From: Natrarchaeobaculum aegyptiacum
Lineage (GTDB): Archaea; Halobacteriota; Halobacteria; Halobacteriales; Natrialbaceae
Length of the DNA stretch: 64,000 bases
Direction: 5' to 3'
Assembly (NCBI RefSeq): GCF_002156705.1
Contig: NZ_CP019893.1
Location: forward strand, 2,356,001-2,420,000
Below are positions 1 through 64,000 of this stretch, piece by piece (position 1 is the stretch's first letter; the number at the start of each line of letters is the position of its first letter). A model generated the notes under the pieces. It did no database searches, was not told the DNA's origin, and saw nothing but the letters and a program-made list of their open reading frames with translations. Position numbers and translations under genes: made by a program.

Positions 1-2
1 CC

Positions 3-374
3 GTCGCGCTCGTCCACGCGGCCTGCGTCGCCGTCGTCCTGCAGGGCGTCTCGACTACTGCAGCGGGCGCTCTCGAGGCCAGTGGCGACACTCGATGGCC
101 GTTCTACAGCCAGTTGCTCGGCCTGTTCGGCCTCGCGATCCCGCTCGCGTACGTCGGTGCCGTCGGCCTCTCGATTCCCTCGCCGGGGACGATCCCGGTA
201 CTCGGGGTTACTGTGCCCGGACTCGAGGTGCCCGCGGTCGGCCTCTGGGGACTCTACCTCGCGTTCCTCGCCGAGACGGCGGTCCCAGCGGCGATCAACT
301 ACTACCGCTTCGCCAGCGGTCGGTGGAAGGTCATCAGCCGGGGCTACCGGCCGGAGACTCCGGGAGACGACTGA
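3..374 (+). CDS. MATE-type efflux transporter, C-terminal fragment
   Basis: The frame is open from base 3 and the gene starts outside the window, so only the last 123 residues are visible. They hold about three hydrophobic stretches and finish with AINYYRFASGRWK and a short polar tail. This end resembles haloarchaeal MATE (NorM/DinF-type) exporters, which use ion gradients to expel drugs or metabolites across the cytoplasmic membrane. The family call rests on recognition of the C-terminal tail only. No catalytic or ion-binding residue can be checked because the N-terminal helices are missing. Confidence 0.62.
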   Translation, partial: VALVHAACVAVVLQGVSTTAAGALEASGDTRWPFYSQLLGLFGLAIPLAYVGAVGLSIPSPGTIPVLGVTVPGLEVPAVGLWGLYLAFLAETAVPAAINYYRFASGRWKVISRGYRPETPGDD

Positions 375-443
375 CTGCGCTCGAGTCGTCGAGGAATCCA
401 CGCGGGCGCAACGATTATCCGATCGTTCGCAGATGTGAGAGGT

Positions 444-1214
444 ATGGTCACAGGACTCACTGCCTTCGTGACGGGAGCCAGCCAGGGACTCGGTCGCGAA
501 ATCGCCATCGCGTTCGCCGACGCGGGCGCGAACGTCGCCCTCGCCGCTCGCGGCGACGGCATCTACGAGACAGCCGGGCTAATCGACGACCCCGATCGAA
601 CGCTCGCCCTCGAGTGCGACGTCACCGACGAGTCGGCCGTCGAGTCGGCCATCGAGGAGACCGTCGAGACGTTCGGTGGACTGGACTGTCTCGTCAACAA
701 CGCCGGCATCGCCGGTCCGACCGCACCGATCGCGGAGACGACCGACGACGACTGGCTCGAGACCCTCGACGTGAACGTGATCGGGATCGCCCGGACGGTC
801 AGGGCGGCTGAAACCCACCTGCGCGACTCAGAGCAAGGAAGCATCGTCAACATCTCCTCGATCGGCGGGAAGCGTCCGTACCCGAACCGGTCGCCCTACG
901 CGGCCTCGAAGATGGCCGTCATCGGCCTCACGCGAACCCTCGCGTTCGAGTTCGGTCCCGACGAGGTCACTGCCAACGCGATCTGTCCAGGGCCGGTCGA
1001 GGGCGAGCGTATCCAGCGGGTGTTCGAACGTCGGGCCGAGCGACGAGACGTCGCTCCGGAGGACGTAGAACAGGAGAACGTCGCGAACCTGGCGATCGAG
1101 GAACTCGTCCCCCCGGAGGAGGTCGCGGCGCTCGCGGTCTCGATGGCGAGTTCGGAGATGCGCCACGTCACCGGGCAGGACGTCAACGTGGCAAGCGGTG
1201 GGGCCTGGTACTGA
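444..1214 (+). CDS. SDR-family NAD(P)-dependent oxidoreductase
   Basis: A 256-residue classical short-chain dehydrogenase/reductase. From the ATG at 444, the TGxxxGxG cofactor loop lies at residues 10-17, NNAG at 85-88, the active-site Asn at 111, and the catalytic Ser139, Tyr152 and Lys156 (YAASK) are all present, so it should be active. Arg36 after the second strand, with no acidic residue at the usual NAD-selecting position, would fit NADP, but this is weak. A GTG three codons earlier (435) is an alternative start. The substrate is unknown; the C-terminus has the 3-oxoacyl-ACP reductase-like ending. It stands alone between a transporter and a convergent stress-protein gene. Confidence 0.88.
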   Translation: MVTGLTAFVTGASQGLGREIAIAFADAGANVALAARGDGIYETAGLIDDPDRTLALECDVTDESAVESAIEETVETFGGLDCLVNNAGIAGPTAPIAETTDDDWLETLDVNVIGIARTVRAAETHLRDSEQGSIVNISSIGGKRPYPNRSPYAASKMAVIGLTRTLAFEFGPDEVTANAICPGPVEGERIQRVFERRAERRDVAPEDVEQENVANLAIEELVPPEEVAALAVSMASSEMRHVTGQDVNVASGGAWY

Positions 1215-1241
1215 CTCCGCTCTGCGAGGGTAGGCCCGGGC

Positions 1242-1631
1242 TCACTCCTCGAACTCGGGAATCGGGGCGACGACGACCGGCCGCGTCGCCTCCTCGAGCA
1301 CCGTCCTCGCGGTCGATCCCACCACGCGATCGGCCTCCGGGTCGCCAGCGTGGGCACCCACGACGAGTTCGTCGGCGTCGACTTCCTCGGCGATCTCGAG
1401 CAGCGTCGGTGCGGGATCGCCGACCCGGAGGTCGGTCTCGACGACGCAGACGCCGCCGAGTCTGACCGGAGCGACGTTCAGGGCCTCCTGTCTGTCCCGT
1501 CGGGTCGCCGGGTCGTTCCGGCTGGCCGCTGCCGCCACCGTCACCGTATCTCCGGCCGAGACGCGCGTCTCGAGGTAATCACAGATCGCCGCCGTCGTGT
1601 GCACCGAATCGGTGCCCGCGAGGAAGTGCAT
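1242..1631 (-). CDS. universal stress protein (UspA family)
   Basis: A small single UspA domain of about 129 residues. The C-terminal half shows DELVVGAHAGDP, then GSTAR and a final RPVVVAPIP strand. This matches the Gx2Gx9G(S/T) nucleotide-binding signature and closing strand of ATP-binding UspA proteins. I chose the ATG at 1631, which directly begins the first strand (MHFLAG). An ATG at 1655 would add eight polar residues. A perfect 7-3-7 palindrome lies about 100 bases upstream. The role is presumably stress-related, but members of this family rarely have known ligands. Confidence 0.75.
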   Translation of the reverse strand: MHFLAGTDSVHTTAAICDYLETRVSAGDTVTVAAAASRNDPATRRDRQEALNVAPVRLGGVCVVETDLRVGDPAPTLLEIAEEVDADELVVGAHAGDPEADRVVGSTARTVLEEATRPVVVAPIPEFEE

Positions 1632-1734
1632 ACGAGTGCTCTCGTGTGATCGCATACCAATCCTGCGGAACGTGCACTCGGTGTCCGACAGCCCTCGCTG
1701 ACCACTGGTCTGCCGACCGGAACGACCTATCGGA

Positions 1735-1751
1735 TTTTCTCACCGAGAAAA
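1735..1751. promoter_or_regulatory. perfect inverted repeat, candidate operator
   Basis: TTTTCTC-ACC-GAGAAAA is a perfect 7-3-7 palindrome. It lies upstream of the universal stress protein gene, 80-104 bases from its two possible starts. Nearly the same element occurs at 2836-2852 and 59466-59482, each upstream of a regulator gene. Binding by a dimeric winged-helix protein is an inference. Confidence 0.45.
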
Positions 1752-2136
1752 CGCGCTCCCACCTCTAATACTCCGGGGCAGGGAGTGATCGATGGGGGAC
1801 GTAACAGGGTTCCCTGACTGGTCCCCCGTGCCCGATCACCCGGCCGACGCACGCCCTCGCTGGGCCGACCCCGCCCCACCACGGTCCACTCCGCGTCGCC
1901 CGACCCGACCTGCCCAACGCAGGGCATCCGCCCGCTCTCCCCTCTCCGCTCTAGCTTCGGCCCGGATGGGGTCGATTCCCCGGCCGTGACTCGATAATTC
2001 GGCTCCTTCCGAGACCCTGCTCCGATAGTCCATCGACTGTCCGACCCGGTTCCTTCGTGGCCCTCATTCGAGGCTCAGTTCGTCAGCTGCGAGGTCGAAT
2101 CAGTTCCAACTCGAGAGTGAGTCGGTACGAGCCGTC
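1752..2136. other. intergenic stretch without a supported gene
   Basis: I see no convincing coding frame here. The open frames on both strands are rich in Arg, Pro and Ser and look like antisense artefacts of GC-rich DNA. No tRNA, rRNA or repeat was recognised. Confidence 0.4.
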
Positions 2137-2448
2137 TCAGTGCCGACCATAGAGCGAATAGGTGATCGCGACCAGTCCACACAGCCGGCTGACGTTCTCG
2201 AAGAACACCGTCACGATCTGGTCGAACCCCGAGAACGTCGTCAGGGAGACGTTGAGGAGAAACGGCACCAGCGTCAGCAAGACCAGCCCGATCGCGAGGT
2301 AGAGCATCGACGGCGCGTCGTTCCGTCGGTACCCCCGGTAGGCCTGATAGGCGATGATCGTCCCCAGCAGGGCCACGAGGAACAGCGTCGCGACCGTCAT
2401 CAGTTCGAAGAAGGTCGCCTCGTCGACTCGAACGGAGGCCTGACTCAT
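2137..2448 (-). CDS. small membrane protein paired with HTH regulator (DUF7521-like)
   Basis: A protein of about 103 residues with three hydrophobic segments (ELMTVATLFLVALLGTII, SMLYLAIGLVLLTLVPFLL and VSRLCGLVAITYSLY) separated by a basic loop (YRGYRRND). Its ATG at 2448 overlaps the stop codon of the upstream winged-helix gene as ATGA, so the two are translationally coupled. A regulator followed by a small three-helix membrane protein is a common haloarchaeal arrangement, which I recall as DUF7521. It could sense something at the membrane for the regulator, but nothing in the sequence proves this. An ATG at 2463 is a less likely start. Confidence 0.72.
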   Translation of the reverse strand: MSQASVRVDEATFFELMTVATLFLVALLGTIIAYQAYRGYRRNDAPSMLYLAIGLVLLTLVPFLLNVSLTTFSGFDQIVTVFFENVSRLCGLVAITYSLYGRH

Positions 2449-2792
2449 CGTATCCCCTCCCACATGCGGGTGAACCGGTCGGCGACGTCCTCGTCACGGT
2501 AGCTCACGTCGAGTTCGAACGCCCCATCCTCGAGTGAGAGTTCGAGGGCCTCGAGGTTGGCGCTGTAGACGCTGTAGTGGTTGCCGTCGGGGGCGAGTTC
2601 GGTCTCTTCGGTGACGAGCTGGTACTCCGTGAGTCGATCGAGACGGCGATAGATCGTCGGGAGAGAGGCATCACAGTGCTCGCTCAGTGTGCTGGCAGAC
2701 ATGGGTTCGACGCTGGTGTGGGTGAGGATGTCGCGGGCGTACTCGTCGTCGAGGATCGAGAGGATCGTCGACAGGTCACTCTCCTCACTCAC
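2445..2792 (-). CDS. winged-helix transcriptional regulator (ArsR-like)
   Basis: A 115-residue protein with a helix-turn-helix typical of haloarchaeal ArsR-like regulators. ILDDEYARDIL begins the domain, MSASTLSEHCDASLPTIYRR is the recognition helix-turn-helix, and DGNHYSVY forms the wing. The C-terminal tail ends VADRFTRMWEG. Start choice: a GTG at 2792 opens the conserved part, whereas the longer open frame upstream runs antisense through the hydrolase gene and is not coding. The gene overlaps its membrane partner by ATGA. A near-perfect palindrome and an AT-rich promoter (CTTTTCATAC on the minus strand) lie 25-60 bases upstream, consistent with autoregulation. Confidence 0.82.
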   Translation of the reverse strand: MSEESDLSTILSILDDEYARDILTHTSVEPMSASTLSEHCDASLPTIYRRLDRLTEYQLVTEETELAPDGNHYSVYSANLEALELSLEDGAFELDVSYRDEDVADRFTRMWEGIR

Positions 2793-2835
2793 TTGTAGGC
2801 TATCGTTCTGACATCGGTATGAAAAGCTATCCGGT

Positions 2836-2852
2836 TTTTCTGAGCGAGAAAA
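2836..2852. promoter_or_regulatory. imperfect inverted repeat upstream of the winged-helix gene, candidate operator
   Basis: TTTTCTG-AGC-GAGAAAA has 7-base arms with one mismatch. It sits about 52 bases before the GTG start of the minus-strand regulator, just upstream of a TATA-like CTTTTCATAC. The layout matches the perfect palindrome at 59466-59482, also before a regulator gene and next to TTTTTCATAG. Confidence 0.45.
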
Positions 2853-2880
2853 TACGCTATCTGTGGTCTCGAGACTGGTT

Positions 2881-3642
2881 CTACGGCGCGATCCCACCCT
2901 CCTCGAGCCAGCCGACGGTCGCCTCGCGCAGTCGCCGCTCTGCAGCCCGTGAAAACCGGTGGCCCTCTCCGGCGTAGAGCCAGCAGGCGACGTCGGTCTC
3001 GAGTGCGCCCGCCGCCTCGAGGCTGTCCTCGACGGGGACCGACTCGTCGTCTCTGCCGTGAGCGATGGCGACCGGAACCGCGAGGTCCCGCGCGACCGGT
3101 TCGAACGGGTACCGCTCGAGGACCTCGAAGAACCGCTCGTCGATCCGCTGGGTCCGGTCGCTGTGCTCGTCTTCGAGGACGATCTCGCCCTCGGCGGCGA
3201 CCTGCTCGCGGTAGCCGTCGAACGCCCGGGTATAGGTGACCGGTGCGCGCGTGACCACGGCCTCGACGCGGTCGGCCGCGAACGTCGCCGCCGCGTGCAG
3301 GGCGACCGTCCCGCCGAAACTCGAGCCGAACAGGACACAGGTTTCGGGGTCGACGAACTCGAGGACGGCCCCGAGGTCGGCGAGTCGGGACTCGAGCGTG
3401 GAGTCGACGAACTGGCCGTCGGAGTCGCCACAGCCACGAAAGTCGAACCTGACGGCGGGGTAACCTTCCGCCACCGCGCGCTCACAACGGCCCTCGTAAC
3501 TGCCGGTGCGGTCGCTGCGGAGGCCGTGACAGCAGACGAACCACGGCCGTTCCGGGTCGGCTGCGTCGTCGTCCAGTGGGCCGTCGTGGACGTCCGCGAC
3601 GACCGTCTCGCCGTCGACGTCGATCCGGTGGGTTTCTGCCAT
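2881..3642 (-). CDS. alpha/beta-hydrolase
   Basis: A 253-residue cytoplasmic alpha/beta-hydrolase fold. The oxyanion region CCHGLRSD is at about 37-44. The nucleophile elbow GSSFGG (Ser108) precedes a helix. The acid is Asp198 in HGRDDESVP and the base is His228 in GEGHRFS, so the catalytic triad is complete. RFDFRGCGDSDG is the motif seen in serine aminopeptidase/esterase-like relatives. The ATG at 3642 starts MAETHRIDV; the longer frame upstream would be Arg-rich and crosses into the divergent gene. The likely role is an esterase or peptidase; the substrate is unknown. Confidence 0.82.
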   Translation of the reverse strand: MAETHRIDVDGETVVADVHDGPLDDDAADPERPWFVCCHGLRSDRTGSYEGRCERAVAEGYPAVRFDFRGCGDSDGQFVDSTLESRLADLGAVLEFVDPETCVLFGSSFGGTVALHAAATFAADRVEAVVTRAPVTYTRAFDGYREQVAAEGEIVLEDEHSDRTQRIDERFFEVLERYPFEPVARDLAVPVAIAHGRDDESVPVEDSLEAAGALETDVACWLYAGEGHRFSRAAERRLREATVGWLEEGGIAP

Positions 3643-3804
3643 GGCCGGAGTAGGGGCCGCCGACCCCGTAGTCGTTTTCGCTCGTCGCTCGAGTTCGCAA
3701 CCAGTCGCTGATCCCGCCCGCCGTCGCCGATCCGGTCGGACGCCCGCGCGCCCTGGGGTGGTAGCCCGACCATAACTATCCCCGCGACGCCGCCATCCCC
3801 GGTG

Positions 3805-4434
3805 ATGTGGCCCTGGGAACACGCCATCGTTGGCTACCTCGCGTACTCACTCTTCGTCCACCTCGTCTATCGTGACTCGCCGACCGGCCTCGAGACGCTG
3901 GCGGTCGTCTTCGGCTCCCTCCTGCCGGACCTGATCGACAAACCGCTGGCGTGGGAGTTCGGCGTCTTCGAGGCGGGGTACGCGATCGGTCACTCGATCT
4001 TCGTCGCGATCCCGCTCTCGATCGCGGTGGGCCTGCTCGCCCGCCGCGTCGGCCGCACCCGCGCGGGAATCGCCTTCAGCGTCGGCTACCTCTTACACCT
4101 CCCCGCGGACGTCCTCGACGCCTACGTCCGGGGTGGGCAGGTCGCCCCGGAACTCATGTTCTGGCCCATCGCTACCGTCGAGGAAGTCGGCGAGCCAGCC
4201 GGCTTCCTCGCGGAGTTCACGCGCCTGTTCGGCCAGTACCAGGAGGCGCTGCTGGCCGGCGACCTCTCGACGTACATGTGGGCTCAGGTCGGTCTCGCTG
4301 CACTCGCCGGCCTCGTCTGGCTGGCAGACGGTGCGCCCGTCCTGCGTGAGGTCCTGGTCTGGTTCAGACGGCTGGTCACGGCCGCAGTCGGTCGAAACGG
4401 GCCACGAGAGTCCGTTCCCGACGACCGCAACTGA
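3805..4434 (+). CDS. membrane-bound metal-dependent hydrolase (DUF457/YdjM-like)
   Basis: A 209-residue polytopic membrane protein. The N-terminus WPWEHAIVGY, then GSLLPDLIDKPL and GHSIF, match the His/Asp pattern of the DUF457 (YdjM, LexA-regulated) membrane family. GYLLHLPADVLDAY supplies further His/Asp residues typical of phospholipase-C-like metal sites. About four to five membrane segments are visible. The activity of this family is not established; a lipid- or phosphate-ester hydrolase is the usual prediction. The ATG at 3805 follows a GTG at 3802 and either could be the start. It is divergent from the hydrolase gene. Confidence 0.75.
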   Translation: MWPWEHAIVGYLAYSLFVHLVYRDSPTGLETLAVVFGSLLPDLIDKPLAWEFGVFEAGYAIGHSIFVAIPLSIAVGLLARRVGRTRAGIAFSVGYLLHLPADVLDAYVRGGQVAPELMFWPIATVEEVGEPAGFLAEFTRLFGQYQEALLAGDLSTYMWAQVGLAALAGLVWLADGAPVLREVLVWFRRLVTAAVGRNGPRESVPDDRN

Positions 4435-4583
4435 CCCGTCGACCGGCGGTAATGTCCTCATTTACTATCGGTCGATAGCGGTGACTCTCGAGCAGTGATG
4501 ATCGACAGTCCCCCGTTTTCCTCCGTCCGCCAGTTGCCCGCTCGTCTCCGTCCTCGATTCCCTGGCCCTGATGGTGACGGGCG

Positions 4584-5765
4584 ATGGCCCGGATCGTCGA
4601 GCGCTCGAGCGGTCCCCAGTCGATTTCCCACGGGGGTGAGACAGTGACCCCGCCAGCCCTCGAAAGCGCTCCTCGACTCGAGGCCCTTCCGGCCGACGCC
4701 GAGTTCGCCCTCTGTCTGACTCACGACGTCGATCGGCCGTACAAGGGGCTTCGGGGGCTGTTCTTCGCGACACGGGAACGGCCGGGCTACCACCTCCGGA
4801 CCGTTCTCTCTGGCGAGAACCCCTACTGGCAGTTCGAGAACGTGATGGCTCTCGAGGACGACCTCGGCGTTCGATCGTCGTGGTACGTGCTGAACGAACA
4901 GCACCTGCTGCTGGATCGACCGCCGAGAGACTGGACTGCACCGGCGAACTGGATTCAACACCTCGGGCGCTACGACGTGACGAGCGACGAGATCGCTGGT
5001 GTCCTCCGCGCACTCGAGGAGGGTGGCTGGGAGGTCGGCCTTCACGGCTCTTTTCATACCGCCGACGACCCGGCCAGAATTCGCGAAGAGACGGCGACGC
5101 TCGAGTCGGTCCTCGACGGTCCCGTGACCGGCGGGAGACAGCACCACCTCCGGCTCTCGCCACCGGAGACGTGGCACTACTACCGACTCGCAGGGCTCGC
5201 CTACGACGCCAGTCTCGGCTCGACGACGGAGTGTGGGTTCCACCACGGCTACCATCCGATCCGGCCGTTCGACGACGAGTTCGTCGTCTTTCCACTGACG
5301 ATCATGGATCAGGCGCTCCCAGATCCGGCGCGGCGACCGAACGCCGCCCGACGGACCTGCAACCGGCTGCTCGAGGAGGCCGCGGCGAACGACGCGGTGA
5401 TGTCCGTCCTCTGGCACCCCCGGTACTTCAGCGAGCGCGAGTTCCCGGGTCACCGCGACCTCTACCGGTGGGTGATCGAGCGCGGTCAGGAGCTGGGTGC
5501 CTGGATCGGTTCGCCGCGGAACTACCTCGAGGCCGTCGACGCCGACTGCGTCCCCGGAGACGAGTCGGCCCGGGCCCCGGCATCGGATCCGACTGGCGGC
5601 GCTTCTCTCGCAACCGATCGAGAGCCATCCGCCACCGCCGGGTCGGACCCCACGACGGGGGGCGGGCAGCCGGCGAGCACCGATGGCGGCCTCGAGCGTG
5701 CGAGCGATGAGCGAGCCGGTTCTGACGTGGCAAATGGCGTGAGCGACCGGAGGGGGGCGCGATGA
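4584..5765 (+). CDS. polysaccharide deacetylase (NodB homology)
   Basis: A 393-residue protein with an N-terminal NodB-type fold. LCLTHDVD at about 44-51 is motif 1 with the metal/catalytic Asp residues, HGSFH is motif 2 with the two metal His, and RLSPPETWHYY is the third motif region. This suits removal of acetyl groups from surface or secreted polysaccharide. There is no clear signal peptide. The last 70 residues are a Gly/Ser/Thr-rich low-complexity tail. ATG 4584 has GGTGA at a good distance, but a GTG at 4644 (GGGGGTGA just before it) is an equally good start. The stop overlaps the next gene's ATG, coupling it to a secreted protein. Confidence 0.8.
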   Translation: MARIVERSSGPQSISHGGETVTPPALESAPRLEALPADAEFALCLTHDVDRPYKGLRGLFFATRERPGYHLRTVLSGENPYWQFENVMALEDDLGVRSSWYVLNEQHLLLDRPPRDWTAPANWIQHLGRYDVTSDEIAGVLRALEEGGWEVGLHGSFHTADDPARIREETATLESVLDGPVTGGRQHHLRLSPPETWHYYRLAGLAYDASLGSTTECGFHHGYHPIRPFDDEFVVFPLTIMDQALPDPARRPNAARRTCNRLLEEAAANDAVMSVLWHPRYFSEREFPGHRDLYRWVIERGQELGAWIGSPRNYLEAVDADCVPGDESARAPASDPTGGASLATDREPSATAGSDPTTGGGQPASTDGGLERASDERAGSDVANGVSDRRGAR

Positions 5766-7114
5766 CCAGTAGAGTCGCGTCGGCGCTGGTTGCGGCGCTG
5801 CTCGTGGTCAGCGCCGTCGGCGGGGTGGTTGGCATCGTCGGAATCGCTCCCGTCGAGACGACGGCTGCACAGACCCAGTCGACCGAGACCTACGTCGTCG
5901 AACACGGCGGCGCCTGCCAGCCGATCGAACCCCTGTCGAGTGCCGGATCGGTCGAGGCCTTCTACGACTACCGCGATCACGAGACTCACCCCGAGGACGT
6001 GGACCGTCTCTACAGCTCCTACGGGACGTCTCACTTTCAGGAGTCCGACACGAGCCTGCTGTTCCTCCACGAGGGGACAGACGGGGTGAGCCTCGTGATG
6101 GTCCACGACGAACTCGAGGGCGGGTCCGATGGCGGCGTCGTCACGCTCGACCTCGTCGGTACCCCCCACGACGCCGAGTGGGTAGTCAGAAACGACAACT
6201 ACGACGGCGAGACGAACCAGGACGAGTTCGAAACCGGCGACGGCTGGGCGTCGGCCTCGTGGGCGTACATCGTCGACCGCACCGGCGGCGGTGCGCTCAA
6301 CGGCGGCTTCGGTGACCACTTCGCGGTCACGATTCACCCGGCGTTCAACGAGGACGCTGACCTGTACGATCCGGAGATCGAAGAGGAGTTCGCCGACGAG
6401 AACGTCACCGGACAGGGCGGAGACGTCTGGGACGGTGGCATGATCGACGAGTGGCACGTCCTCTCCGGCGACGCCGAGGACCCCGACCGGTACGACCTCG
6501 AGGACCTCGACGAGCCGGTGACCGTCAGGACCGGCTCCTGTTCCGACCCGTCGGTCTCGTACGACCGAACCGACGGTGGGATCGCCGCGACGATCGCAGA
6601 CGCCAGCCCCGACGACAGCGTCCCGCTCCAGCCGGTCGGTGGCGACAGCGACGCGATCCGGTTCGACCGCCTCGACGTAACCGGTCTCGAGGGCGAGGCG
6701 ACGCTCGCGTTCGGTGCCGGAGATGCAACCGGGGCGTCGCTCCCCGACGGTGTCGAACCCCTCTCGGCGCTCGAGGTCACCGGGAACGGGACCGACGACG
6801 CCAGTGGCACGGTGACGGCATCGGTCGACGCGACTGCACTCGAACAGCGTGGCGTCGGACCGAGTGAGGTTGCCGTCTACGAGCAGGACGGCGACTCCTG
6901 GACCGAGGCCGAGACCCGCGTCGTCGACGACCGGGGGAGCACCTATCAGGTCGAAGCCGGCGTCGACTCGGTAGACGACGTGATCGTCGCCGTCGACGCA
7001 CCCGAGGAGTCCCTCGCCGGCAGCTGGTTCTCGAGTCTCGGCATCGGCGGCGTGGTCGCGATCGGCTCCATCCTGTTGCTCGCCGCCCTGTACGTCGCGA
7101 GCTGGCGCCGGTAG
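5762..7114 (+). CDS. secreted protein with C-terminal membrane anchor, function unknown
   Basis: A 450-residue surface protein. An N-terminal hydrophobic stretch (residues about 7-28) ending near TTAAQTQ looks like a Sec signal peptide. A large acidic extracellular part follows. Residues about 427-447 (GIGGVVAIGSILLLAALYV) form one membrane anchor, closed by a basic WRR tail. The middle contains an acidic two-part architecture; the region GATLAF-like to DDVIVAVD resembles the beta-sandwich repeats of haloarchaeal PGF-pre-PGF type surface proteins, though that is a loose similarity. Its ATG overlaps the deacetylase stop (ATGA), implying a joint role at the cell surface. Confidence 0.72.
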   Translation: MTSRVASALVAALLVVSAVGGVVGIVGIAPVETTAAQTQSTETYVVEHGGACQPIEPLSSAGSVEAFYDYRDHETHPEDVDRLYSSYGTSHFQESDTSLLFLHEGTDGVSLVMVHDELEGGSDGGVVTLDLVGTPHDAEWVVRNDNYDGETNQDEFETGDGWASASWAYIVDRTGGGALNGGFGDHFAVTIHPAFNEDADLYDPEIEEEFADENVTGQGGDVWDGGMIDEWHVLSGDAEDPDRYDLEDLDEPVTVRTGSCSDPSVSYDRTDGGIAATIADASPDDSVPLQPVGGDSDAIRFDRLDVTGLEGEATLAFGAGDATGASLPDGVEPLSALEVTGNGTDDASGTVTASVDATALEQRGVGPSEVAVYEQDGDSWTEAETRVVDDRGSTYQVEAGVDSVDDVIVAVDAPEESLAGSWFSSLGIGGVVAIGSILLLAALYVASWRR

Positions 7115-7219
7115 CCGGGCGGCGTCGACGGCCGCCACGACGTCCGGTGCCGGCGCCTGCAGGCAGTTTCGATCGCTGAAAGGGCAAATGACTTACAGCG
7201 GGCCGGCGAAAGCGCCGAC

Positions 7220-8191
7220 ATGAAAGCCGTCGTGCTCGCCGGCGGATACGCGACCCGGCTCTGGCCGATCACCAAGCATCGGCCAAAGATGTTCCTGCCG
7301 ATCGGCGACTCGACCGTCGTCGACCGTATCTTCGCCGAACTCGAGGCCGACGACCGGATCGACGAGGTCTACGTCAGTACGAACGAGCGGTTCGCCGCCG
7401 AGTTCGAAGCGCACCTCGCCCAGAGCGAGTTCGAGAAACCTCGACTCTCGGTCGAGGAAACCACCGAGGAGGCCGACAAGTTCGGCGTCGTCGGCGCGCT
7501 CGCCCAGTTGATCGATCGCGAGGACGTCGACGACGACCTGCTCGTGATCGCCGGCGACAACCTCATCAGTTTCGACGTCGCCGACTTCGTCGACTACTTC
7601 CAAGAACAGGGGGCACCGACGCTCGCCGCCTACGACGTCGGCTCGCGCGAGAAAGCCAAGTCCTACGGCCTCGTCTCACTCGAGGGCGATCGCGTCGTCT
7701 CTTTCCAGGAGAAACCCGACGACCCCGACTCGACGCTCGTCTCGATCGCCTGCTATGCGTTCCCCCGGGAGTCGCTCTCGCTGCTCGAGACCTACCTCGA
7801 AGACGGCAACAACCCCGACGAACCTGGCTGGTTCGTCCAGTGGCTCCAGGATCGCGAACCGACCTACGCCTACACCTTCGAGGGCGCGTGGTTCGACATC
7901 GGAACTCCCGAGAGCTACCTCGACGCGGTCGCCTGGCACCTCGACGGCGACTCGCTGGTCGACGAGTCGGCGACTCTCGAGAACGCGACCATCGGTGAGA
8001 ACGTCCACGTCATGGCCGACGTAACGCTCGAGGACACTCATCTCGAGCACGCCGTGGTCTTCCCGGACGCCACGATCCAGAACGCCGACGTCCGTCGGTC
8101 GATCATCGACGAGGGAACCCGGCTCGAGGACATGGACCTCGCGGGCGCGCTCATCGGGGCGCACACGACGATCACGAACGGCTCGCCGTAG
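7220..8191 (+). CDS. sugar-phosphate nucleotidyltransferase
   Basis: A 323-residue nucleotidyltransferase. MKAVVLAGGYATRLWPIT is the N-terminal nucleotide-binding signature, followed by HRPKMFLPIGD. The metal-binding region VIAGDN and the substrate loop FQEKP are also present. The C-terminus (SATLENATIGENVHV onward) is a short left-handed beta-helix of hexapeptide repeats. It would make an NDP-sugar such as NDP-glucose or GDP-mannose for glycosylation or exopolysaccharide, matching the nearby deacetylase; the exact sugar and nucleotide cannot be read. It is complete and has a good ATG. Confidence 0.85.
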   Translation: MKAVVLAGGYATRLWPITKHRPKMFLPIGDSTVVDRIFAELEADDRIDEVYVSTNERFAAEFEAHLAQSEFEKPRLSVEETTEEADKFGVVGALAQLIDREDVDDDLLVIAGDNLISFDVADFVDYFQEQGAPTLAAYDVGSREKAKSYGLVSLEGDRVVSFQEKPDDPDSTLVSIACYAFPRESLSLLETYLEDGNNPDEPGWFVQWLQDREPTYAYTFEGAWFDIGTPESYLDAVAWHLDGDSLVDESATLENATIGENVHVMADVTLEDTHLEHAVVFPDATIQNADVRRSIIDEGTRLEDMDLAGALIGAHTTITNGSP

Positions 8192-8314
8192 GCCGAGCAG
8201 TTCGACCACGACGTGAACGTCGTCGTGGACGGTCAGCCGACGCGACCCTCTGCAGTTCCGGACGGACCGATTGTCGCGTAAACATTTAATCGGCGTCGGC
8301 ACCAAGGGCCGTCT

Positions 8315-8932
8315 ATGCTCGAGGCCCTCGCTGGGAACGTACCACTCCTGTTGCTCTCCGTGGGATTAGTCCTGATGGCCCTCGAGGCCATCTCCCCGGG
8401 TGCGAACTTCGTGGTGGTCGGCGTCGCGCTGGTCGGTGCGGGACTGCTCGGCGTCTTCCTCCCGATCACCAGTCCGTTCATCCTCGCCGGACTGGCGCTG
8501 GGGATCGGCCTCGTCGCGGCCTACATCTACCACGAGTTCGACTTCTACGGCGGCAAAGGGACCGCCCAGACCAAAGACTCGAGTTCGCTCGCGGGCGCGA
8601 CCGGCTACGCGACGCGAACGATCACCAGCCGCGACGGCGAGGTCAAACTCGACGAGGGTGGCTTCGCCCCCTACTACAGCGCGCGAACGAGCGGCGACTC
8701 CATCGAGGAGGGCGAAGAGATCATCGTCCTCGATCCCGGCGGCGGGAACGTGCTCACGGTCGAATCTCTCGACGCGATCGCCGACGACGAGATCGACCGC
8801 GCGCTCGCTCGCGACGCCCAGTCGAGAGCCAGACGGGAGAGCGAAGCCGACGAAACCGAACCCGTCGGTGAAGCCGAATCGGACAGCCGACCGCTCGACG
8901 ACCGGGAACGTGAGACGGAGCCGTCGGACTGA
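8315..8932 (+). CDS. NfeD-like membrane protein
   Basis: A 205-residue protein with three to four N-terminal hydrophobic segments, including SPGANFVVVGVALVGAGLLGVFLP, the hallmark of NfeD proteins. A soluble beta-barrel (OB-fold) domain follows, where LAGATGYATRT and SGDSIEEGEEIIVLDPGGGNVLTVE match the NfeD C-terminal domain. The last 50 residues are an acidic disordered tail. NfeD proteins work with stomatin/SPFH proteins in membrane domains; an SPFH gene lies 1.2 kb downstream on the same strand, with only the VKOR-like gene between them. Upstream, a TTTAATCGG element near 8285 could be the TATA box. Confidence 0.85.
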   Translation: MLEALAGNVPLLLLSVGLVLMALEAISPGANFVVVGVALVGAGLLGVFLPITSPFILAGLALGIGLVAAYIYHEFDFYGGKGTAQTKDSSSLAGATGYATRTITSRDGEVKLDEGGFAPYYSARTSGDSIEEGEEIIVLDPGGGNVLTVESLDAIADDEIDRALARDAQSRARRESEADETEPVGEAESDSRPLDDRERETEPSD

Positions 8933-9269
8933 GACGAACGTCTCTCGGCTCCTCCGTGAATCCGTACCGCTGACCTCGAATCAGCCGATCCCCGAACCGC
9001 ACGAATTTTGCACGCGACGGAACTGACTGACACCGTCCAGTTGAGTCGAAAACGGACCGTTTGCTCCAGACTCGAATCGCGTCTCACTCTCGTAGCCGGC
9101 CGTAGGACGATTCGAGCCGACGAACGACAGACTATATTGTGTGGTATGGGCAATATCTCGGCGCTCATCATCCCCGGAAACTGGTGACACCGATGGGGAA
9201 TCACGGGGGGTATTTCTCTGTCTGCAGAGCACCCCATGGTGGCTGTGTTTAGTATTGGGGAGTAAACGC
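8933..9269. other. intergenic stretch without a supported gene
   Basis: No coding frame with typical codon use was found. The open frames across it are antisense or Arg/Ser-rich. Short AT-rich tracts (ACTATATTGTGTGG near 9131) could be promoters. The motif AGTATTG occurs here near 9251 and again just before the next gene. Confidence 0.35.
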
Positions 9270-9278
9270 AATACTTAT
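9270..9278 (+). promoter_or_regulatory. TATA-like box of the VKOR-like gene
   Basis: AATACTTAT lies about 32 bases before the ATG at 9306. This spacing predicts a transcript with almost no leader, as is usual in haloarchaea. Confidence 0.45.
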
Positions 9279-9305
9279 GTCGACCGTCGCGCAACACAGT
9301 ATTGT

Positions 9306-9941
9306 ATGTCAACCGAAAACCCGAGCGCACTTGCGTTCGATTACGAGTGGGAGTACTCGCCCCGGGTCGGGACGCTGTTCGGCGTCTTCACCCTCGTGGC
9401 GGTGCTGGGCTGGCTGGTGACCGTCGCACTGACCGCAATTCACCTCTTTGCCATCCCGGCGATTCCAGCGGACGCACCGGTTCAGGGAAGCATCGAGGTC
9501 ATCACCAGTCCGTGGGCCTACGTCCTCGGTATTCCGCTCGCGACCCTCGGCGGGTTCTACTACCTGACGACGATCGGGCTCGCCCTCTGGTGGTTCGACA
9601 CTCGGCACCCGCTGATCATCAAGGTCCTGACGCCGATCACCGCCAGCGGCGTGGTCTTCTCGTCGTACTTCGTCTACCTGCAACTGGGCGTCATCGGCGA
9701 GATCTGCCCGTTCTGTATGATGTCGGCCGCCGCGACCGTGATCCTGTTCGCACTCGAGCTGGGGATCCTGGGAATGAGTTCGACCCCCAAGCTGACGAAC
9801 ATGATCGGTGATTTCGGTGGCGTGCTCGGCCAGACGAACTTCCCGGTGATCCTGTTCCCGGTGCTGATCGGGCTGGTCACGCTCGCTGGGCTGTTCATCG
9901 TTCCCGTGTTGCCGCTGCCGGACGCCGTCGGATTCGTCTAG
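9306..9941 (+). CDS. VKOR-like membrane thiol oxidoreductase
   Basis: A 211-residue protein with about five membrane helices. ICPFC (Cys134, Cys137) is the quinone-side redox motif of vitamin K epoxide reductase homologues, which reoxidise disulfide-forming proteins and pass electrons to quinone. SPWAYVLGIPLATLGGFYY (68-86) matches the conserved Ser...GIPLA..G..YY block. The loop that normally carries a second Cys pair reads GSIEVITS instead, and Cys134/137 are the only cysteines in the protein. Start: the ATG at 9306 follows a TATA-like box; the longer frame from 9141 is not hydrophobic or acidic like a haloarchaeal protein. Confidence 0.78.
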   Translation: MSTENPSALAFDYEWEYSPRVGTLFGVFTLVAVLGWLVTVALTAIHLFAIPAIPADAPVQGSIEVITSPWAYVLGIPLATLGGFYYLTTIGLALWWFDTRHPLIIKVLTPITASGVVFSSYFVYLQLGVIGEICPFCMMSAAATVILFALELGILGMSSTPKLTNMIGDFGGVLGQTNFPVILFPVLIGLVTLAGLFIVPVLPLPDAVGFV

Positions 9942-10090
9942 AGCGACTACCGTTCGTCTCGAGGCCCGAACGCGAGTGCCGTCTCGCTGCGCGCTTCTCG
10001 CTCGTGTTCGACGACTGACCGCTTCGTTCCGCCGCTACATGTCGACGAAACAAGGGAACGCTTTTCACGTCACCGCCGTAACACGGGAAC

Positions 10091-11263
10091 ATGGTCGCAG
10101 AACTCCTCCCGCTCCAGACGGCAGGTGGTGCGTTACTCATCATCGGCGCGCTCGTGCTGGTCGTGGTCGTTGCCGCGTTACTCAGCGCGATCGAAATCGT
10201 CGACGCGTACGAGAAACGCGCCCTCACCGTCTTCGGCGAGTACCGCAAACTCCTCGAGCCGGGGATCAACTTCGTTCCCCCGTTCGTCTCGAACACGTAT
10301 CGTTTCGACATGCGAACCCAGACACTCGACGTCCCCCGTCAGGAAGCGATCACGCGCGACAACTCCCCCGTGACGGCCGACGCCGTCGTCTACATCAAGG
10401 TGATGGACGCCAAGAAGGCGTTCCTCGAGGTCGACAACTACAAGAAGGCAGTCTCGAACCTCGCCCAGACTACCCTCCGTGCGGTGCTGGGTGACATGGA
10501 ACTCGACGACACGCTGAACAAGCGCCAGGAGATCAACGCCCGCATCCGTCAGGAACTCGACGAACCCACCGACGAGTGGGGGATCCGCGTCGAGAGCGTC
10601 GAGGTCCGCGAGGTCAACCCCTCGAAGGACGTCCAGCGTGCGATGGAGCAACAGACCTCCGCCGAGCGAAAACGCCGTGCCATGATCCTCGAGGCACAGG
10701 GTGAACGCCGCAGTGCCGTCGAGAAAGCAGAGGGTGAAAAGCAAAGTGAGATCATCCGCGCACAGGGTGAAAAGCAGAGTCAGATCCTGGAAGCCCAGGG
10801 TGACTCGATTTCGACGGTCCTGCGCGCGAAGTCCGCCGAATCGATGGGTGAGCGTGCCATCATCGATCAGGGAATGGAGACGCTCGAGCAGATCGGCCAG
10901 AGCGAGTCGACGACGTTCGTCCTCCCACAGGAACTCACCTCGATGGTCGGTCGCTACGGCAAACACCTCTCGGGCAGTGACGTCGGCGAGCACGTCGACT
11001 CCCTCGAGAGTCTCGACTTCGACGAGGAGACCCGCGAACTGATCGGACTCGACGACATCGCCGAGATCATCGGCGAAATCGATCAGGAAGCCGAGATGGA
11101 CGTCGAGGCGATGGAACAGGAGGCCCAGGCGATCAAGGAAGGCGGCGATCCAGCCGAGATATCCGATCCGGAAGCGGTCATCGAAGAGATGGACCAGGAG
11201 TTCCAGACCGATGGCGGCGCCGAGTCAGTCGACGCCGACTCCGGGTCAGACCAGTCCAGATAA
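10091..11263 (+). CDS. SPFH/band 7 stomatin-like protein
   Basis: A 390-residue protein with one N-terminal membrane segment (about 12-34). A band 7 domain follows: VDAYEKRALTVFGEYRKLLEPGINFVPPF, then TLDVPRQEAITRDN and VRAV-type oligomerisation segments. A long Ala/Glu/Lys/Gln-rich coiled coil begins at KRRAMILEAQGER, with repeats of AEGEKQS and AQGEKQS. The last 90 residues are an acidic tail. Stomatins form membrane microdomains and often pair with NfeD proteins; the NfeD-like gene is two genes upstream. This one is about 100 residues longer at the C-terminus than typical archaeal stomatins. Confidence 0.88.
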   Translation: MVAELLPLQTAGGALLIIGALVLVVVVAALLSAIEIVDAYEKRALTVFGEYRKLLEPGINFVPPFVSNTYRFDMRTQTLDVPRQEAITRDNSPVTADAVVYIKVMDAKKAFLEVDNYKKAVSNLAQTTLRAVLGDMELDDTLNKRQEINARIRQELDEPTDEWGIRVESVEVREVNPSKDVQRAMEQQTSAERKRRAMILEAQGERRSAVEKAEGEKQSEIIRAQGEKQSQILEAQGDSISTVLRAKSAESMGERAIIDQGMETLEQIGQSESTTFVLPQELTSMVGRYGKHLSGSDVGEHVDSLESLDFDEETRELIGLDDIAEIIGEIDQEAEMDVEAMEQEAQAIKEGGDPAEISDPEAVIEEMDQEFQTDGGAESVDADSGSDQSR

Positions 11264-11369
11264 TCGGCCACTCCAGCCGACAGTCTCGATTCCCTGAAAC
11301 TCCAGAATCGGAGATCGAAGTGGAGCGAAACCTGTTTTACCGGTGGTCCCGTTCGTGGCTGTAGACACA

Positions 11370-11999
11370 ATGACGACACCCGACGGGGTCGACGACGAGA
11401 AGCGAGCGACCCTGCGCCGATTTGCCGCCCTCGGCGGGGCCACCTCGCTCGCTGGCTCCGGCCTCGCAGCGTCGGCCTCGGCCGATACGGGTGAAAGCGA
11501 CGCCCGCGACGCCATCGCAGGCTACCTCTCGCGGACGCCCGGTGCTCACTTCTCGAAGATCCGCGACGACCTCCAGCTCGGGACCGGCGAGACCCAGCAC
11601 CACCTCCGCCGACTCGAGGACATCGACGCCGTCGAACGCTACCGCGACGGCGACTACAAGCGATTCGTCCTCGCCCGCCGGTTCGACGAGTTCGAAAAGC
11701 AGGCGCTCGGCTACCTTCGCCGGGACACCCCGCGCGGGATGCTGATCGAACTGCTCGCGCGGCCCGACGCCAGCGCTCGCGACCTTGCCGACGCCCTCGA
11801 CGTCTCCGCACCAACGGTCAGCAAGTACGCCGGCGAACTCGAGTCGGCAGACCTCCTCTCCCGTGAGGACGGTTACGCCGTCGAACGCCCAGAGACGGTT
11901 CTCTTGCTGGTGGTGCGCTACGCCGACTCCTTCGGCGACCGGGCGACCGAGTTCGCTCGCAGCGCCGACGACCTGTTCGAGTACCACGGCGGCGACTGA
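11370..11999 (+). CDS. winged-helix regulator with Tat-like N-terminus
   Basis: A 209-residue protein. The N-terminal 45 residues are odd: ATLRRFAALGG followed by an Ala/Gly/Ser-rich stretch and SASADT, which looks like a twin-arginine signal or a weak membrane anchor. Two winged-helix-like domains follow. The first is around YLSRTPGAHFSKIRDDLQLGTGETQHHLRRLE and the second around PDASARDLADALDVSAPTVSKYAGELE. Both are typical of haloarchaeal MarR/ArsR-type regulators that reside in the cytoplasm. Start: ATG at 11370 (MTTPDG). Either the RR segment is a fortuitous or vestigial signal or the regulator is membrane-associated. Confidence 0.78.
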   Translation: MTTPDGVDDEKRATLRRFAALGGATSLAGSGLAASASADTGESDARDAIAGYLSRTPGAHFSKIRDDLQLGTGETQHHLRRLEDIDAVERYRDGDYKRFVLARRFDEFEKQALGYLRRDTPRGMLIELLARPDASARDLADALDVSAPTVSKYAGELESADLLSREDGYAVERPETVLLLVVRYADSFGDRATEFARSADDLFEYHGGD

Positions 12000-12223
12000 C
12001 CGATCCCCGTCGCCCGCGGTCGGCAGCGGTTGCTCGCGTCGATTTCTGCGCAGGAATCCGTCGTAGTCACTTCGAAAGCGGACCGGGACCGCTCCGTGAC
12101 AGTTGGCTAGCCGGAACCCACCCCGGTCGCTTTTGGTGCGTCCACCAGCCCAGGGCATCGGTCGGTGTGTCTACCCGTGGTGACTGCCGGTGCGATCGAT
12201 CGCCGTGGTGAAAATTCGACCGC

Positions 12224-12457
12224 CTAGACGGAGACTTTCCAGGTGGTGCTCGAGGAGTAGCCCCACTTTTCGATGTCGACGTCGTAGTCGCCTTCCTGTA
12301 GAGCGGTGATGTTCGACCCGACCTCCTTGGCAGTCATGCCCAGCTCCTGGCCGATGAGGCGGGATTTGAAGTACGTCTTCGTCGCGGCGTTCTCCCGGAG
12401 GTACTGGAGAATTTCGCGTTGTTTGGTGGTGAGGTCGGGGGCCATTGCCGTGCTCAT
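12224..12457 (-). CDS. small HTH-like protein (DUF7123-like)
   Basis: A 77-residue basic-acidic protein with a compact helix-turn-helix: LTTKQREILQYL, then KTYFKSRLIGQELGMTAKEVGSNI, and a C-terminal strand ending STTWKVSV. It is a conserved small haloarchaeal family that I recall as DUF7123. ATG at 12457; the second Met (residue 5) is possible. A TATATA-like box (12480-12485) is 26 bases upstream, predicting a leaderless transcript. A DNA-binding role is likely from the fold, but the target is unknown. Confidence 0.8.
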   Translation of the reverse strand: MSTAMAPDLTTKQREILQYLRENAATKTYFKSRLIGQELGMTAKEVGSNITALQEGDYDVDIEKWGYSSSTTWKVSV

Positions 12458-12479
12458 ACTGGTCGAAACGGGACGGCCG

Positions 12480-12485
12480 ATAATA
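12480..12485 (-). promoter_or_regulatory. TATA-like box of the DUF7123-like gene
   Basis: The minus strand reads CCCCTATTATCGG. The TATTAT core is centred about 26 bases before the ATG at 12457, the spacing of a leaderless haloarchaeal gene. Confidence 0.5.
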
Positions 12486-12661
12486 GGGGGTTTGGTACGT
12501 CAGGTTAACGCGTCTCCGTCTGGCGATTGTCGACCCGAGTAATCGACCAGTACTGGCTGGAAAACCATTCGTTGGTACAGCGGGTTAATTCATTCTCGGC
12601 ACTGACCGTCACTGAAACTGACCGTTCCCGGTCGGTAAGGCCGTATTACGGCATCCGAACG

Positions 12662-13177
12662 TCACTCGTAGTGACCGACGACGAACGGACCGAACGCGCA
12701 GGCGACCGCTTCGCCGAGTGCGCGCGTCCGATCGGTCAATCCGTCCGTGAGGACACCCGCAGCACCCTCGCTCGTCGCGACGCCCTCGGTTTCGAGCAGG
12801 TCGTCCATCACGGGGCCTAACTCGCCACCGGCCTCGAGTCGCTCGGCGACGGTATCCGGTAGGCGAAGGGTCGGTCCGCCACCGCACTCGAGACGGGGTC
12901 CGTCGGTGACTGCCGCCCACATGACGAGCGAGAGGCCCGGTACGCCGTCGAGTTCCGCGACGCCACCCTCGAGGCCCACGCCGTAGTCGGCATCGGTAGC
13001 TTCGAACGCGCGAACAGCCCGGTTCTCGGCACCGGCGACGGTCTCGTCGATCGAACGGGGCTGTTCTGGCACGCCAGAGTCGACGCCGACGGCGGTGACT
13101 GTCGGCTCGTAGCGGGAGAGCGTCCGTTCGACGGCGGCCACTTTGACGGGATTGGTGCTTCCGACTGCGACGTTCAT
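12662..13177 (-). CDS. inosine/xanthosine triphosphatase (YjjX/DUF84 family)
   Basis: A 171-residue protein of the YjjX family, which hydrolyses ITP and XTP and so cleans the nucleotide pool. The opening MNVAVGSTNPVKVAAV is the substrate-binding GSxNPVK motif. VDSGVPEQPRS, GAENRA and YGVGLEGGV are the further conserved blocks, with the metal-binding acidic residue in the last. GAAGVLTDGLTDRT near the C-terminus is the lid segment. The length is normal for the family. The gene stands alone on the minus strand. A small hairpin lies immediately upstream of the start codon. Confidence 0.87.
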   Translation of the reverse strand: MNVAVGSTNPVKVAAVERTLSRYEPTVTAVGVDSGVPEQPRSIDETVAGAENRAVRAFEATDADYGVGLEGGVAELDGVPGLSLVMWAAVTDGPRLECGGGPTLRLPDTVAERLEAGGELGPVMDDLLETEGVATSEGAAGVLTDGLTDRTRALGEAVACAFGPFVVGHYE

Positions 13178-13179
13178 GC

Positions 13180-13203
13180 CGGGAATTGGAGTTCCCGTTT
13201 TTT
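13180..13203. other. hairpin with T-run next to a start codon
   Basis: CGGGAA-TTGGAG-TTCCCG forms a perfect 6-base stem, followed on the plus strand by six T. Read on the plus strand it looks like an intrinsic terminator, yet the genes upstream on that strand are absent. On the minus strand it lies 3 bases before the YjjX-family ATG and would place a stem at the ribosome entry site. Confidence 0.4.
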
Positions 13204-13311
13204 GGGATTCACGTTCGCCGCCGACACTCCTCTGCTTTAATCCTCTGATTGTTCATACCAGATCCTGCGAATTACCGCTTTTCGAGCGGTGACTGGCGAG
13301 AAATTCGAAAG

Positions 13312-13319
13312 CTTTAAAC
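13312..13319 (+). promoter_or_regulatory. TATA box of the tfb gene
   Basis: CTTTAAAC preceded by CGAAAG (a plausible BRE) is a good archaeal TATA/BRE pair. It lies about 80 bases before the ATG, predicting a leader of about 55 bases. Confidence 0.5.
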
Positions 13320-13396
13320 CTTGAGTCTCGGAACGGAGTAGGTAACGACTCCGTCCGGACTTTTGCGGCCGTCGTCCGGGCGGTCCTCGCCACCGT

Positions 13397-14380
13397 ATGA
13401 CCAACGCATCACCGAACACGAGAGTACGACGTAACGACCCCGAAACGACCGAAGAGGAATCTGCCGAACGCGAACACGACGACCTTGCCTGTCCCGAGTG
13501 TGCGGGCAACCTCGTCGTCGACGACGAGCACGGCGAGACGGTCTGTGAAGACTGTGGGCTCGTCGTCGAGGAAGATTCCGTCGACCGCGGCCCCGAGTGG
13601 CGTGCGTTCGACGCCGCCGAGAAGAACGAGAAGTCCCGCGTCGGTGCCCCCACGACGAACACGATGCACGACAAGGGGCTGTCGACCAACATCGACTGGC
13701 GGAACAAAGACGCCTACGGGAACGCGCTGGGCTCGCGCCAGCGAGAGAAGATGCAGCGCCTGCGAAAGTGGAACGAGCGCTTCCGCACCCGCGACAGCAA
13801 GGAGCGGAACCTCAAACAGGCGCTTGGCGAAATCGACCGGATGGCCTCCGCGTTAGGACTCCCGACGAACGTCCGCGAGACCGCGTCGGTCATCTACCGT
13901 CGTGCACTCGACGAAGATCTCCTGCCGGGACGCTCGATCGAGGGCGTCTCGACGGCCTGTGTCTACGCCGCCGCTCGTCAGGCTGGCGTCCCCCGCTCGC
14001 TCGACGAGATCGCCGACGTGAGCCGCGTCGAGAAGAACGAGATCGCCCGCACCTACCGCTACGTCGTTCGCGAGCTGGGCCTCGAGGTCCAGCCTGCCGA
14101 CCCGGAGAGCTACGTCCCCCGGTTCGCGTCGGGACTTGGCCTCTCCGACGAGGCCGAACACCGCGCGCGCAGCCTGCTCCAGAACGCCAAGGAGAAGGGC
14201 GTCCACAGCGGCAAGTCGCCGGTCGGCCTCGCCGCCGCCGCGGTCTACGCCGCTGCCCTCCTGACCAACGAGAAGACCACGCAGGCGGCCGTCTCGGACG
14301 TCGCGGACATCTCCGAAGTGACGATTCGAAACCGCTACCACGAACTGCTCGAGGCCGAAGAGACCCTCGGCCTGGCCTGA
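13397..14380 (+). CDS. tfb: transcription initiation factor IIB (TFB)
   Basis: A 327-residue general transcription factor that bridges the TATA-binding protein and RNA polymerase. The N-terminal zinc ribbon has CPEC and CEDC (residues about 32-55). The B-reader region is RGPEWRAFD followed by the linker GAPTTNTMHDKGLST. Two cyclin folds follow, with EIDRMASALGLP starting the first and AQP-type ADPESYVPRFA starting the second; VTIRNRYHEL near the end contributes BRE recognition. An acidic/polar extension of about 25 residues precedes the ribbon. Haloarchaea usually carry several tfb paralogues, so this may be one of a set. Confidence 0.95.
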   Translation: MTNASPNTRVRRNDPETTEEESAEREHDDLACPECAGNLVVDDEHGETVCEDCGLVVEEDSVDRGPEWRAFDAAEKNEKSRVGAPTTNTMHDKGLSTNIDWRNKDAYGNALGSRQREKMQRLRKWNERFRTRDSKERNLKQALGEIDRMASALGLPTNVRETASVIYRRALDEDLLPGRSIEGVSTACVYAAARQAGVPRSLDEIADVSRVEKNEIARTYRYVVRELGLEVQPADPESYVPRFASGLGLSDEAEHRARSLLQNAKEKGVHSGKSPVGLAAAAVYAAALLTNEKTTQAAVSDVADISEVTIRNRYHELLEAEETLGLA

Positions 14381-14489
14381 AACGGGTTCTGGTCTTTTAC
14401 CGTCGGTCTGGGCCGGCGGTCCCCATCGTCTCGGCTATCGTACTCGACGAAGCGACACCGTTTTTCTCCTGTCTTTCGACATCTCGTGC

Positions 14490-15170
14490 ATGGCTATCGA
14501 CTTCGATTCGTTCGTCCTCACCGCGGCGACTGCCGATCTGTCCGACGAACCCGGCGCACGCGGGCATGCGGATCTCGTTGAATTTCGGATGGACATGGCC
14601 GACGGGCCACTCGCCGCCCTGAAAGCTTACGACGGCGAGTTACCCATTCTGGCGACTAACCGCCCGACCTGGGAGGGTGGTGAGTACGACGGTACCGACG
14701 CCGACCGGCTCACAGACCTTGCCGAGACGACCGCAATTGAAGCTGTCGAGGCGATCGACGTCGAACTCGAGTCGATCACGGCCGGCGACGCCGACGCGGT
14801 GCTCGAGATGGCACGCGAGCGAGACGTGGCCGTCGTCGCCTCGGCTCACGACTTCGAGGGGACGCCCGACGAAATCGAACTGATGGAGACGCTTACGACG
14901 GCCTGTGAGCATGCCGACGTCGGCAAACTCGCGGTCACCGCCAAGGATCGGGACGATACTCTCGCGCTCTTGGCTGTCACCCACAAACTCGCAACCGACG
15001 GCAACACGGTGGCGACGATGGCGATGGGCGAGGCGGGCAGCCATACGCGAGCCGTCGCTCCAGTCTACGGCTCGCGGATCGGCTACGCGCCCGTCGATCC
15101 AGCCGAGGCGACCGCACCGGGACAGTACGATCTCGAGACGCTCGCGGAGCTGGTCTCGCAACTCGAGTAA
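14490..15170 (+). CDS. aroD: 3-dehydroquinate dehydratase, type I
   Basis: A 226-residue type I dehydroquinase, step 3 of the shikimate pathway to aromatic amino acids. VEFRMDMADG gives the substrate-binding Glu/Arg pair. ASAHDF holds the catalytic His. VGKLAVTAKD holds the Schiff-base Lys. MAMGEAGSHTRAV and PVYGSRIGYAPV complete the active site. The length is normal. The gene is preceded by a T-rich stretch and is monocistronic here. The partner enzyme, 3-dehydroquinate synthase II, is 11 kb away on the other strand. Confidence 0.93.
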   Translation: MAIDFDSFVLTAATADLSDEPGARGHADLVEFRMDMADGPLAALKAYDGELPILATNRPTWEGGEYDGTDADRLTDLAETTAIEAVEAIDVELESITAGDADAVLEMARERDVAVVASAHDFEGTPDEIELMETLTTACEHADVGKLAVTAKDRDDTLALLAVTHKLATDGNTVATMAMGEAGSHTRAVAPVYGSRIGYAPVDPAEATAPGQYDLETLAELVSQLE

Positions 15171-15290
15171 CTCCACGAGTACGACACGGCGTCCTCGTTG
15201 CTCGTTTTACTCTTTCCGGGCCACGTTTAGACGCCGCTCAGTTGACGTCTCGACCGGGATTATGTAACGTTGAGCGAGGACGCGGCGAGT

Positions 15291-15503
15291 ATGCCGTCTC
15301 AACTCGCCCGGTTCACCGACCGATGCGTCGATTTGTCCCCGGATGCTGTCATTGGCGAGCCAGCACCGGCGTTCGAGAAGGGTGATGGCGGCTACGCTGA
15401 CTGGGTAATCGTCTCAATTCACTGTCTCAGAGAGTACCTGAACCAGCCCTACCGACGATTACCGAAATCACGCTGGTGCAGATCGAGGAATCCTGGTTGG
15501 TGA
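15291..15503 (+). pseudogene. N-terminal remnant of an IS5-type transposase
   Basis: About 70 residues: QLARFTDRCVDLSPDAVIGE, then GGYADWVIVSIHCLREYL and NQPYR. This closely follows the N-terminal helical domain of haloarchaeal IS5-family transposases. The homology stops after the PYR/SYR position, where a full-length enzyme would run on for about 200 more residues including the DDE catalytic residues. None of these is found downstream. I could not find terminal inverted repeats. It marks the left edge of the island of exported proteins. The open frame extends back to 15270. Confidence 0.6.
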
Positions 15504-15691
15504 CGTTGGAAACCGTTCTGTCGCCACCACCGCTCGCGCTCCCACGATCACGCAGACGGCTCACCCACAGAAAGCGAGCGACGCCGTTCGGAAAAACGTA
15601 GGACACGACCTGACTCGACCGGCGATAGCGGTCGACGAGGTGCTAGTGCTATCAAACAGCACTTCGGTTCGAACGACGGCTGGGTGGCTCG

Positions 15692-16666
15692 TCAGGCCAG
15701 TGGACAACCGGCGTTGTTGAACGCATCCAGTTCGTCCCTGAGTCTCCCACCCTCGTCCTGCCAGACCGGATCGCCTCCGCTGACCCCGCTACCGACCGGG
15801 TTGTCCGCGAGCCATGTATCGGCGTCGTCGACCGTCTCGTCGATACAGTTACTCTCGACACCCGATTCTCGGTTGAGCTTCGCCGCGACGAGCTGCCGAA
15901 AGAGGTTCACTGTCTGGTCGCCTCTGACTGGCTGATTCATCACTGTAATCGCATCGTCTCTCGAATATGTAACTCCACCAACACCGATTTCGTCGACCGG
16001 CCAGGACGTCGGATTGTTCCGCCAGAATCCCTGTGTTCGCGGTTCTTCGGGTTCCGGATCCGGCGGCTCTGGCTCTTTCGGGCAGTCTGCATCGGCGTGG
16101 ATCACGATCTCTTCCCCGAGGTCGTCGAGGAGTTCGTCGGTTGCCTCGAGGCCTTTCGTCAGGGTCGCGACACCGATGCACACGCACGCTCCGGTCTCGA
16201 GAGAAACGGCGTTTTTCACGCCGACTATCGACCGGTCCCGGTCTGCGCCGAGGTAGAAATCGACCCGGCGGTCACCGTCGTATTCCGAGTAGTCTGCATC
16301 GTACGCGTCGTCGACGAGCCGTGGCCAGTTGTCGTCACCGATCCAGACGCACACCGTCTCTTTCCCCTGGTTGCAGATCCTGAGGACGTTGTCGAACCAG
16401 GTCCGGGAGTCGGAGTTGACGCCGTTGCCACCGTTGCCGCTCGCCCCGAAGTCGAGGGTGACGTGACCGCGACCGTCGTCGCCGACGAAATTGTCACCGT
16501 GTTTCGTATCGCACGGCGTCAGGCCGAGATAGGCGTCCCCGTCTTCGGCGACCGCGACGCTGACGGCGCGCTGGGATTCTACGCGGCTGAACGCGCCCGA
16601 ACCGACGGCGATACTCGCACCGAGTCCCAGTCCGGAGACGCCGGCGATGAACGGTCGTCGTTTCAT
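15692..16666 (-). CDS. Tat-exported DUF1102-like protein with TQGFW domain
   Basis: A 324-residue exported protein. MKRRPFIAGVSGLGLG is a twin-arginine signal followed by a small-residue stretch and SGAFSRVESQR. The N-terminal domain (about 30-205) matches the neighbouring DUF1102-like proteins: AVAEDGDAYLGL, VNSDSRTWFDNVLRICNQGKE and ETGACVCIGV. After a Pro/Glu linker the C-terminal 110 residues begin TQGFWRNNPTSWP and contain GGVTYSRDDAI and LVAAKLN. This module is also found at the ends of bacterial surface proteins. Six or more Cys residues could form disulfides outside the cell. It is the largest of five adjacent paralogues. Confidence 0.78.
   Translation of the reverse strand: MKRRPFIAGVSGLGLGASIAVGSGAFSRVESQRAVSVAVAEDGDAYLGLTPCDTKHGDNFVGDDGRGHVTLDFGASGNGGNGVNSDSRTWFDNVLRICNQGKETVCVWIGDDNWPRLVDDAYDADYSEYDGDRRVDFYLGADRDRSIVGVKNAVSLETGACVCIGVATLTKGLEATDELLDDLGEEIVIHADADCPKEPEPPDPEPEEPRTQGFWRNNPTSWPVDEIGVGGVTYSRDDAITVMNQPVRGDQTVNLFRQLVAAKLNRESGVESNCIDETVDDADTWLADNPVGSGVSGGDPVWQDEGGRLRDELDAFNNAGCPLA
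16361..16513. repeat. near-identical direct repeat, copy 1 (partner 17059-17211)
   Basis: These 153 bases match 17059-17211 at an offset of 698 with four mismatches by my reading, and positions 16432-16513 are identical to 17130-17211. Both copies encode the same block of two adjacent DUF1102-like genes (from CDTKHGDNFVG to ICNQGK). Flanking parts of the genes are much less alike, which suggests gene conversion or selection on this block. Confidence 0.85.
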
Positions 16667-16692
16667 ATCGTCTCACTCATCTGTACGATGCT

Positions 16693-17364
16693 CTAGTCGT
16701 GTTTTCCGTCCCGGGAACCGGCTTCCGGCGAGTCGGCAGTGATGGTAATCGTTCCGTCGAAGAGGTGCTCGGCTTTCTCCGCGTCGACGTCTTTCGTCAC
16801 CACCCGCACACCGATACACTCGCACTCCCCGACAGGGAGTTCGAACTCGTTCGCCTGCCCGACGATCGAGCGCAGGTTTTCGTCGCCGCTGCTCCCGGCG
16901 GCTTCACCGGTGTAGAAGGCGAGTCGCCACTCGTTGCCCCACTCGTCGAGGAACTCGTCGTCGACGTCGGTCGGATCCTTGTAGTGTGAGCTCACTCCCT
17001 TCGGAAAGTTAGCAGCGTCTTCCAGTGCATCGCTGCTGACGTAGACGTTCGCGTCGGCTTTCCCCTGGTTGCAGATCTTGAGGACGTTGTCGAACCAGGT
17101 CCGGGAGTCGGAGTTGACGCCGTCGCCGTCGTTGCCGCTCGCCCCGAAGTCGAGGGTGACGTGACCGCGACCGTCGTCGCCGACGAAATTGTCACCGTGT
17201 TTCGTATCGCATGGCTTCAGCCCGAGGTACGCGTCTTTGTCCTCTGCCACAGCGATCTTCACGTCGCGCTGGGATTCCACGCGACTGAACGCACCCGAAC
17301 CGACGAGTGCGCTGGTTCCGATTGCGGTACTTCCGACACCGAGCAGAAAGTTGCGTCGTTGCAT
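16693..17364 (-). CDS. Tat-exported DUF1102-like protein
   Basis: A 223-residue exported protein. MQRRNFLLGVGSTAIG is a clear twin-arginine signal, followed by VGSGAFSRVESQRD as in its neighbour. The mature part has AVAEDKDAYLGLKP, CDTKHGDNFVGDD, VNSDSRTWFDNVLKICNQGK and VGECECIGV, the order typical of these beta-sandwich proteins. It ends in an acidic, Asp-rich tail with no anchor. Start: the ATG at 17364 is right for a Tat signal; 17382 would add six residues. It shares a nearly identical 153-base segment with the downstream paralogue. Confidence 0.78.
   Translation of the reverse strand: MQRRNFLLGVGSTAIGTSALVGSGAFSRVESQRDVKIAVAEDKDAYLGLKPCDTKHGDNFVGDDGRGHVTLDFGASGNDGDGVNSDSRTWFDNVLKICNQGKADANVYVSSDALEDAANFPKGVSSHYKDPTDVDDEFLDEWGNEWRLAFYTGEAAGSSGDENLRSIVGQANEFELPVGECECIGVRVVTKDVDAEKAEHLFDGTITITADSPEAGSRDGKHD
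17059..17211. repeat. near-identical direct repeat, copy 2 (partner 16361-16513)
   Basis: Second copy of the intragenic repeat described for 16361-16513. The longest exact match is 17130-17211. Confidence 0.85.
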
Positions 17365-17744
17365 GGTCATCGTGTACTGCATCGAATAGTCCTGTGGTGG
17401 GGTCGTCCCGGCACCCCAGGGTCGTTCGACGCGTCACTCGACACCGATCACGGGACCACAGTTGTGTATACACCGCGAGCAGTTGTTCCACGGGGTGCCA
17501 GCAGTATCTGCAGGGACGACGTGCATGACCGCACCCGGTTCCTGGAGTCTCGACTGACTCCGATTGCAAGAGCCGAAACCTCTCACTACTATCTCCTCTC
17601 TGAACGACCGTCAGTACCCGCCCGTCCTGTCGGAACGAGGAATCCGAAACGTCCTCGGGAATCCACGGAGATACCGAGGAGCCCTTCCGCCAACCGGACT
17701 CCGGCCTACGCGTCGCTCGAGGCCACGCGATTCCGGTCCCGCAC
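17365..17744. other. intergenic stretch without a supported gene
   Basis: It separates two members of the exported-protein family on the same strand. The open frames on both strands look non-coding (Arg/Ser/Thr-rich). It probably holds the promoter of the gene at 16693-17364, but I see no strong TATA box. Confidence 0.35.
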
Positions 17745-18272
17745 TCACTTTTTCCTTCGGTGCGTGCGAACCAGCACCTGGTCGACGAGTACCTCGTTAG
17801 CGGACAGCCCGTACGTTCGCGTCGTCACGCTCACCGACAGGCACTCCCTCGCCGAAATCTCGATTGCGTTTCCGTCTCCCCGGATCGACTGCTCGTAGTT
17901 CCGGTTCGGATGAAACCGGACGGCAGGTTCGCCGCGTCCGTTCTTTCGAGGAGTCGTCTCGAGCCACACCTCCGCCGGCTCCTTCCCGCGGTTGCAAATG
18001 AAGAAAACATCGTCGAAGTACGACGTGGAGTCCGAGTTCACTCGATCGGGTGCGCCCCGCTTCTCGAGTTCGAGTTCGATCCGGTTCTCGTCGTGTCCCG
18101 CGTCCGTTTTGCCCGGCGGCGCTGGCGGTCCGCCATCTTCGTCCGGCGGGTGTACCGTCGTCTCGTCGTCGTCCGAGACGACCTCGGTGTTCGAGCGTCG
18201 GTAGAGGAACAGCCCCCCCATCCCCGCCAGTCCAAGCCCGCCGAGTCCAGTCAGGATCGTTCGTCGGTCCAC
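17745..18272 (-). CDS. RR-signal protein of the DUF1102-like group, divergent
   Basis: A 175-residue protein. MDRRTILTGLGGLGLAGMGGLFLYRRSN has a twin-arginine pair but a longer, more hydrophobic segment closed by RR, so it could be a membrane anchor rather than a cleaved signal. A Pro/Asp linker follows. The C-terminal part VNSDSTSYFDDVFFICNRGKEPAEVWLE is the same core as in the two preceding proteins, with matching Cys. NEVLVDQVLVRTH and a basic tail end it. It may be the anchor or cap member of the family; that is inference from topology. Confidence 0.7.
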   Translation of the reverse strand: MDRRTILTGLGGLGLAGMGGLFLYRRSNTEVVSDDDETTVHPPDEDGGPPAPPGKTDAGHDENRIELELEKRGAPDRVNSDSTSYFDDVFFICNRGKEPAEVWLETTPRKNGRGEPAVRFHPNRNYEQSIRGDGNAIEISARECLSVSVTTRTYGLSANEVLVDQVLVRTHRRKK

Positions 18273-18450
18273 GGTGATCTCTCCGGTCGGCCGCTCGAGC
18301 CGGATTTGAACAAACCCATTTCGGCCTGGGTGGTAAGTATACAGTCCCAGAAGTGAGATTATAGGTTCCCTTTAGTCGGCATCTGTTCCGGAACTGACCG
18401 AACCTGAAAATAAAACGAAAGTGACTGGTTCATCTACCGACCAGTCAGAT

Positions 18451-19008
18451 TCAACTCTTCTTCTCGGCGACGGCATTCATCGTTAGACCGTAGCTGCCGA
18501 CCTGAACGTCGTGAGTATCGATTCGCAACCCAGCAGCGAATCCCGCTCCGGTCTCGAGGTCGATCGGATCATCAGCGACGATTGCAGAGCGATCACTGTC
18601 TGCGACGTCGAATACATCAACATTCGGACCGTCGGTGCCATTTACGTCGAAGTGGACAGTGACAACTCGAGTTCCCTGATTAGTAACAGTGAAGAGTCCA
18701 TCACCGGCTTGTCCCGCGGTGTCGTTGGTGAATTCGTACACGGAGTCGCGACCCAGGCCACTAGGATTCGTACCGTTGAATTCGTCTTCGCGGATCCCGG
18801 GTAATTCAAATCGGATTTGATTGAAGTCGATCCAGGCTCGACCACCCTCATCAACGAGGTCAAACGCGAGGTACGCTTCTGGATCCATTTCGACGGTGAC
18901 ATCGAGCGTTCGATCTGTACCGATTACGCTGAACGCTCCGGAGCTGATGAGCGAACTGGCCCCGATCGCGAACCCGCCACCGCCGATGAGGAATTGGCGT
19001 CTATTCAT
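18451..19008 (-). CDS. Tat-exported DUF1102-like protein, low GC
   Basis: A 185-residue exported protein. MNRRQFLIGGGGFAIGASSL is a twin-arginine signal, followed by SSGAFSVIGTDRTLDVTVEMDPEAYLAFD, the entry block of the family. FTVTNQGTRVVTVHFDVNG is the core strand-turn-strand with the NQG turn. It has no Cys in the mature part, unlike the two proteins at 15.7-17.4 kb. Codon use is more AT-rich than the surrounding genes. It lies 28 bases from the next paralogue on the same strand and is probably co-transcribed with it. Confidence 0.75.
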   Translation of the reverse strand: MNRRQFLIGGGGFAIGASSLISSGAFSVIGTDRTLDVTVEMDPEAYLAFDLVDEGGRAWIDFNQIRFELPGIREDEFNGTNPSGLGRDSVYEFTNDTAGQAGDGLFTVTNQGTRVVTVHFDVNGTDGPNVDVFDVADSDRSAIVADDPIDLETGAGFAAGLRIDTHDVQVGSYGLTMNAVAEKKS

Positions 19009-19036
19009 GCTTCATCCTCGTCGAAAACGAGGGTAG

Positions 19037-19600
19037 TTACGTCTCCGCGTAGAACTTCAGTTCACCCGACACATCGTCGATATCGCCGAGGCCTTCCCAA
19101 GCATCTCGCAGGTAGAAAATCATATGGACGAAGATTTCATCACCGGGGCCGAGTTCTGGCGATTCCGAATCGAATCCTTCCGGATTCGCTGAATCGGGTA
19201 ACATGACGGCATCGAACTCCTCACTCTCCGACCAGAACATGCCAAGTGGATTATTTTCACCCCAGCCTCTGGCGGATTCGTGGTCGTCACTGACGTAGAG
19301 ATTGATGGTTTGGGATCCCTGGTTTTTGACCGAGAACACAGCATCGAACCTCGTATCCGCGTTTTCATTCAGGCCGTCTGCACCGTAGTCAGAGTTCGTG
19401 AAATCGAGTTGAATCTGACCGTTATCGGTCGTTGCGTAATCACTTTCTGGTTCGAGTGCAAGAAACGCGCTCGCGTCGTCTGCAACGTCGACTTCTAGGT
19501 CACGGTCCGCACTGACGACGGAAAACGCGCTCGCGCCGACGAGCGCGCTGGCTCCGATAGCTGTACTTCCAACACCGATCATGAACTTGCGTCGTTCCAT
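19037..19600 (-). CDS. Tat-exported DUF1102-like protein, low GC
   Basis: A 187-residue exported protein. MERRKFMIGVGSTAIGASALVGASAFSVVSADRDLEVDVADDASAFLALEP in order: twin-arginine signal, small-residue stretch, first strand. FDAVFSVKNQGSQTINLYVSDD is the conserved core. ELGPGDEIFVHMIFYLRD and the final GELKFYAET complete a beta-sandwich-like pattern. Start: ATG 19600 gives the normal Tat signal; the frame is open to 19693, but those extra residues are Arg-rich and non-hydrophobic. A TATA box at 19706-19718 fits a leader of about 85 bases. It is the promoter-proximal member of this pair. Confidence 0.75.
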   Translation of the reverse strand: MERRKFMIGVGSTAIGASALVGASAFSVVSADRDLEVDVADDASAFLALEPESDYATTDNGQIQLDFTNSDYGADGLNENADTRFDAVFSVKNQGSQTINLYVSDDHESARGWGENNPLGMFWSESEEFDAVMLPDSANPEGFDSESPELGPGDEIFVHMIFYLRDAWEGLGDIDDVSGELKFYAET

Positions 19601-19705
19601 GGGTTCGTAGTGGCTCCCGCGTCGTCCCCTCTCGTGGAACCGAATTGCCTCACCGTTCGGCCCTCGAGCGGGGCGACGCGTGTTCCGGTCCACGGCCGGT
19701 TCGAG

Positions 19706-19718
19706 GATATTAATATAG
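19706..19718 (-). promoter_or_regulatory. TATA box of the exported-protein pair at 18.4-19.6 kb
   Basis: The minus strand reads CTATATTAATATC, the most AT-rich core-promoter element in this part of the window. It would start transcription near 19685, leaving a leader of about 85 bases before the ATG at 19600. Confidence 0.5.
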
Positions 19719-20125
19719 AACCTCCGGGATTCGCAACGAACGAGTACGAATCCGGAAACTCCCTTTGCGGATTCAAACGGGCACGTACATCGGCCCGTTA
19801 AACCGGTCTTCCCAGATCACTCGAGTGTCGAAGGAATCCCGTTCCGTCCGTGAACGAGTACAGCGTCCGTGGATGCGTTCGACCTGCTGGTGATCCCAGC
19901 AGTGAACTATCGTTCGTCTACTCCAACCAGTTTACTCGTAAATCCTACCTGTTCTGATGCCAGATCATCTGTTGGTCTGAAAACTCACTTTTCGAGTCTC
20001 ACACCGATTCTGTGTCGAAGAAACGTCGGGATGGCTCGACGCCGACCACGTGTTCGTGGAATTACTGAAGGAACGGTTCACCGTACGGTTCGTTCGAATC
20101 CAGTATCACCTGGGGTGGGTCACGC
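19719..20125. other. intergenic divergent promoter region
   Basis: It lies between the exported-protein pair (minus) and a membrane-tethered regulator gene (plus). No supported coding frame is seen. Imperfect inverted repeats GGATTCG...CGAATCC occur near 19729-19755. It is lower in GC than the housekeeping DNA nearby and probably holds regulator sites. Confidence 0.4.
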
Positions 20126-20719
20126 ATGAAACACTCGCAAGCGGTATCCGACAGCCGTACCGATCGGTCTTCCGATATGACACTCTCGAAGGACGACATC
20201 CTCGAGGTGATGAGCAACAGCCGCCGCCGGTTCGTCTTTCACTATTTACGACAGCGAGGAACCGAACCGACGTCGGTTCGGCAGTTGTCCGAGCACGTCG
20301 CAGCCTGGGAACTCGAGAAAGACGTCACGGAACTCGCTTCCGAGGATCGCCGGCGGGTCCAGACCGCGTTGCATCAGTTTCACCTCCCCAAGATGGACGA
20401 CCTTGGATTCGTCGACTACGATGCTCGACGCGGTGAAGTGAAACTCACGGAGGAGACGGCCCAGCTCGACATTTACCTCGACATCGTTCCGGGTATCGAC
20501 GTCCCGTGGGGGTTGTACTACCTCGGACTCACGGGCGTCAACGTATGCGTTCTCACACTGGCGATGGTCGGCGTCTATCCGTTCTCGCTCGCGTCCGGGC
20601 TTTCCTGGGCGCTGTTCGTCGTGCTGACCTTCGGTGTCTCCGCGCTTGCCCACGCGTATATCAATCTCAATCAGCACCGCTACGGCATCGGTGACCGGCC
20701 GGCCGAACTCGATTCCTGA
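20126..20719 (+). CDS. membrane-tethered winged-helix regulator (DUF7344-like)
   Basis: A 197-residue protein with an N-terminal DNA-binding domain and a C-terminal membrane part. DDILEVMSNSRRRFVFHYL begins the winged helix; TSVRQLSEHVAAWE and RRRVQTALHQFHLPKMDDLGFVDYD are the family core that I recall as DUF7344. Two membrane helices follow (about 132-152 and 155-177). This is a one-component sensor layout in which the signal may come through the membrane. A second copy is at 23536. Its position between the exported-protein genes and the signal peptidase operon suggests it controls them. Confidence 0.78.
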   Translation: MKHSQAVSDSRTDRSSDMTLSKDDILEVMSNSRRRFVFHYLRQRGTEPTSVRQLSEHVAAWELEKDVTELASEDRRRVQTALHQFHLPKMDDLGFVDYDARRGEVKLTEETAQLDIYLDIVPGIDVPWGLYYLGLTGVNVCVLTLAMVGVYPFSLASGLSWALFVVLTFGVSALAHAYINLNQHRYGIGDRPAELDS

Positions 20720-20767
20720 GCATCCTGGGCGGCCGGCGTTGAATGCCGACCGGCCGCAGACGTGCGG

Positions 20768-22042
20768 TCACTCGCAAGCGTCCGCAGCTTCGCCGGTATC
20801 GAGGCCGTCACCGGAGTGTGTCCCGTCGTCGTTCACATCGTCGTCTCCATCGCCTCCGGTCGGATCGTCGGGGACGAGGTTCCTCTCGCTGTCGTCGTCG
20901 TTCACACCGCTATCGTCGCCGTCCGTCTCGTCCGGGGAACCTCTTTCATCCGGCCCTCCACTGTCATCTTCGCCATCCTCGTCGGTCCCCGACGACGGCG
21001 CATACGCGTACAGTGTCTCACCGTCGACGACGACGAAGTCGTCGTCCGTTTCGATGACGCGTCCGTTAGAGTCGATCGCGACATCGACGAGCCCTTCTAG
21101 CGTCTCGAGTTCGATCCGGGTGTCTGGTTCTTCGTCCGCGAGGATCGAGCCGCGTGAGATCCAGTCGTCGAAGGTTTCACGCTCGTATTCACGACGGACC
21201 CGCTTCAGTTCGTCCTCCGGCGGCGCGAGCCGGTCGGTCGCTTTTGCCCTGACGACAGCACCAAGCGCGAGAAGCGACACGACGAACAGGAGCGTCGAAC
21301 CGAGTGGCGCGGGAAGTACGGACTCCCGTTCGGTCTCGACCACCTCCGTTTCATCGACGGGTCGCTCTTCGTGAGCGGGGCCGTCGACCGTGTACACGTC
21401 GGTGTCTGTGTCGACGACGAGTTCGTAGGTCTCGGTTCGATCGACCGGGTCTCCGTCGACGACGCCAGTTTTGGAGACCGACGCGACGATGGTCGTCTCG
21501 ACGGTTCCGGGCGAGCCCCCGAGACTCTCTTCGATACGATCCGTCTCGTTCGCCGTCTCCTGGACGTCCAGCGAGAAGGAGGCGTCGAGTTCCTCACCGG
21601 GTTCGAACGAGTCGGCCGCTGCCGTGTCGAGTGTTTCGTTGACACGCCAGTGTTCGACGACCTCCTCACCGTCTTCGTCGACGGATCGGGTGACGCGTTC
21701 GAGTTCGAGGCTCGCGTCGACGTCACCGTCCTCGGCGTGATACGTGTACCAGAACGAACCCTCGAGCGCTGGCGAGATCGACGTGAAGTAGGTGGTTCGG
21801 TCGGTCAGTTCGGATCCGACCTCGAACACCTCGTTTTCTCGTTCGACCGTGGCACCGTGATCGAATCCGCCGGTTGTCGACCAGGCCTCAACCGTCTTCG
21901 TTTCGGTCGCCGTTTGTTCGGCTGCACTCGAGTACGTCGCGTACGCGCCGAACAGGCTCACCGCGAGCAAGACGATTACGACGAGCACGAACCACTGGTC
22001 GAGTGCCGTTCGAGCTCGAACGATCGCTCGTTCGGTATTCAT
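20768..22042 (-). CDS. DUF5305 membrane protein
   Basis: A 424-residue protein of the family I recall as DUF5305. One N-terminal helix (about 17-37, FVLVVIVLLAVSLFGAYATY) is followed by a large extracellular beta-rich domain, with FWYTYHAEDGDVDASLELERV and ELDASFSLDVQE in it. A second helix (about 238-258, GSTLLFVVSLLALGAVV) leads into a cytoplasmic acidic tail of 160 residues. A strong GGAGGT ribosome-binding site (22050-22055) precedes the ATG. It follows the signal peptidase gene by 76 bases and is probably in its operon. DUF5305 proteins commonly neighbour this type of signal peptidase; the function is unknown. Confidence 0.8.
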   Translation of the reverse strand: MNTERAIVRARTALDQWFVLVVIVLLAVSLFGAYATYSSAAEQTATETKTVEAWSTTGGFDHGATVERENEVFEVGSELTDRTTYFTSISPALEGSFWYTYHAEDGDVDASLELERVTRSVDEDGEEVVEHWRVNETLDTAAADSFEPGEELDASFSLDVQETANETDRIEESLGGSPGTVETTIVASVSKTGVVDGDPVDRTETYELVVDTDTDVYTVDGPAHEERPVDETEVVETERESVLPAPLGSTLLFVVSLLALGAVVRAKATDRLAPPEDELKRVRREYERETFDDWISRGSILADEEPDTRIELETLEGLVDVAIDSNGRVIETDDDFVVVDGETLYAYAPSSGTDEDGEDDSGGPDERGSPDETDGDDSGVNDDDSERNLVPDDPTGGDGDDDVNDDGTHSGDGLDTGEAADACE

Positions 22043-22049
22043 CGTCGGT

Positions 22050-22055
22050 ACCTCC
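22050..22055 (-). promoter_or_regulatory. strong ribosome-binding site of the DUF5305 gene
   Basis: The minus strand reads GGAGGT, 7 bases before the ATG at 22042. Such a full Shine-Dalgarno sequence is unusual in this window and fits an internal gene of an operon. Confidence 0.6.
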
Positions 22056-22118
22056 TGGGGAGTCGACCGCTGTCGACCTGCCCCACTCCGTGATACTGTG
22101 ATGGTCCATCCATATCTG

Positions 22119-23276
22119 TCACCTCAGAAGGCTCCCCGGCCCGTCCGACCGTTTGCGGTCGCGGACCGCGATCGATCCCGTCCCGACCACGATGGCGAGT
22201 GGAAGTGTGAACACGCCGGTGACGACCGTCGCCGTCGCCGTCGTCGCGACCCACGGATGGATCGCGTGTAACTCGGCGAGCAGCGGCGGTGGCAAGACGG
22301 CGAAGTACCGGTACTCGGCGAACGAACGGAGGTAGTACCCCCGCTCGTCTGGTGCCGATATTTCGACGGTCGCGTTCGCGGACTCCCCGTGACCGAGCGT
22401 GTGCGGTCCTCCGTCGACGTCGATCCCACCGCTGGCGGGTTCGACGATCGAGACGACGGGAACGACGCCGACGTTGTGAAGTTCGAACGTGTGGACCTCG
22501 GACTCGCCGGCCGGAATGACGTCCGGCCGTTCGGAATCGAACTCGGCGCTGACGACACCCAGTTCCGTCGACCCCGACATCGCGAGCGTCGTCGCCAGCG
22601 TCACTGCGAAGAGGAGTACCGCGACGGCGAGGACGACTCGTCTGGCGTCGAACACGTTTCGGCGTGACCGCGTTCGCGAGCCGACTTCCCGCCGACGTGC
22701 CCCAGAGCGAAATGAGGCCGCGATCACCACGAGCCCACCGACGAGCAGGAGAGTTCCCAGGCCGGACGTACCGAGAATTGCGTCCGTTCCGAGCAGTGAC
22801 GCCAGCTGCCACTGGAGTGTTGCCAGTGCAGCGGAGACGGTCATCGCCGCCGTTCCCAGGTGTGGTATCGTAACGACGCCGCCGTCGAACTGCATCGCGG
22901 TCGCGACGATCTGGCCGTCGGTCACGTATGGCTCGCCCGCGTCCTGGTCCGTGACAGGGTTGGCGTCACCTCGAGTTACGTACCCCTGTTCAGTTTCGTC
23001 GACGATTCGGTGGGTCGTGAGCCCTCCGCCATCGGCCTCTTCAGCTTCGAAGACGACCACGTCACCCGTTTCGACGGAACGAGCATCCGCCGTGGGTATC
23101 GCGACGAACCCGTCGCCAGTCTCGATCGTGGGTTCCATGCTCCCCGACTCGACGTAACTCAACAGGATCGGCACGCCGAGGATATTCCCCGCGAGCAGCG
23201 CTCCACAGACGAGTATCGCCAGGAGCACCGCTATCTGGCTTCCGATCCCCCACCCGGTGTCGATCGACCCTCTCAT
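22119..23276 (-). CDS. signal peptidase I, ER/SipW type, with C-terminal extension
   Basis: A 385-residue membrane protease. After the first helix (about 13-40), SYVESGSMEPTIETGD holds the catalytic Ser (SGSMEPT), and LTTHRIVDE holds the His that replaces the bacterial Lys in archaeal/ER/SipW enzymes. RGDANPVTDQD is the conserved Asp region. The protease domain ends near residue 175, but the protein goes on. It has a second helix, an arginine-rich loop, a third helix and a beta domain (ELGVVSAEFDSERPDVIPAGESEVHTFELHNVG), then two more helices. The extension of about 200 residues is unusual. It is the first gene of a probable operon with the DUF5305 gene. Confidence 0.88.
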   Translation of the reverse strand: MRGSIDTGWGIGSQIAVLLAILVCGALLAGNILGVPILLSYVESGSMEPTIETGDGFVAIPTADARSVETGDVVVFEAEEADGGGLTTHRIVDETEQGYVTRGDANPVTDQDAGEPYVTDGQIVATAMQFDGGVVTIPHLGTAAMTVSAALATLQWQLASLLGTDAILGTSGLGTLLLVGGLVVIAASFRSGARRREVGSRTRSRRNVFDARRVVLAVAVLLFAVTLATTLAMSGSTELGVVSAEFDSERPDVIPAGESEVHTFELHNVGVVPVVSIVEPASGGIDVDGGPHTLGHGESANATVEISAPDERGYYLRSFAEYRYFAVLPPPLLAELHAIHPWVATTATATVVTGVFTLPLAIVVGTGSIAVRDRKRSDGPGSLLR

Positions 23277-23327
23277 CGGTACAGGCGCGCGTCGGCGCGT
23301 TCGATCGAACGACAGGGAATCAGTCAG

Positions 23328-23337
23328 TTTAGTATAG
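23328..23337 (-). promoter_or_regulatory. TATA-like box of the signal peptidase operon
   Basis: The minus strand reads CTATACTAAA, about 56 bases before the ATG at 23276, predicting a leader of about 30 bases. Confidence 0.45.
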
Positions 23338-23535
23338 AGGAACTAATCGCTGTCAATACTATCTTGTTTACTGATGAATCGAGCGACGGCGGGGAGGAAA
23401 CTTCGTTACCCCTTCCCGCTCAACATCCGACAGTGCTGTTCACACAACGAATTCTTTCACCAAGAAATGACCATCTTCGGTGTGGTATGTTACTGATAGC
23501 TAAGACGCTCGCTCCCGTCTCACGCCGTACAAGGG

Positions 23536-24126
23536 GTGGGGATCCCATTGACCGATTCACGACAGATACACAAGCATCAGGCAGTCGAACCGGATTCAGA
23601 TCACGTCGAGAAAGAACAGATCTTCACGACGCTGAGTAACCAGCGACGACGATGGGTGTTGCACTTCCTGCAACACCACGAAGAAGACCGCGTTCAGTTG
23701 CGAACGCTGGTCGACGTTCTCTCCGAGTGGGAGTACGAACGTCCCGCCGACGAACTCTCGTGGAAGGAGCGAAAGCGAGTGTATACCGCATTGCGGCAGT
23801 CACATCTCCCCAAACTCGCCTCGAGCGGCGCGATCGAGTATGACCGAACGCGAGGCGAGGTCGAGCTCACGGACGACGCACGCGAGTTCCAGCTGTACCT
23901 CGAGTACACTCCTGTGGACGACGTCCACTGGAACCAGTGGTACCTCTGGCTTACTGGTATCGCCGCGGTGATCGTCGGACTCGCGTGGCTGTCGGTCCCT
24001 CCGTTCGCCAACCTCTCGGGAATGGCACTCGCCACGGTGCTCCTCGGAATGTTCTCGACGATCGCGATCGTTCACACGTATACCACACGCCGAAACAGGA
24101 TTGCGGCGTCCGGGGGGCCGCCGTGA
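23536..24126 (+). CDS. membrane-tethered winged-helix regulator (DUF7344-like), second copy
   Basis: A 196-residue paralogue of the protein at 20126. The N-terminal DNA-binding part has TTLSNQRRRWVLHFLQHH, then ELSWKERKRVYTALRQSHLPKLASSGAIEYD and TRGEVELTDDAREF. Two membrane helices follow (about 136-155 and 160-180). GTG 23536 is the first start in frame, but TTG 23548 is possible; no ATG exists near the start. The stop codon overlaps the GTG of the next gene, so regulator and exported protein are translationally coupled. Confidence 0.76.
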   Translation: MGIPLTDSRQIHKHQAVEPDSDHVEKEQIFTTLSNQRRRWVLHFLQHHEEDRVQLRTLVDVLSEWEYERPADELSWKERKRVYTALRQSHLPKLASSGAIEYDRTRGEVELTDDAREFQLYLEYTPVDDVHWNQWYLWLTGIAAVIVGLAWLSVPPFANLSGMALATVLLGMFSTIAIVHTYTTRRNRIAASGGPP

Positions 24127-24578
24127 CTCGATCGAGACTCGTTATCGGCATCCTCCTCCTCGTCGGGGGTCTGGTACTCGTCGGTGCAACTGCCGGCGTC
24201 TCGAGTGTTACCCTCGATCGATCGCTCGGCGTGGCTATCGCCGACGACGCCGACGCAGCGATCGGCATCGAGCACCAACCCTCTACGGCGTCCGATCAGA
24301 ACGGAACTAGCGTCGAAGAGGTGTTCGTGACCAATCGCATCGAGGAACCCGTGACCGTGCACGTGACCGGCGTGAACGCTCCCGGTCTCGTCGATGTCGA
24401 ATCCCCAGAGACAGTCGACCCGGGAGAGCGTGACGTCGTTGCGGTGACGATCGACTGTCGACAGTCGACCGAGCCTGCACTCGTCGACGTGACCGTCACT
24501 GGCGGGGACCGTACGATCGAGCAGCCGCTCGAGGTCGAGCCCACGTGTGCCGAATCAAGTCAAAGCTCTGATGGATAA
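24123..24578 (+). CDS. short exported protein coupled to the regulator
   Basis: A 151-residue protein that starts with GTG at 24123, overlapping the regulator stop as GTGA. VTRSRLVIGILLLVGGLVLVGATAG is a Sec-type signal or anchor without the twin arginine of its relatives. SLGVAIADDADAAIGIEHQP then repeats the entry block of the DUF1102-like proteins upstream, and EEVFVTNRIEEPVTVHVTG repeats the core turn. A TVDPGERDVVAVTIDC strand and a short acidic tail end it. It is a minimal member of the same beta-sandwich family. The longer frame from 23937 is out of frame with the real regulator and not coding. Confidence 0.7.
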   Translation: MTRSRLVIGILLLVGGLVLVGATAGVSSVTLDRSLGVAIADDADAAIGIEHQPSTASDQNGTSVEEVFVTNRIEEPVTVHVTGVNAPGLVDVESPETVDPGERDVVAVTIDCRQSTEPALVDVTVTGGDRTIEQPLEVEPTCAESSQSSDG

Positions 24579-24845
24579 CGCGGTTCAGCCAGCGAAACGA
24601 CGTCCCGGGCAGTACGAGGATATCTGCACCAGGTCGCTCTCGGCCGCAGCCACCAGCCCGCTGGGTGCAGTCTCGGTCCCACCGTGGTACGCCATCGACT
24701 GACTTTCGAACCGACCGTGACCATCGAGTAACGTCACTGGATATTGCCGACCGGGAACTTCTGACGACCGAGAACCGGCCGATAGTACGGATTTCCAGAC
24801 GGTAATCGATCACTACCTATAGTGGCGGTCGTGGTCCGGCCGGTC

Positions 24846-25526
24846 ATGCTCGGTCACCTTTCCGCTGCGCTCGGGTCGATCCGCCGGATGGTCGCCCCAT
24901 CTCACGAACCGAGGCCGGAACCGACCATCGAACGGGACAGCGACCACACTCGTGACCGCGTCGATTCGATCCTTCGTCCGCTCGACGTCGTCGTCGACCT
25001 CCCCGCAGAACGCGAGTTCCGCCTCGAGCGGTCGTTCCGGCGGGCGTGGCACCGTCGGATCGACGAGGTCCGACAGTCGGGAACCGCCCCGGAACACCTC
25101 GCCCACTGGCTCGCTGTCGACCCCGCTGTGGTCGACGTCGGTGAGATCGGGACGCAGTACGCTGCGACCGACGATGACGGCCTTCTCGGCGTCTGGCCGT
25201 CGCGGGCGGCGTTCCTCGCCGACCTGACGGCGGCTCCGCTTCTCGTCGACCGTTCACCCGGCTGGTGTGCACTCGAGGCAGACCAGCAGGAGACCGCGCT
25301 GACGGCGCTGCGAACGCTCCTCGAGTCGTGCCCGAACTGCGAGGGCACGATCGCCGAATCGTCGCCGTCGGCGGCGTCCGCGGAATCGTCGACGGAGCAG
25401 ACGGTGGTCCACTGTGGTCGCTGTGGATCCGAGCTGGCGCGAACGCCCATCGAGGGGCCGACCCGTAGTACCGACGGGCACTTGCCGTCGTCAGTTGGAA
25501 ACGCGCGCCACAGCTCGTGGTCCTGA
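24846..25526 (+). CDS. zinc-ribbon protein of unknown function
   Basis: A 226-residue protein. The N-terminal 165 residues are helical and acidic-basic with no family I recognise (DVVVDLPAEREFRLERSFRRAWHRR). The C-terminus has CPNCEG and CGRCGSEL spaced about 33 residues apart, a treble-clef or zinc-ribbon arrangement. The tail is disordered. The ATG at 24846 is chosen over 24822 because it follows an intergenic AT-richer stretch; both are possible. It may bind RNA, DNA or protein; nothing more can be said. Confidence 0.68.
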   Translation: MLGHLSAALGSIRRMVAPSHEPRPEPTIERDSDHTRDRVDSILRPLDVVVDLPAEREFRLERSFRRAWHRRIDEVRQSGTAPEHLAHWLAVDPAVVDVGEIGTQYAATDDDGLLGVWPSRAAFLADLTAAPLLVDRSPGWCALEADQQETALTALRTLLESCPNCEGTIAESSPSAASAESSTEQTVVHCGRCGSELARTPIEGPTRSTDGHLPSSVGNARHSSWS

Positions 25527-25630
25527 CCGTGACCGGGTGCTCGTGAGAACGCCCCGCCGTCGAATCACCGGCTTGGCGACGGCGACGAGAATCGGAATGT
25601 TAACCAGTCGTCTCTCCCTAGCGTTTGCGT

Positions 25631-26077
25631 ATGAGATGGCTCCGTGCGCTCGCGGCCGCGATCCTGTCGGCACTCCTCCCCGGGGCCGGGCACGCACTCA
25701 TTCGCGACTGGCTCCGGGCGCTGCTGTTCGCCGGGCTGTATTTTGCCGCACTCGCGATCTTTCTCCCGCCGCCGGCCGACCTGGCCGCCGTCGGCTCGGT
25801 TTCTGAGAGTGCAGAGCTTCTCGCGACGGAGATCGACACCGTCGGCCAGTTCGTCCTCTCGTTCGTGATGGTGTTCGCCGCCGTCGACGCGGCCATTCGC
25901 GCGCTCGGGTTCCCACCCGGACCGAACGGTCCCGATGGAACGGACGGTCCAGCCTGCCCCGAATGTGGGCGCGAACTCGACGAGGACCTCGCGTTCTGTC
26001 ACTGGTGTACGACTCGCCTCGAGCGGCCCGAAACCGAGGACGCCGCCCCGGACGAAGAGGAGCCGATTCACTCGTAA
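25631..26077 (+). CDS. membrane protein with C-terminal zinc ribbon (DUF7575-like)
   Basis: A 148-residue protein. The N-terminus has two or three hydrophobic segments (LRALAAAILSALLPGAGHALI, LLFAGLYFAALAIFL, FVLSFVMVFAAVDAAIRALG). PGAGHALI resembles the start of small TM2-like proteins. The C-terminus has CPECGRELDEDLAFCHWC, a compact CxxC...CxxC zinc ribbon that I recall as the DUF7575 type. The ATG at 25631 fits the hydrophobic start. An acidic tail closes the protein. It is probably peripheral to membrane quality control, but this is a guess. Confidence 0.78.
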   Translation: MRWLRALAAAILSALLPGAGHALIRDWLRALLFAGLYFAALAIFLPPPADLAAVGSVSESAELLATEIDTVGQFVLSFVMVFAAVDAAIRALGFPPGPNGPDGTDGPACPECGRELDEDLAFCHWCTTRLERPETEDAAPDEEEPIHS

Positions 26078-26168
26078 CGTTCGATCGTCGATTCTGACAC
26101 CCGTCGCAGGATACTCACGAACGGTCGACGTTCAGTCGGGAAAACGACACGTCAGTCCGCCAGTCTCG

Positions 26169-27356
26169 TTACTTTTCGATGATACTCTCTTCGACAGCCT
26201 CGCCGAAGTGACGCGCCGTGTCCTCGTAGTACAGCAGGAGATCGTCGCCGGCCTCGAGATCGGTCACCGCTTTGCGGCCCTCGCTCGTGGCGACCTTGAT
26301 CGTCTCTGCGTTCTGCAGTAGCGTCTCGACGCGGTCGCCGTCGTCGGTCTCGAGGGCGATCCGGAACATCGGGCGCTTCTCGATCTTGACGCGGCCGACG
26401 ATGGCCTCGCGTGTGTGGCCGTTCGTGTCGACGACCTGGACCTCGTCGCCGCTCTGGAGTTCAGAGAGGTACTTCGTGCCGCCGTCGGGCGTGCGGATGT
26501 AAGCGTGGACGGCTCCCGCGTTGACACGGAACGGGCGGGAGGCGACGTACGGCGACTCGGCTGTTTCGGCGTGGACGAAGACCAGCCCGCGGGACATCGA
26601 GCCGACGAGCATCCCCTCGTCGTGGTCCAGCAGGTTGCCCGTGTCGATACAGACCCGATCTGCGCTTCCGACGCGTTCGACCTCGAGCACCTCGGCGTAT
26701 TCCAGGTCGAGGGTCTCCCGTTCGGCTTCGTCACGGACCTCGACGGTCTTGCGGATCTCGTCTGGATCGTCCGAATCGAGCAGGACCGAGTCAGAACCGA
26801 TCTCGAGGGTTTCGAAGGCCGTCTTCGCTTCCTCGGCGCTCGTGACGCCGGCGACGAGGTCGGTCTCCTCACCGATGCGGGCGATCAGGTTCTCGAGCGG
26901 GATGATCGTCCAGTCTTCGCCGACGACGATTGTGTGGTCTGCTTCCTCGGCTGCAGTCTCGGCGAACCGCTCGTACTCTTTGCCGAGGATACGAACGTAG
27001 GCGCCGCGGTCGAGGTCGTCGTCCCGGCGGAGCGTCGTCAGGTCGGCCGACCCGGAGAAGTCCTCGGGGATGTCCACGGTGCCGTCGCCCTCGCCGTCTT
27101 TGCCGACGACGACGGCGTCTGGTCGCTCTTCGGGGGCCGGTTCGTCGTCCGATTCCGCGTCGTCGACCAGCGTCAGGTCGCCGTCGGTCCGGAACGCGGC
27201 GACGTTGATATCGCCGAGTTCGCGCACGCGAGCGACGTCGTCTTCGTCGACGAGCACCCAGTCGACACCCGCCTCGAGGGCGGCGGTGATCCGCGCCCGA
27301 CGGTCGTCCCAGTCGCCGACGGTGTCGTCGGCTTTGATCCAGACAGATCGCGTCAT
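26169..27356 (-). CDS. aroB': 3-dehydroquinate synthase II
   Basis: A 395-residue enzyme of the archaeal alternative shikimate route. It turns 2-amino-3,7-dideoxy-D-threo-hept-6-ulosonate into 3-dehydroquinate with NAD, replacing bacterial AroB. SVWIKADD opens it. ERVGSADRVCIDTGNLLDHDEGMLVGSMSRGLVFVHAET and RPFRVNAGAVHAYI are its most conserved blocks, and KRPMFRIALETDDG lies in the C-terminal barrel domain. An acidic insertion (about 66-90) is a halophilic addition. AroD, the next enzyme, is at 14490. It starts with a good ATG and is followed by a 91-base gap. Confidence 0.93.
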   Translation of the reverse strand: MTRSVWIKADDTVGDWDDRRARITAALEAGVDWVLVDEDDVARVRELGDINVAAFRTDGDLTLVDDAESDDEPAPEERPDAVVVGKDGEGDGTVDIPEDFSGSADLTTLRRDDDLDRGAYVRILGKEYERFAETAAEEADHTIVVGEDWTIIPLENLIARIGEETDLVAGVTSAEEAKTAFETLEIGSDSVLLDSDDPDEIRKTVEVRDEAERETLDLEYAEVLEVERVGSADRVCIDTGNLLDHDEGMLVGSMSRGLVFVHAETAESPYVASRPFRVNAGAVHAYIRTPDGGTKYLSELQSGDEVQVVDTNGHTREAIVGRVKIEKRPMFRIALETDDGDRVETLLQNAETIKVATSEGRKAVTDLEAGDDLLLYYEDTARHFGEAVEESIIEK

Positions 27357-27512
27357 ATTCCACCGGTCGAAGGGGACCGGCTTGAACGTGGCGAATCGTG
27401 CAGGTCGTCACGCGTTCGCACGCATCTACACCAGTTCGGCTATCGCTGCCCTGTGCCGACATTCACAATGGTTCGAATAGTTACGATCGTATCGTTACTT
27501 TCTCAGAAGCTG

Positions 27513-27520
27513 ATAATATA
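27513..27520 (+). promoter_or_regulatory. TATA box of the 27542 gene
   Basis: ATAATATA is centred 25 bases before the ATG at 27542, indicating a leaderless transcript. This supports 27542 as the start over the upstream part of the open frame. Confidence 0.55.
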
Positions 27521-27541
27521 CGCTCGCCCCTTCACTCTCAT

Positions 27542-28141
27542 ATGGCTCAGTGCCAGTTGTCCCCGGCGGAGGAACCGACGATCGACGACGTCGCCAGCCA
27601 GCTCGAGTGCGGTCACCTCGCCCCGGTCGCTCGAGCCGCGTTCGACGCTGCCGGCGACCTGGCGACGCGCGAGTACGGCCGACCGGCGGCCGTCCTCGCT
27701 GCGTTCCGGCTCGCGAGCCGGCGGAGCCGCGGTCCGACGCTCGAGGCCGAGTGGCTGGCCTCGAGCGCCGACCGACCAGTCGATCCCGCCGACGTCGCCG
27801 CCGCGACGGACGTCGTCGCGAGCCGGCTGAGCCCACCCGCTGACGCAGGAGAAATCCGTGCACTTCGGCGGCGACTGATCGTGGCCCACGAACTGCTCGC
27901 CGCCGCGAGGCGCGGTCGTCCGGACGCCCTCCAGCTTCCGGACTCGTATCTCGAGGCCGAGGCACCGTGGCTTCTCGGCCGCACACGATGGTCGCCAGGC
28001 GGAAACGACGACCCGGACGCACTCGAAGAAGACAGACTCGAGTCCCACGTCGAGCGACTCGAGGCCGACCTCGAGGCGGCGAGGCTGGGGTCGGCGCTGT
28101 ACGCGCTGGTCGCGCTCGAGGAGGATCGAGAAGAGAACTGA
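27542..28141 (+). CDS. conserved haloarchaeal hypothetical protein
   Basis: A 199-residue helical, acidic cytoplasmic protein with no motif I recognise. It opens MAQCQLSPAEEPTIDD. Ala/Arg/Leu-rich helices follow (VLAAFRLASRR, EIRALRRRLIVAHELLAAARRG), and a coiled-coil-like end (EEDRLESHVERLEADLEAARLG) suggests self-association. There are no membrane segments. The TATA box 25 bases upstream fixes the start. It converges on the HFX_2341-type regulator gene. Confidence 0.6.
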   Translation: MAQCQLSPAEEPTIDDVASQLECGHLAPVARAAFDAAGDLATREYGRPAAVLAAFRLASRRSRGPTLEAEWLASSADRPVDPADVAAATDVVASRLSPPADAGEIRALRRRLIVAHELLAAARRGRPDALQLPDSYLEAEAPWLLGRTRWSPGGNDDPDALEEDRLESHVERLEADLEAARLGSALYALVALEEDREEN

Positions 28142-28150
28142 TCGGGCTGT

Positions 28151-28996
28151 TCACTCCCTGTCTGCCCACTGCTCGTGCTCGAACTCGCCCGCTACGCCGT
28201 CGATTTCGTCGATCTCCGAGAGCTTGTGTCGGAAGGCGCGAAACGCGTTCGCACCGCGGTCGGTGAGTTCGACCACGCGACGGCGGCCCACCGACTCGAC
28301 GGTCACGTAGCCGTCCTCGGCGAGGGGATCGAGAACGTGGGTGTCGAGGATCCTGAATGCACCCTTGTCTTCGCCGGGCTGGTCGCCCGGTGCCCGTCGA
28401 TCGGCCATGAACGAGAGGCCGACGTCTCGAGCGTACTCGATGAGGTCTTTCTTCATCGGCGGGCTCGTCCGGTCGTCGTGATAGCCTTCCCACGCGCTCG
28501 GATCCGCGAGAAAGCCCATGATGGCGACCTGGTCGGGCGTCGGTGAGTCGATCGGGTAGATCGGCAACTGCTGGACGTCCTCGACCCCCGCGGTCGTCGG
28601 AATCTCCGTCGGGTCGTGGGCGTAGGATTCGGGCTCGACGTAGTAGGGGTGGGCGTTCGTCGAGACGTCCATGCAGGCCATCGTCATCCCGATCGCCGGC
28701 ACCCGGCCCGCACTCGAGACGTTGACCGCGACGACGTCGTCGGCGTGTCTCGAGGCGATCGTCGTCACGTCCCCGAGCACGGCGTAGACGTCCGTGAGAT
28801 CGCACTCCCGGGTCCGGACCTCGGGGACGATCTCCTCGAGTTCGTCCCGGAGCGGGTCGTGGTAATCTGCGTCGACGTTCCCGGCTGCGTCTGCGAGCAG
28901 GTAGACCAGGTCCGCACGCTGGTCGCGGATCGGCTCGAGAATTCGGTCGAACTCGTAGCCGAGGGCGGCGACGTGGACGCGTTTGACGAGGTCCAT
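28151..28996 (-). CDS. HFX_2341-family transcriptional regulator (CARF-like plus winged helix)
   Basis: A 281-residue two-domain protein. The N-terminal Rossmann-like part opens KRVHVAALGYEFDRILEPI and has ADLVYLLAD and TDVYAVLGDVTTIASRHADDVVAVNVSSAGRVPAIGM. This layout recalls CARF domains, which bind nucleotide-derived signals. The C-terminal 100 residues form a winged helix: KGAFRILDTHVLDPLAEDGYVTVESVGRRRVVELTDRG. The family is named after HFX_2341 and includes DUF6293. ATG at 28996; the upstream frame is antisense to the HAD gene. It probably controls other genes; no CRISPR locus is in the window. Confidence 0.78.
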   Translation of the reverse strand: MDLVKRVHVAALGYEFDRILEPIRDQRADLVYLLADAAGNVDADYHDPLRDELEEIVPEVRTRECDLTDVYAVLGDVTTIASRHADDVVAVNVSSAGRVPAIGMTMACMDVSTNAHPYYVEPESYAHDPTEIPTTAGVEDVQQLPIYPIDSPTPDQVAIMGFLADPSAWEGYHDDRTSPPMKKDLIEYARDVGLSFMADRRAPGDQPGEDKGAFRILDTHVLDPLAEDGYVTVESVGRRRVVELTDRGANAFRAFRHKLSEIDEIDGVAGEFEHEQWADRE

Positions 28997-29101
28997 ACCC
29001 CCGACAGGGGCCGCGGTGAAAATAATCACACCGATCCCGGGAGTCCGGCATCCGACCGGCGAAACCTTCAGCATGCACGCGCCCCTACGGGTCGTAACCG
29101 A

Positions 29102-29794
29102 ATGGCAGCCTACGACGCGGTCTGTTTCGATCTCGACCGGACGCTCTGTGAACCGACGCAGGATCCCGAGACGGTCCTCGAGTCGGCATTCGACAGCGCC
29201 GGCTACGACCCCTTCTGTACCCACGACGATCTGCGGGCGCTCGTCCCGTCGGTTCCCAGCGCCGACTCCGACCGGGAGTTCTACGTGACCCTGTTCGAGA
29301 CGGTCCTCGAGCGATCGGACGGGGAACCCGAGACCGACCGCCCAGCTACCGACGTCGCCACCACGCTTGCCGACAGCTACCTCGAGACGGCCGACCCGAC
29401 GGCCGTCCAGTTTCGCCCCGGTGCCGAACGGGTGCTCGAGTACGCCCGCGACCGGGCTCGAGTCGGCCTGATCACGAACGGCGAGCGGCCCCGACAGGTC
29501 CAGAAGCTCGAGAGTCTCGGCATCGCCGACGCCTTCGACGTGCGAGTGTATACGGACCCGGGTGCGGGAATCGACCCGAAGCCGAGCACGACGCCGTTCG
29601 AGTACGCACTGGGTAAACTCGCGGCGAAGCCAGCGGCGTCGATCCACGTCGGCGATAGTCTGCATGCGGACATCGCCGGTGCCAACGCGATGGGACTCGA
29701 CTCCGCGTGGCTCGCAGACGGCACCGAGCGCCCGGGTGACCACCGACCGACCTACGAACTGCGCAGTCTCGAGGCACTCGAGGAGATCGTCTGA
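29102..29794 (+). CDS. HAD-superfamily hydrolase
   Basis: A 230-residue HAD phosphatase. CFDLDRTLCEP is motif I with the catalytic Asp pair, GLITNGERPRQ is motif II with the conserved Thr, Lys in DPKPST is motif III, and IHVGDSLHADIAGANAMG is motif IV. An all-alpha cap lies between motifs I and II. The DLDRTL form with Arg instead of Gly is common in haloarchaeal members. The ATG at 29102 gives the right start; the frame upstream overlaps the divergent regulator gene. The substrate is unknown (phosphoglycolate- or haloacid-like). Confidence 0.84.
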   Translation: MAAYDAVCFDLDRTLCEPTQDPETVLESAFDSAGYDPFCTHDDLRALVPSVPSADSDREFYVTLFETVLERSDGEPETDRPATDVATTLADSYLETADPTAVQFRPGAERVLEYARDRARVGLITNGERPRQVQKLESLGIADAFDVRVYTDPGAGIDPKPSTTPFEYALGKLAAKPAASIHVGDSLHADIAGANAMGLDSAWLADGTERPGDHRPTYELRSLEALEEIV

Positions 29795-29803
29795 GTCTCG
29801 GCC

Positions 29804-30169
29804 TCACTCGCCGACCCAGACCGTGTAAACGTACAGTCCGACGCCCGCGAAGACTGCAACTGACGAGACCGTCGACAGGATCGGCTCGAACGTCAGCAGG
29901 AACGAAAACTGGGCGATACCACCGACGACGAGCAACACGGCAGCGGCGAGTTCGGCCCCGACCTCACCGTCGGCGATCCCGAACAGCGTCGCACCGAGTC
30001 CGACGGCGATCACGCCGAAGACGAGTTCCGCGGCGAAGAACGCGTACACGTGGTCGGTGACCACGAACGCACCGTACAGCAGAAAGTAGACCACGATACC
30101 GGCGACGATCAACTGGTGGACGCGCTGTGGAATCCCGCTGCCCTGGCGTCCCCTCTCTGAACCGTTCAT
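29804..30169 (-). CDS. four-helix membrane protein, function unknown
   Basis: A protein of about 121 residues with four predicted membrane helices (QLIVAGIVVYFLLYGAFVV, YAFFAAELVFGVIAVGLGATLF, LAAAVLLVVGGIAQFSFLL, VSSVAVFAGVGLYVYTVW) and short loops. No conserved motif is recognised. A GTG at 30193 would add eight residues and put it 27 bases behind the CPBP protease gene on the same strand. It is therefore likely the third gene of the lonB operon. Confidence 0.6.
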   Translation of the reverse strand: MNGSERGRQGSGIPQRVHQLIVAGIVVYFLLYGAFVVTDHVYAFFAAELVFGVIAVGLGATLFGIADGEVGAELAAAVLLVVGGIAQFSFLLTFEPILSTVSSVAVFAGVGLYVYTVWVGE

Positions 30170-30220
30170 ATCCGATTCGACCGTCTCGGCCACCTTAGTT
30201 CTCGAGGGTTGTCACCGACG

Positions 30221-31162
30221 TTACCCCTCGAGGGACTTCGCCCACTCGAGATCGAGCCCTTCGTGCACGACGAACTCGAGGGCGTTGATCCAGTAGTGAG
30301 CGACGATCACGACCAGCAGGCTTCCGGTGACGACGAAGATGGCCGCGAGGACGAACCCGAGCAGGCCGGTGACGACGACGCCGACAGAGCCCTGCATGCC
30401 GTGGCCGAGGGCGAACGCGATCGAGGAGGCGACCGCGAGCAGCCACGGGTCGATGCCGAAGCCGGCCCAGAGTACGCCGATGAGCGCTGCCCGGAAGAGC
30501 AGTTCCTCGAAGATGGCGATGATCGGCAGGACGCCGCCGAGCAAGAGCGCCCACCCGCGACCGGAGTCGGGGGCGAGCATCTCTCGAAGCTGTTCGTCGT
30601 GATCGAAGCCAAAGCGGGTCGCCAGTGACGCGCCAATTTCGTTCGCGACGTAGAGGACGAGGCCGGCGGCCGTCCCGAGGACGAGCCCGGCCTCGAGGGC
30701 AGCCCACGAGAACTCGAGTCCGAGCGCCGAGGCCGGAACGCCGGTGTAGAGTGCGGCACCGATCAGTACCAACGCGAACAGCCCCTGCGAGGCGGCGACG
30801 TTCGCGAGCAGCATCGCCGTCGACACCTCCGACGGATCGATCGTGTCTGCGTCCGTTCGATCGATTGTCTCAGTCCCGGTGTCGGGCTCGCCGGGAACGT
30901 CGGCTCGACGCTCGCTGGAATCGAACCCGAGGTCGGGAACCGTCTCCGGGGAACTGGCCGTCTCGGCAGGTGACCTCGCGTCCGACTCGGCGGTCGCCGA
31001 CTCGAACGGGGTGCCGTCGAACGGTTCAGCGTGCTCTGAATCGGAGCCGGTGTTGTCGGCGTCAGCGTCGGTGTCGAACGTCTGCTGTGTCAGATGGGAG
31101 AGAACGAGCAACAAGAGGAGGACGACGCCCGAGATCACCGCGAACGCCGTCCACTGTGGCAT
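30221..31162 (-). CDS. CPBP-family intramembrane metalloprotease
   Basis: A 313-residue membrane protein. One N-terminal helix is followed by an acidic linker of about 80 residues rich in Asp, Glu, Ser and Thr, then six to seven helices with the CPBP/CAAX-protease motifs. These are EELLFRAALIG (the EExxxR motif), the first metal His in FALGHGMQG, and HYWINALEF. The family includes Rce1-like prenyl-protein proteases and bacteriocin-immunity proteins. Its stop-to-start gap to lonB is 6 bases, so it belongs to the lonB operon and may share membrane quality control. The acidic linker is longer than usual. Confidence 0.85.
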   Translation of the reverse strand: MPQWTAFAVISGVVLLLLLVLSHLTQQTFDTDADADNTGSDSEHAEPFDGTPFESATAESDARSPAETASSPETVPDLGFDSSERRADVPGEPDTGTETIDRTDADTIDPSEVSTAMLLANVAASQGLFALVLIGAALYTGVPASALGLEFSWAALEAGLVLGTAAGLVLYVANEIGASLATRFGFDHDEQLREMLAPDSGRGWALLLGGVLPIIAIFEELLFRAALIGVLWAGFGIDPWLLAVASSIAFALGHGMQGSVGVVVTGLLGFVLAAIFVVTGSLLVVIVAHYWINALEFVVHEGLDLEWAKSLEG

Positions 31163-31168
31163 CGGTAT

Positions 31169-33427
31169 CTACTGGGGGCTCGGACTCGAGCCGCCGGCGC
31201 CGACGGCGCTCTGGCTCCCCTCGAACGCGGAGCCGGTGATCGACTTGAGTCGGTCGACCAGCGAGTCTTTCTTCGGTTCGCCCATCAGGGCGACGTCTAA
31301 CACTTCGCTGATGTTCGAGCAGGGGACGATGTCGACCATCTCGTCGTACTCGTCTTCGATCATCACGTCCTGTTCGTTGGCCTTTGGGATGATGACGGTG
31401 TCACAGCCGGCCTTGGCGGCGGCTTCGATCTTGTGGGTGACGCCGCCGACCGGGAGGACGTCCCCGCGGACCGACAGCGAACCGGTCATCGCGACCGACT
31501 GGTCGACCGGGATGTCCTCGAGTGCGCTGATGACGGCCGTCGCCACCGTGATGGAAGCGGAGTCGCCGTCGACGCCCTGCTGGCCGGCCTGAACGAACTG
31601 GATGTGGATGTCCTTCTCCGAGAGGTCGACGTCGGAGAACTTCTTGATGATCGCCGAGACGTTCTGGACCGATTCTTCGGCCATCTCCTGGAGTTTACCG
31701 GTGGCGATTACCTGACCGCCACCCTGTGCGGGGGCAATCTCGGCCATGACCGGGAGCATGATCCCGCTGTCTTCGCCCATGACGGCCAGTCCGTTGACGC
31801 GACCTTCGATGCCGTCTTCGGTGACCTGCAGTTCGTAGTCCTTGCGCCGTTCGATGTAGTCGTCGGCGAGTTGCTGTTCGATCGATCGCGAGCGTCGTTT
31901 GGCCTGCAGGACGTCTTCGCGTTCGGTGAACTCCTTGTCCTCGGCGCGGGCGATGTCGCCGGCGACGCGGACCAGTCCACCGAGGTTGCGGAAGTGCAGC
32001 GTGAGGTGTTCCTTGCGGCCTGCCCGGCGCTTGGCCTCGAGGATGAGTTCCTCGACGGCGTCGCGGGTGAAGTGTGGCAGGCGGCCGTCGCGTTCGACCT
32101 CCTGGGCGACGAAGCGGGCGTACTTGCGTCGCATCTCGGGGGTGTCTTCGATGGTGTCCTCCATGTAGACCTCGTACCCGTAGCCCTTGATTCGGCTGCG
32201 GAGTGCGGGGTGCATGTTCTCCATCGCGTCTAAGTTCCCTGCCGCGATCATGACGAAGTCACAGGGGACGGGTTCGGTCTGGACCATCGCGCCCGAGGAG
32301 CGCTCGGACTGGCCGGTGATCGAGAACTCGCCTTCCTGGATGGCCGTCATCAGCTTCTGCTGAGTACGGACGTCGAGCGTGTTGATCTCGTCGACGAACA
32401 GCACGCCCTTGTTGGCCTTGTGGATGCCGCCCGGTTCGACCCGGTCGTGAGACGGCGTCTCCATGCCGCCGGACTGGAACGGGTCGTGGCGGACGTCGCC
32501 CAGCAGCGCGCCGGCGTGGGCACCGGTGGCGTCCTCGAAGGGGGCCTGGCGCTGATCGCCGTTGTCGACGATCATGTTCGGCACCATCGCGTCGGTGCCA
32601 CGGGAGGTGTACCGGAAGATCAGCCAGATGATACCTGCTGCGAGGATGCCAAGGAGAATCTGGCCCGTGATGATCGCGTAACCGACGATGATCGCGATGA
32701 TGATCCACATCAGGATCGAGCGCATCTGGTTGCGCTTGCGGGCTTCTTCCTTGTGGGCCTCGATGATCTGTTCGCCCTTTCCGGCGGGGACGGTCCGAAC
32801 CTTGGGTTCGTTGCCGTCGTCCGGGTTGTGGTAGACGAGAACGTCCTGGAGATCCTCCTGTGGTAGCAGCTGGCTCATCGCTTTCGCCAGCATCGACTTG
32901 CCGGTCCCGGGCGAGCCGATCATCATCACGTGGCGTCGTTGCTTTGCGGCCTTGATGATGATGTCCCGCGCTTCGTCCTGCCCGATGACCTGATCGACGA
33001 GTCGATCCGGAACTTCGATGTCGGCCGTCGAATCGACCATGAGGCCACCGAGCATGTCGTCTTCGGCGTTCTCCTCGTCGATTTCGACGCCCGGATCGAC
33101 GTCGACCGAACTCCCTAGGTCGTCGACCGTCTCCACGGTCTCGATCTCCTCGTCGCTCGAGTCGTCTCCCGGACGGAACTCGTCGATTGGCTCGTCACCA
33201 CCGTCGCCGTCACTATCACGGCCGCCGCTTGCGGTGTCGCCGTCACCACCGGCTTCGGCGTCACCACCCGCGACGTCGGGGTCTCCGCCCGCTTCGGAGG
33301 ACGACCGCTCGCCGTCGGACTCCCGTTCGTCCCGCTGGGACTGCTCGGACTGTTCGGCCTCGAGTGTGGCCTCGCCCGTCGAGTCCGTGTCTTCGGGAGG
33401 GTCGTCAACGTTCGTATCGTTGCTCAT
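31169..33427 (-). CDS. lonB: ATP-dependent membrane protease LonB
   Basis: A 752-residue archaeal LonB. The N-terminal 125 residues are a disordered acidic extension rich in Asp, Glu, Ser and Gly. The AAA+ domain has Walker A GSPGTGKS and Walker B GVLFVDEIN. Two membrane helices (WIIIAIIVGYAIITG and LLGILAAGIIWLIF) are inserted between them, as in archaeal LonB. The C-terminal protease domain has the Ser in GDSASITVATA and the Lys in GGVTHKIEAA, the Ser-Lys dyad. LonB degrades unstable membrane and regulatory proteins and is essential in some haloarchaea. A TATA box lies about 45 bases upstream. Confidence 0.95.
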   Translation of the reverse strand: MSNDTNVDDPPEDTDSTGEATLEAEQSEQSQRDERESDGERSSSEAGGDPDVAGGDAEAGGDGDTASGGRDSDGDGGDEPIDEFRPGDDSSDEEIETVETVDDLGSSVDVDPGVEIDEENAEDDMLGGLMVDSTADIEVPDRLVDQVIGQDEARDIIIKAAKQRRHVMMIGSPGTGKSMLAKAMSQLLPQEDLQDVLVYHNPDDGNEPKVRTVPAGKGEQIIEAHKEEARKRNQMRSILMWIIIAIIVGYAIITGQILLGILAAGIIWLIFRYTSRGTDAMVPNMIVDNGDQRQAPFEDATGAHAGALLGDVRHDPFQSGGMETPSHDRVEPGGIHKANKGVLFVDEINTLDVRTQQKLMTAIQEGEFSITGQSERSSGAMVQTEPVPCDFVMIAAGNLDAMENMHPALRSRIKGYGYEVYMEDTIEDTPEMRRKYARFVAQEVERDGRLPHFTRDAVEELILEAKRRAGRKEHLTLHFRNLGGLVRVAGDIARAEDKEFTEREDVLQAKRRSRSIEQQLADDYIERRKDYELQVTEDGIEGRVNGLAVMGEDSGIMLPVMAEIAPAQGGGQVIATGKLQEMAEESVQNVSAIIKKFSDVDLSEKDIHIQFVQAGQQGVDGDSASITVATAVISALEDIPVDQSVAMTGSLSVRGDVLPVGGVTHKIEAAAKAGCDTVIIPKANEQDVMIEDEYDEMVDIVPCSNISEVLDVALMGEPKKDSLVDRLKSITGSAFEGSQSAVGAGGSSPSPQ

Positions 33428-33466
33428 AGAACTCTGTTCAGTACCTGTTTCGAAGGGACTGCGACT

Positions 33467-33476
33467 GATATACTTT
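33467..33476 (-). promoter_or_regulatory. TATA box of lonB
   Basis: The minus strand reads AAAGTATATC, about 45 bases before the ATG, predicting a leader of about 18 bases. Confidence 0.5.
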
Positions 33477-33506
33477 CTCCATGCGGACGATCGTGTCAGT
33501 GCCTGA

Positions 33507-34178
<672 letters not shown>

Positions 34179-34192
34179 TCGCCGGTTCGGCC

Positions 34193-35038
34193 ATGATCAC
34201 GATCACGACCGACTTCGGCAGTCCGTACCCGGCGGCGATGAAGGGCGTGCTCTGCCAGCGGACCGACGCTCGACTCGTCGACGTCGCTCACGACCTCCCC
34301 AGACAGGACGTCCGCGCCGGCGCGTTCTGGCTCCGTGAGGTTCTCCCGTACTTTCCGCCGGCGACCCACCTCGTCGTGGTCGACCCCGGCGTCGGGACCG
34401 ACCGCGACGCGATCGTGATCCGCGCAGGGGAGCATCTTCTCGTCGGTCCGGACAACGGCGTTCTCCAGCCCGTGGCCCGACGGCTCGCCGACGGTCCTGA
34501 TCGACAGGCGTACGTCGTCGACGAGTCAGGACTCGAGTCCGTCGAACCGACGGGTATCTCCGAGACGCCGCGGGCGTCACTGGGCGGGGACGCCGGTGAG
34601 AGTACCGATAGAAACCCAGATGCTCCGGCAAGCAACACCTTCCACGGCCGGGACGTCTTCGCACCCGTCGCCGCGGCCGTCCACGACGTCGGCCCGGACG
34701 ATCTCGAGTCACTCTCGTGGCTCTCGCGAACCGCCGACGTCGTCGACTGCGAGTTGCCGACGGCCACGATCACGGACGACCGCGCCGAAGGCGAGGTGCT
34801 GGTCGTCGACGACTTCGGGAACGTCATCACGAACGTTCCCGGCTCCGTTCTCGAGGGACGATCCATCGTCGACGCCAACGGGGAGCCGGTTCCCGTCGGG
34901 GAGACATTTGCTGCTGTCCCCGTCGGCGAGCGACTCGCGACCGTCGGCAGCCACGGCCACGTCGAACTCGACGTCAACCAGGGCCGGGGTGACGAGGCCT
35001 TTGGACTCGAGGCTGGCGACCGGGTCGAACTCGAGTAA
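34193..35038 (+). CDS. S-adenosyl-L-methionine hydrolase (adenosine-forming, DUF62)
   Basis: A 281-residue member of the DUF62/fluorinase family, which splits SAM with hydroxide into adenosine and methionine. ITTDFGSPYPAAMKG is the N-terminal ligand-binding block. The Asp/Arg/His triad appears in VDPGVGTDRDAIVI and TFHGRDVFAP. VDDFGNVITNVPGS is in the C-terminal beta-barrel. Residues about 110-150 hold an inserted, disordered Ser/Asp/Gly segment just before TFHGRD. It shares an operon with nadM. The spacing suggests joint control of adenosine and NAD precursor recycling, which is inference. Confidence 0.88.
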   Translation: MITITTDFGSPYPAAMKGVLCQRTDARLVDVAHDLPRQDVRAGAFWLREVLPYFPPATHLVVVDPGVGTDRDAIVIRAGEHLLVGPDNGVLQPVARRLADGPDRQAYVVDESGLESVEPTGISETPRASLGGDAGESTDRNPDAPASNTFHGRDVFAPVAAAVHDVGPDDLESLSWLSRTADVVDCELPTATITDDRAEGEVLVVDDFGNVITNVPGSVLEGRSIVDANGEPVPVGETFAAVPVGERLATVGSHGHVELDVNQGRGDEAFGLEAGDRVELE

Positions 35039-35077
35039 TACGGCAGTTGTGGGCCGGTACTCGGACGGAAGAATCGA

Positions 35078-35449
35078 TCACTCGCTCCGTTCGTCTGGGG
35101 AGTCGGGGTCCGGATCGACGACCACCTCGCCGTCGGCCCGGACGGTGACCGAACAGCCGGCGTACGCGAACGTGATCGTCCCGGCGGCGGATTCGCTCTC
35201 CCGCTGTGTCCAGTGGCCGTGGAGGGCGTTCAGTGCGTCCGGATCGACCGAGTCCGCGAACGGCTCGAGCGTTTCCGGCTCGACATCGCGAATCGCCGCG
35301 ACGGCGGCGACGATGGCGGTGCTGACGGGGTCGTACTCGCCCTCGTCACACCAGACGTGGTAGGTACCACGCCGCTCGTCGTGGTAGATGGTCCGCCCGG
35401 TTGCGTCGGGTATCGACGTATACCGATCCGTCGGGGCCGTTCCGGACAT
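35078..35449 (-). CDS. HalOD1 output-domain protein
   Basis: A 123-residue single-domain protein of the HalOD1 (halobacterial output domain) type. The core has STAIVAAVAAIRDVEPETLEPFADSVDPDALNALH, and the end GTITFAYAGCSVTVRADGEVVVDP. The domain often sits at the end of haloarchaeal histidine-kinase or response-regulator systems, but here it stands alone. A GTTAAGTGTTAACA element 25-35 bases upstream contains a TATA-like box and two GTTAA repeats. Target or partner unknown. Confidence 0.83.
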   Translation of the reverse strand: MSGTAPTDRYTSIPDATGRTIYHDERRGTYHVWCDEGEYDPVSTAIVAAVAAIRDVEPETLEPFADSVDPDALNALHGHWTQRESESAAGTITFAYAGCSVTVRADGEVVVDPDPDSPDERSE

Positions 35450-35582
35450 ACAGAGAAATTTTACATGTTAACACTTAACACTGTTGGCCGATAGCATCGG
35501 CAATTCGCCCGACGCGAGCGGGTCGAGATGGGGGTAGATCGACCGTAACTCGGAAAAAGCAGTCGAAACTCGAGTGCGTGAG

Positions 35583-37160
35583 TTACTCGGCGGCGATGAC
35601 GTCGTCGATGCGGACGATCATCGTCGCGGCCTCGGTCGCGCTCTCGACGGCCTCGCGCTTGACGTCGGCCGGGTCGACGACGCCGTGGTCGAACGGATCG
35701 CCGATGGTGACGGTCTCGCCGTCGGTGATCAGGCCCGCACGACCCTCGGACTCGTGGGCGGCACGGAGGTCCACGAGCGCGTCGATGGGATCGCGGCCGG
35801 TGTTAGCCGCGAGCGTGCGCGGGACGACGTCGAGCGCGTCGGCGAAGGCGTTGACGGCCAGCTGTTTCCGACCCTCGATACCTGCTGCCTCCTGTCGGAT
35901 CCGGTCGGCGATGGCGATCTCCGTGGCACCGGCACCGGGGACGACCTCGCCGGAGTCGAGCGCCGCTGCGACGACGTCGAGTGCGTCACCGATGGCGCGC
36001 TCGAGTTCGTCGACGACGTGTTCGGTGCCACCGCGGACGAAGACCGTGACGGTCTCTGCAGCGGCGCCGCCCTCGACGAACGCGAGGTCGTCGTCGCCGT
36101 AGTTTTCGCTGCTGACGCGGTCGGCCGCACCGAAGTCGTCCTCCTCGAGGTCCTCGAGGGCACCGACCCGCTTGGCGCCGGTCGCGCCAGCGACTTCGCG
36201 GGCGTCGGAGTTCCCGAGGTTGTCGAACAGCAACACGCCCTCGCTGGCGAGTGCGGAGCTCACGCGGTCGTCGATGCTGTCGGTCGTGAAGACGACGTCG
36301 ACGCCGCTGTCGACGATAGCGTCGGCGTAGCCCTGCAGTTCCTGCTCTTCGGCGTCGATAGCGGCGTTGAGCTGATCGATCGAGTCGATCGAGTACTCTG
36401 CGTCGACGTCTCCCGTGGTGACCTCGAGTTCGACGTCGAGGATGGCGATCGAGGCGTCTTCGACCTCGCTGGGCATCTCGTCGTGGGCGGGGTCCTCGTC
36501 GAGAACGATACCCGAGACGAGTTCGGTCGCGCTCGAGGAAGCACCGACCTGGGTGTGGACGGCGACGTTGTCGCGCAGGACGTCGCCATCGATTTCGACG
36601 TGACGGATGGCCTCGACGACGGTGTCGGCGAGGTCCGCGGCGGTCAGGCCGCCGGTACCTTTGCCGGTCATGCTCGACTCGGCGACCTGTTTCAGGATCT
36701 CGTCGTCGACGTCGGCTTCCTGGACGGCGTCGTCGATGGCCTCCTGGGCGATGCGGGCGGCCTCGTGGTAGCCTTCGACGACGGTCGTCGCGTGAACGTC
36801 CTGATCGACGAGGTCCTCGGCTTCCGCGAGGAGGTTACCGGCGATCACGGCCGCGGTCGTGGTCCCGTCGCCGACTTCTTCCTCCTGGGATTCGGAGACC
36901 TCGACGATCATCTGTGCGGCGGGGTGCTCGATGTCCATCTCGTTCAGGATGGTCGCCCCGTCGTTGGTGATGACGACCTCGCCGCTCGAGTCGACGAGCA
37001 TCTTGTCCATCCCGCGGGGGCCGAGTGTCGTCCGTACCGACTCGGCGACTGCCTTGCCGGCCATGATGTTCGACGACTGGGCGTCTCGGCCCTGTGTTCG
37101 CTGGCTATCCTCGCTCAGAATGAACATGGGCTGTCCGCCCATGCGTCGCTGTTGTGCCAT
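35583..37160 (-). CDS. thermosome (group II chaperonin) subunit without Gly-Met tail
   Basis: A 525-residue group II chaperonin subunit that folds proteins in a two-ring complex using [17 protein letters not shown] and ITNDGATIL are the N-terminal ATP-site blocks. [12 protein letters not shown] carries the catalytic Asp. [15 protein letters not shown] and the last segment [29 protein letters not shown] close the equatorial domain. The protein stops right after DDVIAAE, so the Gly-Met-rich tail of most haloarchaeal Cct1 subunits is missing. This resembles a Cct3-like accessory subunit. Start: the ATG at 37160 fits the TATA box; an in-frame GTG/ATG at 37181 would fall too close to the box. Confidence 0.93.
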
Positions 37161-37195
37161 CGTTGGATCCTCACTAACCATGTCGTCAGCACTTC

Positions 37196-37203
37196 TATAT
37201 AAA
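37196..37203 (-). promoter_or_regulatory. TATA box of the thermosome gene
   Basis: The minus strand reads TTTATATA, preceded by GTAACG. It is centred about 38 bases before the ATG at 37160, giving a leader of about 13 bases and ruling out the start at 37181. Heat-inducible haloarchaeal chaperonin promoters have the same kind of core. Confidence 0.6.
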
Positions 37204-37316
37204 CGTTACTCTCCCGACAGGGCTCCGTCTGGCGATTCGATCGGACGGTGTTCTCTCACCAGCGCGCACCTCGAGCCGGTAGCACAATATGGGTCGACTC
37301 GAAATACTCCCGTGGG

Positions 37317-38147
37317 ATGCTGGAGCTCGAACACGGGTTTCGCGTGGTGGACGTCTACGCCCGACTCACGCCGGACGGGGGGACGGGGGTCACCCAGCGG
37401 TTGCCGATTTCGGCCGACCGGCTCGAGCGGGAGATGCACCAGGCCGGGATCACCCGATCGATCGTCTTTCCACCGTCAAAACCGGAGACGAGCTACCTCG
37501 CGCCGAACAACGGGGTCGCTCGTCACAGCGTCGACCGGCCGTTCGTCGCGTTCGCCCGGATCAACGGAACCCACCGACCGGAACGGAACGCGACCGGCCG
37601 CCTGCACAACGCCGTCAGCCGCCGCAAAGACCACCATACGACGCCCGAGGACGTCGAACGATACGCCTACGACGACCGGTTTCACGGCTTCGTCCTCGAT
37701 CCGACCGTCGACGAGTACCCCGACGAGGAGGTCCTCGAGGTGCTCGCCGACGTGTCGCTCCCGGTTATCGTCCGCGGCGGCGTCGACGCCCCGCCGGACG
37801 TCCTCGCCGAAACACTCCTCGGTCGGGGGTTTCCGGTGATCGTCGGCCAGTTTGGCGGTCACCCGCTCGACCGCGGCCACATGAGCGAGATGATCGACCT
37901 GCTCGAGGTGTTCGACGACTGTTACGTCGAGACGAGCTTCGTCCGGTACCGCGACCTGCTCGAGCGCGCGGTGCTCGAGCACCCCGATCGGGTCCTCTTC
38001 GGCAGCGGAGCGCCCGCTTGTCACCCGGACGTCGCCGTCATGGAGATCCTCACGCTCGACGTCTCGGAGGACCTCCTGCGTCGGGTGTTCTCGAAGAATG
38101 CCTGCCGAGTAATCGAGCCGCTGGCACCGAGTGCGAACGTCGGATAA
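37317..38147 (+). CDS. amidohydrolase-family (TIM-barrel) protein
   Basis: A 276-residue protein with the layout of the amidohydrolase-related TIM-barrel family. [10 protein letters not shown] replaces the usual IDxHxH metal motif, so the N-terminal metal His are missing. [41 protein letters not shown] and [15 protein letters not shown] follow the barrel strands. [20 protein letters not shown] is the C-terminal block (normally FGSDxP). The loss of HxH and FGSD suggests a non-canonical or inactive enzyme. ATG at 37317; the upstream frame is not coding. Confidence 0.65.
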
Positions 38148-38183
38148 CCGACTGCGACGACCAGTGTGATCGAACCACGTCGG

Positions 38184-39155
38184 TCACCGCTCGTCGAGAA
38201 ATTCCTCCGCAGCGGCTTCTCCGTCGGCGTACAGCCTCTCGACGAACTCGGGGCTGCGCTCGAGTTTCGTTCGCCAGCCCAGATCGGGACGGTCCAGCGC
38301 GATGCGCTCGACCTCGGTGTGGGTGAATTTCTCGGGCAGGTAGCCCGCCGCGATCCACTCGTTGACGTGTTCGACGAAGCTGACTTCCGCGTTGAGCGAT
38401 TTGTTCCCAGAGAGTTCGTTCCGTCGGTCGGCGATCCCGTCGACCGATTTCGGGACCCGCTCACGTCGTTCGGGGTTGATCTTGACGATCCAGATCTCGT
38501 CCGCATCGGGGATCTCGCGGTTCGTCACGAAGTCCTTGACCGGTGGATTCTTCGAAAACAGACCGTCCCAGTAGTAGCTCCCGTCCACCTCGACGGCCTG
38601 GAAGGCGTACGGGATCGCCGCCGACGCGAGGATCGCCTCGGGTGAGAGGTCGTCCTCCCGGAAGAGTTCGAACTCGCCTGTCAGCACGTCGATCGCACTG
38701 ATCAGTAGCGCCGGTTCGCCTCCGTCGAGCAGGTCGGGAATCACGTCGAAGTCGACGTGCTCTTCGAGCAGCCTCAGAAATTCCCGGCGGCCCCAGAGGG
38801 CGGCCGGCGACTGGTAAGGGCTGACCTCGAGGAGGGGGACGCCCATGCGCTCGAGCCGGCTGGCGACGCGGACCGTGCGATTTACCGTCCGATCGAGGGG
38901 GCCGCTGGCTGCCAGCTCGCTCCAGTAGTCGGTCAGCAGGTCGTCGGGTTCGTGGGCGGGATGCTCGCGGCCGTACCAGGCGAGCAGCGCACAGACCGCG
39001 CCACCGGAGGTGCCGCTGAAGGCCGTTATCTCGACGTCGCGCTCGCGCTCGAGGGTGGAATCCCGAAGGAGCCGACTGAGCACGCCCGCAGTGAACGCCG
39101 TGTGACTGCCGCCACCCTGGCAGGCGATGGCGACCGTCGACGGATCGGATGACAC
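38184..39155 (-). CDS. patatin-like phospholipase
   Basis: A 323-residue patatin-fold lipid acyl hydrolase. CQGGGSHTAFTAGVL is the oxyanion glycine-rich loop. FSGTSGGAVCALLAW holds the nucleophile Ser in GTSGG, and YWDGLFSKNPP holds the Asp of the Ser-Asp dyad. ASAAIPYAFQAVEVDG is the typical link. The C-terminus is helical and acidic. No signal peptide is seen, so it should act on cytoplasmic-side lipids. Convergent with the amidohydrolase-like gene, and divergent from SAMP1. Confidence 0.88.
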   Translation of the reverse strand: MSSDPSTVAIACQGGGSHTAFTAGVLSRLLRDSTLERERDVEITAFSGTSGGAVCALLAWYGREHPAHEPDDLLTDYWSELAASGPLDRTVNRTVRVASRLERMGVPLLEVSPYQSPAALWGRREFLRLLEEHVDFDVIPDLLDGGEPALLISAIDVLTGEFELFREDDLSPEAILASAAIPYAFQAVEVDGSYYWDGLFSKNPPVKDFVTNREIPDADEIWIVKINPERRERVPKSVDGIADRRNELSGNKSLNAEVSFVEHVNEWIAAGYLPEKFTHTEVERIALDRPDLGWRTKLERSPEFVERLYADGEAAAEEFLDER

Positions 39156-39282
39156 GCCGCGGTGGTATCACAGCCGTCGACACGTCCGTTCGGCCTGCGA
39201 TCGTGCTCGGATCGTCGGCGCTCGGTGCACTGGTGCCCTGCCAAACGGTAGCTACTTGCCCGCGGCACCGATACGCCCACGT

Positions 39283-39567
39283 ATGCCAACCGAGTGGAAC
39301 CTGTTTGCCGACCTCGCCGAACGCGCGGGCGACAAACACGTCACCGTCGACGCCGACGCCGGTGATACGGTGGGGGACGCCCTCGAGCAACTCGTCGCGG
39401 ACCGCCCAGACCTCGCAGCACGCGTCCTCACCGACGACGAGGAGTTGCGCTCGCAGATCAACGTCCTTCGGAACGGGACGAACGTCCTGGTCGAGGAAGA
39501 AGGACTCGAGACGGAACTCGAGGAAGGTGACGAACTGGCGCTGTTCCCGCCGGTCAGCGGCGGGTAA
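39283..39567 (+). CDS. samp1: SAMP1-like ubiquitin-fold modifier
   Basis: A 94-residue beta-grasp protein. The start MPTEWNLFADLAERAG, the middle GDTVGDALEQLV and INVLRNGTNV, and the end GDELALFPPVSGG follow the SAMP1/MoaD pattern closely. The C-terminal diglycine is the site for UbaA-dependent adenylation, then attachment to lysines or sulfur transfer for molybdopterin. A TATA-like GCTACTTG lies about 28 bases upstream, so the transcript is probably leaderless. The upstream frame (to 39127) is not coding. No UbaA gene is visible in the window. Confidence 0.9.
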   Translation: MPTEWNLFADLAERAGDKHVTVDADAGDTVGDALEQLVADRPDLAARVLTDDEELRSQINVLRNGTNVLVEEEGLETELEEGDELALFPPVSGG

Positions 39568-39633
39568 CGCTTCGAGACGCCGACTTCTGCGGGCGCTCGA
39601 TGGGACGTCAGTCGTCGATCGCACTCGCATCTC

Positions 39634-40560
39634 TCACCCCGTCAGTTCCACCGCCAGAACGAAGTCCGATTCGTCGGCCAGACCCGCCCCCGCGTAAGCC
39701 GCGTCGGTGACGAACCGGGCCGTCTCCGGGACCAGCACGCGCGTTCGATCGGCCTCGAGCGCGGCGGCGTCACGCGAGATCGCGGCGAACAGCGCTCGCG
39801 CCGACTGGACGTCCGCCCACGCGCCGAGGCCGTACTCGGCGATGGTCTCCGTCTGCCTATCGCCGCTCGAAGGGTCCTCGGTGTCGTCGACCGCGCGCTC
39901 GAGCGTCCGGGTCCGGTACCCGACCCCGGACAGTCCGTCGCCCTCGACGGCGAAGAGGGCCGTTTCGTCGGCGAATCGCTCGAAATCGTCGGGTCTGAGT
40001 TCGCGCATGGCCCACGACTCCCCGGGATCGAGTCCCAGCCCGTGCAAGTGCTCGCGGGCGTCCGAGTGCGTCCAGTAGCGCCAGGCCGCCGTGGGGTCGT
40101 TCGAGACCGTCCGCGAGTCCGGTCCCGTCGCGTCGGAATCGGGTCTGGGGTGGGCGAACCGGAATTCGGTCACGGGCTCGAGGCCGCTCGCCCGCGCGGC
40201 GGCGAACGAGGCCGTGTTCCACGAGAAGATCATCACGCGGCCGACGGTCGCGCCCTGCTCGCGCGCCCACGCGAATATCGCCTCGTTCAACCGCTGGCTG
40301 ACGCCCTGCCGGCGGTGGCCGCTCGAGACGCGCATGCTCTGGAACCATGCTTCGTCCGGCGAGAGCATGACAGCCTGGACGATGCCCGCCGCCTCGCCGT
40401 CGATCTCCGCGAGGAAGGTCTTCTTACCCTCGCCGGGGCCGTCCTCGAGCCAGTCGTGGTAGATCCGCGGGAGGTAGTCGCCACCACGGTCGGCCCAGAG
40501 GTCGCTGGTCATCTCGACGACGGCCTCGTAATCGTCAGGTGTCGCTCTACGGATGTGCAT
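39634..40560 (-). CDS. GNAT-family acetyltransferase
   Basis: A 308-residue protein with an N-terminal GNAT domain. MHIRRATPDDYEAVVEM starts it, AGIVQAVMLSPDEAWFQSMRVSSGHRRQGVSQRLNEAIFAWA holds the acetyl-CoA loop (RRQGVS), and RVMIFSWNTASFAAARASGLEP closes the fold. The C-terminal half (about 150-308) is a second, degenerate domain with AMRELRPDDFERF. It resembles a double-GNAT or N-acyltransferase-like layout. The acceptor is unknown. It converges on SAMP1. Confidence 0.82.
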   Translation of the reverse strand: MHIRRATPDDYEAVVEMTSDLWADRGGDYLPRIYHDWLEDGPGEGKKTFLAEIDGEAAGIVQAVMLSPDEAWFQSMRVSSGHRRQGVSQRLNEAIFAWAREQGATVGRVMIFSWNTASFAAARASGLEPVTEFRFAHPRPDSDATGPDSRTVSNDPTAAWRYWTHSDAREHLHGLGLDPGESWAMRELRPDDFERFADETALFAVEGDGLSGVGYRTRTLERAVDDTEDPSSGDRQTETIAEYGLGAWADVQSARALFAAISRDAAALEADRTRVLVPETARFVTDAAYAGAGLADESDFVLAVELTG

Positions 40561-40748
40561 AGCCTCGATCCCCTGCGGAACCGCTACTCGCCAAATCGTC
40601 CCCGATGGCCTTCAGTGTCACCCGTGACGGGTCGGTCAGTCGATCGAAATTCTCCGACGTGCAACACCCCATTCACCTCTCTACACCCACCAAGAATTTG
40701 AACTGGGGAGCAGATTTTTCTTCACCCATTCCGAAGCTAACGATAGGC

Positions 40749-40994
40749 ATGACCGAGATCACGACGGACGAGCGGGGTCGCGTTACGATCCCCAAGGAGA
40801 TCCGCGAGCGCTTCGGCGAACGATATCGGCTGATCGAACTCCGAGACGGCGTCAAACTATTGCCCGTTCCCGACGATCCGGTTTCGGCGCTCCGGGCAGC
40901 CTCGAGCGATGAATTTACCGAGGCATCGATGGAAGATCTGCGAGAGGCTGGATTCGAGGAAGCGCGGGATCAGACGGACGAGCATGTACGCTGA
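40749..40994 (+). CDS. AbrB/VapB-like antitoxin
   Basis: An 81-residue protein with the swapped-hairpin AbrB motif TTDERGRVTIPKEIRERFG at the N-terminus, which binds DNA as a dimer. YRLIELRDGVKLLPV completes the barrel. The acidic C-terminus (EASMEDLREAGFEEARDQ) would wrap the toxin. The stop codon lies 11 bases into the PIN-domain gene, typical of a toxin-antitoxin pair. ATG at 40749; the longer frame from 40605 is unlike a haloarchaeal protein. Confidence 0.85.
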   Translation: MTEITTDERGRVTIPKEIRERFGERYRLIELRDGVKLLPVPDDPVSALRAASSDEFTEASMEDLREAGFEEARDQTDEHVR

Positions 40995-41358
40995 CACGGA
41001 CTTCTGGGTCGCCATCCTGAAAGACGACGACTGGCTCGCCGATCGAGCCGAGGCTCGTCTCGAACAGTATCGCGGTGAGATCGACGTCTCGCTCGCGACC
41101 TTCATCGAACTCTTTCTGATCGAAGAGCGGTACAGTTTCGATCGGGAACAGGCCGCTCTCGCCATCTTCGAACTCGTCGACTGCGACGTCGATCCCGACG
41201 TGGTGTTTCAGGCGTCGGCATACATCGACGACGGACTCACTACCTTCGACGCGTTCCACGCGGCGCTCGCTGACGACGCGATACTCTCGAGCGATCGGGC
41301 GTTCGACGCGATCGAGATCGATCGCGTGCCACTCGAGCCACCGTCGGCGGACGAGTAG
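40984..41358 (+). CDS. VapC-like PIN-domain ribonuclease
   Basis: A 124-residue PIN domain. The acidic metal-binding residues are in place: Asp4 (with Asp6) in MYADTDFW, Glu42 in ATFIELF, Asp89 in TTFDAFHAAL and Asp104 or Asp108 in SSDRAFD. It should cut RNA when freed from the antitoxin encoded just upstream, whose gene it overlaps. The length is normal for VapC toxins. A role in stress or plasmid/island stabilisation is possible; the target RNA is unknown. Confidence 0.86.
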   Translation: MYADTDFWVAILKDDDWLADRAEARLEQYRGEIDVSLATFIELFLIEERYSFDREQAALAIFELVDCDVDPDVVFQASAYIDDGLTTFDAFHAALADDAILSSDRAFDAIEIDRVPLEPPSADE

Positions 41359-41457
41359 TGACCGACGTCGAAAACGCGCTGTCCGCTCTCGACTGTACTC
41401 CCCCGTTCTGCTGCGTTGGCACGCAGAACGCGGGATACGCTCGGGAGACCGTGTCCG

Positions 41458-42723
41458 TTACTCCCAGGGGACCGACCGCTCCTGTAACTCGCCGGCGAGG
41501 GAGGTCTGCATGGCTTCCGCGACGTCGTCGCTGTTTTCGAGTGCCCACATGAGTTTGACCTTCGCGGTGCCGGGTAAGGTATCGCCGGCCTCGAGTACGC
41601 CAGCCTCGAGCAGGTCCCGTCCCGTGTCGTAGACCCGGTCGCAGACGCGGCCCTCGAGACACTGGCTGGTCATGACCACGGTCGTCCCGTCCGCGACGAG
41701 TTCCTCGAGTCGGGGGATGAGGTCGGTGTGGACGTGGCCGAGGCCGGTCCCCTCGAGGATCAGGCCGGCAGAGCCCTCGACGACGTCGAGGAACGCGGGG
41801 TCCATCCCGGGGGTGAACTTCAGGAGCTCGACGTCTGCCTCGAGGTCGTTTGCGAGGGCGAGGTCTCGAGCGTCGCGTTCCTGGTAGCCCCGGCGGAAGT
41901 CGACCGTCTCGGTCTCGTAGTCGACGGTTCCCAGCGGCTCGGCACCGACGGTCTCGAAGGCGTCCCGGCGGGAGGTGTGGTTCTTCCGGACGCGGGTACC
42001 GCGGTGGAGCGCGCAGACGTCGTCGGACTCGGAGCCGTGCATGCAGACGAGCACCTCCGCGCAGTCGCTCTTTGCGGCCTCGACGGCACAGACGGCGTTC
42101 ATGACGTTGTCCGAGGAGGGCCGGTCTGCCGAGCGCTGGCTGCCGGTGAAGACGATCGGCACGGGCGTCTCGAGCATGAACGAAAGCGCGCTCGCGGAGT
42201 ACTGCATCGTGTCGGTGCCGTGCATGACGACGACGCCGTCGGCACCGGCCTCGATTTCCTCGTGGACTACCGTGGCCAGTTCCTGCCAGAGCGGCGGTTC
42301 CATGTTCTCCGAGAGGATGTTCGCGACGACGCGCCCGCGGTAGTTGGCCCGGCCCGCGAGGTCCGGGACGGCCCGAAGGACGTCCTCGGCGTCGAACTGC
42401 GCGGTGACAGCACCGGTGCGGTAGTCGACCGTCGAGGCGATCGTCCCGCCGGTCGAGACGAGCGTGATCGTCGGCAGGTCGTCGTCGAACGCGATTTCAG
42501 AGGTGTCGTCGTCTGCATCGCCGTTCGAACCGACGGAATCCCGCCCGTCGATCTCGTAGACGTCCTCTGCGAGCACTTCGACCTCGGCTGCGTCGCGGTC
42601 GACGCCGACGTTGTACCCGCCCTCGAGTTTCACCACGAGGTGGTCGTCGGTGCTCGAGGGGAGGGCCACACCCTCGAACGTGCGGTCGGCCCGATCGACG
42701 CGAACGCGATCGCCTGGATTCAT
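41458..42723 (-). CDS. gatD: Glu-tRNA(Gln) amidotransferase subunit D
   Basis: A 421-residue subunit of archaeal GatDE, which turns Glu-tRNA(Gln) into Gln-tRNA(Gln). The N-terminal GatD domain (GDRVRVDRADRTFEGV, VVKLEGGYNVGV) is followed by a short acidic linker. The asparaginase-like domain then has VSTGGTIASTVDY, GVVVMHGTDTMQYSASALSF and the conserved GSQRSADRPSSDN. CLEGRVCDRVYDTGRD is in the C-terminal part. The length is normal. The partner gatE is not in the window. The start is a clear ATG. Confidence 0.95.
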   Translation of the reverse strand: MNPGDRVRVDRADRTFEGVALPSSTDDHLVVKLEGGYNVGVDRDAAEVEVLAEDVYEIDGRDSVGSNGDADDDTSEIAFDDDLPTITLVSTGGTIASTVDYRTGAVTAQFDAEDVLRAVPDLAGRANYRGRVVANILSENMEPPLWQELATVVHEEIEAGADGVVVMHGTDTMQYSASALSFMLETPVPIVFTGSQRSADRPSSDNVMNAVCAVEAAKSDCAEVLVCMHGSESDDVCALHRGTRVRKNHTSRRDAFETVGAEPLGTVDYETETVDFRRGYQERDARDLALANDLEADVELLKFTPGMDPAFLDVVEGSAGLILEGTGLGHVHTDLIPRLEELVADGTTVVMTSQCLEGRVCDRVYDTGRDLLEAGVLEAGDTLPGTAKVKLMWALENSDDVAEAMQTSLAGELQERSVPWE

Positions 42724-42824
42724 ACGCCTGCGTTACGCGGCGGCCGACTTGAAGGCACGCTTTCGGTCCGGGGTTCCCCCGCGGCGGCCGACGTGGGACC
42801 ACGCGGCGTGAGCCGGGGAGTCGA

Positions 42825-43022
42825 TCAGCCAGCGAGGCCGACGACCACGAGTCCGATGCCCGTGAGCAAGAGCAACGCGGCGATGGTCGCCGTCAGCAAT
42901 CGGATCGTCCCGAGCGCCTCCGGCGGTAGCTCGAGGCGGGGATAGAGGTGGCGAGCGCCAACGAGTAACGCGATCGCGACGGCGATCGTACCGAATCCGA
43001 TGGCGACCAGTTCCGTACTCAC
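42825..43022 (-). CDS. small two-helix membrane protein
   Basis: A protein of about 65 residues with two hydrophobic segments (TELVAIGFGTIAVAIALLVGA and IRLLTATIAALLLLTGIGLVVVG) separated by LYPRLELPPEALG. The GTG at 43022 is chosen because a TTTATC TATA-like box sits about 28 bases upstream of it. The longer frame to 43055 starts inside that box. It lies just upstream of gatD's other side and may be monocistronic. Function unknown. Confidence 0.55.
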   Translation of the reverse strand: MSTELVAIGFGTIAVAIALLVGARHLYPRLELPPEALGTIRLLTATIAALLLLTGIGLVVVGLAG

Positions 43023-43178
43023 TACCCGACGTATGCGATCGATCCTGATAAACACGTGTCACGCTGAGTGGCTCAGGATCGACCAGTAGATCAGCGCCGT
43101 CAGTGATGGGTGGGCCGACTGGTTCGGCCCCGGGGACCGTGGGAAACATCCATGGTTCAGGCGAGCGTCGGTACGTCC

Positions 43179-43814
43179 ATGAGCGATCGTTCGGACGAGC
43201 TCACCGAATCCCGCGAGCCCCGCTCGACCGACGACCTCCTCGAGGAGACAGACCGGCTGCTCTCCGATTCGGGAGGCGGCGGCTCGTCCGGGCCGTCAGA
43301 GTCCGCCAGCGACGTCGACTCCAGCCCGTTCGAGGAATCCGACACCCACCGGTCGGCCAGCGTCGACGACCTCGAGACGAACGTCGGGACCGAACGAGCC
43401 GACGGGTCCGCGACGAGTGTGGGGTCCAGACTCGGCCGGATCGCCCCGTCCGTCTCGACGGGGGACCTGTTCTCGCCGAAGGCGTTTCTCGCCTTCATGC
43501 TCCTCCTCGGCTCCGGGCTGCTCGTGGGCAACGCCGTGATCCCCTTTGCCGGCCTCGGTGGACTGGTCGGTGCGTTCGGGATGGCCTTCCTCGCCGGGCT
43601 CGTCACCTCGAAGCGGCGCTATCTCGAAGTCATCACCGGTGGCGCGAGCGCGGGTGGAATCACCGGGTTGCTCACGACCGACCTGACGTTCGCCATCGCC
43701 GTCTCGTTCTCCGCACCCCTGCTCGTCGGGGCCGGGGTCGGCCTCCTCGCCTCGGTCGTCGGCTACTACTTCGGCCGGGACCTGCGCGACGGGCTCTCCC
43801 GGGACATCGACTGA
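43179..43814 (+). CDS. acidic membrane protein, DUF456-like C-terminus
   Basis: A 211-residue protein. The N-terminal 110 residues are disordered and acidic, rich in Ser, Asp and Glu (DDLLEETDRLLSDSGGGG). The C-terminal half has four hydrophobic segments (AFLAFMLLLGSGLLVGNAVIP, LVGAFGMAFLAGLV, GGASAGGITGLLTTDLTFAIAVSF, LLVGAGVGLLASVVGYYFG). It resembles small glycine-rich membrane proteins (DUF456-like); this is a loose match. The ATG at 43179 follows GGTACGTCC; an ATG at 43152 is an alternative. Confidence 0.6.
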   Translation: MSDRSDELTESREPRSTDDLLEETDRLLSDSGGGGSSGPSESASDVDSSPFEESDTHRSASVDDLETNVGTERADGSATSVGSRLGRIAPSVSTGDLFSPKAFLAFMLLLGSGLLVGNAVIPFAGLGGLVGAFGMAFLAGLVTSKRRYLEVITGGASAGGITGLLTTDLTFAIAVSFSAPLLVGAGVGLLASVVGYYFGRDLRDGLSRDID

Positions 43815-44057
43815 TCGACGCCTCCGGTTCACGCTCGTTTGCTCGTTTTTCGACCACCTCGGCGTCAGCGTCCAGTTTCCCTCGTTCGTTCGGGGCCGGC
43901 CTGCTGACACGACCGGCCGGCGTCTGCGTTTCGTTCGTAGCCTCCTGATCATCTCCTCGCGAAAATAAACTAGCATTGCATATGGGAAACGTAGCTTGTA
44001 TTAGGGAGTAGCGAGATGGTCCACGTCGTGAGCACGCGAGCCAGATCGAATCGTCAT

Positions 44058-44063
44058 GGAGGG
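44058..44063 (+). promoter_or_regulatory. strong ribosome-binding site of the cobalamin operon
   Basis: GGAGGG lies 5 bases before the ATG at 44069. The full site decides the start of cbiG. A TATA-like GAAAATAAAC (43961-43970) lies about 100 bases upstream. No cobalamin riboswitch was recognised in this leader. Confidence 0.6.
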
Positions 44064-44068
44064 AACCG

Positions 44069-45073
44069 ATGAGTTCAGGCACGGAATCAAGAGCGGATGG
44101 AGACGCCGATGCAGGCGCTGAGTCGGACGACGGGGGCCACTGCTCGACGCCCGATTCGGACGGCGAGGTAGCCGAAGAGATCGCCATCGTCTCCTTCGAG
44201 CGCAAACTCGAGACGGCACGAGAGATCAAAGCTGGTCTCGCAGACCGGTACGAGTCGATCGAGATTCTCGAGTACCACGGTGACGTCTTCGAGGAGTACT
44301 GGGGCGAGTACGACTGCTTCGTCGGCCTGATGGCCTCGGGCATCGCGATGCGGAAGACGGCCCACCTGCTCGAGGACAAGTGGGACGATCCCGCTATCGT
44401 CGTGATCGACGAGGAGTTGACGTGGGCGATTCCTATCACGGGTGGCCACCACGGCGCGAACCAGGTCGCACAGGACCTTGCCACGATGGGCGCGATTCCG
44501 GCGATGACCACGGCCTCGGAGGCCGCGGGCAAGCAGGGCGTCGAGTCCCGCGCGAAGGCGATGGACGCCCACGTCGTCAACGGCGACTCGACGGTTCAGA
44601 CGAACCTCGCCGTCCTCGACGACGACCTCGGGCCGGTCGCCCGACTCGACGGCCCCCGGGCCGTCCTCGTCGGCGACGACGTCACCGTCCTCAAGCGCAA
44701 CAGTGACGACGGCGTGGTCATCGGGACCGGGAGCGTCTCCGGCGCGAGCAAAGACGCGTTCCTCGCCGCCTGGGAGGAGGCTCTCGAACGAACCGACTAC
44801 GGATTCTCGGACGTCGAGTTCGTCGCGACCGCAACCCGGAAGGCCGACGAGGAGGGACTCCTCGAGGCCGCACGGGAACTCGACCTCGGCGTGGTCACCT
44901 TCGACAGGGAGACGCTGCTGGATCACGAGGGGCCGACGCCCTCGAAGTCCAAGGAACTGATCGGCTGGCCCGGCGTCTCGGAGGCGAGCGCGATCGCGGG
45001 CGGCCGCGAGCAGGAACTCCTCGTCGAGAAACTGGGCTACGAGAACGAAGTGACGGTGGCGATCGGGCGATGA
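44069..45073 (+). CDS. cbiG: cobalt-precorrin 5A hydrolase
   Basis: A 334-residue CbiG, which opens the delta-lactone ring and loses a two-carbon unit in the anaerobic (early cobalt) cobalamin pathway. The first 33 residues are an acidic, Ser-rich extension. The core has EIAIVSFERKLETAREI, CFVGLMASGIAMRKTAHLLEDKW, ITGGHHGANQVAQDLA and the C-terminal CbiG domain with GTGSVSGASKDAF and VEFVATATRKADEEGLLEAAREL. The next gene overlaps its stop by ATGA. cbiT, cbiL, cbiF and cobN, often upstream in haloarchaea, are not next to it here. Confidence 0.92.
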   Translation: MSSGTESRADGDADAGAESDDGGHCSTPDSDGEVAEEIAIVSFERKLETAREIKAGLADRYESIEILEYHGDVFEEYWGEYDCFVGLMASGIAMRKTAHLLEDKWDDPAIVVIDEELTWAIPITGGHHGANQVAQDLATMGAIPAMTTASEAAGKQGVESRAKAMDAHVVNGDSTVQTNLAVLDDDLGPVARLDGPRAVLVGDDVTVLKRNSDDGVVIGTGSVSGASKDAFLAAWEEALERTDYGFSDVEFVATATRKADEEGLLEAARELDLGVVTFDRETLLDHEGPTPSKSKELIGWPGVSEASAIAGGREQELLVEKLGYENEVTVAIGR

Positions 45074-45960
45074 GTTCCGACGCGAGTACCCCGGAGACGG
45101 ACACCGACGCCGTGACCGGCGGCACGCCCGCCGACTACGGCACTCTCTACGTGGTCGGCATCGGCCCCGGCCTGCCCGAACACATGACCGCGAAGGCAAA
45201 GCGGGTGATCGAGTCCGCGGACGTGGTCATCGCCTCCAGTCTCTACCAGGCGTTCTTGCGCGAGGACGGCACCCTCCCGCCGGAGGATACTGTCGACGAC
45301 GACGGCATCGCCACGCGTGCCAGCGGCTTCGAACAGGAGATCGTCCGCTCGACGATGGGCCGTCAGATCGAACTCGCTCGCGCGGCGTTCGAGTACGTCC
45401 GCGAGGGCAAAGACGTCGCCCACGTCTCAGGCGGCGATCCCTCCGTCTACGGCAAGTCGGACCTCCTGTTCACGATGGCCGAGCGCGAGGACGCGACGGA
45501 CGTGCCGATCGAGATCGTCCCCGGCTTGACGGCGGCACTGGGCGGCGCGGCCAACGTCGGCGCGCCGCTGTGTAACGACTTCTGTACCATCTCGCTGTCC
45601 GACAAGTGGCGCGGCTGGGACGAAATCGAGGAGAAACTGCGGGCCGCAGCCATCTCGGACTTCGTGATCGTCCTCTACAACTGCTGGCGAAACTACGAGC
45701 AGGCAGTCGAGATCGTTCGCGAGGAGCGTACCGACGACGCCCTCGTGGCGATCGTCAACGACGCCGGTCGCGAAGACGCCGGCCGCAACGGCGAGAGTGA
45801 GTTCATCACGACCCTCGGCGAGGCTGCCGACCACGACGACAGGGTCTCGGGGATGGGTACCTCGCTGATCATCGGCACTCACGAGACGAAAACCTGGCGC
45901 AACGACGACCGAACGTACCTCGTCACCCCGCGCGGCGGGCGTGACGTGGAGGATTTCTGA
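45070..45960 (+). CDS. cbiH1: precorrin-3B C17-methyltransferase, first copy
   Basis: A 296-residue SAM-dependent methyltransferase that contracts the corrin ring (CbiH/CobJ). YVVGIGPGLPEHMTAKA is the N-terminal block. VSGGDPSVYG is the SAM-binding GGDPxVYG motif. EIVPGLTAALGGAANVGAPLCNDFCTISLSDKW is the substrate region and FVIVLYNCWRNYEQA the C-terminal one. It is coupled by ATGA to cbiG and is followed by a second CbiH. The N-terminus has a short acidic leader. Confidence 0.9.
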   Translation: MSSDASTPETDTDAVTGGTPADYGTLYVVGIGPGLPEHMTAKAKRVIESADVVIASSLYQAFLREDGTLPPEDTVDDDGIATRASGFEQEIVRSTMGRQIELARAAFEYVREGKDVAHVSGGDPSVYGKSDLLFTMAEREDATDVPIEIVPGLTAALGGAANVGAPLCNDFCTISLSDKWRGWDEIEEKLRAAAISDFVIVLYNCWRNYEQAVEIVREERTDDALVAIVNDAGREDAGRNGESEFITTLGEAADHDDRVSGMGTSLIIGTHETKTWRNDDRTYLVTPRGGRDVEDF

Positions 45961-45966
45961 TCGACC

Positions 45967-47010
45967 ATGAGCACAGACACTGACGCCGACGCTGACGACG
46001 AATCGACTTCCAAGTGTGGTGCCTCGAGCACCGACGACCCCGGATCGACGACCTCGAGTGGCTCGAAATGTGGTGCCTCCTCGAGCGACAGTGACGACTC
46101 CGGCTCGAAATGTGGGGCGAGTTCCTCGTCCTCGAACTCGGACTCGACGTGCGGGGCCTCGAGTTCCAGTTCCGCCTCCAGCAAGAGCGAGTCCGTCGAG
46201 GAGAAGATCGACGCGACGGTCGAGGACTTCGACGCCGACCCGGGCAAACTGACCGCCGTCGGGCTCGGCCCCGGCCACCCCGAGGGGATGACCCAGCGGG
46301 CGAAAGACGCCCTGCTCGCGGCCGACCACATCGTCGGCTACACGACCTACGTCGAACTGCTTCCGGACGAGATCACCGAGCAGGCCGACGACATCTACGA
46401 CACACCGATGTGCGGCGAGGTTTCACGAACTGAGGAGTCCGTCGACCGCACGCTCGCGGGCAACGACGTCGCCATCGTCGGCAGCGGCGACCCGAACGTC
46501 TACGCGCTCGCGGGACTGGCACTCGAGATCTTGGAGTCGAAGGGTGCGACGGCCTCGATGGTCGACTTCGAGGTGGTCCCCGGCGTCCCCGCCGCCCAGT
46601 CCTGTGGCGCTCGGCTGGGCGCGCCGCTGGTGAACGACACCGTCTCGATCTCGCTGTCGGACCATCTCGTGCCGATGCCCGAGATCGAGTCGCGCCTGCA
46701 TTCGGTCGCCAAAGAGCGCTTCGTCATCACGATCTACAACCCGTGGAGTCGCAAGCGCCGGGACAACTTCGCGAAAGCCTGTGAGATCCTGTTGACCCAC
46801 CGCGATCCCGACACGCCCGTCGGCATCGTCCACGCCGCCGGCCGCGAGGACGAACAGGTGATGATCACCGACCTCGCCGAACTTCCGGAGCTGGGAGAGA
46901 GTGAGATCGTCGACATGACGACGACGATCGTCGTCGGGAACGAGGAGACCTACGTCTGGGACGACCGGATGGTCACCCCGCGCGGGTACGAGACGAAGTA
47001 CGACTACTGA
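45967..47010 (+). CDS. cbiH2: precorrin-3B C17-methyltransferase, second copy with Cys-rich repeats
   Basis: A 347-residue CbiH/CobJ with an unusual start. Residues 16-66 hold four copies of CGASS (Cys17, Cys35, Cys49, Cys62) separated by Ser/Asp-rich spacers. The catalytic part starts near 90 with LTAVGLGPGHPEGMTQ, has VGSGDPNVYALAGL for SAM, and VVPGVPAAQSCGARLGAPLVNDTVSISLSDHLVPMP for substrate. KERFVITIYNPWSRKRRDNF is the C-terminal block. The Cys repeats could bind metal or a cluster, or be a spacer; this is inference. It is 6 bases behind the first copy. Confidence 0.9.
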   Translation: MSTDTDADADDESTSKCGASSTDDPGSTTSSGSKCGASSSDSDDSGSKCGASSSSSNSDSTCGASSSSSASSKSESVEEKIDATVEDFDADPGKLTAVGLGPGHPEGMTQRAKDALLAADHIVGYTTYVELLPDEITEQADDIYDTPMCGEVSRTEESVDRTLAGNDVAIVGSGDPNVYALAGLALEILESKGATASMVDFEVVPGVPAAQSCGARLGAPLVNDTVSISLSDHLVPMPEIESRLHSVAKERFVITIYNPWSRKRRDNFAKACEILLTHRDPDTPVGIVHAAGREDEQVMITDLAELPELGESEIVDMTTTIVVGNEETYVWDDRMVTPRGYETKYDY

Positions 47011-47018
47011 CCCATACC

Positions 47019-47285
47019 ATGCCACAGTACGAACTCACGGTCGAAAAAGACGCCTGCGACGGCATCTTCGCCTGCCTGACTCGCGATCCGCGTTTCGTCG
47101 AGGGCGAAGACGGCCTCGCGACGATCGATCCGGACGCCGACCCCGTCTACGACTGCGAGGGGACGGTGACCGACACCGACGAACGCGTCGTCGCGACATT
47201 CGACGACGACCGCATCGACGAGGCCCGACAGGCCGCCGCGGCCTGCCCGACGGACGCCATCGTCGTCCGGGAGGTGGGCGAATGA
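47019..47285 (+). CDS. monocluster ferredoxin
   Basis: An 88-residue ferredoxin of the single-cluster [3Fe-4S]/[4Fe-4S] type. The cluster motif is Cys13-x5-Cys19 (ACDGIFACL) and Cys75 in AACPTDAI, with a further Cys at about 46. EDGLATID is the spacer strand. The last four bases overlap the next gene (ATGA). It sits inside the cobalamin operon and may feed electrons to corrin ring reduction; that role is inferred from position. Confidence 0.82.
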   Translation: MPQYELTVEKDACDGIFACLTRDPRFVEGEDGLATIDPDADPVYDCEGTVTDTDERVVATFDDDRIDEARQAAAACPTDAIVVREVGE

Positions 47286-47992
47286 GCGGCACAGGGTCGG
47301 GCGACGACGGATCGAGCGCCAACCCGACGGACCCACCGGCCAGCCTCGAGGTCCCGCCGGACCCGCTCGCGGGCCACCCCGCGACGGCGTACTTCTGGGG
47401 CCACGTCGCAGGCAGCGGCGACGTCTCTGCGACGGGACTCGAGGTCGTCACGAACGACGAGGCCTCGGCACAGGTGCTCGCGGCGATCGCTGGTGGCGAC
47501 GTCGCTCACGACACCGTCAGCAGGGAGTACGCCCACGACGCCTCGATCACGCGCACCGAAGACGAGTACACGCTCTCGATCGACGGCCTGCTCGGGCGAT
47601 CGAGTCCGCGCTCACTCCCCGTCGACGGCCGCGGTGGCTACCGTTTCGGTGCGTTCGCGCGACACGATCGGGACCTGCTCCGGGGGTTGCTCGAGGGCTG
47701 TGGGACGATCTGCTTCAAGTCCTCGAGTGGCACCGTGGGCATCTCGTTCGTCCACGACGACCGCGAGTTACTCGAGCGCTGTCGGGCTCTGATCGCCGAC
47801 TGCCCGGTCGACGCGCCGACGGACGACCTCGCCGAGACTTCGTCTGGCGGCTACTGGTTCGGCGTCGAGGACGACGCCGCACCAGCGTTCGGCACCTGGC
47901 TGTACGAGACCTGCGAGGAGACCGGCTGTTTCGCCCCGAGTCGACGCCGAAAGCTCGAGGCCAGCCTCGAGCAGGCGGCAGGCTACGACTGA
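47282..47992 (+). CDS. cobalamin-operon protein with LAGLIDADG-like fold
   Basis: A 236-residue conserved protein of haloarchaeal cobalamin operons. Two segments resemble LAGLIDADG helices: FWGHVAGSG (38-46), followed by the strand GLEVVTNDEASAQVLAAI, and LRGLLEGCG (133-141), followed by ICFKSSSGTVGISFVHDDRELLERCRALI. The catalytic Asp position is Ser45 in the first and Cys140 in the second, so DNA cutting is unlikely. The end GTWLYETCEETGC has Cys. It may bind RNA or the corrin precursor. Coupled by ATGA to the ferredoxin gene. Function unknown. Confidence 0.75.
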   Translation: MSGTGSGDDGSSANPTDPPASLEVPPDPLAGHPATAYFWGHVAGSGDVSATGLEVVTNDEASAQVLAAIAGGDVAHDTVSREYAHDASITRTEDEYTLSIDGLLGRSSPRSLPVDGRGGYRFGAFARHDRDLLRGLLEGCGTICFKSSSGTVGISFVHDDRELLERCRALIADCPVDAPTDDLAETSSGGYWFGVEDDAAPAFGTWLYETCEETGCFAPSRRRKLEASLEQAAGYD

Positions 47993-48010
47993 TAATCAAA
48001 ACGACACACC

Positions 48011-49231
48011 ATGAGCCAGACCGACACCGCACCGACGATCGGCGACGAGGAAGCCATCCTGTTGATCGGCCACGGCTCCCGTCGCGAGCGCTCGAACGAA
48101 CAGGTCCGCGAACTGGCCGCCGGCCTCGAGTCCCGGCTGGGGATTCCGGTCGACGCGGCCTTCCTCGAACTGGCCGAGCCGTCGATCGAGGACGCGCTCG
48201 CCGAACTCGCGGCGGTCGTCTCGCGAGTGACCGCGGTCCACTGCTCGCTGTTCGCCGCGAGCCACGTCAAAAACGACGTCCCAATCGCGATCGACCGCGC
48301 CCGCACGACTCACGACCTCGAGATCGACGTCGGCTCTCACCTCGGGATCCACCCGGCGATCCTCGACCTGCTCGACGACCGGGCGGCGGCCGTCGAGGCC
48401 CAACTCGGCGTCGACCGCGCGACCGACGACGTCGCCGTCGTGCTCTGTGGCCGGGGATCGAGCGATCCCGACGCAAACGGCGACGTCCACAAACTCGCGC
48501 GCCTGCTCTACGAGGGACGTGCGTTCGACCGCGTCGACGCGGCCTTCGTCGGAGTCACCGAACCGCGACTCGAGGATACCCTCCACGGGCTGGCCAAGCA
48601 CCGGCCGGACGCGGTCGTCGTCCTGCCGTACATGCTCGGCGACGGCGTCCTCACCCAGCGGGTGCGGGACTGGACCGCCGAGTTCGACGCCGACTACCCC
48701 TACGTCGACGCGCTTGCCGGCGATCCGCTCGGGACCGACTCCCGGCTGCTCGACGTCTTCGCCGATCGCTGGCAGGAAGCCCGGTCGGGGAGCGTCGAGA
48801 TGTCCTGTGACACCTGCAAGTACAAGGTCGACCTCGAGGGCTACGAGGAGGACGTCGGCGGCGCTCGCGCGATGCTCCGGGCGCTGGCTCACCACGAGGC
48901 CCACGCCGACCGCGAGGACGTCGACGACGAGCCACACGCCCACGACGCGCCCGACAAGCACGTGACGGTCTGTACGAACCGGACCTGCGCCGACATGGGC
49001 TCACCCGCGGTGCTCGAGCGGCTCCGGCAGGCCGCCCGTGACTCCGAGCACGCCGACGCGCGGATCACCCGGACCTCCTGTCTCGGTCGCTGTGGCGACG
49101 GCCCGATGGTCGCCGTCTACCCGGACGGCGTCTGGTACGGCGACGTCGATGCCGACGACGCCGGACGGATCGTCTCGGACCACCTCGACCGTGACCGCAT
49201 CGTGAGCGACCTCGTCGACCAGTTGCTGTAG
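48011..49231 (+). CDS. cbiX: sirohydrochlorin cobaltochelatase with 2Fe-2S domain
   Basis: A 406-residue chelatase that inserts Co into sirohydrochlorin at the start of the anaerobic pathway. Two CbiX half-domains are present. The first has LIGHGSRRERSNEQVREL with the metal His and VTAVHCSLFAASHVKNDVP; the second has VVLCGRGSSDPDANGD and VVVLPYMLGDGVLTQRV. A CDTCKYK motif follows. The C-terminal 100 residues form a thioredoxin-like [2Fe-2S] domain with CTNRTC and CLGRCGDGP. Long CbiX proteins with such a cluster are known in archaea. Confidence 0.92.
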   Translation: MSQTDTAPTIGDEEAILLIGHGSRRERSNEQVRELAAGLESRLGIPVDAAFLELAEPSIEDALAELAAVVSRVTAVHCSLFAASHVKNDVPIAIDRARTTHDLEIDVGSHLGIHPAILDLLDDRAAAVEAQLGVDRATDDVAVVLCGRGSSDPDANGDVHKLARLLYEGRAFDRVDAAFVGVTEPRLEDTLHGLAKHRPDAVVVLPYMLGDGVLTQRVRDWTAEFDADYPYVDALAGDPLGTDSRLLDVFADRWQEARSGSVEMSCDTCKYKVDLEGYEEDVGGARAMLRALAHHEAHADREDVDDEPHAHDAPDKHVTVCTNRTCADMGSPAVLERLRQAARDSEHADARITRTSCLGRCGDGPMVAVYPDGVWYGDVDADDAGRIVSDHLDRDRIVSDLVDQLL

Positions 49232-49276
49232 TATCGACTCCTGACTGCCACGACACACGACTACCGATACACAGAC

Positions 49277-49648
49277 ATGAGCTGCTACGAACTCGAAGCA
49301 CTGAAACTCGGACTGATGAACGTCCTCGGCGTCGAGGACCGACACGCCCGCGAACACGCGGAGAAGGACCTGGAAGGTCACCTCGAGGGGCCGATCGAAG
49401 CGCTCGCCAACGCCGAGTCGTTCGCGGCGATCGAACGCCACCTCGACGCGGCACTCGTCGACCTCGAGGAAGAAATCGCCGCGATGGACCCCGACGACCC
49501 CGCCTACGGCTACTACCGGGGTCGGTTGCTCGAGGTGCGCAACGCCGAGCGAGCGGTGGGTCGGCTCCGCGATCAGGGCGAGGACGTCCTCGCGGGGCTG
49601 GGCGAGGCTCACGACCTGCTCCACGAGACGTTCCCGATCGAGGAGTAA
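49277..49648 (+). CDS. DUF3209-family protein
   Basis: A 123-residue acidic, helical protein, conserved next to haloarchaeal and some bacterial cobalamin genes; I recall it as DUF3209. It opens MSCYELEALKLGLMNVLG and has GHLEGPIEALANAESFAAIERHL and AYGYYRGRLLEVRNAERAV. There is no membrane segment or catalytic motif. It is separated by 45 bases from cbiX and 1 base from the next gene. It may be a chaperone for chelation, but this is unknown. Confidence 0.85.
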   Translation: MSCYELEALKLGLMNVLGVEDRHAREHAEKDLEGHLEGPIEALANAESFAAIERHLDAALVDLEEEIAAMDPDDPAYGYYRGRLLEVRNAERAVGRLRDQGEDVLAGLGEAHDLLHETFPIEE

Positions 49649-49649
49649 C

Positions 49650-50960
49650 ATGGCCGACAGCGCTGACACCGAGGTTCCCCCGAGCCGCGACGCGGAGGCC
49701 GAGACGGCGGATCTGGCCACTCGCTCGCTCGGCGAGATCGATCCCGCCCGGAGCCGCCACTCCTGGACTCGATCCGGTGTCTCCCTCCACGACGACCTCA
49801 TCGTCGTCGGCCAGTGGGACGGCACCGTCACGGCCCTCGAGGCGGACTCGCTCGAGGCTCGCTGGACGGTTTCCCACCCGGACCGTCCGGTCGGGATCGC
49901 GACGCTCCCGGGGACTGGCCCGGGTGGCACCGATACGATCGTCGTTGCGGGGCGTGGTGACCGCGGAACGATCGCTGCCTACGACGGCGAAATGGGGGAT
50001 CGACTCTGGACCTTCGACACGGCCGCCGACGTCGGCGAGGCGACGAGAGAGTCGATCTTCTATCTGCCGTACGTGGTCGGACTCGAGTCGGCCGGGTCGG
50101 CTGGCGACGAGGACCTGCGTCTCTACGCCGCGGCGCGTCGGTACGAACGCGACGGGCAGACCCGTCGCTGGCACAGCACCGTCTACGCGTTCGATCCCGA
50201 CGGCTCGGTCCGCTGGCGTTACGAGACCGACGCCTCGCCGATCGCGCTCGAGCTCGACCCAGCGGGCGAGCGACTGGCCGTCGGCTACAACCGCTGTATG
50301 GGCGATCACGACACCGGACTCGTCGTCCTCGAGGCCGACACCGGCGACCTCGTCTGGACGTGGGACCCGGGGACCGAGGGCGACCGCCGCGTCGGGGACG
50401 TCTCCTACGTCGGCGAGACGCTCGCGGTGGCGAGCCACGGCGACAAGCGCGGCTACCTGCTCGGCCCCCGCGGCGACGAACGCTGGCACGTCGACCTCGC
50501 CGTCGAGACCAAAATCGACGAGGAGATCCTGTACGCCTACCCGAACCACGTCCACGCGCTCGACGACCGGGTGGCGTTCGTCACCGGAAACACCTACGCG
50601 CTCGAGGGCCGGGAAACCGAGGGCCTGCACCCGAACGAACACCAGTTGATCGTCGTCGACGCCGACGGCGAGCCGTGCTGGGACGCCGACGTCGGTGGGT
50701 TCGTCCACGGACTCGCCGCAGACGGTGCCCGACTCGTCGTTCCCAGCGCCCAGCACTTCCGCGTCCGAGATCCGGAGACGCACGCGGTCTACACGTTCGA
50801 CCTCGAGACCGGTGCGTGCGACCGTCTCGACTTCGAGGGTGCACCGACGGCGGTCGCGCTCGAGGACGGGGCTACCGCGGTGGTCGAGGAACCCGTTGCC
50901 TACCACGACCGCGAGGGGACGCTGGGTGCATATACGCTTCACGTCGGCCGGATCGAGTAA
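49650..50960 (+). CDS. PQQ-like beta-propeller protein
   Basis: A 436-residue cytoplasmic beta-propeller. Repeats of the type VVGQWDGTVTALEADSLEARWTV, IAAYDGEMGDRLWTFD, VYAFDPDGSVRWRYE and VVLEADTGDLVWTWDPG match the quinoprotein/WD-like pattern with a Trp docking residue. DIDLAVETKIDEEILYAYPNHVHAL sits in the middle. There is no signal peptide. It is the last gene of the cobalamin operon, only 1 base after DUF3209. It may scaffold the enzymes; nothing shows a catalytic role. Confidence 0.85.
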   Translation: MADSADTEVPPSRDAEAETADLATRSLGEIDPARSRHSWTRSGVSLHDDLIVVGQWDGTVTALEADSLEARWTVSHPDRPVGIATLPGTGPGGTDTIVVAGRGDRGTIAAYDGEMGDRLWTFDTAADVGEATRESIFYLPYVVGLESAGSAGDEDLRLYAAARRYERDGQTRRWHSTVYAFDPDGSVRWRYETDASPIALELDPAGERLAVGYNRCMGDHDTGLVVLEADTGDLVWTWDPGTEGDRRVGDVSYVGETLAVASHGDKRGYLLGPRGDERWHVDLAVETKIDEEILYAYPNHVHALDDRVAFVTGNTYALEGRETEGLHPNEHQLIVVDADGEPCWDADVGGFVHGLAADGARLVVPSAQHFRVRDPETHAVYTFDLETGACDRLDFEGAPTAVALEDGATAVVEEPVAYHDREGTLGAYTLHVGRIE

Positions 50961-51089
50961 CTCCTCTCTGCCGTCCTGACGCCGGTGTTTTCCACCTGTG
51001 ATATCCTGGTGCGCCCGCCGCTCGAGCGGTCGCACACGCAAGGCCAACCCCCACAACGCTGACTCGCGTTACGTTTTCCCGAACTGACA

Positions 51090-52262
51090 ATGGAGCGAGA
51101 ACGTGAACGCTCCGGTGAGTGTTCATCGATCCCGAACGCCCGACTGGCGGAGTACGGTGGGGATCGCGAGGGGACGGACGCTCGAGTACTCACCGACGGC
51201 GGTCAGGCACAGCTCGACGAACCCGACGACGACAGCGAGGAGGTCGACGAAGACGCCGAAAGCCCCGAAGCCGAGGCGGAAGACGAGTCAGCGGATCAGG
51301 AGGCCGAGAGTGACGAAGCGAAAGCGGAGGCTGAAGAGGCTGAAGAAACCGAGGAGGGGAAAGCGGAGGCCGAGGAGAGTGCTGAGGGCGACGAAGACGA
51401 AGCGGAGGCCGAGAGCGACGAAGGGGAGACGGAAGGTGCTACCGAAGAGGAAGACGAGGAAGCTGAACAGGCCCACGAAGCGGAGGACACTGAAGACGTC
51501 GAAGCGGACGAAGAAGACGAGACGGAAGCAGTCGAAGAGGAAGCGGAGGAGGAAGCCGGTGAAGCAGGCGAAGAAGATGCTGAAGAGACCGCCGAGGAAC
51601 CGGGCCACGACGTCGAGGACGCAGATCAGGTCTACCAGAGCGGCGAGACCGCCGGCGTCGCCCACCTCGACCTCGAGGGGCTGTTCCTCGACGTGCTCGG
51701 CCTCGAGGTCAACCTGAACGAGGTGACCCTCGACGTCTCCGCCCGGCCGGGGGAGAACAACTTGCTCGGGAACCTGTTGTCTGCCGTCACGGGACTGCTC
51801 GACGAGGGGAGTTCGATGCTCGAGAAAGTGAAGGCCTTGCTCTCGAAGCCGGCCGAGTGGGTCAGCGGGGTGCTCGAGCGACCGCGGGAGCTCCTCGGGA
51901 CCCTGGTCCGGTCTCCCGGGCAGTTCCTCGCGGGGCTGTTCGGGTTCGAGCCGGAGGCCGTCGACGTCGGGGCGCTGGGTGACGAGCAAGCGGACGAGGA
52001 GGAAGCCGAGGGCGAGCCTGCCGACGAGGAGGCGGATGCCGAGGAGGGCGACGAGGAAGCCTCGCCGGGACGGATTTCGGCTGCCGTCGCCTGGTTGAAG
52101 GAGAAACTCGTCTCCCTCGTCCCCGGGTTACCGGTCGAGGACCTCCTCGCGACGATCATCCGTGAAACACTCCGGACGCTCGTCGACACCCTCGAGGAAT
52201 CCATGACCGAAGCGGGCGACGAGCAGCAACAGGAAGGCGAGCCAGCGGAGGCTCCGGCATGA
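51090..52262 (+). CDS. super-acidic protein with LDLLGLxV-type module
   Basis: A 390-residue protein. Residues about 42-180 are almost pure Glu/Asp/Ala, as low complexity. Residues about 192-240 hold a hydrophobic module: HLDLEGLFLDVLGLEVNL, EVTLDVSARPG and NLLGNLLSAVTGLLDEG. I recall this module from scattered bacterial and haloarchaeal proteins of unknown function. A helical part follows (EKVKALLSKPAEWVSGVLERPREL), then a second acidic stretch and a helix-rich end (ISAAVAWLKEKLVSLVPGLP). There is no signal peptide. The next gene overlaps by ATGA. It starts a four-gene acidic cluster. Confidence 0.68.
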   Translation: MERERERSGECSSIPNARLAEYGGDREGTDARVLTDGGQAQLDEPDDDSEEVDEDAESPEAEAEDESADQEAESDEAKAEAEEAEETEEGKAEAEESAEGDEDEAEAESDEGETEGATEEEDEEAEQAHEAEDTEDVEADEEDETEAVEEEAEEEAGEAGEEDAEETAEEPGHDVEDADQVYQSGETAGVAHLDLEGLFLDVLGLEVNLNEVTLDVSARPGENNLLGNLLSAVTGLLDEGSSMLEKVKALLSKPAEWVSGVLERPRELLGTLVRSPGQFLAGLFGFEPEAVDVGALGDEQADEEEAEGEPADEEADAEEGDEEASPGRISAAVAWLKEKLVSLVPGLPVEDLLATIIRETLRTLVDTLEESMTEAGDEQQQEGEPAEAPA

Positions 52263-52741
52263 GCGACGAGACACTCGCCCAGCGGATCGACTACGAGGCG
52301 ATCGCAGACAGCGTCGATACCGACGACCTGCTCGAGGGGACCCAGTGGGAAGACGAGGTCGACGAGGAGACTCCCCTCGGTGCGGTTCTCGGTGCCCAGA
52401 TCGGGACGGTCGTCGGCCGAACGGTCGGCGAGTCGCTCGGCCGATCGGTTGGTGACCTGGTCGTCGAGGAGGTCCTCCAGCCGGACGAGTCCGAAGACGA
52501 GGACGTCGAGGCAGACGACTCGGCTGACGAGTCCGAAGACGACGACCAGGACGGGGACGGTGATTCGGACGCCGACGACGAGGAGGCGGAATCAGCCGAG
52601 TCCGAAGACGAGGCGGACGCCGACACAGCGGATGGCGAGGCAGATACCGAGAGTGAGGACGACGAATCCACAGCGGGCGAGGAGGTTCGAGCGCACGACC
52701 AGGACCAAGAACAGACCGACGACTCCAGCCAGGAGGACTGA
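52259..52741 (+). CDS. super-acidic protein with glycine zipper
   Basis: A 160-residue protein. Residues about 39-66 contain LGAVLGAQIGTVVGRTVGES and LGRSVGDLVVEEV, a row of GxxxG glycine-zipper repeats that can pack helices in membranes or assemblies. The last 90 residues are Asp/Glu/Ser/Ala with almost no hydrophobic residue. The ATG overlaps the previous stop. The zipper is clearly related to that of the next gene. Function unknown. Confidence 0.65.
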   Translation: MSDETLAQRIDYEAIADSVDTDDLLEGTQWEDEVDEETPLGAVLGAQIGTVVGRTVGESLGRSVGDLVVEEVLQPDESEDEDVEADDSADESEDDDQDGDGDSDADDEEAESAESEDEADADTADGEADTESEDDESTAGEEVRAHDQDQEQTDDSSQED

Positions 52742-52821
52742 TACGTGCCCACCTTCGACTCACCGATCGTCTCTCGAAGTCGTCCAGCGGCGGTCGAGAT
52801 CACTCGCTCGAGGTGGCGACG

Positions 52822-53787
52822 ATGAGTGCCGATGCAGACGCCGACAGTGGTACCGACGGCGGCGACGACCTCACGCAGCTGATCACCAGCGAAGTCGGGA
52901 ACCAGCTCGAGGTTGGTGACCTCCTCGGGAACGGCTCGATCGGCAATGCGATCGACGGTGGCGAGGTCGGTGCGACGGTCGGCCGCCGGGTCGGCGAACG
53001 CGCCGGTCGCGCCCTCGGGCTTGCTGTCGGTCGGGAGGTCCACCACGCGATTTCGTCGACGCTCGAGCGCGATCCGTCGCTCGACGAACTGGTCTCGAAC
53101 GTTCTCGAGGCGGTCAAGACGGCGCTCACGGAGGCGCTTCGAGAGGCGATCACCGGACCTGCGGCCTCGCTCGCCGAGGGCGTCGGCAGCGAGAATCTCT
53201 CGGGACTGCTCGAGGAGGCTGCGTCGACGACGGCGGACGAGGAGGGTGGTGAACCGGAATCCGCAGACGAGGACGGTGACGAAGACGGGGTGGAAGAGAC
53301 CGTCGACGACGAAGACGAATCGATGGAGGACGACGAGGATGCTGCTGAAGACGAGGTGGATGAGACAGCGGACGACGGTGAAGCAGACGAGGGAGACGAA
53401 GACGAAACGGGTGAAACTGGTGACGAATCCGGTGACGAAGAGGCTGACGATCAATCGACTGACGAAAGCGACGAGAGCGACGAGGGATCAGGCGCTGACA
53501 GCGCCGAGGTTGACGAGAGCGGCGACGAAGGCGACACCGGGGAGGAATCGGACGAGTCGGAGTCGGCTCCCGACGCGGCAGACCTCGAGTCACTGCGCCG
53601 GGAGACGCTCGAGGACTTCCTCGGCGTTCTCTCCTACGAGGACCTGCAGTCGATCGCGAAGGACGTCGACGTTACGGCGAACCTCAGTCGCGAGGAAATG
53701 ACCGACCGGATCGTCGAAACGGTGACGGACGAGGCTTCGGGAGAGACCGAGTCGGAAGACGGCGAGGAAGTCGCACCCGAGTCCTGA
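52822..53787 (+). CDS. super-acidic protein with glycine zipper and SAP-like end
   Basis: A 321-residue protein. The N-terminus has LITSEVGNQLEVGDLLGNG and a glycine zipper (GGEVGATVGRRVGERAGRAL, GLAVGREVHHAISSTL), close to the zipper of the previous gene. Helices follow (VLEAVKTALTEALREAI). Residues about 135-245 are almost only Asp, Glu, Ser and Gly. The C-terminus LRRETLEDFLGVLSYEDLQS and LSREEMTDRIVETV looks like a small SAP/Rho-N type helical domain. No signal peptide. ATG at 52822; 52813 is another possibility. Function unknown. Confidence 0.66.
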   Translation: MSADADADSGTDGGDDLTQLITSEVGNQLEVGDLLGNGSIGNAIDGGEVGATVGRRVGERAGRALGLAVGREVHHAISSTLERDPSLDELVSNVLEAVKTALTEALREAITGPAASLAEGVGSENLSGLLEEAASTTADEEGGEPESADEDGDEDGVEETVDDEDESMEDDEDAAEDEVDETADDGEADEGDEDETGETGDESGDEEADDQSTDESDESDEGSGADSAEVDESGDEGDTGEESDESESAPDAADLESLRRETLEDFLGVLSYEDLQSIAKDVDVTANLSREEMTDRIVETVTDEASGETESEDGEEVAPES

Positions 53788-53880
53788 TACTGGATCGGCG
53801 ATGGTCCGGTTCCAGTGTCGATCCCGGTCACGGCCGGTCTCGAGTCCGGCCGACCTGCCTACGGAGGTAACTGAGCGACG

Positions 53881-54786
53881 ATGACTGACCCACAACCCGA
53901 GGACGTCTCTGCCCTCCTGACCGACGCCGATCGAACCGCGCGAGGATTGCTCACCGGTGACGCCGAGTCCGATGCACTGCTCGAGCACGCCGAGGCAGCC
54001 GACGACCTCCTCGAGTCTGCCGACCCGGTGTCGGTGCTCGAGGCGGTCGGCCTCGAGACGCTTCCCGACGGAAGCGAACCGTCGTCGATCCCCGAGGCGA
54101 TCGCCCGCGGGGACGAAGCGCACGTCGACGAGTTGCGGCGGTTGCTGCATCTCGCGAACCTCGCCGACAGCGATCGGGAAGGCGAGGTCGACGAGTCCGA
54201 CGACGAGGCCGCTACCGAGGATCTCGAGGCCAGCGTCGCGGCCGTCCGGGAGACGGGTGCCCACGAACGCGTCGGCGAGGATGGTGACGACCAGGGGGAC
54301 GCGAACGGCGCTGTCGACGCCGCCGAGGAACGCGATGCTGTCGACGACGATGCCGACGCGACTGCTGGCAACGGCGACGCAGACTCGACCATCGAGTCTG
54401 CCGTCCGCTCGACGCTCGAGGGGATCGACGCCGACCTCGAGGGGCTCAGCGATCGACTCGAGGCGGCTACCACGACGGACGACGATGACGGCGCCTCGAC
54501 TGCGAGCGGCGACGAGGATCGAACCGACACGGACGCCGAGGCCGACGATGAGTGTGTCACAGACGACGAACCGACCGCAGAGCGCACCGACGAGCAGAAC
54601 GCCGACGGGGACGACGGCCTTCTCGAGCCCGACCTGGACCCTGACATGGGGTCCGGCGATGGTATCGGGAGCGGCCCCTCGAGTGGTCGCGGCGTGGCCC
54701 GGCACTCGACGGTGGCGGCGTCACCCGCTGACCGGCCAGACATGCGTGGGCTGGCGCGGCTCTCCACGATGCCGAAGCGTGAGTGA
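53881..54786 (+). CDS. acidic helical protein of the cluster
   Basis: A 301-residue protein. The N-terminal 100 residues are helical (EDVSALLTDADRTARGLL, ALLEHAEAADDLLESADPVSVLEAVG, VDELRRLLHLANLAD) and look like a folded domain. The next 150 are acidic and disordered with a helix AVRSTLEGIDADLEGLSDRLEAA. The tail is glycine/serine-rich and ends RPDMRGLARLSTMPKRE, a basic C-terminus that might be a docking peptide. There is a 93-base gap to the previous gene. Function unknown. Confidence 0.62.
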   Translation: MTDPQPEDVSALLTDADRTARGLLTGDAESDALLEHAEAADDLLESADPVSVLEAVGLETLPDGSEPSSIPEAIARGDEAHVDELRRLLHLANLADSDREGEVDESDDEAATEDLEASVAAVRETGAHERVGEDGDDQGDANGAVDAAEERDAVDDDADATAGNGDADSTIESAVRSTLEGIDADLEGLSDRLEAATTTDDDDGASTASGDEDRTDTDAEADDECVTDDEPTAERTDEQNADGDDGLLEPDLDPDMGSGDGIGSGPSSGRGVARHSTVAASPADRPDMRGLARLSTMPKRE

Positions 54787-54845
54787 TCGAGAGATCGAAC
54801 CACCGCCGACACTGTCGGTCTGTCCCAGCCGACGCTGATCGCTCG

Positions 54846-55061
54846 TTACTCGCCGCTCTGGTCGTCAACGAACAGTCGCACGCCCATCACCGGGATGAAC
54901 AGGAAGAACGCGAGCAGACACGCCCCGACGAAGATCGCCTGGAAGAACTGCGGCGAGATCGACGGCGTCGAGATCCAGCTCGCGATGAGGACGCCACCGG
55001 CGATCGAGAGTGCGACGAGGATTCCGATGTCACGACGCTCGACGGGAACTTCCTCGGACAT
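54846..55061 (-). CDS. small two-helix membrane protein
   Basis: A 71-residue protein with two hydrophobic segments (IGILVALSIAGGVLIASWI and FFQAIFVGACLLAFFLFIPVMGV) and short acidic ends. It starts with ATG at 55061 and converges on the acidic cluster. Upstream on the minus strand, ATATACTATCC (about 55080-55090) is a TATA-like element. Function unknown. Confidence 0.66.
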   Translation of the reverse strand: MSEEVPVERRDIGILVALSIAGGVLIASWISTPSISPQFFQAIFVGACLLAFFLFIPVMGVRLFVDDQSGE

Positions 55062-55533
55062 ACCGGCTCTTCTCGCGGATAGTATATATGCTGACTGTAC
55101 GACGCCGGCACAGCGGTCGCCGGTGAGAGACGTCTACACGGGAGACTGGGTCAGTACCACGGCGGAAGTGTGGGGAACTGACGTCGGAGGACGACGGTGA
55201 CCGATTCCACCGAGCAGCATCGTCTCGTCTCGCCCCATCTCATCGTATCTCGTATCGTTGTGGTGATCCGATTCCCTCTTGACTGCACGCCGGTGTGTAC
55301 CTGATCGCGAGCCCTGTCGGCGATCAGTGTATGAATTGGCACAATTGGATCAGCGGAACCTCCGGGTAGGCGAGTAGGATGTGAAACACTATCATATATC
55401 ATGAACTTTTATGTACGAGTGGCCTGAAGGGGTGAGTACAGATGTCGGTCGTACACGTACGCGTCGCAGCATAATTTCGTCCGCAGACCAGTATCGCCGC
55501 TCGAGAGCACATCCGAAGCAGACCCCGACCGAC
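55062..55533. other. intergenic stretch with AT-rich element
   Basis: No supported coding frame is seen. An AT-rich tract near 55388-55415 (CTATCATATATC, then ACTTTTATG) looks like divergent promoter elements. The plus-strand frame starting at 55411 is more likely non-coding until about 55534. Confidence 0.35.
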
Positions 55534-55788
55534 ATGAGTACCCGAAACGCACACACCCAGACCGACGCCGAACCGACTACCGACCAGCCTTCCAGCCGAC
55601 CCGAAACCCGAACACAGATGCCTGCACAGACGACCCGGTCGACCACGCGACTCTCGGCCCGTGGCACCCAGTCCGCAGCCGCCAGCGCCCCCCGGACGTT
55701 CTCCCACGGGCACACCGACCGCCTGCAGAATCTCGTCGATCGCTGGAACGTCGCCTTCGCCGACTCGAAGGCCGAAACGCGAACGTAA
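55534..55788 (+). CDS. possible small Thr/Ser-rich protein
   Basis: An 84-residue frame with high GC at the third codon position. It is rich in Thr, Ser, Arg and Gln at the start (THTQTDAEPTTDQPSSRPET) and ends in RLQNLVDRWNVAFADSKAE, which looks like a real helix. There is no close ribosome-binding site, and the nearest TATA element is over 100 bases upstream. The opposite strand is also open but Gly/Arg-rich. It may be a small haloarchaeal protein or a chance frame. Confidence 0.4.
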   Translation: MSTRNAHTQTDAEPTTDQPSSRPETRTQMPAQTTRSTTRLSARGTQSAAASAPRTFSHGHTDRLQNLVDRWNVAFADSKAETRT

Positions 55789-55803
55789 GTCGGTTCGCAA
55801 CTG

Positions 55804-56241
55804 TTAGTCCTCCGTAGCAAACTCCTCGAGCGACGGGACAACACCGAGTTCCTGAAAGAGACCGAGCGCGTCGTAATTCGTCCACATCTCGACGATCTCC
55901 TCGTCTTCGACGCGGTAGATCTCGACGCCCGACACCTCGACGTGATCGCCGGTCGGCTCGAGTCCCATGAACGACCCTTCGTGAGTGCCCCGTGCGGTAT
56001 ATCGGAGGGCGACCCGATCGTCGTCGGCGATTACATCTTCGACCTCGTACTCGACGTCGGGAAACGCCTCCCGGTACGATTCGACGTAGGATCGGTAGGC
56101 ATCCCGATCCCGGGGATCGTCCGGTGCGGCCGGGTCGTGGAGGACGAACGAGTCGGCGAAAATGTCGTCGATCACCTCGAGGGAACCGTCGGTCCAGATT
56201 TCCTCGGGATCTCGTCGAACGAGTTCTGTGGGTGTCGTCAT
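55804..56241 (-). CDS. SnoaL-like/ester cyclase family protein
   Basis: A 145-residue single-domain protein with the SnoaL/NTF2 fold. LEVIDDIFADSFVLHDPAAPDDPRDRDAYRSYVESYREAFPDVEYEVEDVIADDDRVALRYTARGTHEG is the family pattern, and ISGVEIYRVEDEEIVEMWTNYDALGLFQELG the end. Such proteins may cyclise polyketides or be binding domains with no activity; the actual substrate is unknown. Its ATG overlaps the stop of a small upstream frame on the same strand. Confidence 0.84.
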   Translation of the reverse strand: MTTPTELVRRDPEEIWTDGSLEVIDDIFADSFVLHDPAAPDDPRDRDAYRSYVESYREAFPDVEYEVEDVIADDDRVALRYTARGTHEGSFMGLEPTGDHVEVSGVEIYRVEDEEIVEMWTNYDALGLFQELGVVPSLEEFATED

Positions 56242-56519
56242 TTCAGTGTCACCTCTCGTGGTGCCGCGTCAGCGATCCCGTCTGACCGACGGGAGTGGAC
56301 GGCCCACGTCCTACGACCGATCGAGTTGTAAACGTCGACCGTGAGAGCGCCGTGTAGCCCAGTCGGGCCAGTCACGGCCGTCGCCAGCAGGTACTTCCGA
56401 TGGCCCGGTCTCTCGCGAACAGCAGAGACACCCCAGACTGCGCGGGGCTCTCCCCCGATCATCATCCAAACCGTCTTTGGAACGGCGACCGTACGCTCGA
56501 GTGGCCGATGACGACCCAC
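56238..56519 (-). CDS. possible small protein coupled to the SnoaL-like gene
   Basis: A 93-residue frame whose TGA overlaps the next gene's ATG as ATGA, the usual sign of coupling in this genome. MMIGGEPRAVWGVS (from 56465) and KYLLATAVTGPTG look partly protein-like, and third-position GC is moderate. The first 18 residues and the last 25 are less convincing. No family is recognised. It may be chance overlap. Confidence 0.3.
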   Translation of the reverse strand: MGRHRPLERTVAVPKTVWMMIGGEPRAVWGVSAVRERPGHRKYLLATAVTGPTGLHGALTVDVYNSIGRRTWAVHSRRSDGIADAAPREVTLK

Positions 56520-56666
56520 CTGCTCCGAGCCGGACTCGGCACCCGGTGACGACGAGCCCTATGAGTGCCGAGGCCGACTTCTATCCACACACTCTCGACG
56601 GAGGTATACGACCGTCGCTCACGGGCCGTCGATTCGCTCACACCGATTGTCCGAGACCGCGACGGC

Positions 56667-57122
56667 TCACCGATCAGCCTTCGGTTGCATTCGATCGGAG
56701 TAATCCCAGCTAAAGACGGTACGGGGCTCGATTCGGATGCAAATCTCGTCGCGATCGTCGGCGAGCAGCCGCTCAGCGAGGGGTGAATCCGTCCCCCCGA
56801 GATACCGCTCGAGGAGGGCTCGGAGGACCATCTTCCCGTCGTCGGGTGACATGGACGCGGAGCCGTGACCCCGTACGCCCCGGTATGGAATCTCGTTCGT
56901 CGATACGTCGAAGGCAACCTCGGGGTCGGTCCGGAGGTACGTCAACAGCGCTGCGTCAGCCGAGGTGGCGCACTCGAGCAACCCGTCGCAGTATCGGTAC
57001 CACAGGGTTACCACCCAGGGTGTTCCGTCTGGCCGGCGCACCCCGAGTCGAATCGGGATCGTCGCGTCCTCGAAGAATCCAGCCACCTCGTCGTCCGTCC
57101 AGGCGCCGCGGAACTCGACCAT
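56667..57122 (-). CDS. pyridoxamine 5'-phosphate oxidase-like FMN-binding protein
   Basis: A 151-residue protein of the split-barrel FMN-binding type. IPIRLGVRRPDGTPWVVTLWYRYCDGLLECATSADAALLTYLRTDPEVAFDVSTNEIPYRGVRGHGSAS is the usual strand order, with RGVRGHG the conserved turn. EICIRIEPRTVFSWDYSDRM closes it. It is likely a flavin-dependent oxidoreductase or a flavin-binding helper. The substrate is unknown. A stand-alone gene. Confidence 0.83.
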   Translation of the reverse strand: MVEFRGAWTDDEVAGFFEDATIPIRLGVRRPDGTPWVVTLWYRYCDGLLECATSADAALLTYLRTDPEVAFDVSTNEIPYRGVRGHGSASMSPDDGKMVLRALLERYLGGTDSPLAERLLADDRDEICIRIEPRTVFSWDYSDRMQPKADR

Positions 57123-57424
57123 ACCCTACTGCACGCTGTGAAGACTCAAAATTCCCCTGCCGCGGGCCAGCTGGCCCGACTGGGGGTCCAGGTGGGCCCA
57201 ATCGCCGATCCTTCCCTGTTCGCCTCGACGCGTGATCCGTCCTGTGGGACTCACGTTACGATACCGCTAGCCGCGACCGACGCCCCTCGAGAGAACGAAA
57301 CCGAAACCCGACGACGAGACCGTCCTCGACGAGTTCGCCGTGGAATCGTAGCTGGTACCTGCGAATCCAATCCCCAGTGCAGTGCTACCGAGAACGATTT
57401 CAGAGGGGCCGGCAGGCCGTCCAC
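57123..57424. other. intergenic stretch without a supported gene
   Basis: Frames here are short or Arg-rich. I see no RNA gene, repeat or clear promoter beyond scattered AT-rich short tracts. Confidence 0.35.
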
Positions 57425-58420
57425 TCAGCCCGCCGAATTACCGACGCCGAGAAACTCGAACGGCTCCGTTTCGACGAGGTCGTCGGCGACGTCACCGGCG
57501 AAGACGTTCGACTGATTCTCGCCGAGTGCCAGCGATCGAACGCCGGCATCGGCGTCGAAGTCGACTCCCTCGAGGTCCAGCCAGAAGATGGTCGGCGAGA
57601 GTGCCGACTCGAAGTAGTAGCGTCGGTTCCGGTGGTCGGCGACGGTGCGCCAGCGCGTCGAGGAGATGTGTGGTTCGTCCGGCGTACTGATCCCGTAGGG
57701 GACGGAAACGTTGCGGATCGCACCGAAGACGCTCGCCGTCGCGATTCGGCGGTCGTCGGTCCGGGGAATCGCGTCGACGTAGAAACTCGCGCGGACGAAC
57801 CGGTCGGCCGGCCGATTCGTTCCCGGTAACATGACGGTGCCGCCGATCTCCGACCAGTAGGCCTCGAGGGCGCGTTGCTGGTCGAACGGCGGGGAGTTGG
57901 TCATCACCTGATAGTCGCGGTCGTGGTGGATCGTTAACTCGCCGTCGACGTATTCGAGGATGGCGCTGTCACCCGTGGCGTCCGAGATGGACAGGTGTAA
58001 GGTGGCGAGTCGGCCTTCGTCGGGGATCTCGTCGGAGACGACGACGAACTCCTCGGTTCGGTGGTGATCGACTGCCTCGGCGACGGTCGCGAAGTTGTCG
58101 AGGACGTACTGGGCCCACAGCGAGATCGACAGCCCGGGCGTGTCGCCGTTCCACTCGGGATACTCGGATTCGGTGAGCCACAGGACGTTCGCGACCAGCC
58201 CTTCTTCGTTCATCCCGTCGGTCGTCGCGATGTCGTACGCAGAGGCGACGACGCTGCCGTATTCGGCCGTCCACTCGAGCGAGGCTGGCCCGACTTCACC
58301 CGTTCGTTCCATCCCGCGCGGGAATACCCAGACGTTGGTTCCGATCTCGCCGTGCCAGTCCATCGACCGGCCGGTGAGCACGATCTCTTCGGGTCCGAGA
58401 TACACCAGTCGCGTACACAT
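57425..58420 (-). CDS. linear amide C-N hydrolase (choloylglycine hydrolase family)
   Basis: A 331-residue Ntn-hydrolase of the choloylglycine hydrolase/penicillin V acylase type. The initiator Met is followed by Cys2, the nucleophile, which becomes N-terminal when Met is removed. Arg18 and Asp21 (RSMDW) and the Asn in YQVMTNSPPFDQQ are the expected catalytic residues, and STRWRTVADH has the late Arg. NEEGLVANVLWLTES is the second block. It has no signal peptide. Substrates could be acyl-amides, including acyl-homoserine lactones; bile salts are unlikely in this setting. Confidence 0.88.
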   Translation of the reverse strand: MCTRLVYLGPEEIVLTGRSMDWHGEIGTNVWVFPRGMERTGEVGPASLEWTAEYGSVVASAYDIATTDGMNEEGLVANVLWLTESEYPEWNGDTPGLSISLWAQYVLDNFATVAEAVDHHRTEEFVVVSDEIPDEGRLATLHLSISDATGDSAILEYVDGELTIHHDRDYQVMTNSPPFDQQRALEAYWSEIGGTVMLPGTNRPADRFVRASFYVDAIPRTDDRRIATASVFGAIRNVSVPYGISTPDEPHISSTRWRTVADHRNRRYYFESALSPTIFWLDLEGVDFDADAGVRSLALGENQSNVFAGDVADDLVETEPFEFLGVGNSAG

Positions 58421-58612
58421 CTACGATCCCTCACTGACGTCCCGCTGATCGGTCGTCCACGAACAGAACATGATCCCGTCGTACCTCGAGCAGGATGATA
58501 AGTTGCGTTCGGCCAGCCCTGATACGTCGTGACCGGCGTACTGTCTCTCCACCGGGAACGAAATCGCGTGTGACTCCCCGGAGGCCTGTCCCTCGCCGTC
58601 AGTGACGTCCGT

Positions 58613-59416
58613 TCACTCGCCGTCGACGATGTCTGCAGGGCTGAGTTCCCTCGCCTCCGCGACGTACTCGTCGATCAGGTCTTCGGCCCACATGCGGACG
58701 TCGGGATCGTCGGTGTCGATCGAACCACGGAGGATTCCCTCATCGTCCCGGAGCAGCACGTAGACGACGTCGTCGACCGTCATCACCGCGACCGGGACCG
58801 CCTCGACGACGGAGACGGCCGCCGACTCGTGGCCGAGCAGCTGCTCGAGTCGTCCCCGTAGCTCGTCATCCCTGCGGAGCGCGTCGATCGCTTCGTAGGT
58901 GAAGACGCCGGTGAACGTCTGTTCGCCAGCCGCGGTCTGGGTCTCGACCACGTCGAGCGTCTGTTCGTTGAACGCGTGGGAGACCGTTCGCACGGTCTCG
59001 GCGTCCGGGAGAAACTCGAGCAGCCGGTTCAACGGCGCACCCGGGCGCGTTCGCGAGGGTGTCGTGATCGTCGCGTCCGCGAGATGGCGCGGATCGAGAT
59101 CGGCGGCCGGTCCGTCCGTCGGGAGGTACTCGACGACGTCCCGGAGGCGACGCTCGGTCTCGAGTGCAGCGAGGAGGTCCGAAACGGCGGCTGCGACGAG
59201 TCGGCCGGTCACGGTCGCTTCGTACTGGCTGCCGTCGCGCGTGATCCACGATCGGTCCGCGAAGTCACCGAGGATCCGACCGAGCGTTGCCTGCGAAACA
59301 CCTGTCTCGTCGGCGAGTTCCGAGCGCGTTGACGGCCCTGCAGCGCATAGTCGGAGCACCTCGACGCGGTTCGGCGATCGCGCGAGGAACTCGATCTCCT
59401 CGAGCGCAGCGTCCAT
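58613..59416 (-). CDS. winged-helix transcriptional regulator
   Basis: A 267-residue regulator of a common haloarchaeal type. IEFLARSPNRVEVLRLCAAGPSTRSELADETGVSQATLGRILGDFADRSWI is the winged helix, and GSQYEATVTGRLVAAAVSDLLAALE links to the C-terminal effector domain (DUF1724-like). That domain has FTYEAIDALRRDDELRGRLEQLL and VYVLLRDDEGILRGSI. The gene has a palindrome 50-66 bases upstream of its start and a TTTTTCATAG core next to it, suggesting autoregulation. A DMT transporter is divergent and may be its target. Confidence 0.86.
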   Translation of the reverse strand: MDAALEEIEFLARSPNRVEVLRLCAAGPSTRSELADETGVSQATLGRILGDFADRSWITRDGSQYEATVTGRLVAAAVSDLLAALETERRLRDVVEYLPTDGPAADLDPRHLADATITTPSRTRPGAPLNRLLEFLPDAETVRTVSHAFNEQTLDVVETQTAAGEQTFTGVFTYEAIDALRRDDELRGRLEQLLGHESAAVSVVEAVPVAVMTVDDVVYVLLRDDEGILRGSIDTDDPDVRMWAEDLIDEYVAEARELSPADIVDGE

Positions 59417-59465
59417 ACCGACTCCTGCGCTCGAGGGAACAAAAGACTTTCGTGCTATGAAAAAT

Positions 59466-59482
59466 TTTCACACCGTGAAAAC
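59466..59482. promoter_or_regulatory. perfect palindrome, candidate operator for the regulator
   Basis: TTTTCAC-ACC-GTGAAAA is a perfect 7-3-7 palindrome in the divergent region between the winged-helix gene (start 59416) and the DMT transporter gene (start 59657). A TATA-like TTTTTCATAG on the minus strand is adjacent. It closely resembles the elements at 1735-1751 and 2836-2852. Confidence 0.55.
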
Positions 59483-59656
59483 CCGCGCCGACTCGAGTGC
59501 GTTTCGACCAGATCGTTCGGCGGATGGGATGAAATAGTTTCGGATTGGTGCTATATGTTCTCCAGTGGTATCTGGATGTACAATGATTTCCGCCGATCGA
59601 TTCGATTTTGTTCACGTCGGTGCGGTCCCGGTCGGCGAACCCGAGGTGGTCGCCTG

Positions 59657-60631
59657 ATGGACCGTCGCACCGCCGCACTGTTCGCACTCTCGAGTGTCTT
59701 CTTCGGGGGGACCTTCGTCGCCGCGAAAGCCGGGCTCGAGTACTTCCCGCCGTTGCTGTTCGTCGCGCTCCGGTTCGACGTCGCTGCCGTCGTCTTGCTG
59801 GGGTACGTCCTCGCCTCGCGGTCTCGTGAGGAACTCCTGCCGACGACCCGGGGCGACGTCTACGGCATTTTCGCGACGGGCGTGCTCGTCATCGGGCTCG
59901 CGAACGCTCTCCTGTTCGTCGGCCAGCAGTACGCCACGAGCGCCGTCGGCGCGATCGTCTTCAGCCTCACTCCGATCCTGACCCCTGTCTTCGCCGCCGT
60001 CTTGCTCTCGACCGAACGGCTCTCGCCCCGCGGCGGAGCCGGAATGATCCTCGGACTCGTCGGCGTCGCTCTCGTGGTCAGCCCCGACCCTGCAGCGCTG
60101 CTCGGCGGCGACGCGGTCGGCCGCGCCATCCTCTTTGGCGGGGCAGCGAGTGCCGCTCTCGGCTCGGTCCTCATCCGCCGCTCGAGGGCGTCCCTCTCGA
60201 GTACCGTCCGTATCGCGTGGGGACTTCCACTCGCCGCGGGCCTCTCGCACGTTCTCGCACTCGGTGCCGGCGAGTCGGTGTCATCGATCGTCTGGACGCC
60301 CGGCGCACTCCTGGCGCTTGCGTACGTCAGCATCGTCGCTGGCGTGCTCGCCTACGCCGCGTACTTCTCGCTGATCGACTCGAGCGGGGCCGTCCAGGCG
60401 AACCTCGTGTTCTACGTGGTTCCGGTCGTCTCGACGATCGGCGGGGCCGCCCTCCTTGGCGAGGCGGTCTCCCCGACCGCACTGGTCGGCTTCCTGACGA
60501 TCTTCGTCGGCTTCGCCGTCCTCGGCAGCGAGTCGATCGACGTCCGTGGGAAACTCGAGACCCTGATCGGTGCTCGAGGGACGGACGTTCTCGAGGGCGA
60601 GGAAGAGCCGCGGGGCTACCGCGCAGATTGA
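59657..60631 (+). CDS. DMT-superfamily (EamA) transporter
   Basis: A 324-residue membrane protein with ten predicted helices in two EamA repeats. The first starts ALFALSSVFFGGTFVAAKAGLEYFPPLLFVALRFDVAA, and the second ILFGGAASAALGSVLIRRS. The loop FSLTPILTPVFAAVLLSTERL is the family's conserved segment. The C-terminal tail is acidic. It probably exports amino acids or other metabolites. Start: ATG 59657 (MDRRTAALFA), which follows a GGTGG; the frame upstream is not hydrophobic. It is divergent from the regulator. Confidence 0.88.
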   Translation: MDRRTAALFALSSVFFGGTFVAAKAGLEYFPPLLFVALRFDVAAVVLLGYVLASRSREELLPTTRGDVYGIFATGVLVIGLANALLFVGQQYATSAVGAIVFSLTPILTPVFAAVLLSTERLSPRGGAGMILGLVGVALVVSPDPAALLGGDAVGRAILFGGAASAALGSVLIRRSRASLSSTVRIAWGLPLAAGLSHVLALGAGESVSSIVWTPGALLALAYVSIVAGVLAYAAYFSLIDSSGAVQANLVFYVVPVVSTIGGAALLGEAVSPTALVGFLTIFVGFAVLGSESIDVRGKLETLIGARGTDVLEGEEEPRGYRAD

Positions 60632-61026
60632 GCCGACTGATTCGGTCTACAGGCTGAGCAGGCCGAGTGCCTCGGGGCCTGACCCCGAGGCAGTTTGCCG
60701 TCCTGTGTACCGGAACACCAGAGAGCGTCAGCTGGGGTGTTGGAGCCGGTATCGATCAGTCACGTGATTTCGTGCGGTAGTTGTGCTGGTCATTCCCCGA
60801 CACCGTGCTTTCGGAGTCGACCCGCTCACTACTCATAGTGTGCGCTCACACTATCTCGGTCGGGGGACAGACAGACCTGCACAACTGTTACCACGCGGTT
60901 ACCGAGAGTCCACAGGGAGGCTGCCAGTTCGACTGGCACTGACTATCGCTGCGCTGCCCTATATCGGTGTTGCACGAGGATCACGTCCACGTTCGTCTCC
61001 ACCCTCGTCCAGCGGGTTCGCTTTCG
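60632..61026. other. intergenic stretch with one inverted repeat
   Basis: No supported gene. The region separates two convergent genes (plus DMT transporter, minus HAD phosphatase). It holds an 8-4-8 inverted repeat at 60835-60854. Confidence 0.4.
60835..60854. repeat. perfect 8-4-8 inverted repeat
   Basis: ATAGTGTG-CGCT-CACACTAT. It lies in a convergent intergenic region, so it may be a bidirectional transcription terminator hairpin or an operator for an unrecognised small gene. Confidence 0.5.
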
Positions 61027-61671
61027 CTACAATTCGTCGAACGACTGGACGCGATAATCCCCGAGAACGCACAGTCCGCGACGCTCGTGGCCGACGCGTT
61101 CGACGTGGATCGCGTCGATCCCGGCGTTCCAGGCCGCGCCGACGTCGTTCGCGCCGTCACCCGCGAGGACGCCCCGGTGGCCGTTGTGTGCCACGCCAAG
61201 GTCGGCCATCACCGACTCGACGGGATCGGGGTCGGGTTTCCAGCCCGTCTCCTCGGTACAGCACAGGCGCGTGTCGAACCAGTCGTGGATGTCCACGTGC
61301 TCGAGGACGGGTTCGGTGAGATACGATTGACAGTGAGTGACCAGCCCGACGGGGACGTCCAGATCGGCGACGAAGGCGGCGTCCTCGTGGAGAAAGGTCT
61401 GTTCGGCCCGGACCTCGGGGTCTTCCTCGGCGTGGAAGGCCTCCCAGAAGGCGGTGGGATCGATCCCCCACGCCTCGAGCTGGCGGTCTCGCGACCCCGT
61501 CAGGCCGTTCCAGAGAACGTCGACCTCGCGGTCGGTGAACTCGCGGCCGAGACGGTCGCCGACCCGGTCGAACACTTCACGCGTGTAGGACCACTCGACG
61601 TCGACGAGCGTGCCGTCTAAGTCGAGCAGCCAGAAGTCGTACGCCTCCCGTGGGTCTGGCTTCCTGTCCAT
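61027..61671 (-). CDS. HAD-superfamily hydrolase (phosphoglycolate phosphatase-like)
   Basis: A 214-residue HAD phosphatase. WLLDLDGTLVDVEWSY is motif I, GLVTHCQSYL motif II, the Lys in GWKPDPDPVE motif III and GVLAGDGANDVGAAWNAG motif IV, so all catalytic residues are present. A helical cap lies between I and II. It is likely a phosphoglycolate- or sugar-phosphate phosphatase. It starts 69 bases behind the NAD kinase fusion on the same strand, so the two may be co-transcribed. Confidence 0.86.
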   Translation of the reverse strand: MDRKPDPREAYDFWLLDLDGTLVDVEWSYTREVFDRVGDRLGREFTDREVDVLWNGLTGSRDRQLEAWGIDPTAFWEAFHAEEDPEVRAEQTFLHEDAAFVADLDVPVGLVTHCQSYLTEPVLEHVDIHDWFDTRLCCTEETGWKPDPDPVESVMADLGVAHNGHRGVLAGDGANDVGAAWNAGIDAIHVERVGHERRGLCVLGDYRVQSFDEL

Positions 61672-61740
61672 GCGGACGGGGGTGTACGACCTTCTCGAGT
61701 ATATCGTTGTTGCTCACGTGTTCCGTACCTTACACGGCGA

Positions 61741-63483
61741 TCAGTCGTCGGCCAGATCTGCCAGCCCCGCGTCCTCTCGCTCGAGGTGGACGAGCATTGC
61801 GGGGTGTAGCGGGCCGTTCGAGGCGAGCAGGCCCTTGCGCCCATCGGCGTCGAACTCGAGGGTGTAGGTGTCGCCAGTCTCGTCGGTGATCGTCGCACCG
61901 GCGGTGCGGGCGATGACGACGCCGGCGGCGACGTCCCACGGGTAGGTGTCGTACTCCCAGACGGCGTCTGCGCTGCCGCTGGCGAGGTAACAGAGGTTGA
62001 GCGCGGCCGAGCCGAGTCGGCGCACACCACGGGCTTCGGCGTAATAGTGAGCGAGGAAGGATCCGTCCGGATCGTAGCCCGACAGCAGCATGCTCTCGTC
62101 GAGGGCGTCACGGTCGGTCGTCTCGATGCGCGTCTCGCCCTCGTAGGCCTCCTCCTCGTCGGCGATTGCGTGGAACATCTCGCCGGTCTCGGGGACGTGG
62201 ACGACCCCCATCACGGGGACGCCGTCGCAGAGCAAGGCGATCGAGATGGAGTAGTTGGGGTTGCCGTGGGCGAAGTTGCCGGTGCCGTCGAGTGGGTCGA
62301 TGACCCACTCGTATGCGCTGTCGCCGTCGACGTAGGCGCTCTCCTCGGAGAAAATGCTGTGGTCGGGAAACTCGTTTTCGACGACCGTCTTGATGATCCG
62401 ATCGGCCTGGTGGTCGGCCTCGGTGACGATGTCTGACTTGTCGGTCTTGTACTCGACGCCCTCGATCTGGCCGTGGAGCTCCCGCAGGGGTTCGCCAGCG
62501 CTCCGGGCGGCCTCGATGGCGATGTCGCGGGCGCGTTCGACGATCGTCGGGTCGCGCTCCCCGATCGTCGGTTGTCCGTCGAGTAACTCCCGCGGCCCCG
62601 GGTCGTCGACGTCCCGGGCTCCCCACCCGAGTTTGTCGGTGATCGCCGTGAAGTAGGGGTCGTCGTAACTCGTCCGGACGACGTGGGCCCGCCGCTCGGC
62701 ACCGGTCACCTCGATCACGGTGCCCGCCGAGAGGACGTTGTGCGCGCGACCGCCGTCGACGAGCACGCTCGCGGTTCCTCGAGTCACGATCTCGAGGTCG
62801 GTCGTCGGGGCGACGACCATCGGTCGGACGCCCATCCGGTGGGTGTGCAGCGGGACGATCTGGAGCGTGTGGTTGTTCACGGGGTAGTGTAACGGCCCCT
62901 CGGCAGACAGCGAGATGCCCGTCGAGCCGGTCGGCGTCGACACCGCCAGTCCCGACCCCTCGAACTCGCCGACGTACTCGCCGTCGGCGAACACCTCGAG
63001 CCGGGTCACCTTCCGCTCGAAGGGATTCTCCGGGGGGACGTGCTGGATCATCACGTCGTTGATCCCCGTCGCCCGGAGGCCGCTGGTCTCGACGCGAACC
63101 TGCTGGCGGCTGTCGACGGTCGCTCGTCCCCGGAGTACTTCGTCCAGGGCTGCTTCGAGGTTCTCGATCTCGACGCGTGCGAGGAACGCGAGGGTCCCGG
63201 CGTTGACGCCGAGAATCGGGATATTTCGCGGGGCGAAGGTCTTGATTCCCTCGAGGAAGGTGCCGTCGCCACCGATAGTGACGCCGAGGGTGGCCCGGCT
63301 CTCCTCGTAGACGTCGCCGACGTCGTCTCCGACGCCGACGGCTGCGAATCCGACGTCGCGCTCGTCGGCCCAGTTTCGAAGTCGCTCGAGAGGCTCGTCA
63401 CTGTCGGGGCTCGCGATGGCGATGATCTCGTCGGTGGTCGCAAGACGTCGGCCGTGCATCGTTGACCTCTCTGAGGAGGGCAT
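61741..63483 (-). CDS. NAD kinase fused to inositol-monophosphatase-type phosphatase
   Basis: A 580-residue two-domain enzyme. The N-terminal part is an NAD kinase: GVTIGGDGTFLEG (GGDG, 71-74), NAGTLAFLARV, SGLAVSTPTGSTGISLSAEGP and VDGGRAHNVLSAG. After a linker near 300, an IMPase-fold phosphatase has DIVTEADHQAD, IFSEESAYVDG, WVIDPLDGTGNFAHGNP and YPWDVAAGVVIARTAG, so its metal sites are complete. Methanocaldococcus has the same fusion, where the phosphatase removes the 2'-phosphate of NADP. It could balance NAD and NADP pools. Start: ATG 63483 (MPSSERS); ATG 63459 is another option, and the longer frame is not coding. Confidence 0.92.
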   Translation of the reverse strand: MPSSERSTMHGRRLATTDEIIAIASPDSDEPLERLRNWADERDVGFAAVGVGDDVGDVYEESRATLGVTIGGDGTFLEGIKTFAPRNIPILGVNAGTLAFLARVEIENLEAALDEVLRGRATVDSRQQVRVETSGLRATGINDVMIQHVPPENPFERKVTRLEVFADGEYVGEFEGSGLAVSTPTGSTGISLSAEGPLHYPVNNHTLQIVPLHTHRMGVRPMVVAPTTDLEIVTRGTASVLVDGGRAHNVLSAGTVIEVTGAERRAHVVRTSYDDPYFTAITDKLGWGARDVDDPGPRELLDGQPTIGERDPTIVERARDIAIEAARSAGEPLRELHGQIEGVEYKTDKSDIVTEADHQADRIIKTVVENEFPDHSIFSEESAYVDGDSAYEWVIDPLDGTGNFAHGNPNYSISIALLCDGVPVMGVVHVPETGEMFHAIADEEEAYEGETRIETTDRDALDESMLLSGYDPDGSFLAHYYAEARGVRRLGSAALNLCYLASGSADAVWEYDTYPWDVAAGVVIARTAGATITDETGDTYTLEFDADGRKGLLASNGPLHPAMLVHLEREDAGLADLADD

Positions 63484-63532
63484 CGTACATATTTTCTTCC
63501 CCTCTCGGCGTCCGAAAAACTGCGGTACAGAT

Positions 63533-63547
63533 AAATTATATTTGATA
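63533..63547. promoter_or_regulatory. AT-rich promoter core between NAD kinase and CBS genes
   Basis: AAATTATATTTGATA in a divergent region, with TATA-like cores readable on both strands. On the plus strand it precedes the CBS gene by about 45 bases, and on the minus strand the NAD kinase ATG by about 55 bases. Confidence 0.45.
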
Positions 63548-63559
63548 CGTTTCGAAACG
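63548..63559. promoter_or_regulatory. perfect 12-base palindrome next to the promoter
   Basis: CGTTTCGAAACG is a perfect palindrome directly beside the AT-rich promoter core. It could be an operator; a chance occurrence is also possible because TTCGAA is frequent in this genome. Confidence 0.35.
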
Positions 63560-63589
63560 ACTGTATGGGCGAACCACGTCGGGTACCGT

Positions 63590-64000
63590 ATGTCCGTACT
63601 CGAGATCGCTCGAGACACCGTCGTCACCGAAGCGCCGGATACCTCGATCGCAGACGTCGTCCGGACGATGCAACGTGAGTCCGTCGCAAGCGTCGTGATC
63701 GTCGACGACGACGATCCCGTGGGCCTCGTCACCGACCGGGACCTCGCGATGCTCGTCCTGGACGCCGAGTTCGATGCCGAGGAGACGCCGATCTCCGAGG
63801 TCGTGCCGACGAATCTGGTCACTGTCGACGCCGACGCTGGCGTCTACGACCTCGTCCAGTTACTCTCCGAACAGGGGGTCCGCCGGGTTCCGGTGGTCGA
63901 CGACGGCGACCTCGTGGGCATCATCTCGCTCAGCGACGTCGTCGTCTTGCTCGGGATGGAACTCCAGCACGTCGCGACCGCGATCCGGACGGCCGCACCG
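63590..64000 (+). CDS. CBS-domain protein, N-terminal part
   Basis: The gene starts with ATG at 63590 and runs off the window after 137 codons. Two CBS motifs are visible. The first is VVRTMQRESVASVVIVDDDDPVGLVTDRDLAMLVL, and the second LVQLLSEQGVRRVPVVDDGDLVGIISLSDVVVLLG. Pairs of CBS domains bind adenosine nucleotides or SAM and regulate enzymes or channels. No partner domain is visible. It is divergent from the NAD kinase fusion, which may be meaningful because CBS domains sense AMP/ATP or NAD. Confidence 0.85.
   Translation, partial: MSVLEIARDTVVTEAPDTSIADVVRTMQRESVASVVIVDDDDPVGLVTDRDLAMLVLDAEFDAEETPISEVVPTNLVTVDADAGVYDLVQLLSEQGVRRVPVVDDGDLVGIISLSDVVVLLGMELQHVATAIRTAAP

Follow-up and report, generated by a model that had tools for sequence, protein, structure and literature searches.

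A variant tafi-type pilin locus at the aroD/aroB site of the haloarchaeon Natrarchaeobaculum aegyptiacum

Haloarchaeal Tat-fimbriae (tafi) have reportedly been described by Galeva et al. 2025 (iScience 28:111793). PMC12687288 states that the Tat pathway exports components of thin filamentous appendages, and that TafA is their core component. A structure is deposited as PDB 9P0A under the title "Structure of Natrinema sp. J7-2 Tafi pilus"; our literature search found no publication on this entry. In the best-checked canonical locus (L059), the genes run in the order DUF5305, TafF, TafE, TafA, DUF7344, TafC, peptidase, and the lettering suggests that the name TafB probably belongs to the DUF7344 regulator and TafD to the peptidase. 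Across 293 genomes of the order, 19 score above the cut-off of the NCBIfam TafA model.

Here we analyze a locus within a 64,000-nucleotide stretch of Natrarchaeobaculum aegyptiacum DNA (the window), which shares its set of peptidase, DUF7344, and DUF5305 genes with the tafi loci L056-L061. An original prediction, made from the sequence, had read the locus as an island of exported proteins around a dedicated signal peptidase, and every open reading frame on which it was based is present at the position given (Table 1). The tandem exported paralogues A to E span 15692-19693, all on the minus strand. Between E and F lie R1, the DUF5305 gene, the peptidase gene, and R2, as predicted; Pfam detects DUF7344 in R1 and R2, DUF5305, and Peptidase_S26, and TIGR02228 confirms the peptidase. 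All reading frames of the island are intact. B and E have better starts at 17364 (MQRRN) and 19600 (MERRK), and the GTG start of F overlaps the R2 stop codon (GTGA).

Table 1. Features of the island, with positions in the window, strand, and supporting evidence.
Feature	Positions	Strand	Evidence
Island	15171..24821	.	between aroD (14490-15170) and ORF 24822 / aroB (26169)
A: Taf-type pilin domain (residues ~1-200) + C-terminal TQGFW domain	15692..16666	-	TafE 2.5e-16; family HMM 158 bits
TQGFW (WKNHPEAWP-like) domain of A, residues 211-324	15692..16036	-	similarity to L177 exported protein
82-bp patch in A, identical to 17130-17211 of B	16432..16513	-	sequence comparison
B: Taf-type pilin, Tat signal MQRRNF	16693..17364	-	TafE 1.7e-20; TafA 8.5e-9; 9P0A pilin 1.6e-10; family HMM 179 bits
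Matching patch in B	17130..17211	-	third-position identity
C: Taf core tethered to the membrane, lacking both the N-terminal strand and the cleavage motif	17745..18272	-	family HMM 55 bits
D: Taf-type pilin	18451..19008	-	TafE 9.3e-13; clade with Natronococcus pilin (99/94); family HMM 141 bits
E: Taf-type pilin	19037..19600	-	TafE 2.7e-21; DUF1102; 9P0A 1.3e-11; AlphaFold2 + Foldseek; family HMM 170 bits
R1: DUF7344 winged-helix-type regulator, C-terminal membrane segments	20126..20719	+	PF24035 5.9e-28
DUF5305 protein: two TM segments flanking an extracellular all-beta domain, then a cytoplasmic domain	20768..22042	-	PF17231 5.9e-49
Ser/His (ER/SipW-type) signal peptidase, extra C-terminal TM + beta domain	22119..23276	-	TIGR02228
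R2: DUF7344 regulator, overlaps F by 4 bp	23536..24126	+	PF24035 1.7e-25
F: short pilin relative of the TafC kind, with a Sec-type signal	24123..24578	+	TafC 6.7e-16, first 139/373 model positions; family HMM 26 bits

The pilins of this island belong to the already published tafi system, which has its own NCBIfam models. A, B, D, and E carry an N-terminal RR-x-[FIL] signal that ends in G(A/S)xAFS, followed by a common core, and match both TafE and TafA; pairwise identity among A-E is 27-59%. All five signal-bearing genes originally grouped by a shared core match one family profile (55-179 bits). C, a weak TafE match, has neither the AFS motif nor the first core strand and so is no typical exported copy. 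F, proposed as a sixth and short relative, is indeed one, with a weak match to the family and a Sec-like signal without the twin arginine. A profile built from 85 family members matches chain C of 9P0A with an E-value of 1.3e-32, and E and B match this structure as single sequences (Table 1). The original label of "DUF1102-like" proved a weak one, since only E passes the Pfam DUF1102 model (PF06510; 28.6 against a gathering cut-off of 22.2), as do many close relatives, while A-D fall below it and A-F are better described by the NCBIfam Taf models.

In a broad sense the island is very probably a tafi locus, with Tat-type signals, 9P0A homology, and the genes for a Ser/His peptidase, DUF7344, and DUF5305 proteins close by. 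In the strict sense of the NCBIfam equivalog cut-offs for TafA, TafC, TafE, and TafF it is not: the best scores among A-F are 76 bits against 155 for TafE, 36 against 190 for TafA, 58 against 410 for TafC, and 18 against 420 for TafF. The island has no TafF counterpart. A pilin of locus L086 that by eye is very close to 9P0A also falls under the TafA cut-off (55 bits), so the cut-offs pick out the orthologues of a single lineage and do not cover all tafi. What is new here is a variant organization of a known system. Canonical tafi and this island have in common twin-arginine pilin signals, pilin homology, and the three accessory gene families; the island differs in that its subunits score under the equivalog cut-offs, TafF is missing, F is short and TafC-like, and a C-B-A array adds a tethered subunit and an extra C-terminal domain.

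We scanned 317 family members for export signals using a simple heuristic, because the RR pattern had been used to select alignment A2 and its invariance there was discounted. Twin-arginine signals were found in 257 and were absent from 56. The presence of such signals, seen in the original prediction as a twist on a filament system, is real, but it is the defining trait of tafi, which are among the few surface fibres with Tat-exported subunits. An A-[FVYW] junction follows the signal in 219 of the 257 twin-arginine members and in 31 of the 56 others. The same junction behind two kinds of export signal would be compatible with, though no proof of, a single dedicated peptidase. The island peptidase passes TIGR02228 (67.7 bits against a cut-off of 51.85), and its Ser46 and His89 are invariant across 28 aligned sequences. 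Its assignment to the ER-type Ser/His class therefore stands. With the model for SipW of Bacilli (NF046067) it reaches 46 bits, below the cut-off of 190.

The DUF5305 gene adjoins the peptidase gene in most loci. We obtained a good-confidence structure prediction of the DUF5305 protein (pLDDT 84), with which Foldseek returned only diffuse beta-sandwich matches at low TM-scores, nothing informative on function; a role as a membrane platform is our guess. A scan for close relatives with this protein as the query gave no matches, and close relatives were instead found through the peptidase alignment. Among complete neighborhoods of the peptidase class in named genomes, with pilin genes picked homology-first, pilin genes lie within 6 kb in 52 of 52, DUF7344 genes in 47 of 52, and DUF5305 genes in 40 of 52. 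The linkage between peptidase and pilins is far above chance, and the co-occurrence of pilins, DUF5305, and peptidase that the original prediction asked to see across haloarchaea is borne out.

We modeled E, the candidate major subunit, using AlphaFold2 with an 85-row alignment. The prediction shows a beta-rich domain at moderate confidence (mean pLDDT = 74.7), in which residues 10-29 lack structure; confidence in the first strand (residues 32-39) is only moderate. Among solved structures, the Foldseek list is led by FimA (6r7e, 5nkt), Pyrobaculum bundling pili (7UEG), 9P0A, and the Sulfolobus 0406 filament, or threads (7PNB). Single E-values are weak (best 1.5e-3, TM about 0.4); despite this the list is consistent, and the predicted fold fits donor-strand pili. 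The proposed structural check against AbpA thus came out in favor of the filament reading, with 7UEG near the top. Pyrobaculum AbpA and the Sulfolobus threads are alike to the island in being donor-strand pili of similar predicted fold, and unlike it in lacking a sequence match and, as far as known, in gene context. TasA was not recognized among the Foldseek matches listed for E, and TasA/camelysin family models in Pfam and NCBIfam gave zero matches among A-F, so a direct relation to TasA/camelysin, as first suggested, was not found by sequence. Bacillus TasA/camelysin with SipW resembles the island in having a Ser/His-type peptidase linked to filament genes and a strand-exchange fibre logic; it differs in family, and most island subunits are Tat rather than Sec substrates.

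Two subunits depart from this common plan. C retains its twin-arginine and hydrophobic N-terminus and the linker, and with neither cleavage motif nor N-terminal strand it is a candidate base or membrane anchor; its sequence suggests a tethered subunit that could accept a strand but not donate one. This anatomy recurs in loci L108 and L111, and C groups with the L111 protein in our tree (100/99). The TQGFW domain of A matches a 206-amino-acid exported protein of L177 at 45% identity across 86 residues, and its kin are stand-alone exported proteins of another family of the same order; we found no homologues of it in the other taf loci fetched or on the plasmids searched. Relatives in the A/B group bear other C-terminal regions, one of them a Pfam beta-helix. 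These features make A a candidate display or tip subunit. E and D group in the tree with two consecutive Natronococcus pilins encoded downstream of a peptidase-DUF5305 pair (100/95 and 99/94), and A and B lie at a weak fork beside pilins of greater length from Natronosalvus, Natrialba, and other genera; the bootstrap of this tree had not fully settled.

The host site, described as TFB-aroD/aroB, varies in taf occupancy among Natrialbaceae. It is filled with taf genes in Natrinema, Natronococcus, Natronorubrum, Natronolimnohabitans, and Natronosalvus, whose peptidases at this site are about 58-62% identical to that of the island. In two genomes of the same genus (L188 and L189), aroD, ORF 24822, a 150-amino-acid gene, and aroB occur in the same order, and the stretch they span carries no taf genes. 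G+C within the island is reduced, to 54-57% at 18-20 kb. This pattern suggests a long-standing taf site where genes have been lost or regained, and not a mobile element; a tRNA-targeted integrative element in particular is not supported, since the 64-kb window contains no tRNA gene.

From the homology, export signals, peptidase residues, and linkage observed here, we infer how processing, polymerization, subunit roles, and function may fit together. Pilins A, B, D, and E would fold in the cytoplasm and then be exported by Tat, with F, and perhaps other minor subunits, taking the Sec route. The linked membrane peptidase is predicted to cut before the AFS motif, and cleavage would free an N-terminal strand to complete the beta-sandwich of a neighboring subunit, so that a thin pilus could grow by donor-strand complementation. 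E, with D, would likely form the shaft; B and A could serve as alternative or tip subunits, A displaying its TQGFW domain; and the uncleaved, donor-strand-less C would likely sit at the membrane base. The DUF5305 protein would be a membrane-anchored accessory, possibly a platform for assembly or holding, and the DUF7344 proteins would regulate the system. That the island as a whole is a variant tafi locus, with Tat-exported pilins and a linked peptidase building a donor-strand pilus, is in our judgment highly probable, and the main proposal of a multi-subunit donor-strand fibre outside the cell with its own peptidase is supported by 9P0A homology, predicted fold, and linkage.

The original prediction had allowed for either a fibre or a coat. 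A surface coat or matrix, associated with the S-layer or with vesicles, would account for the numerous non-identical paralogues, several with large C-terminal domains, and camelysin-type proteins can be surface-bound. The nearest solved relative is nonetheless a pilus (9P0A), the fold neighbors are donor-strand filaments, and canonical tafi loci carry the same accessory genes, so we favor a pilus and regard a coat in place of discrete pili as quite unlikely. The island might also be a decayed or silent tafi remnant whose duplicated, partly degenerate subunits build no working fibre, as the missing TafF, the absent cleavage site of C, the lowered G+C, and the empty site in two congeneric genomes could suggest. 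Against this, the reading frames are intact throughout, the odd anatomy of C is conserved in L108 and L111, and TafF-like proteins are likewise missing from most taf loci at the aroD/aroB site; we judge decay very unlikely and retain a variant tafi locus as our reading.

A and B raise a separate question of origin. The two adjoin each other and are sisters in the tree (98/98), as a plain recent tandem duplication would leave them. Third-position identity between them, however, is 1.0 at residues 61-75 and 0.93 at residues 76-90, compared to 0.47-0.53 before residue 46 and 0.27-0.60 past residue 105. One duplication alone would not leave a fully identical patch between flanks of about 50%, and L089 and L095 have similar identical runs, of 77 bp and 74 bp. 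Judged from these alignments, gene conversion between paralogues would be the simplest reading, and duplication without conversion appears unlikely.

The locus thus points to a modular, recombining form of tafi, and offers a candidate base (C) and a candidate processing enzyme. We tentatively consider a broader possibility, on balance doubtful, of a tafi subclass shared by Natrialbaceae with some other haloarchaea, in which tandem pilins with a common polymerizing domain carry interchangeable C-terminal display domains (TQGFW, beta-helix, others) on a tethered, strand-less base, and recurrent conversion diversifies the cell surface. If such a subclass exists, diversification could act, for example, against viruses or in attachment. 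The locus could be used to test the action of an ER-type signal peptidase on Tat substrates, as well as the start and anchoring of archaeal donor-strand pili, and its presence and absence at one chromosomal site within one genus provides a natural comparison. Searching the genome of this organism family by family, we identified three archaeal-type peptidase genes: besides that of the island, another belongs to a second taf-like cluster and the last lies at a different place.

The haloarchaeal Tat-fimbriae (taf) island of the window lies at the TFB-aroD / ORF24822-aroB site. This site lacks taf genes in two genomes of the same genus (L188 and L189) and carries them in several other Natrialbaceae genera.

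The same genome contains a second taf-like cluster, in which NosD-like and NosL-like genes are followed by a gene encoding a 578-aa protein, two further NosL-like genes, and then peptidase and DUF5305 membrane protein genes in the same order as in the window island. In the 578-aa protein, Taf-type and NosL-like domains are fused; such a pairing of a Taf domain with a copper-chaperone-like one is odd. The pilin domain is also matched by a Natrialba magadii protein annotated as NosL (plasmid NC_013924).

The SQGYWKNHPEAWP domain, the added C-terminal domain of pilin A, recurs in stand-alone exported proteins, present as two tandem copies in L179 and adjoined in both L177 and L179 by a histidinol-phosphate-aminotransferase-like gene. 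The taf loci L063 and L085 carry very large genes (about 1,000-1,300 aa) amid their pilin genes, possibly encoding giant adhesins.

A separate window ORF encodes a hydrophobic, twin-arginine-like N-terminus followed by an apparent winged-helix regulator domain; the combination is unusual, provided the start is right.

Coordinates of features, within the window or the named locus
Feature	Location	Content
taf island	window 15171-24821	
Separate ORF	window 11343-11999	
Second cluster, same genome	L013 (G000:C1:3772001-3792000), 5175-14853	NosD-like, NosL-like, Taf/NosL fusion, peptidase, DUF5305
Stand-alone exported protein	L177 1348-1968	SQGYWKNHPEAWP domain
Stand-alone exported protein	L179 466-1104	SQGYWKNHPEAWP domain
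Stand-alone exported protein	L179 1315-2094	SQGYWKNHPEAWP domain
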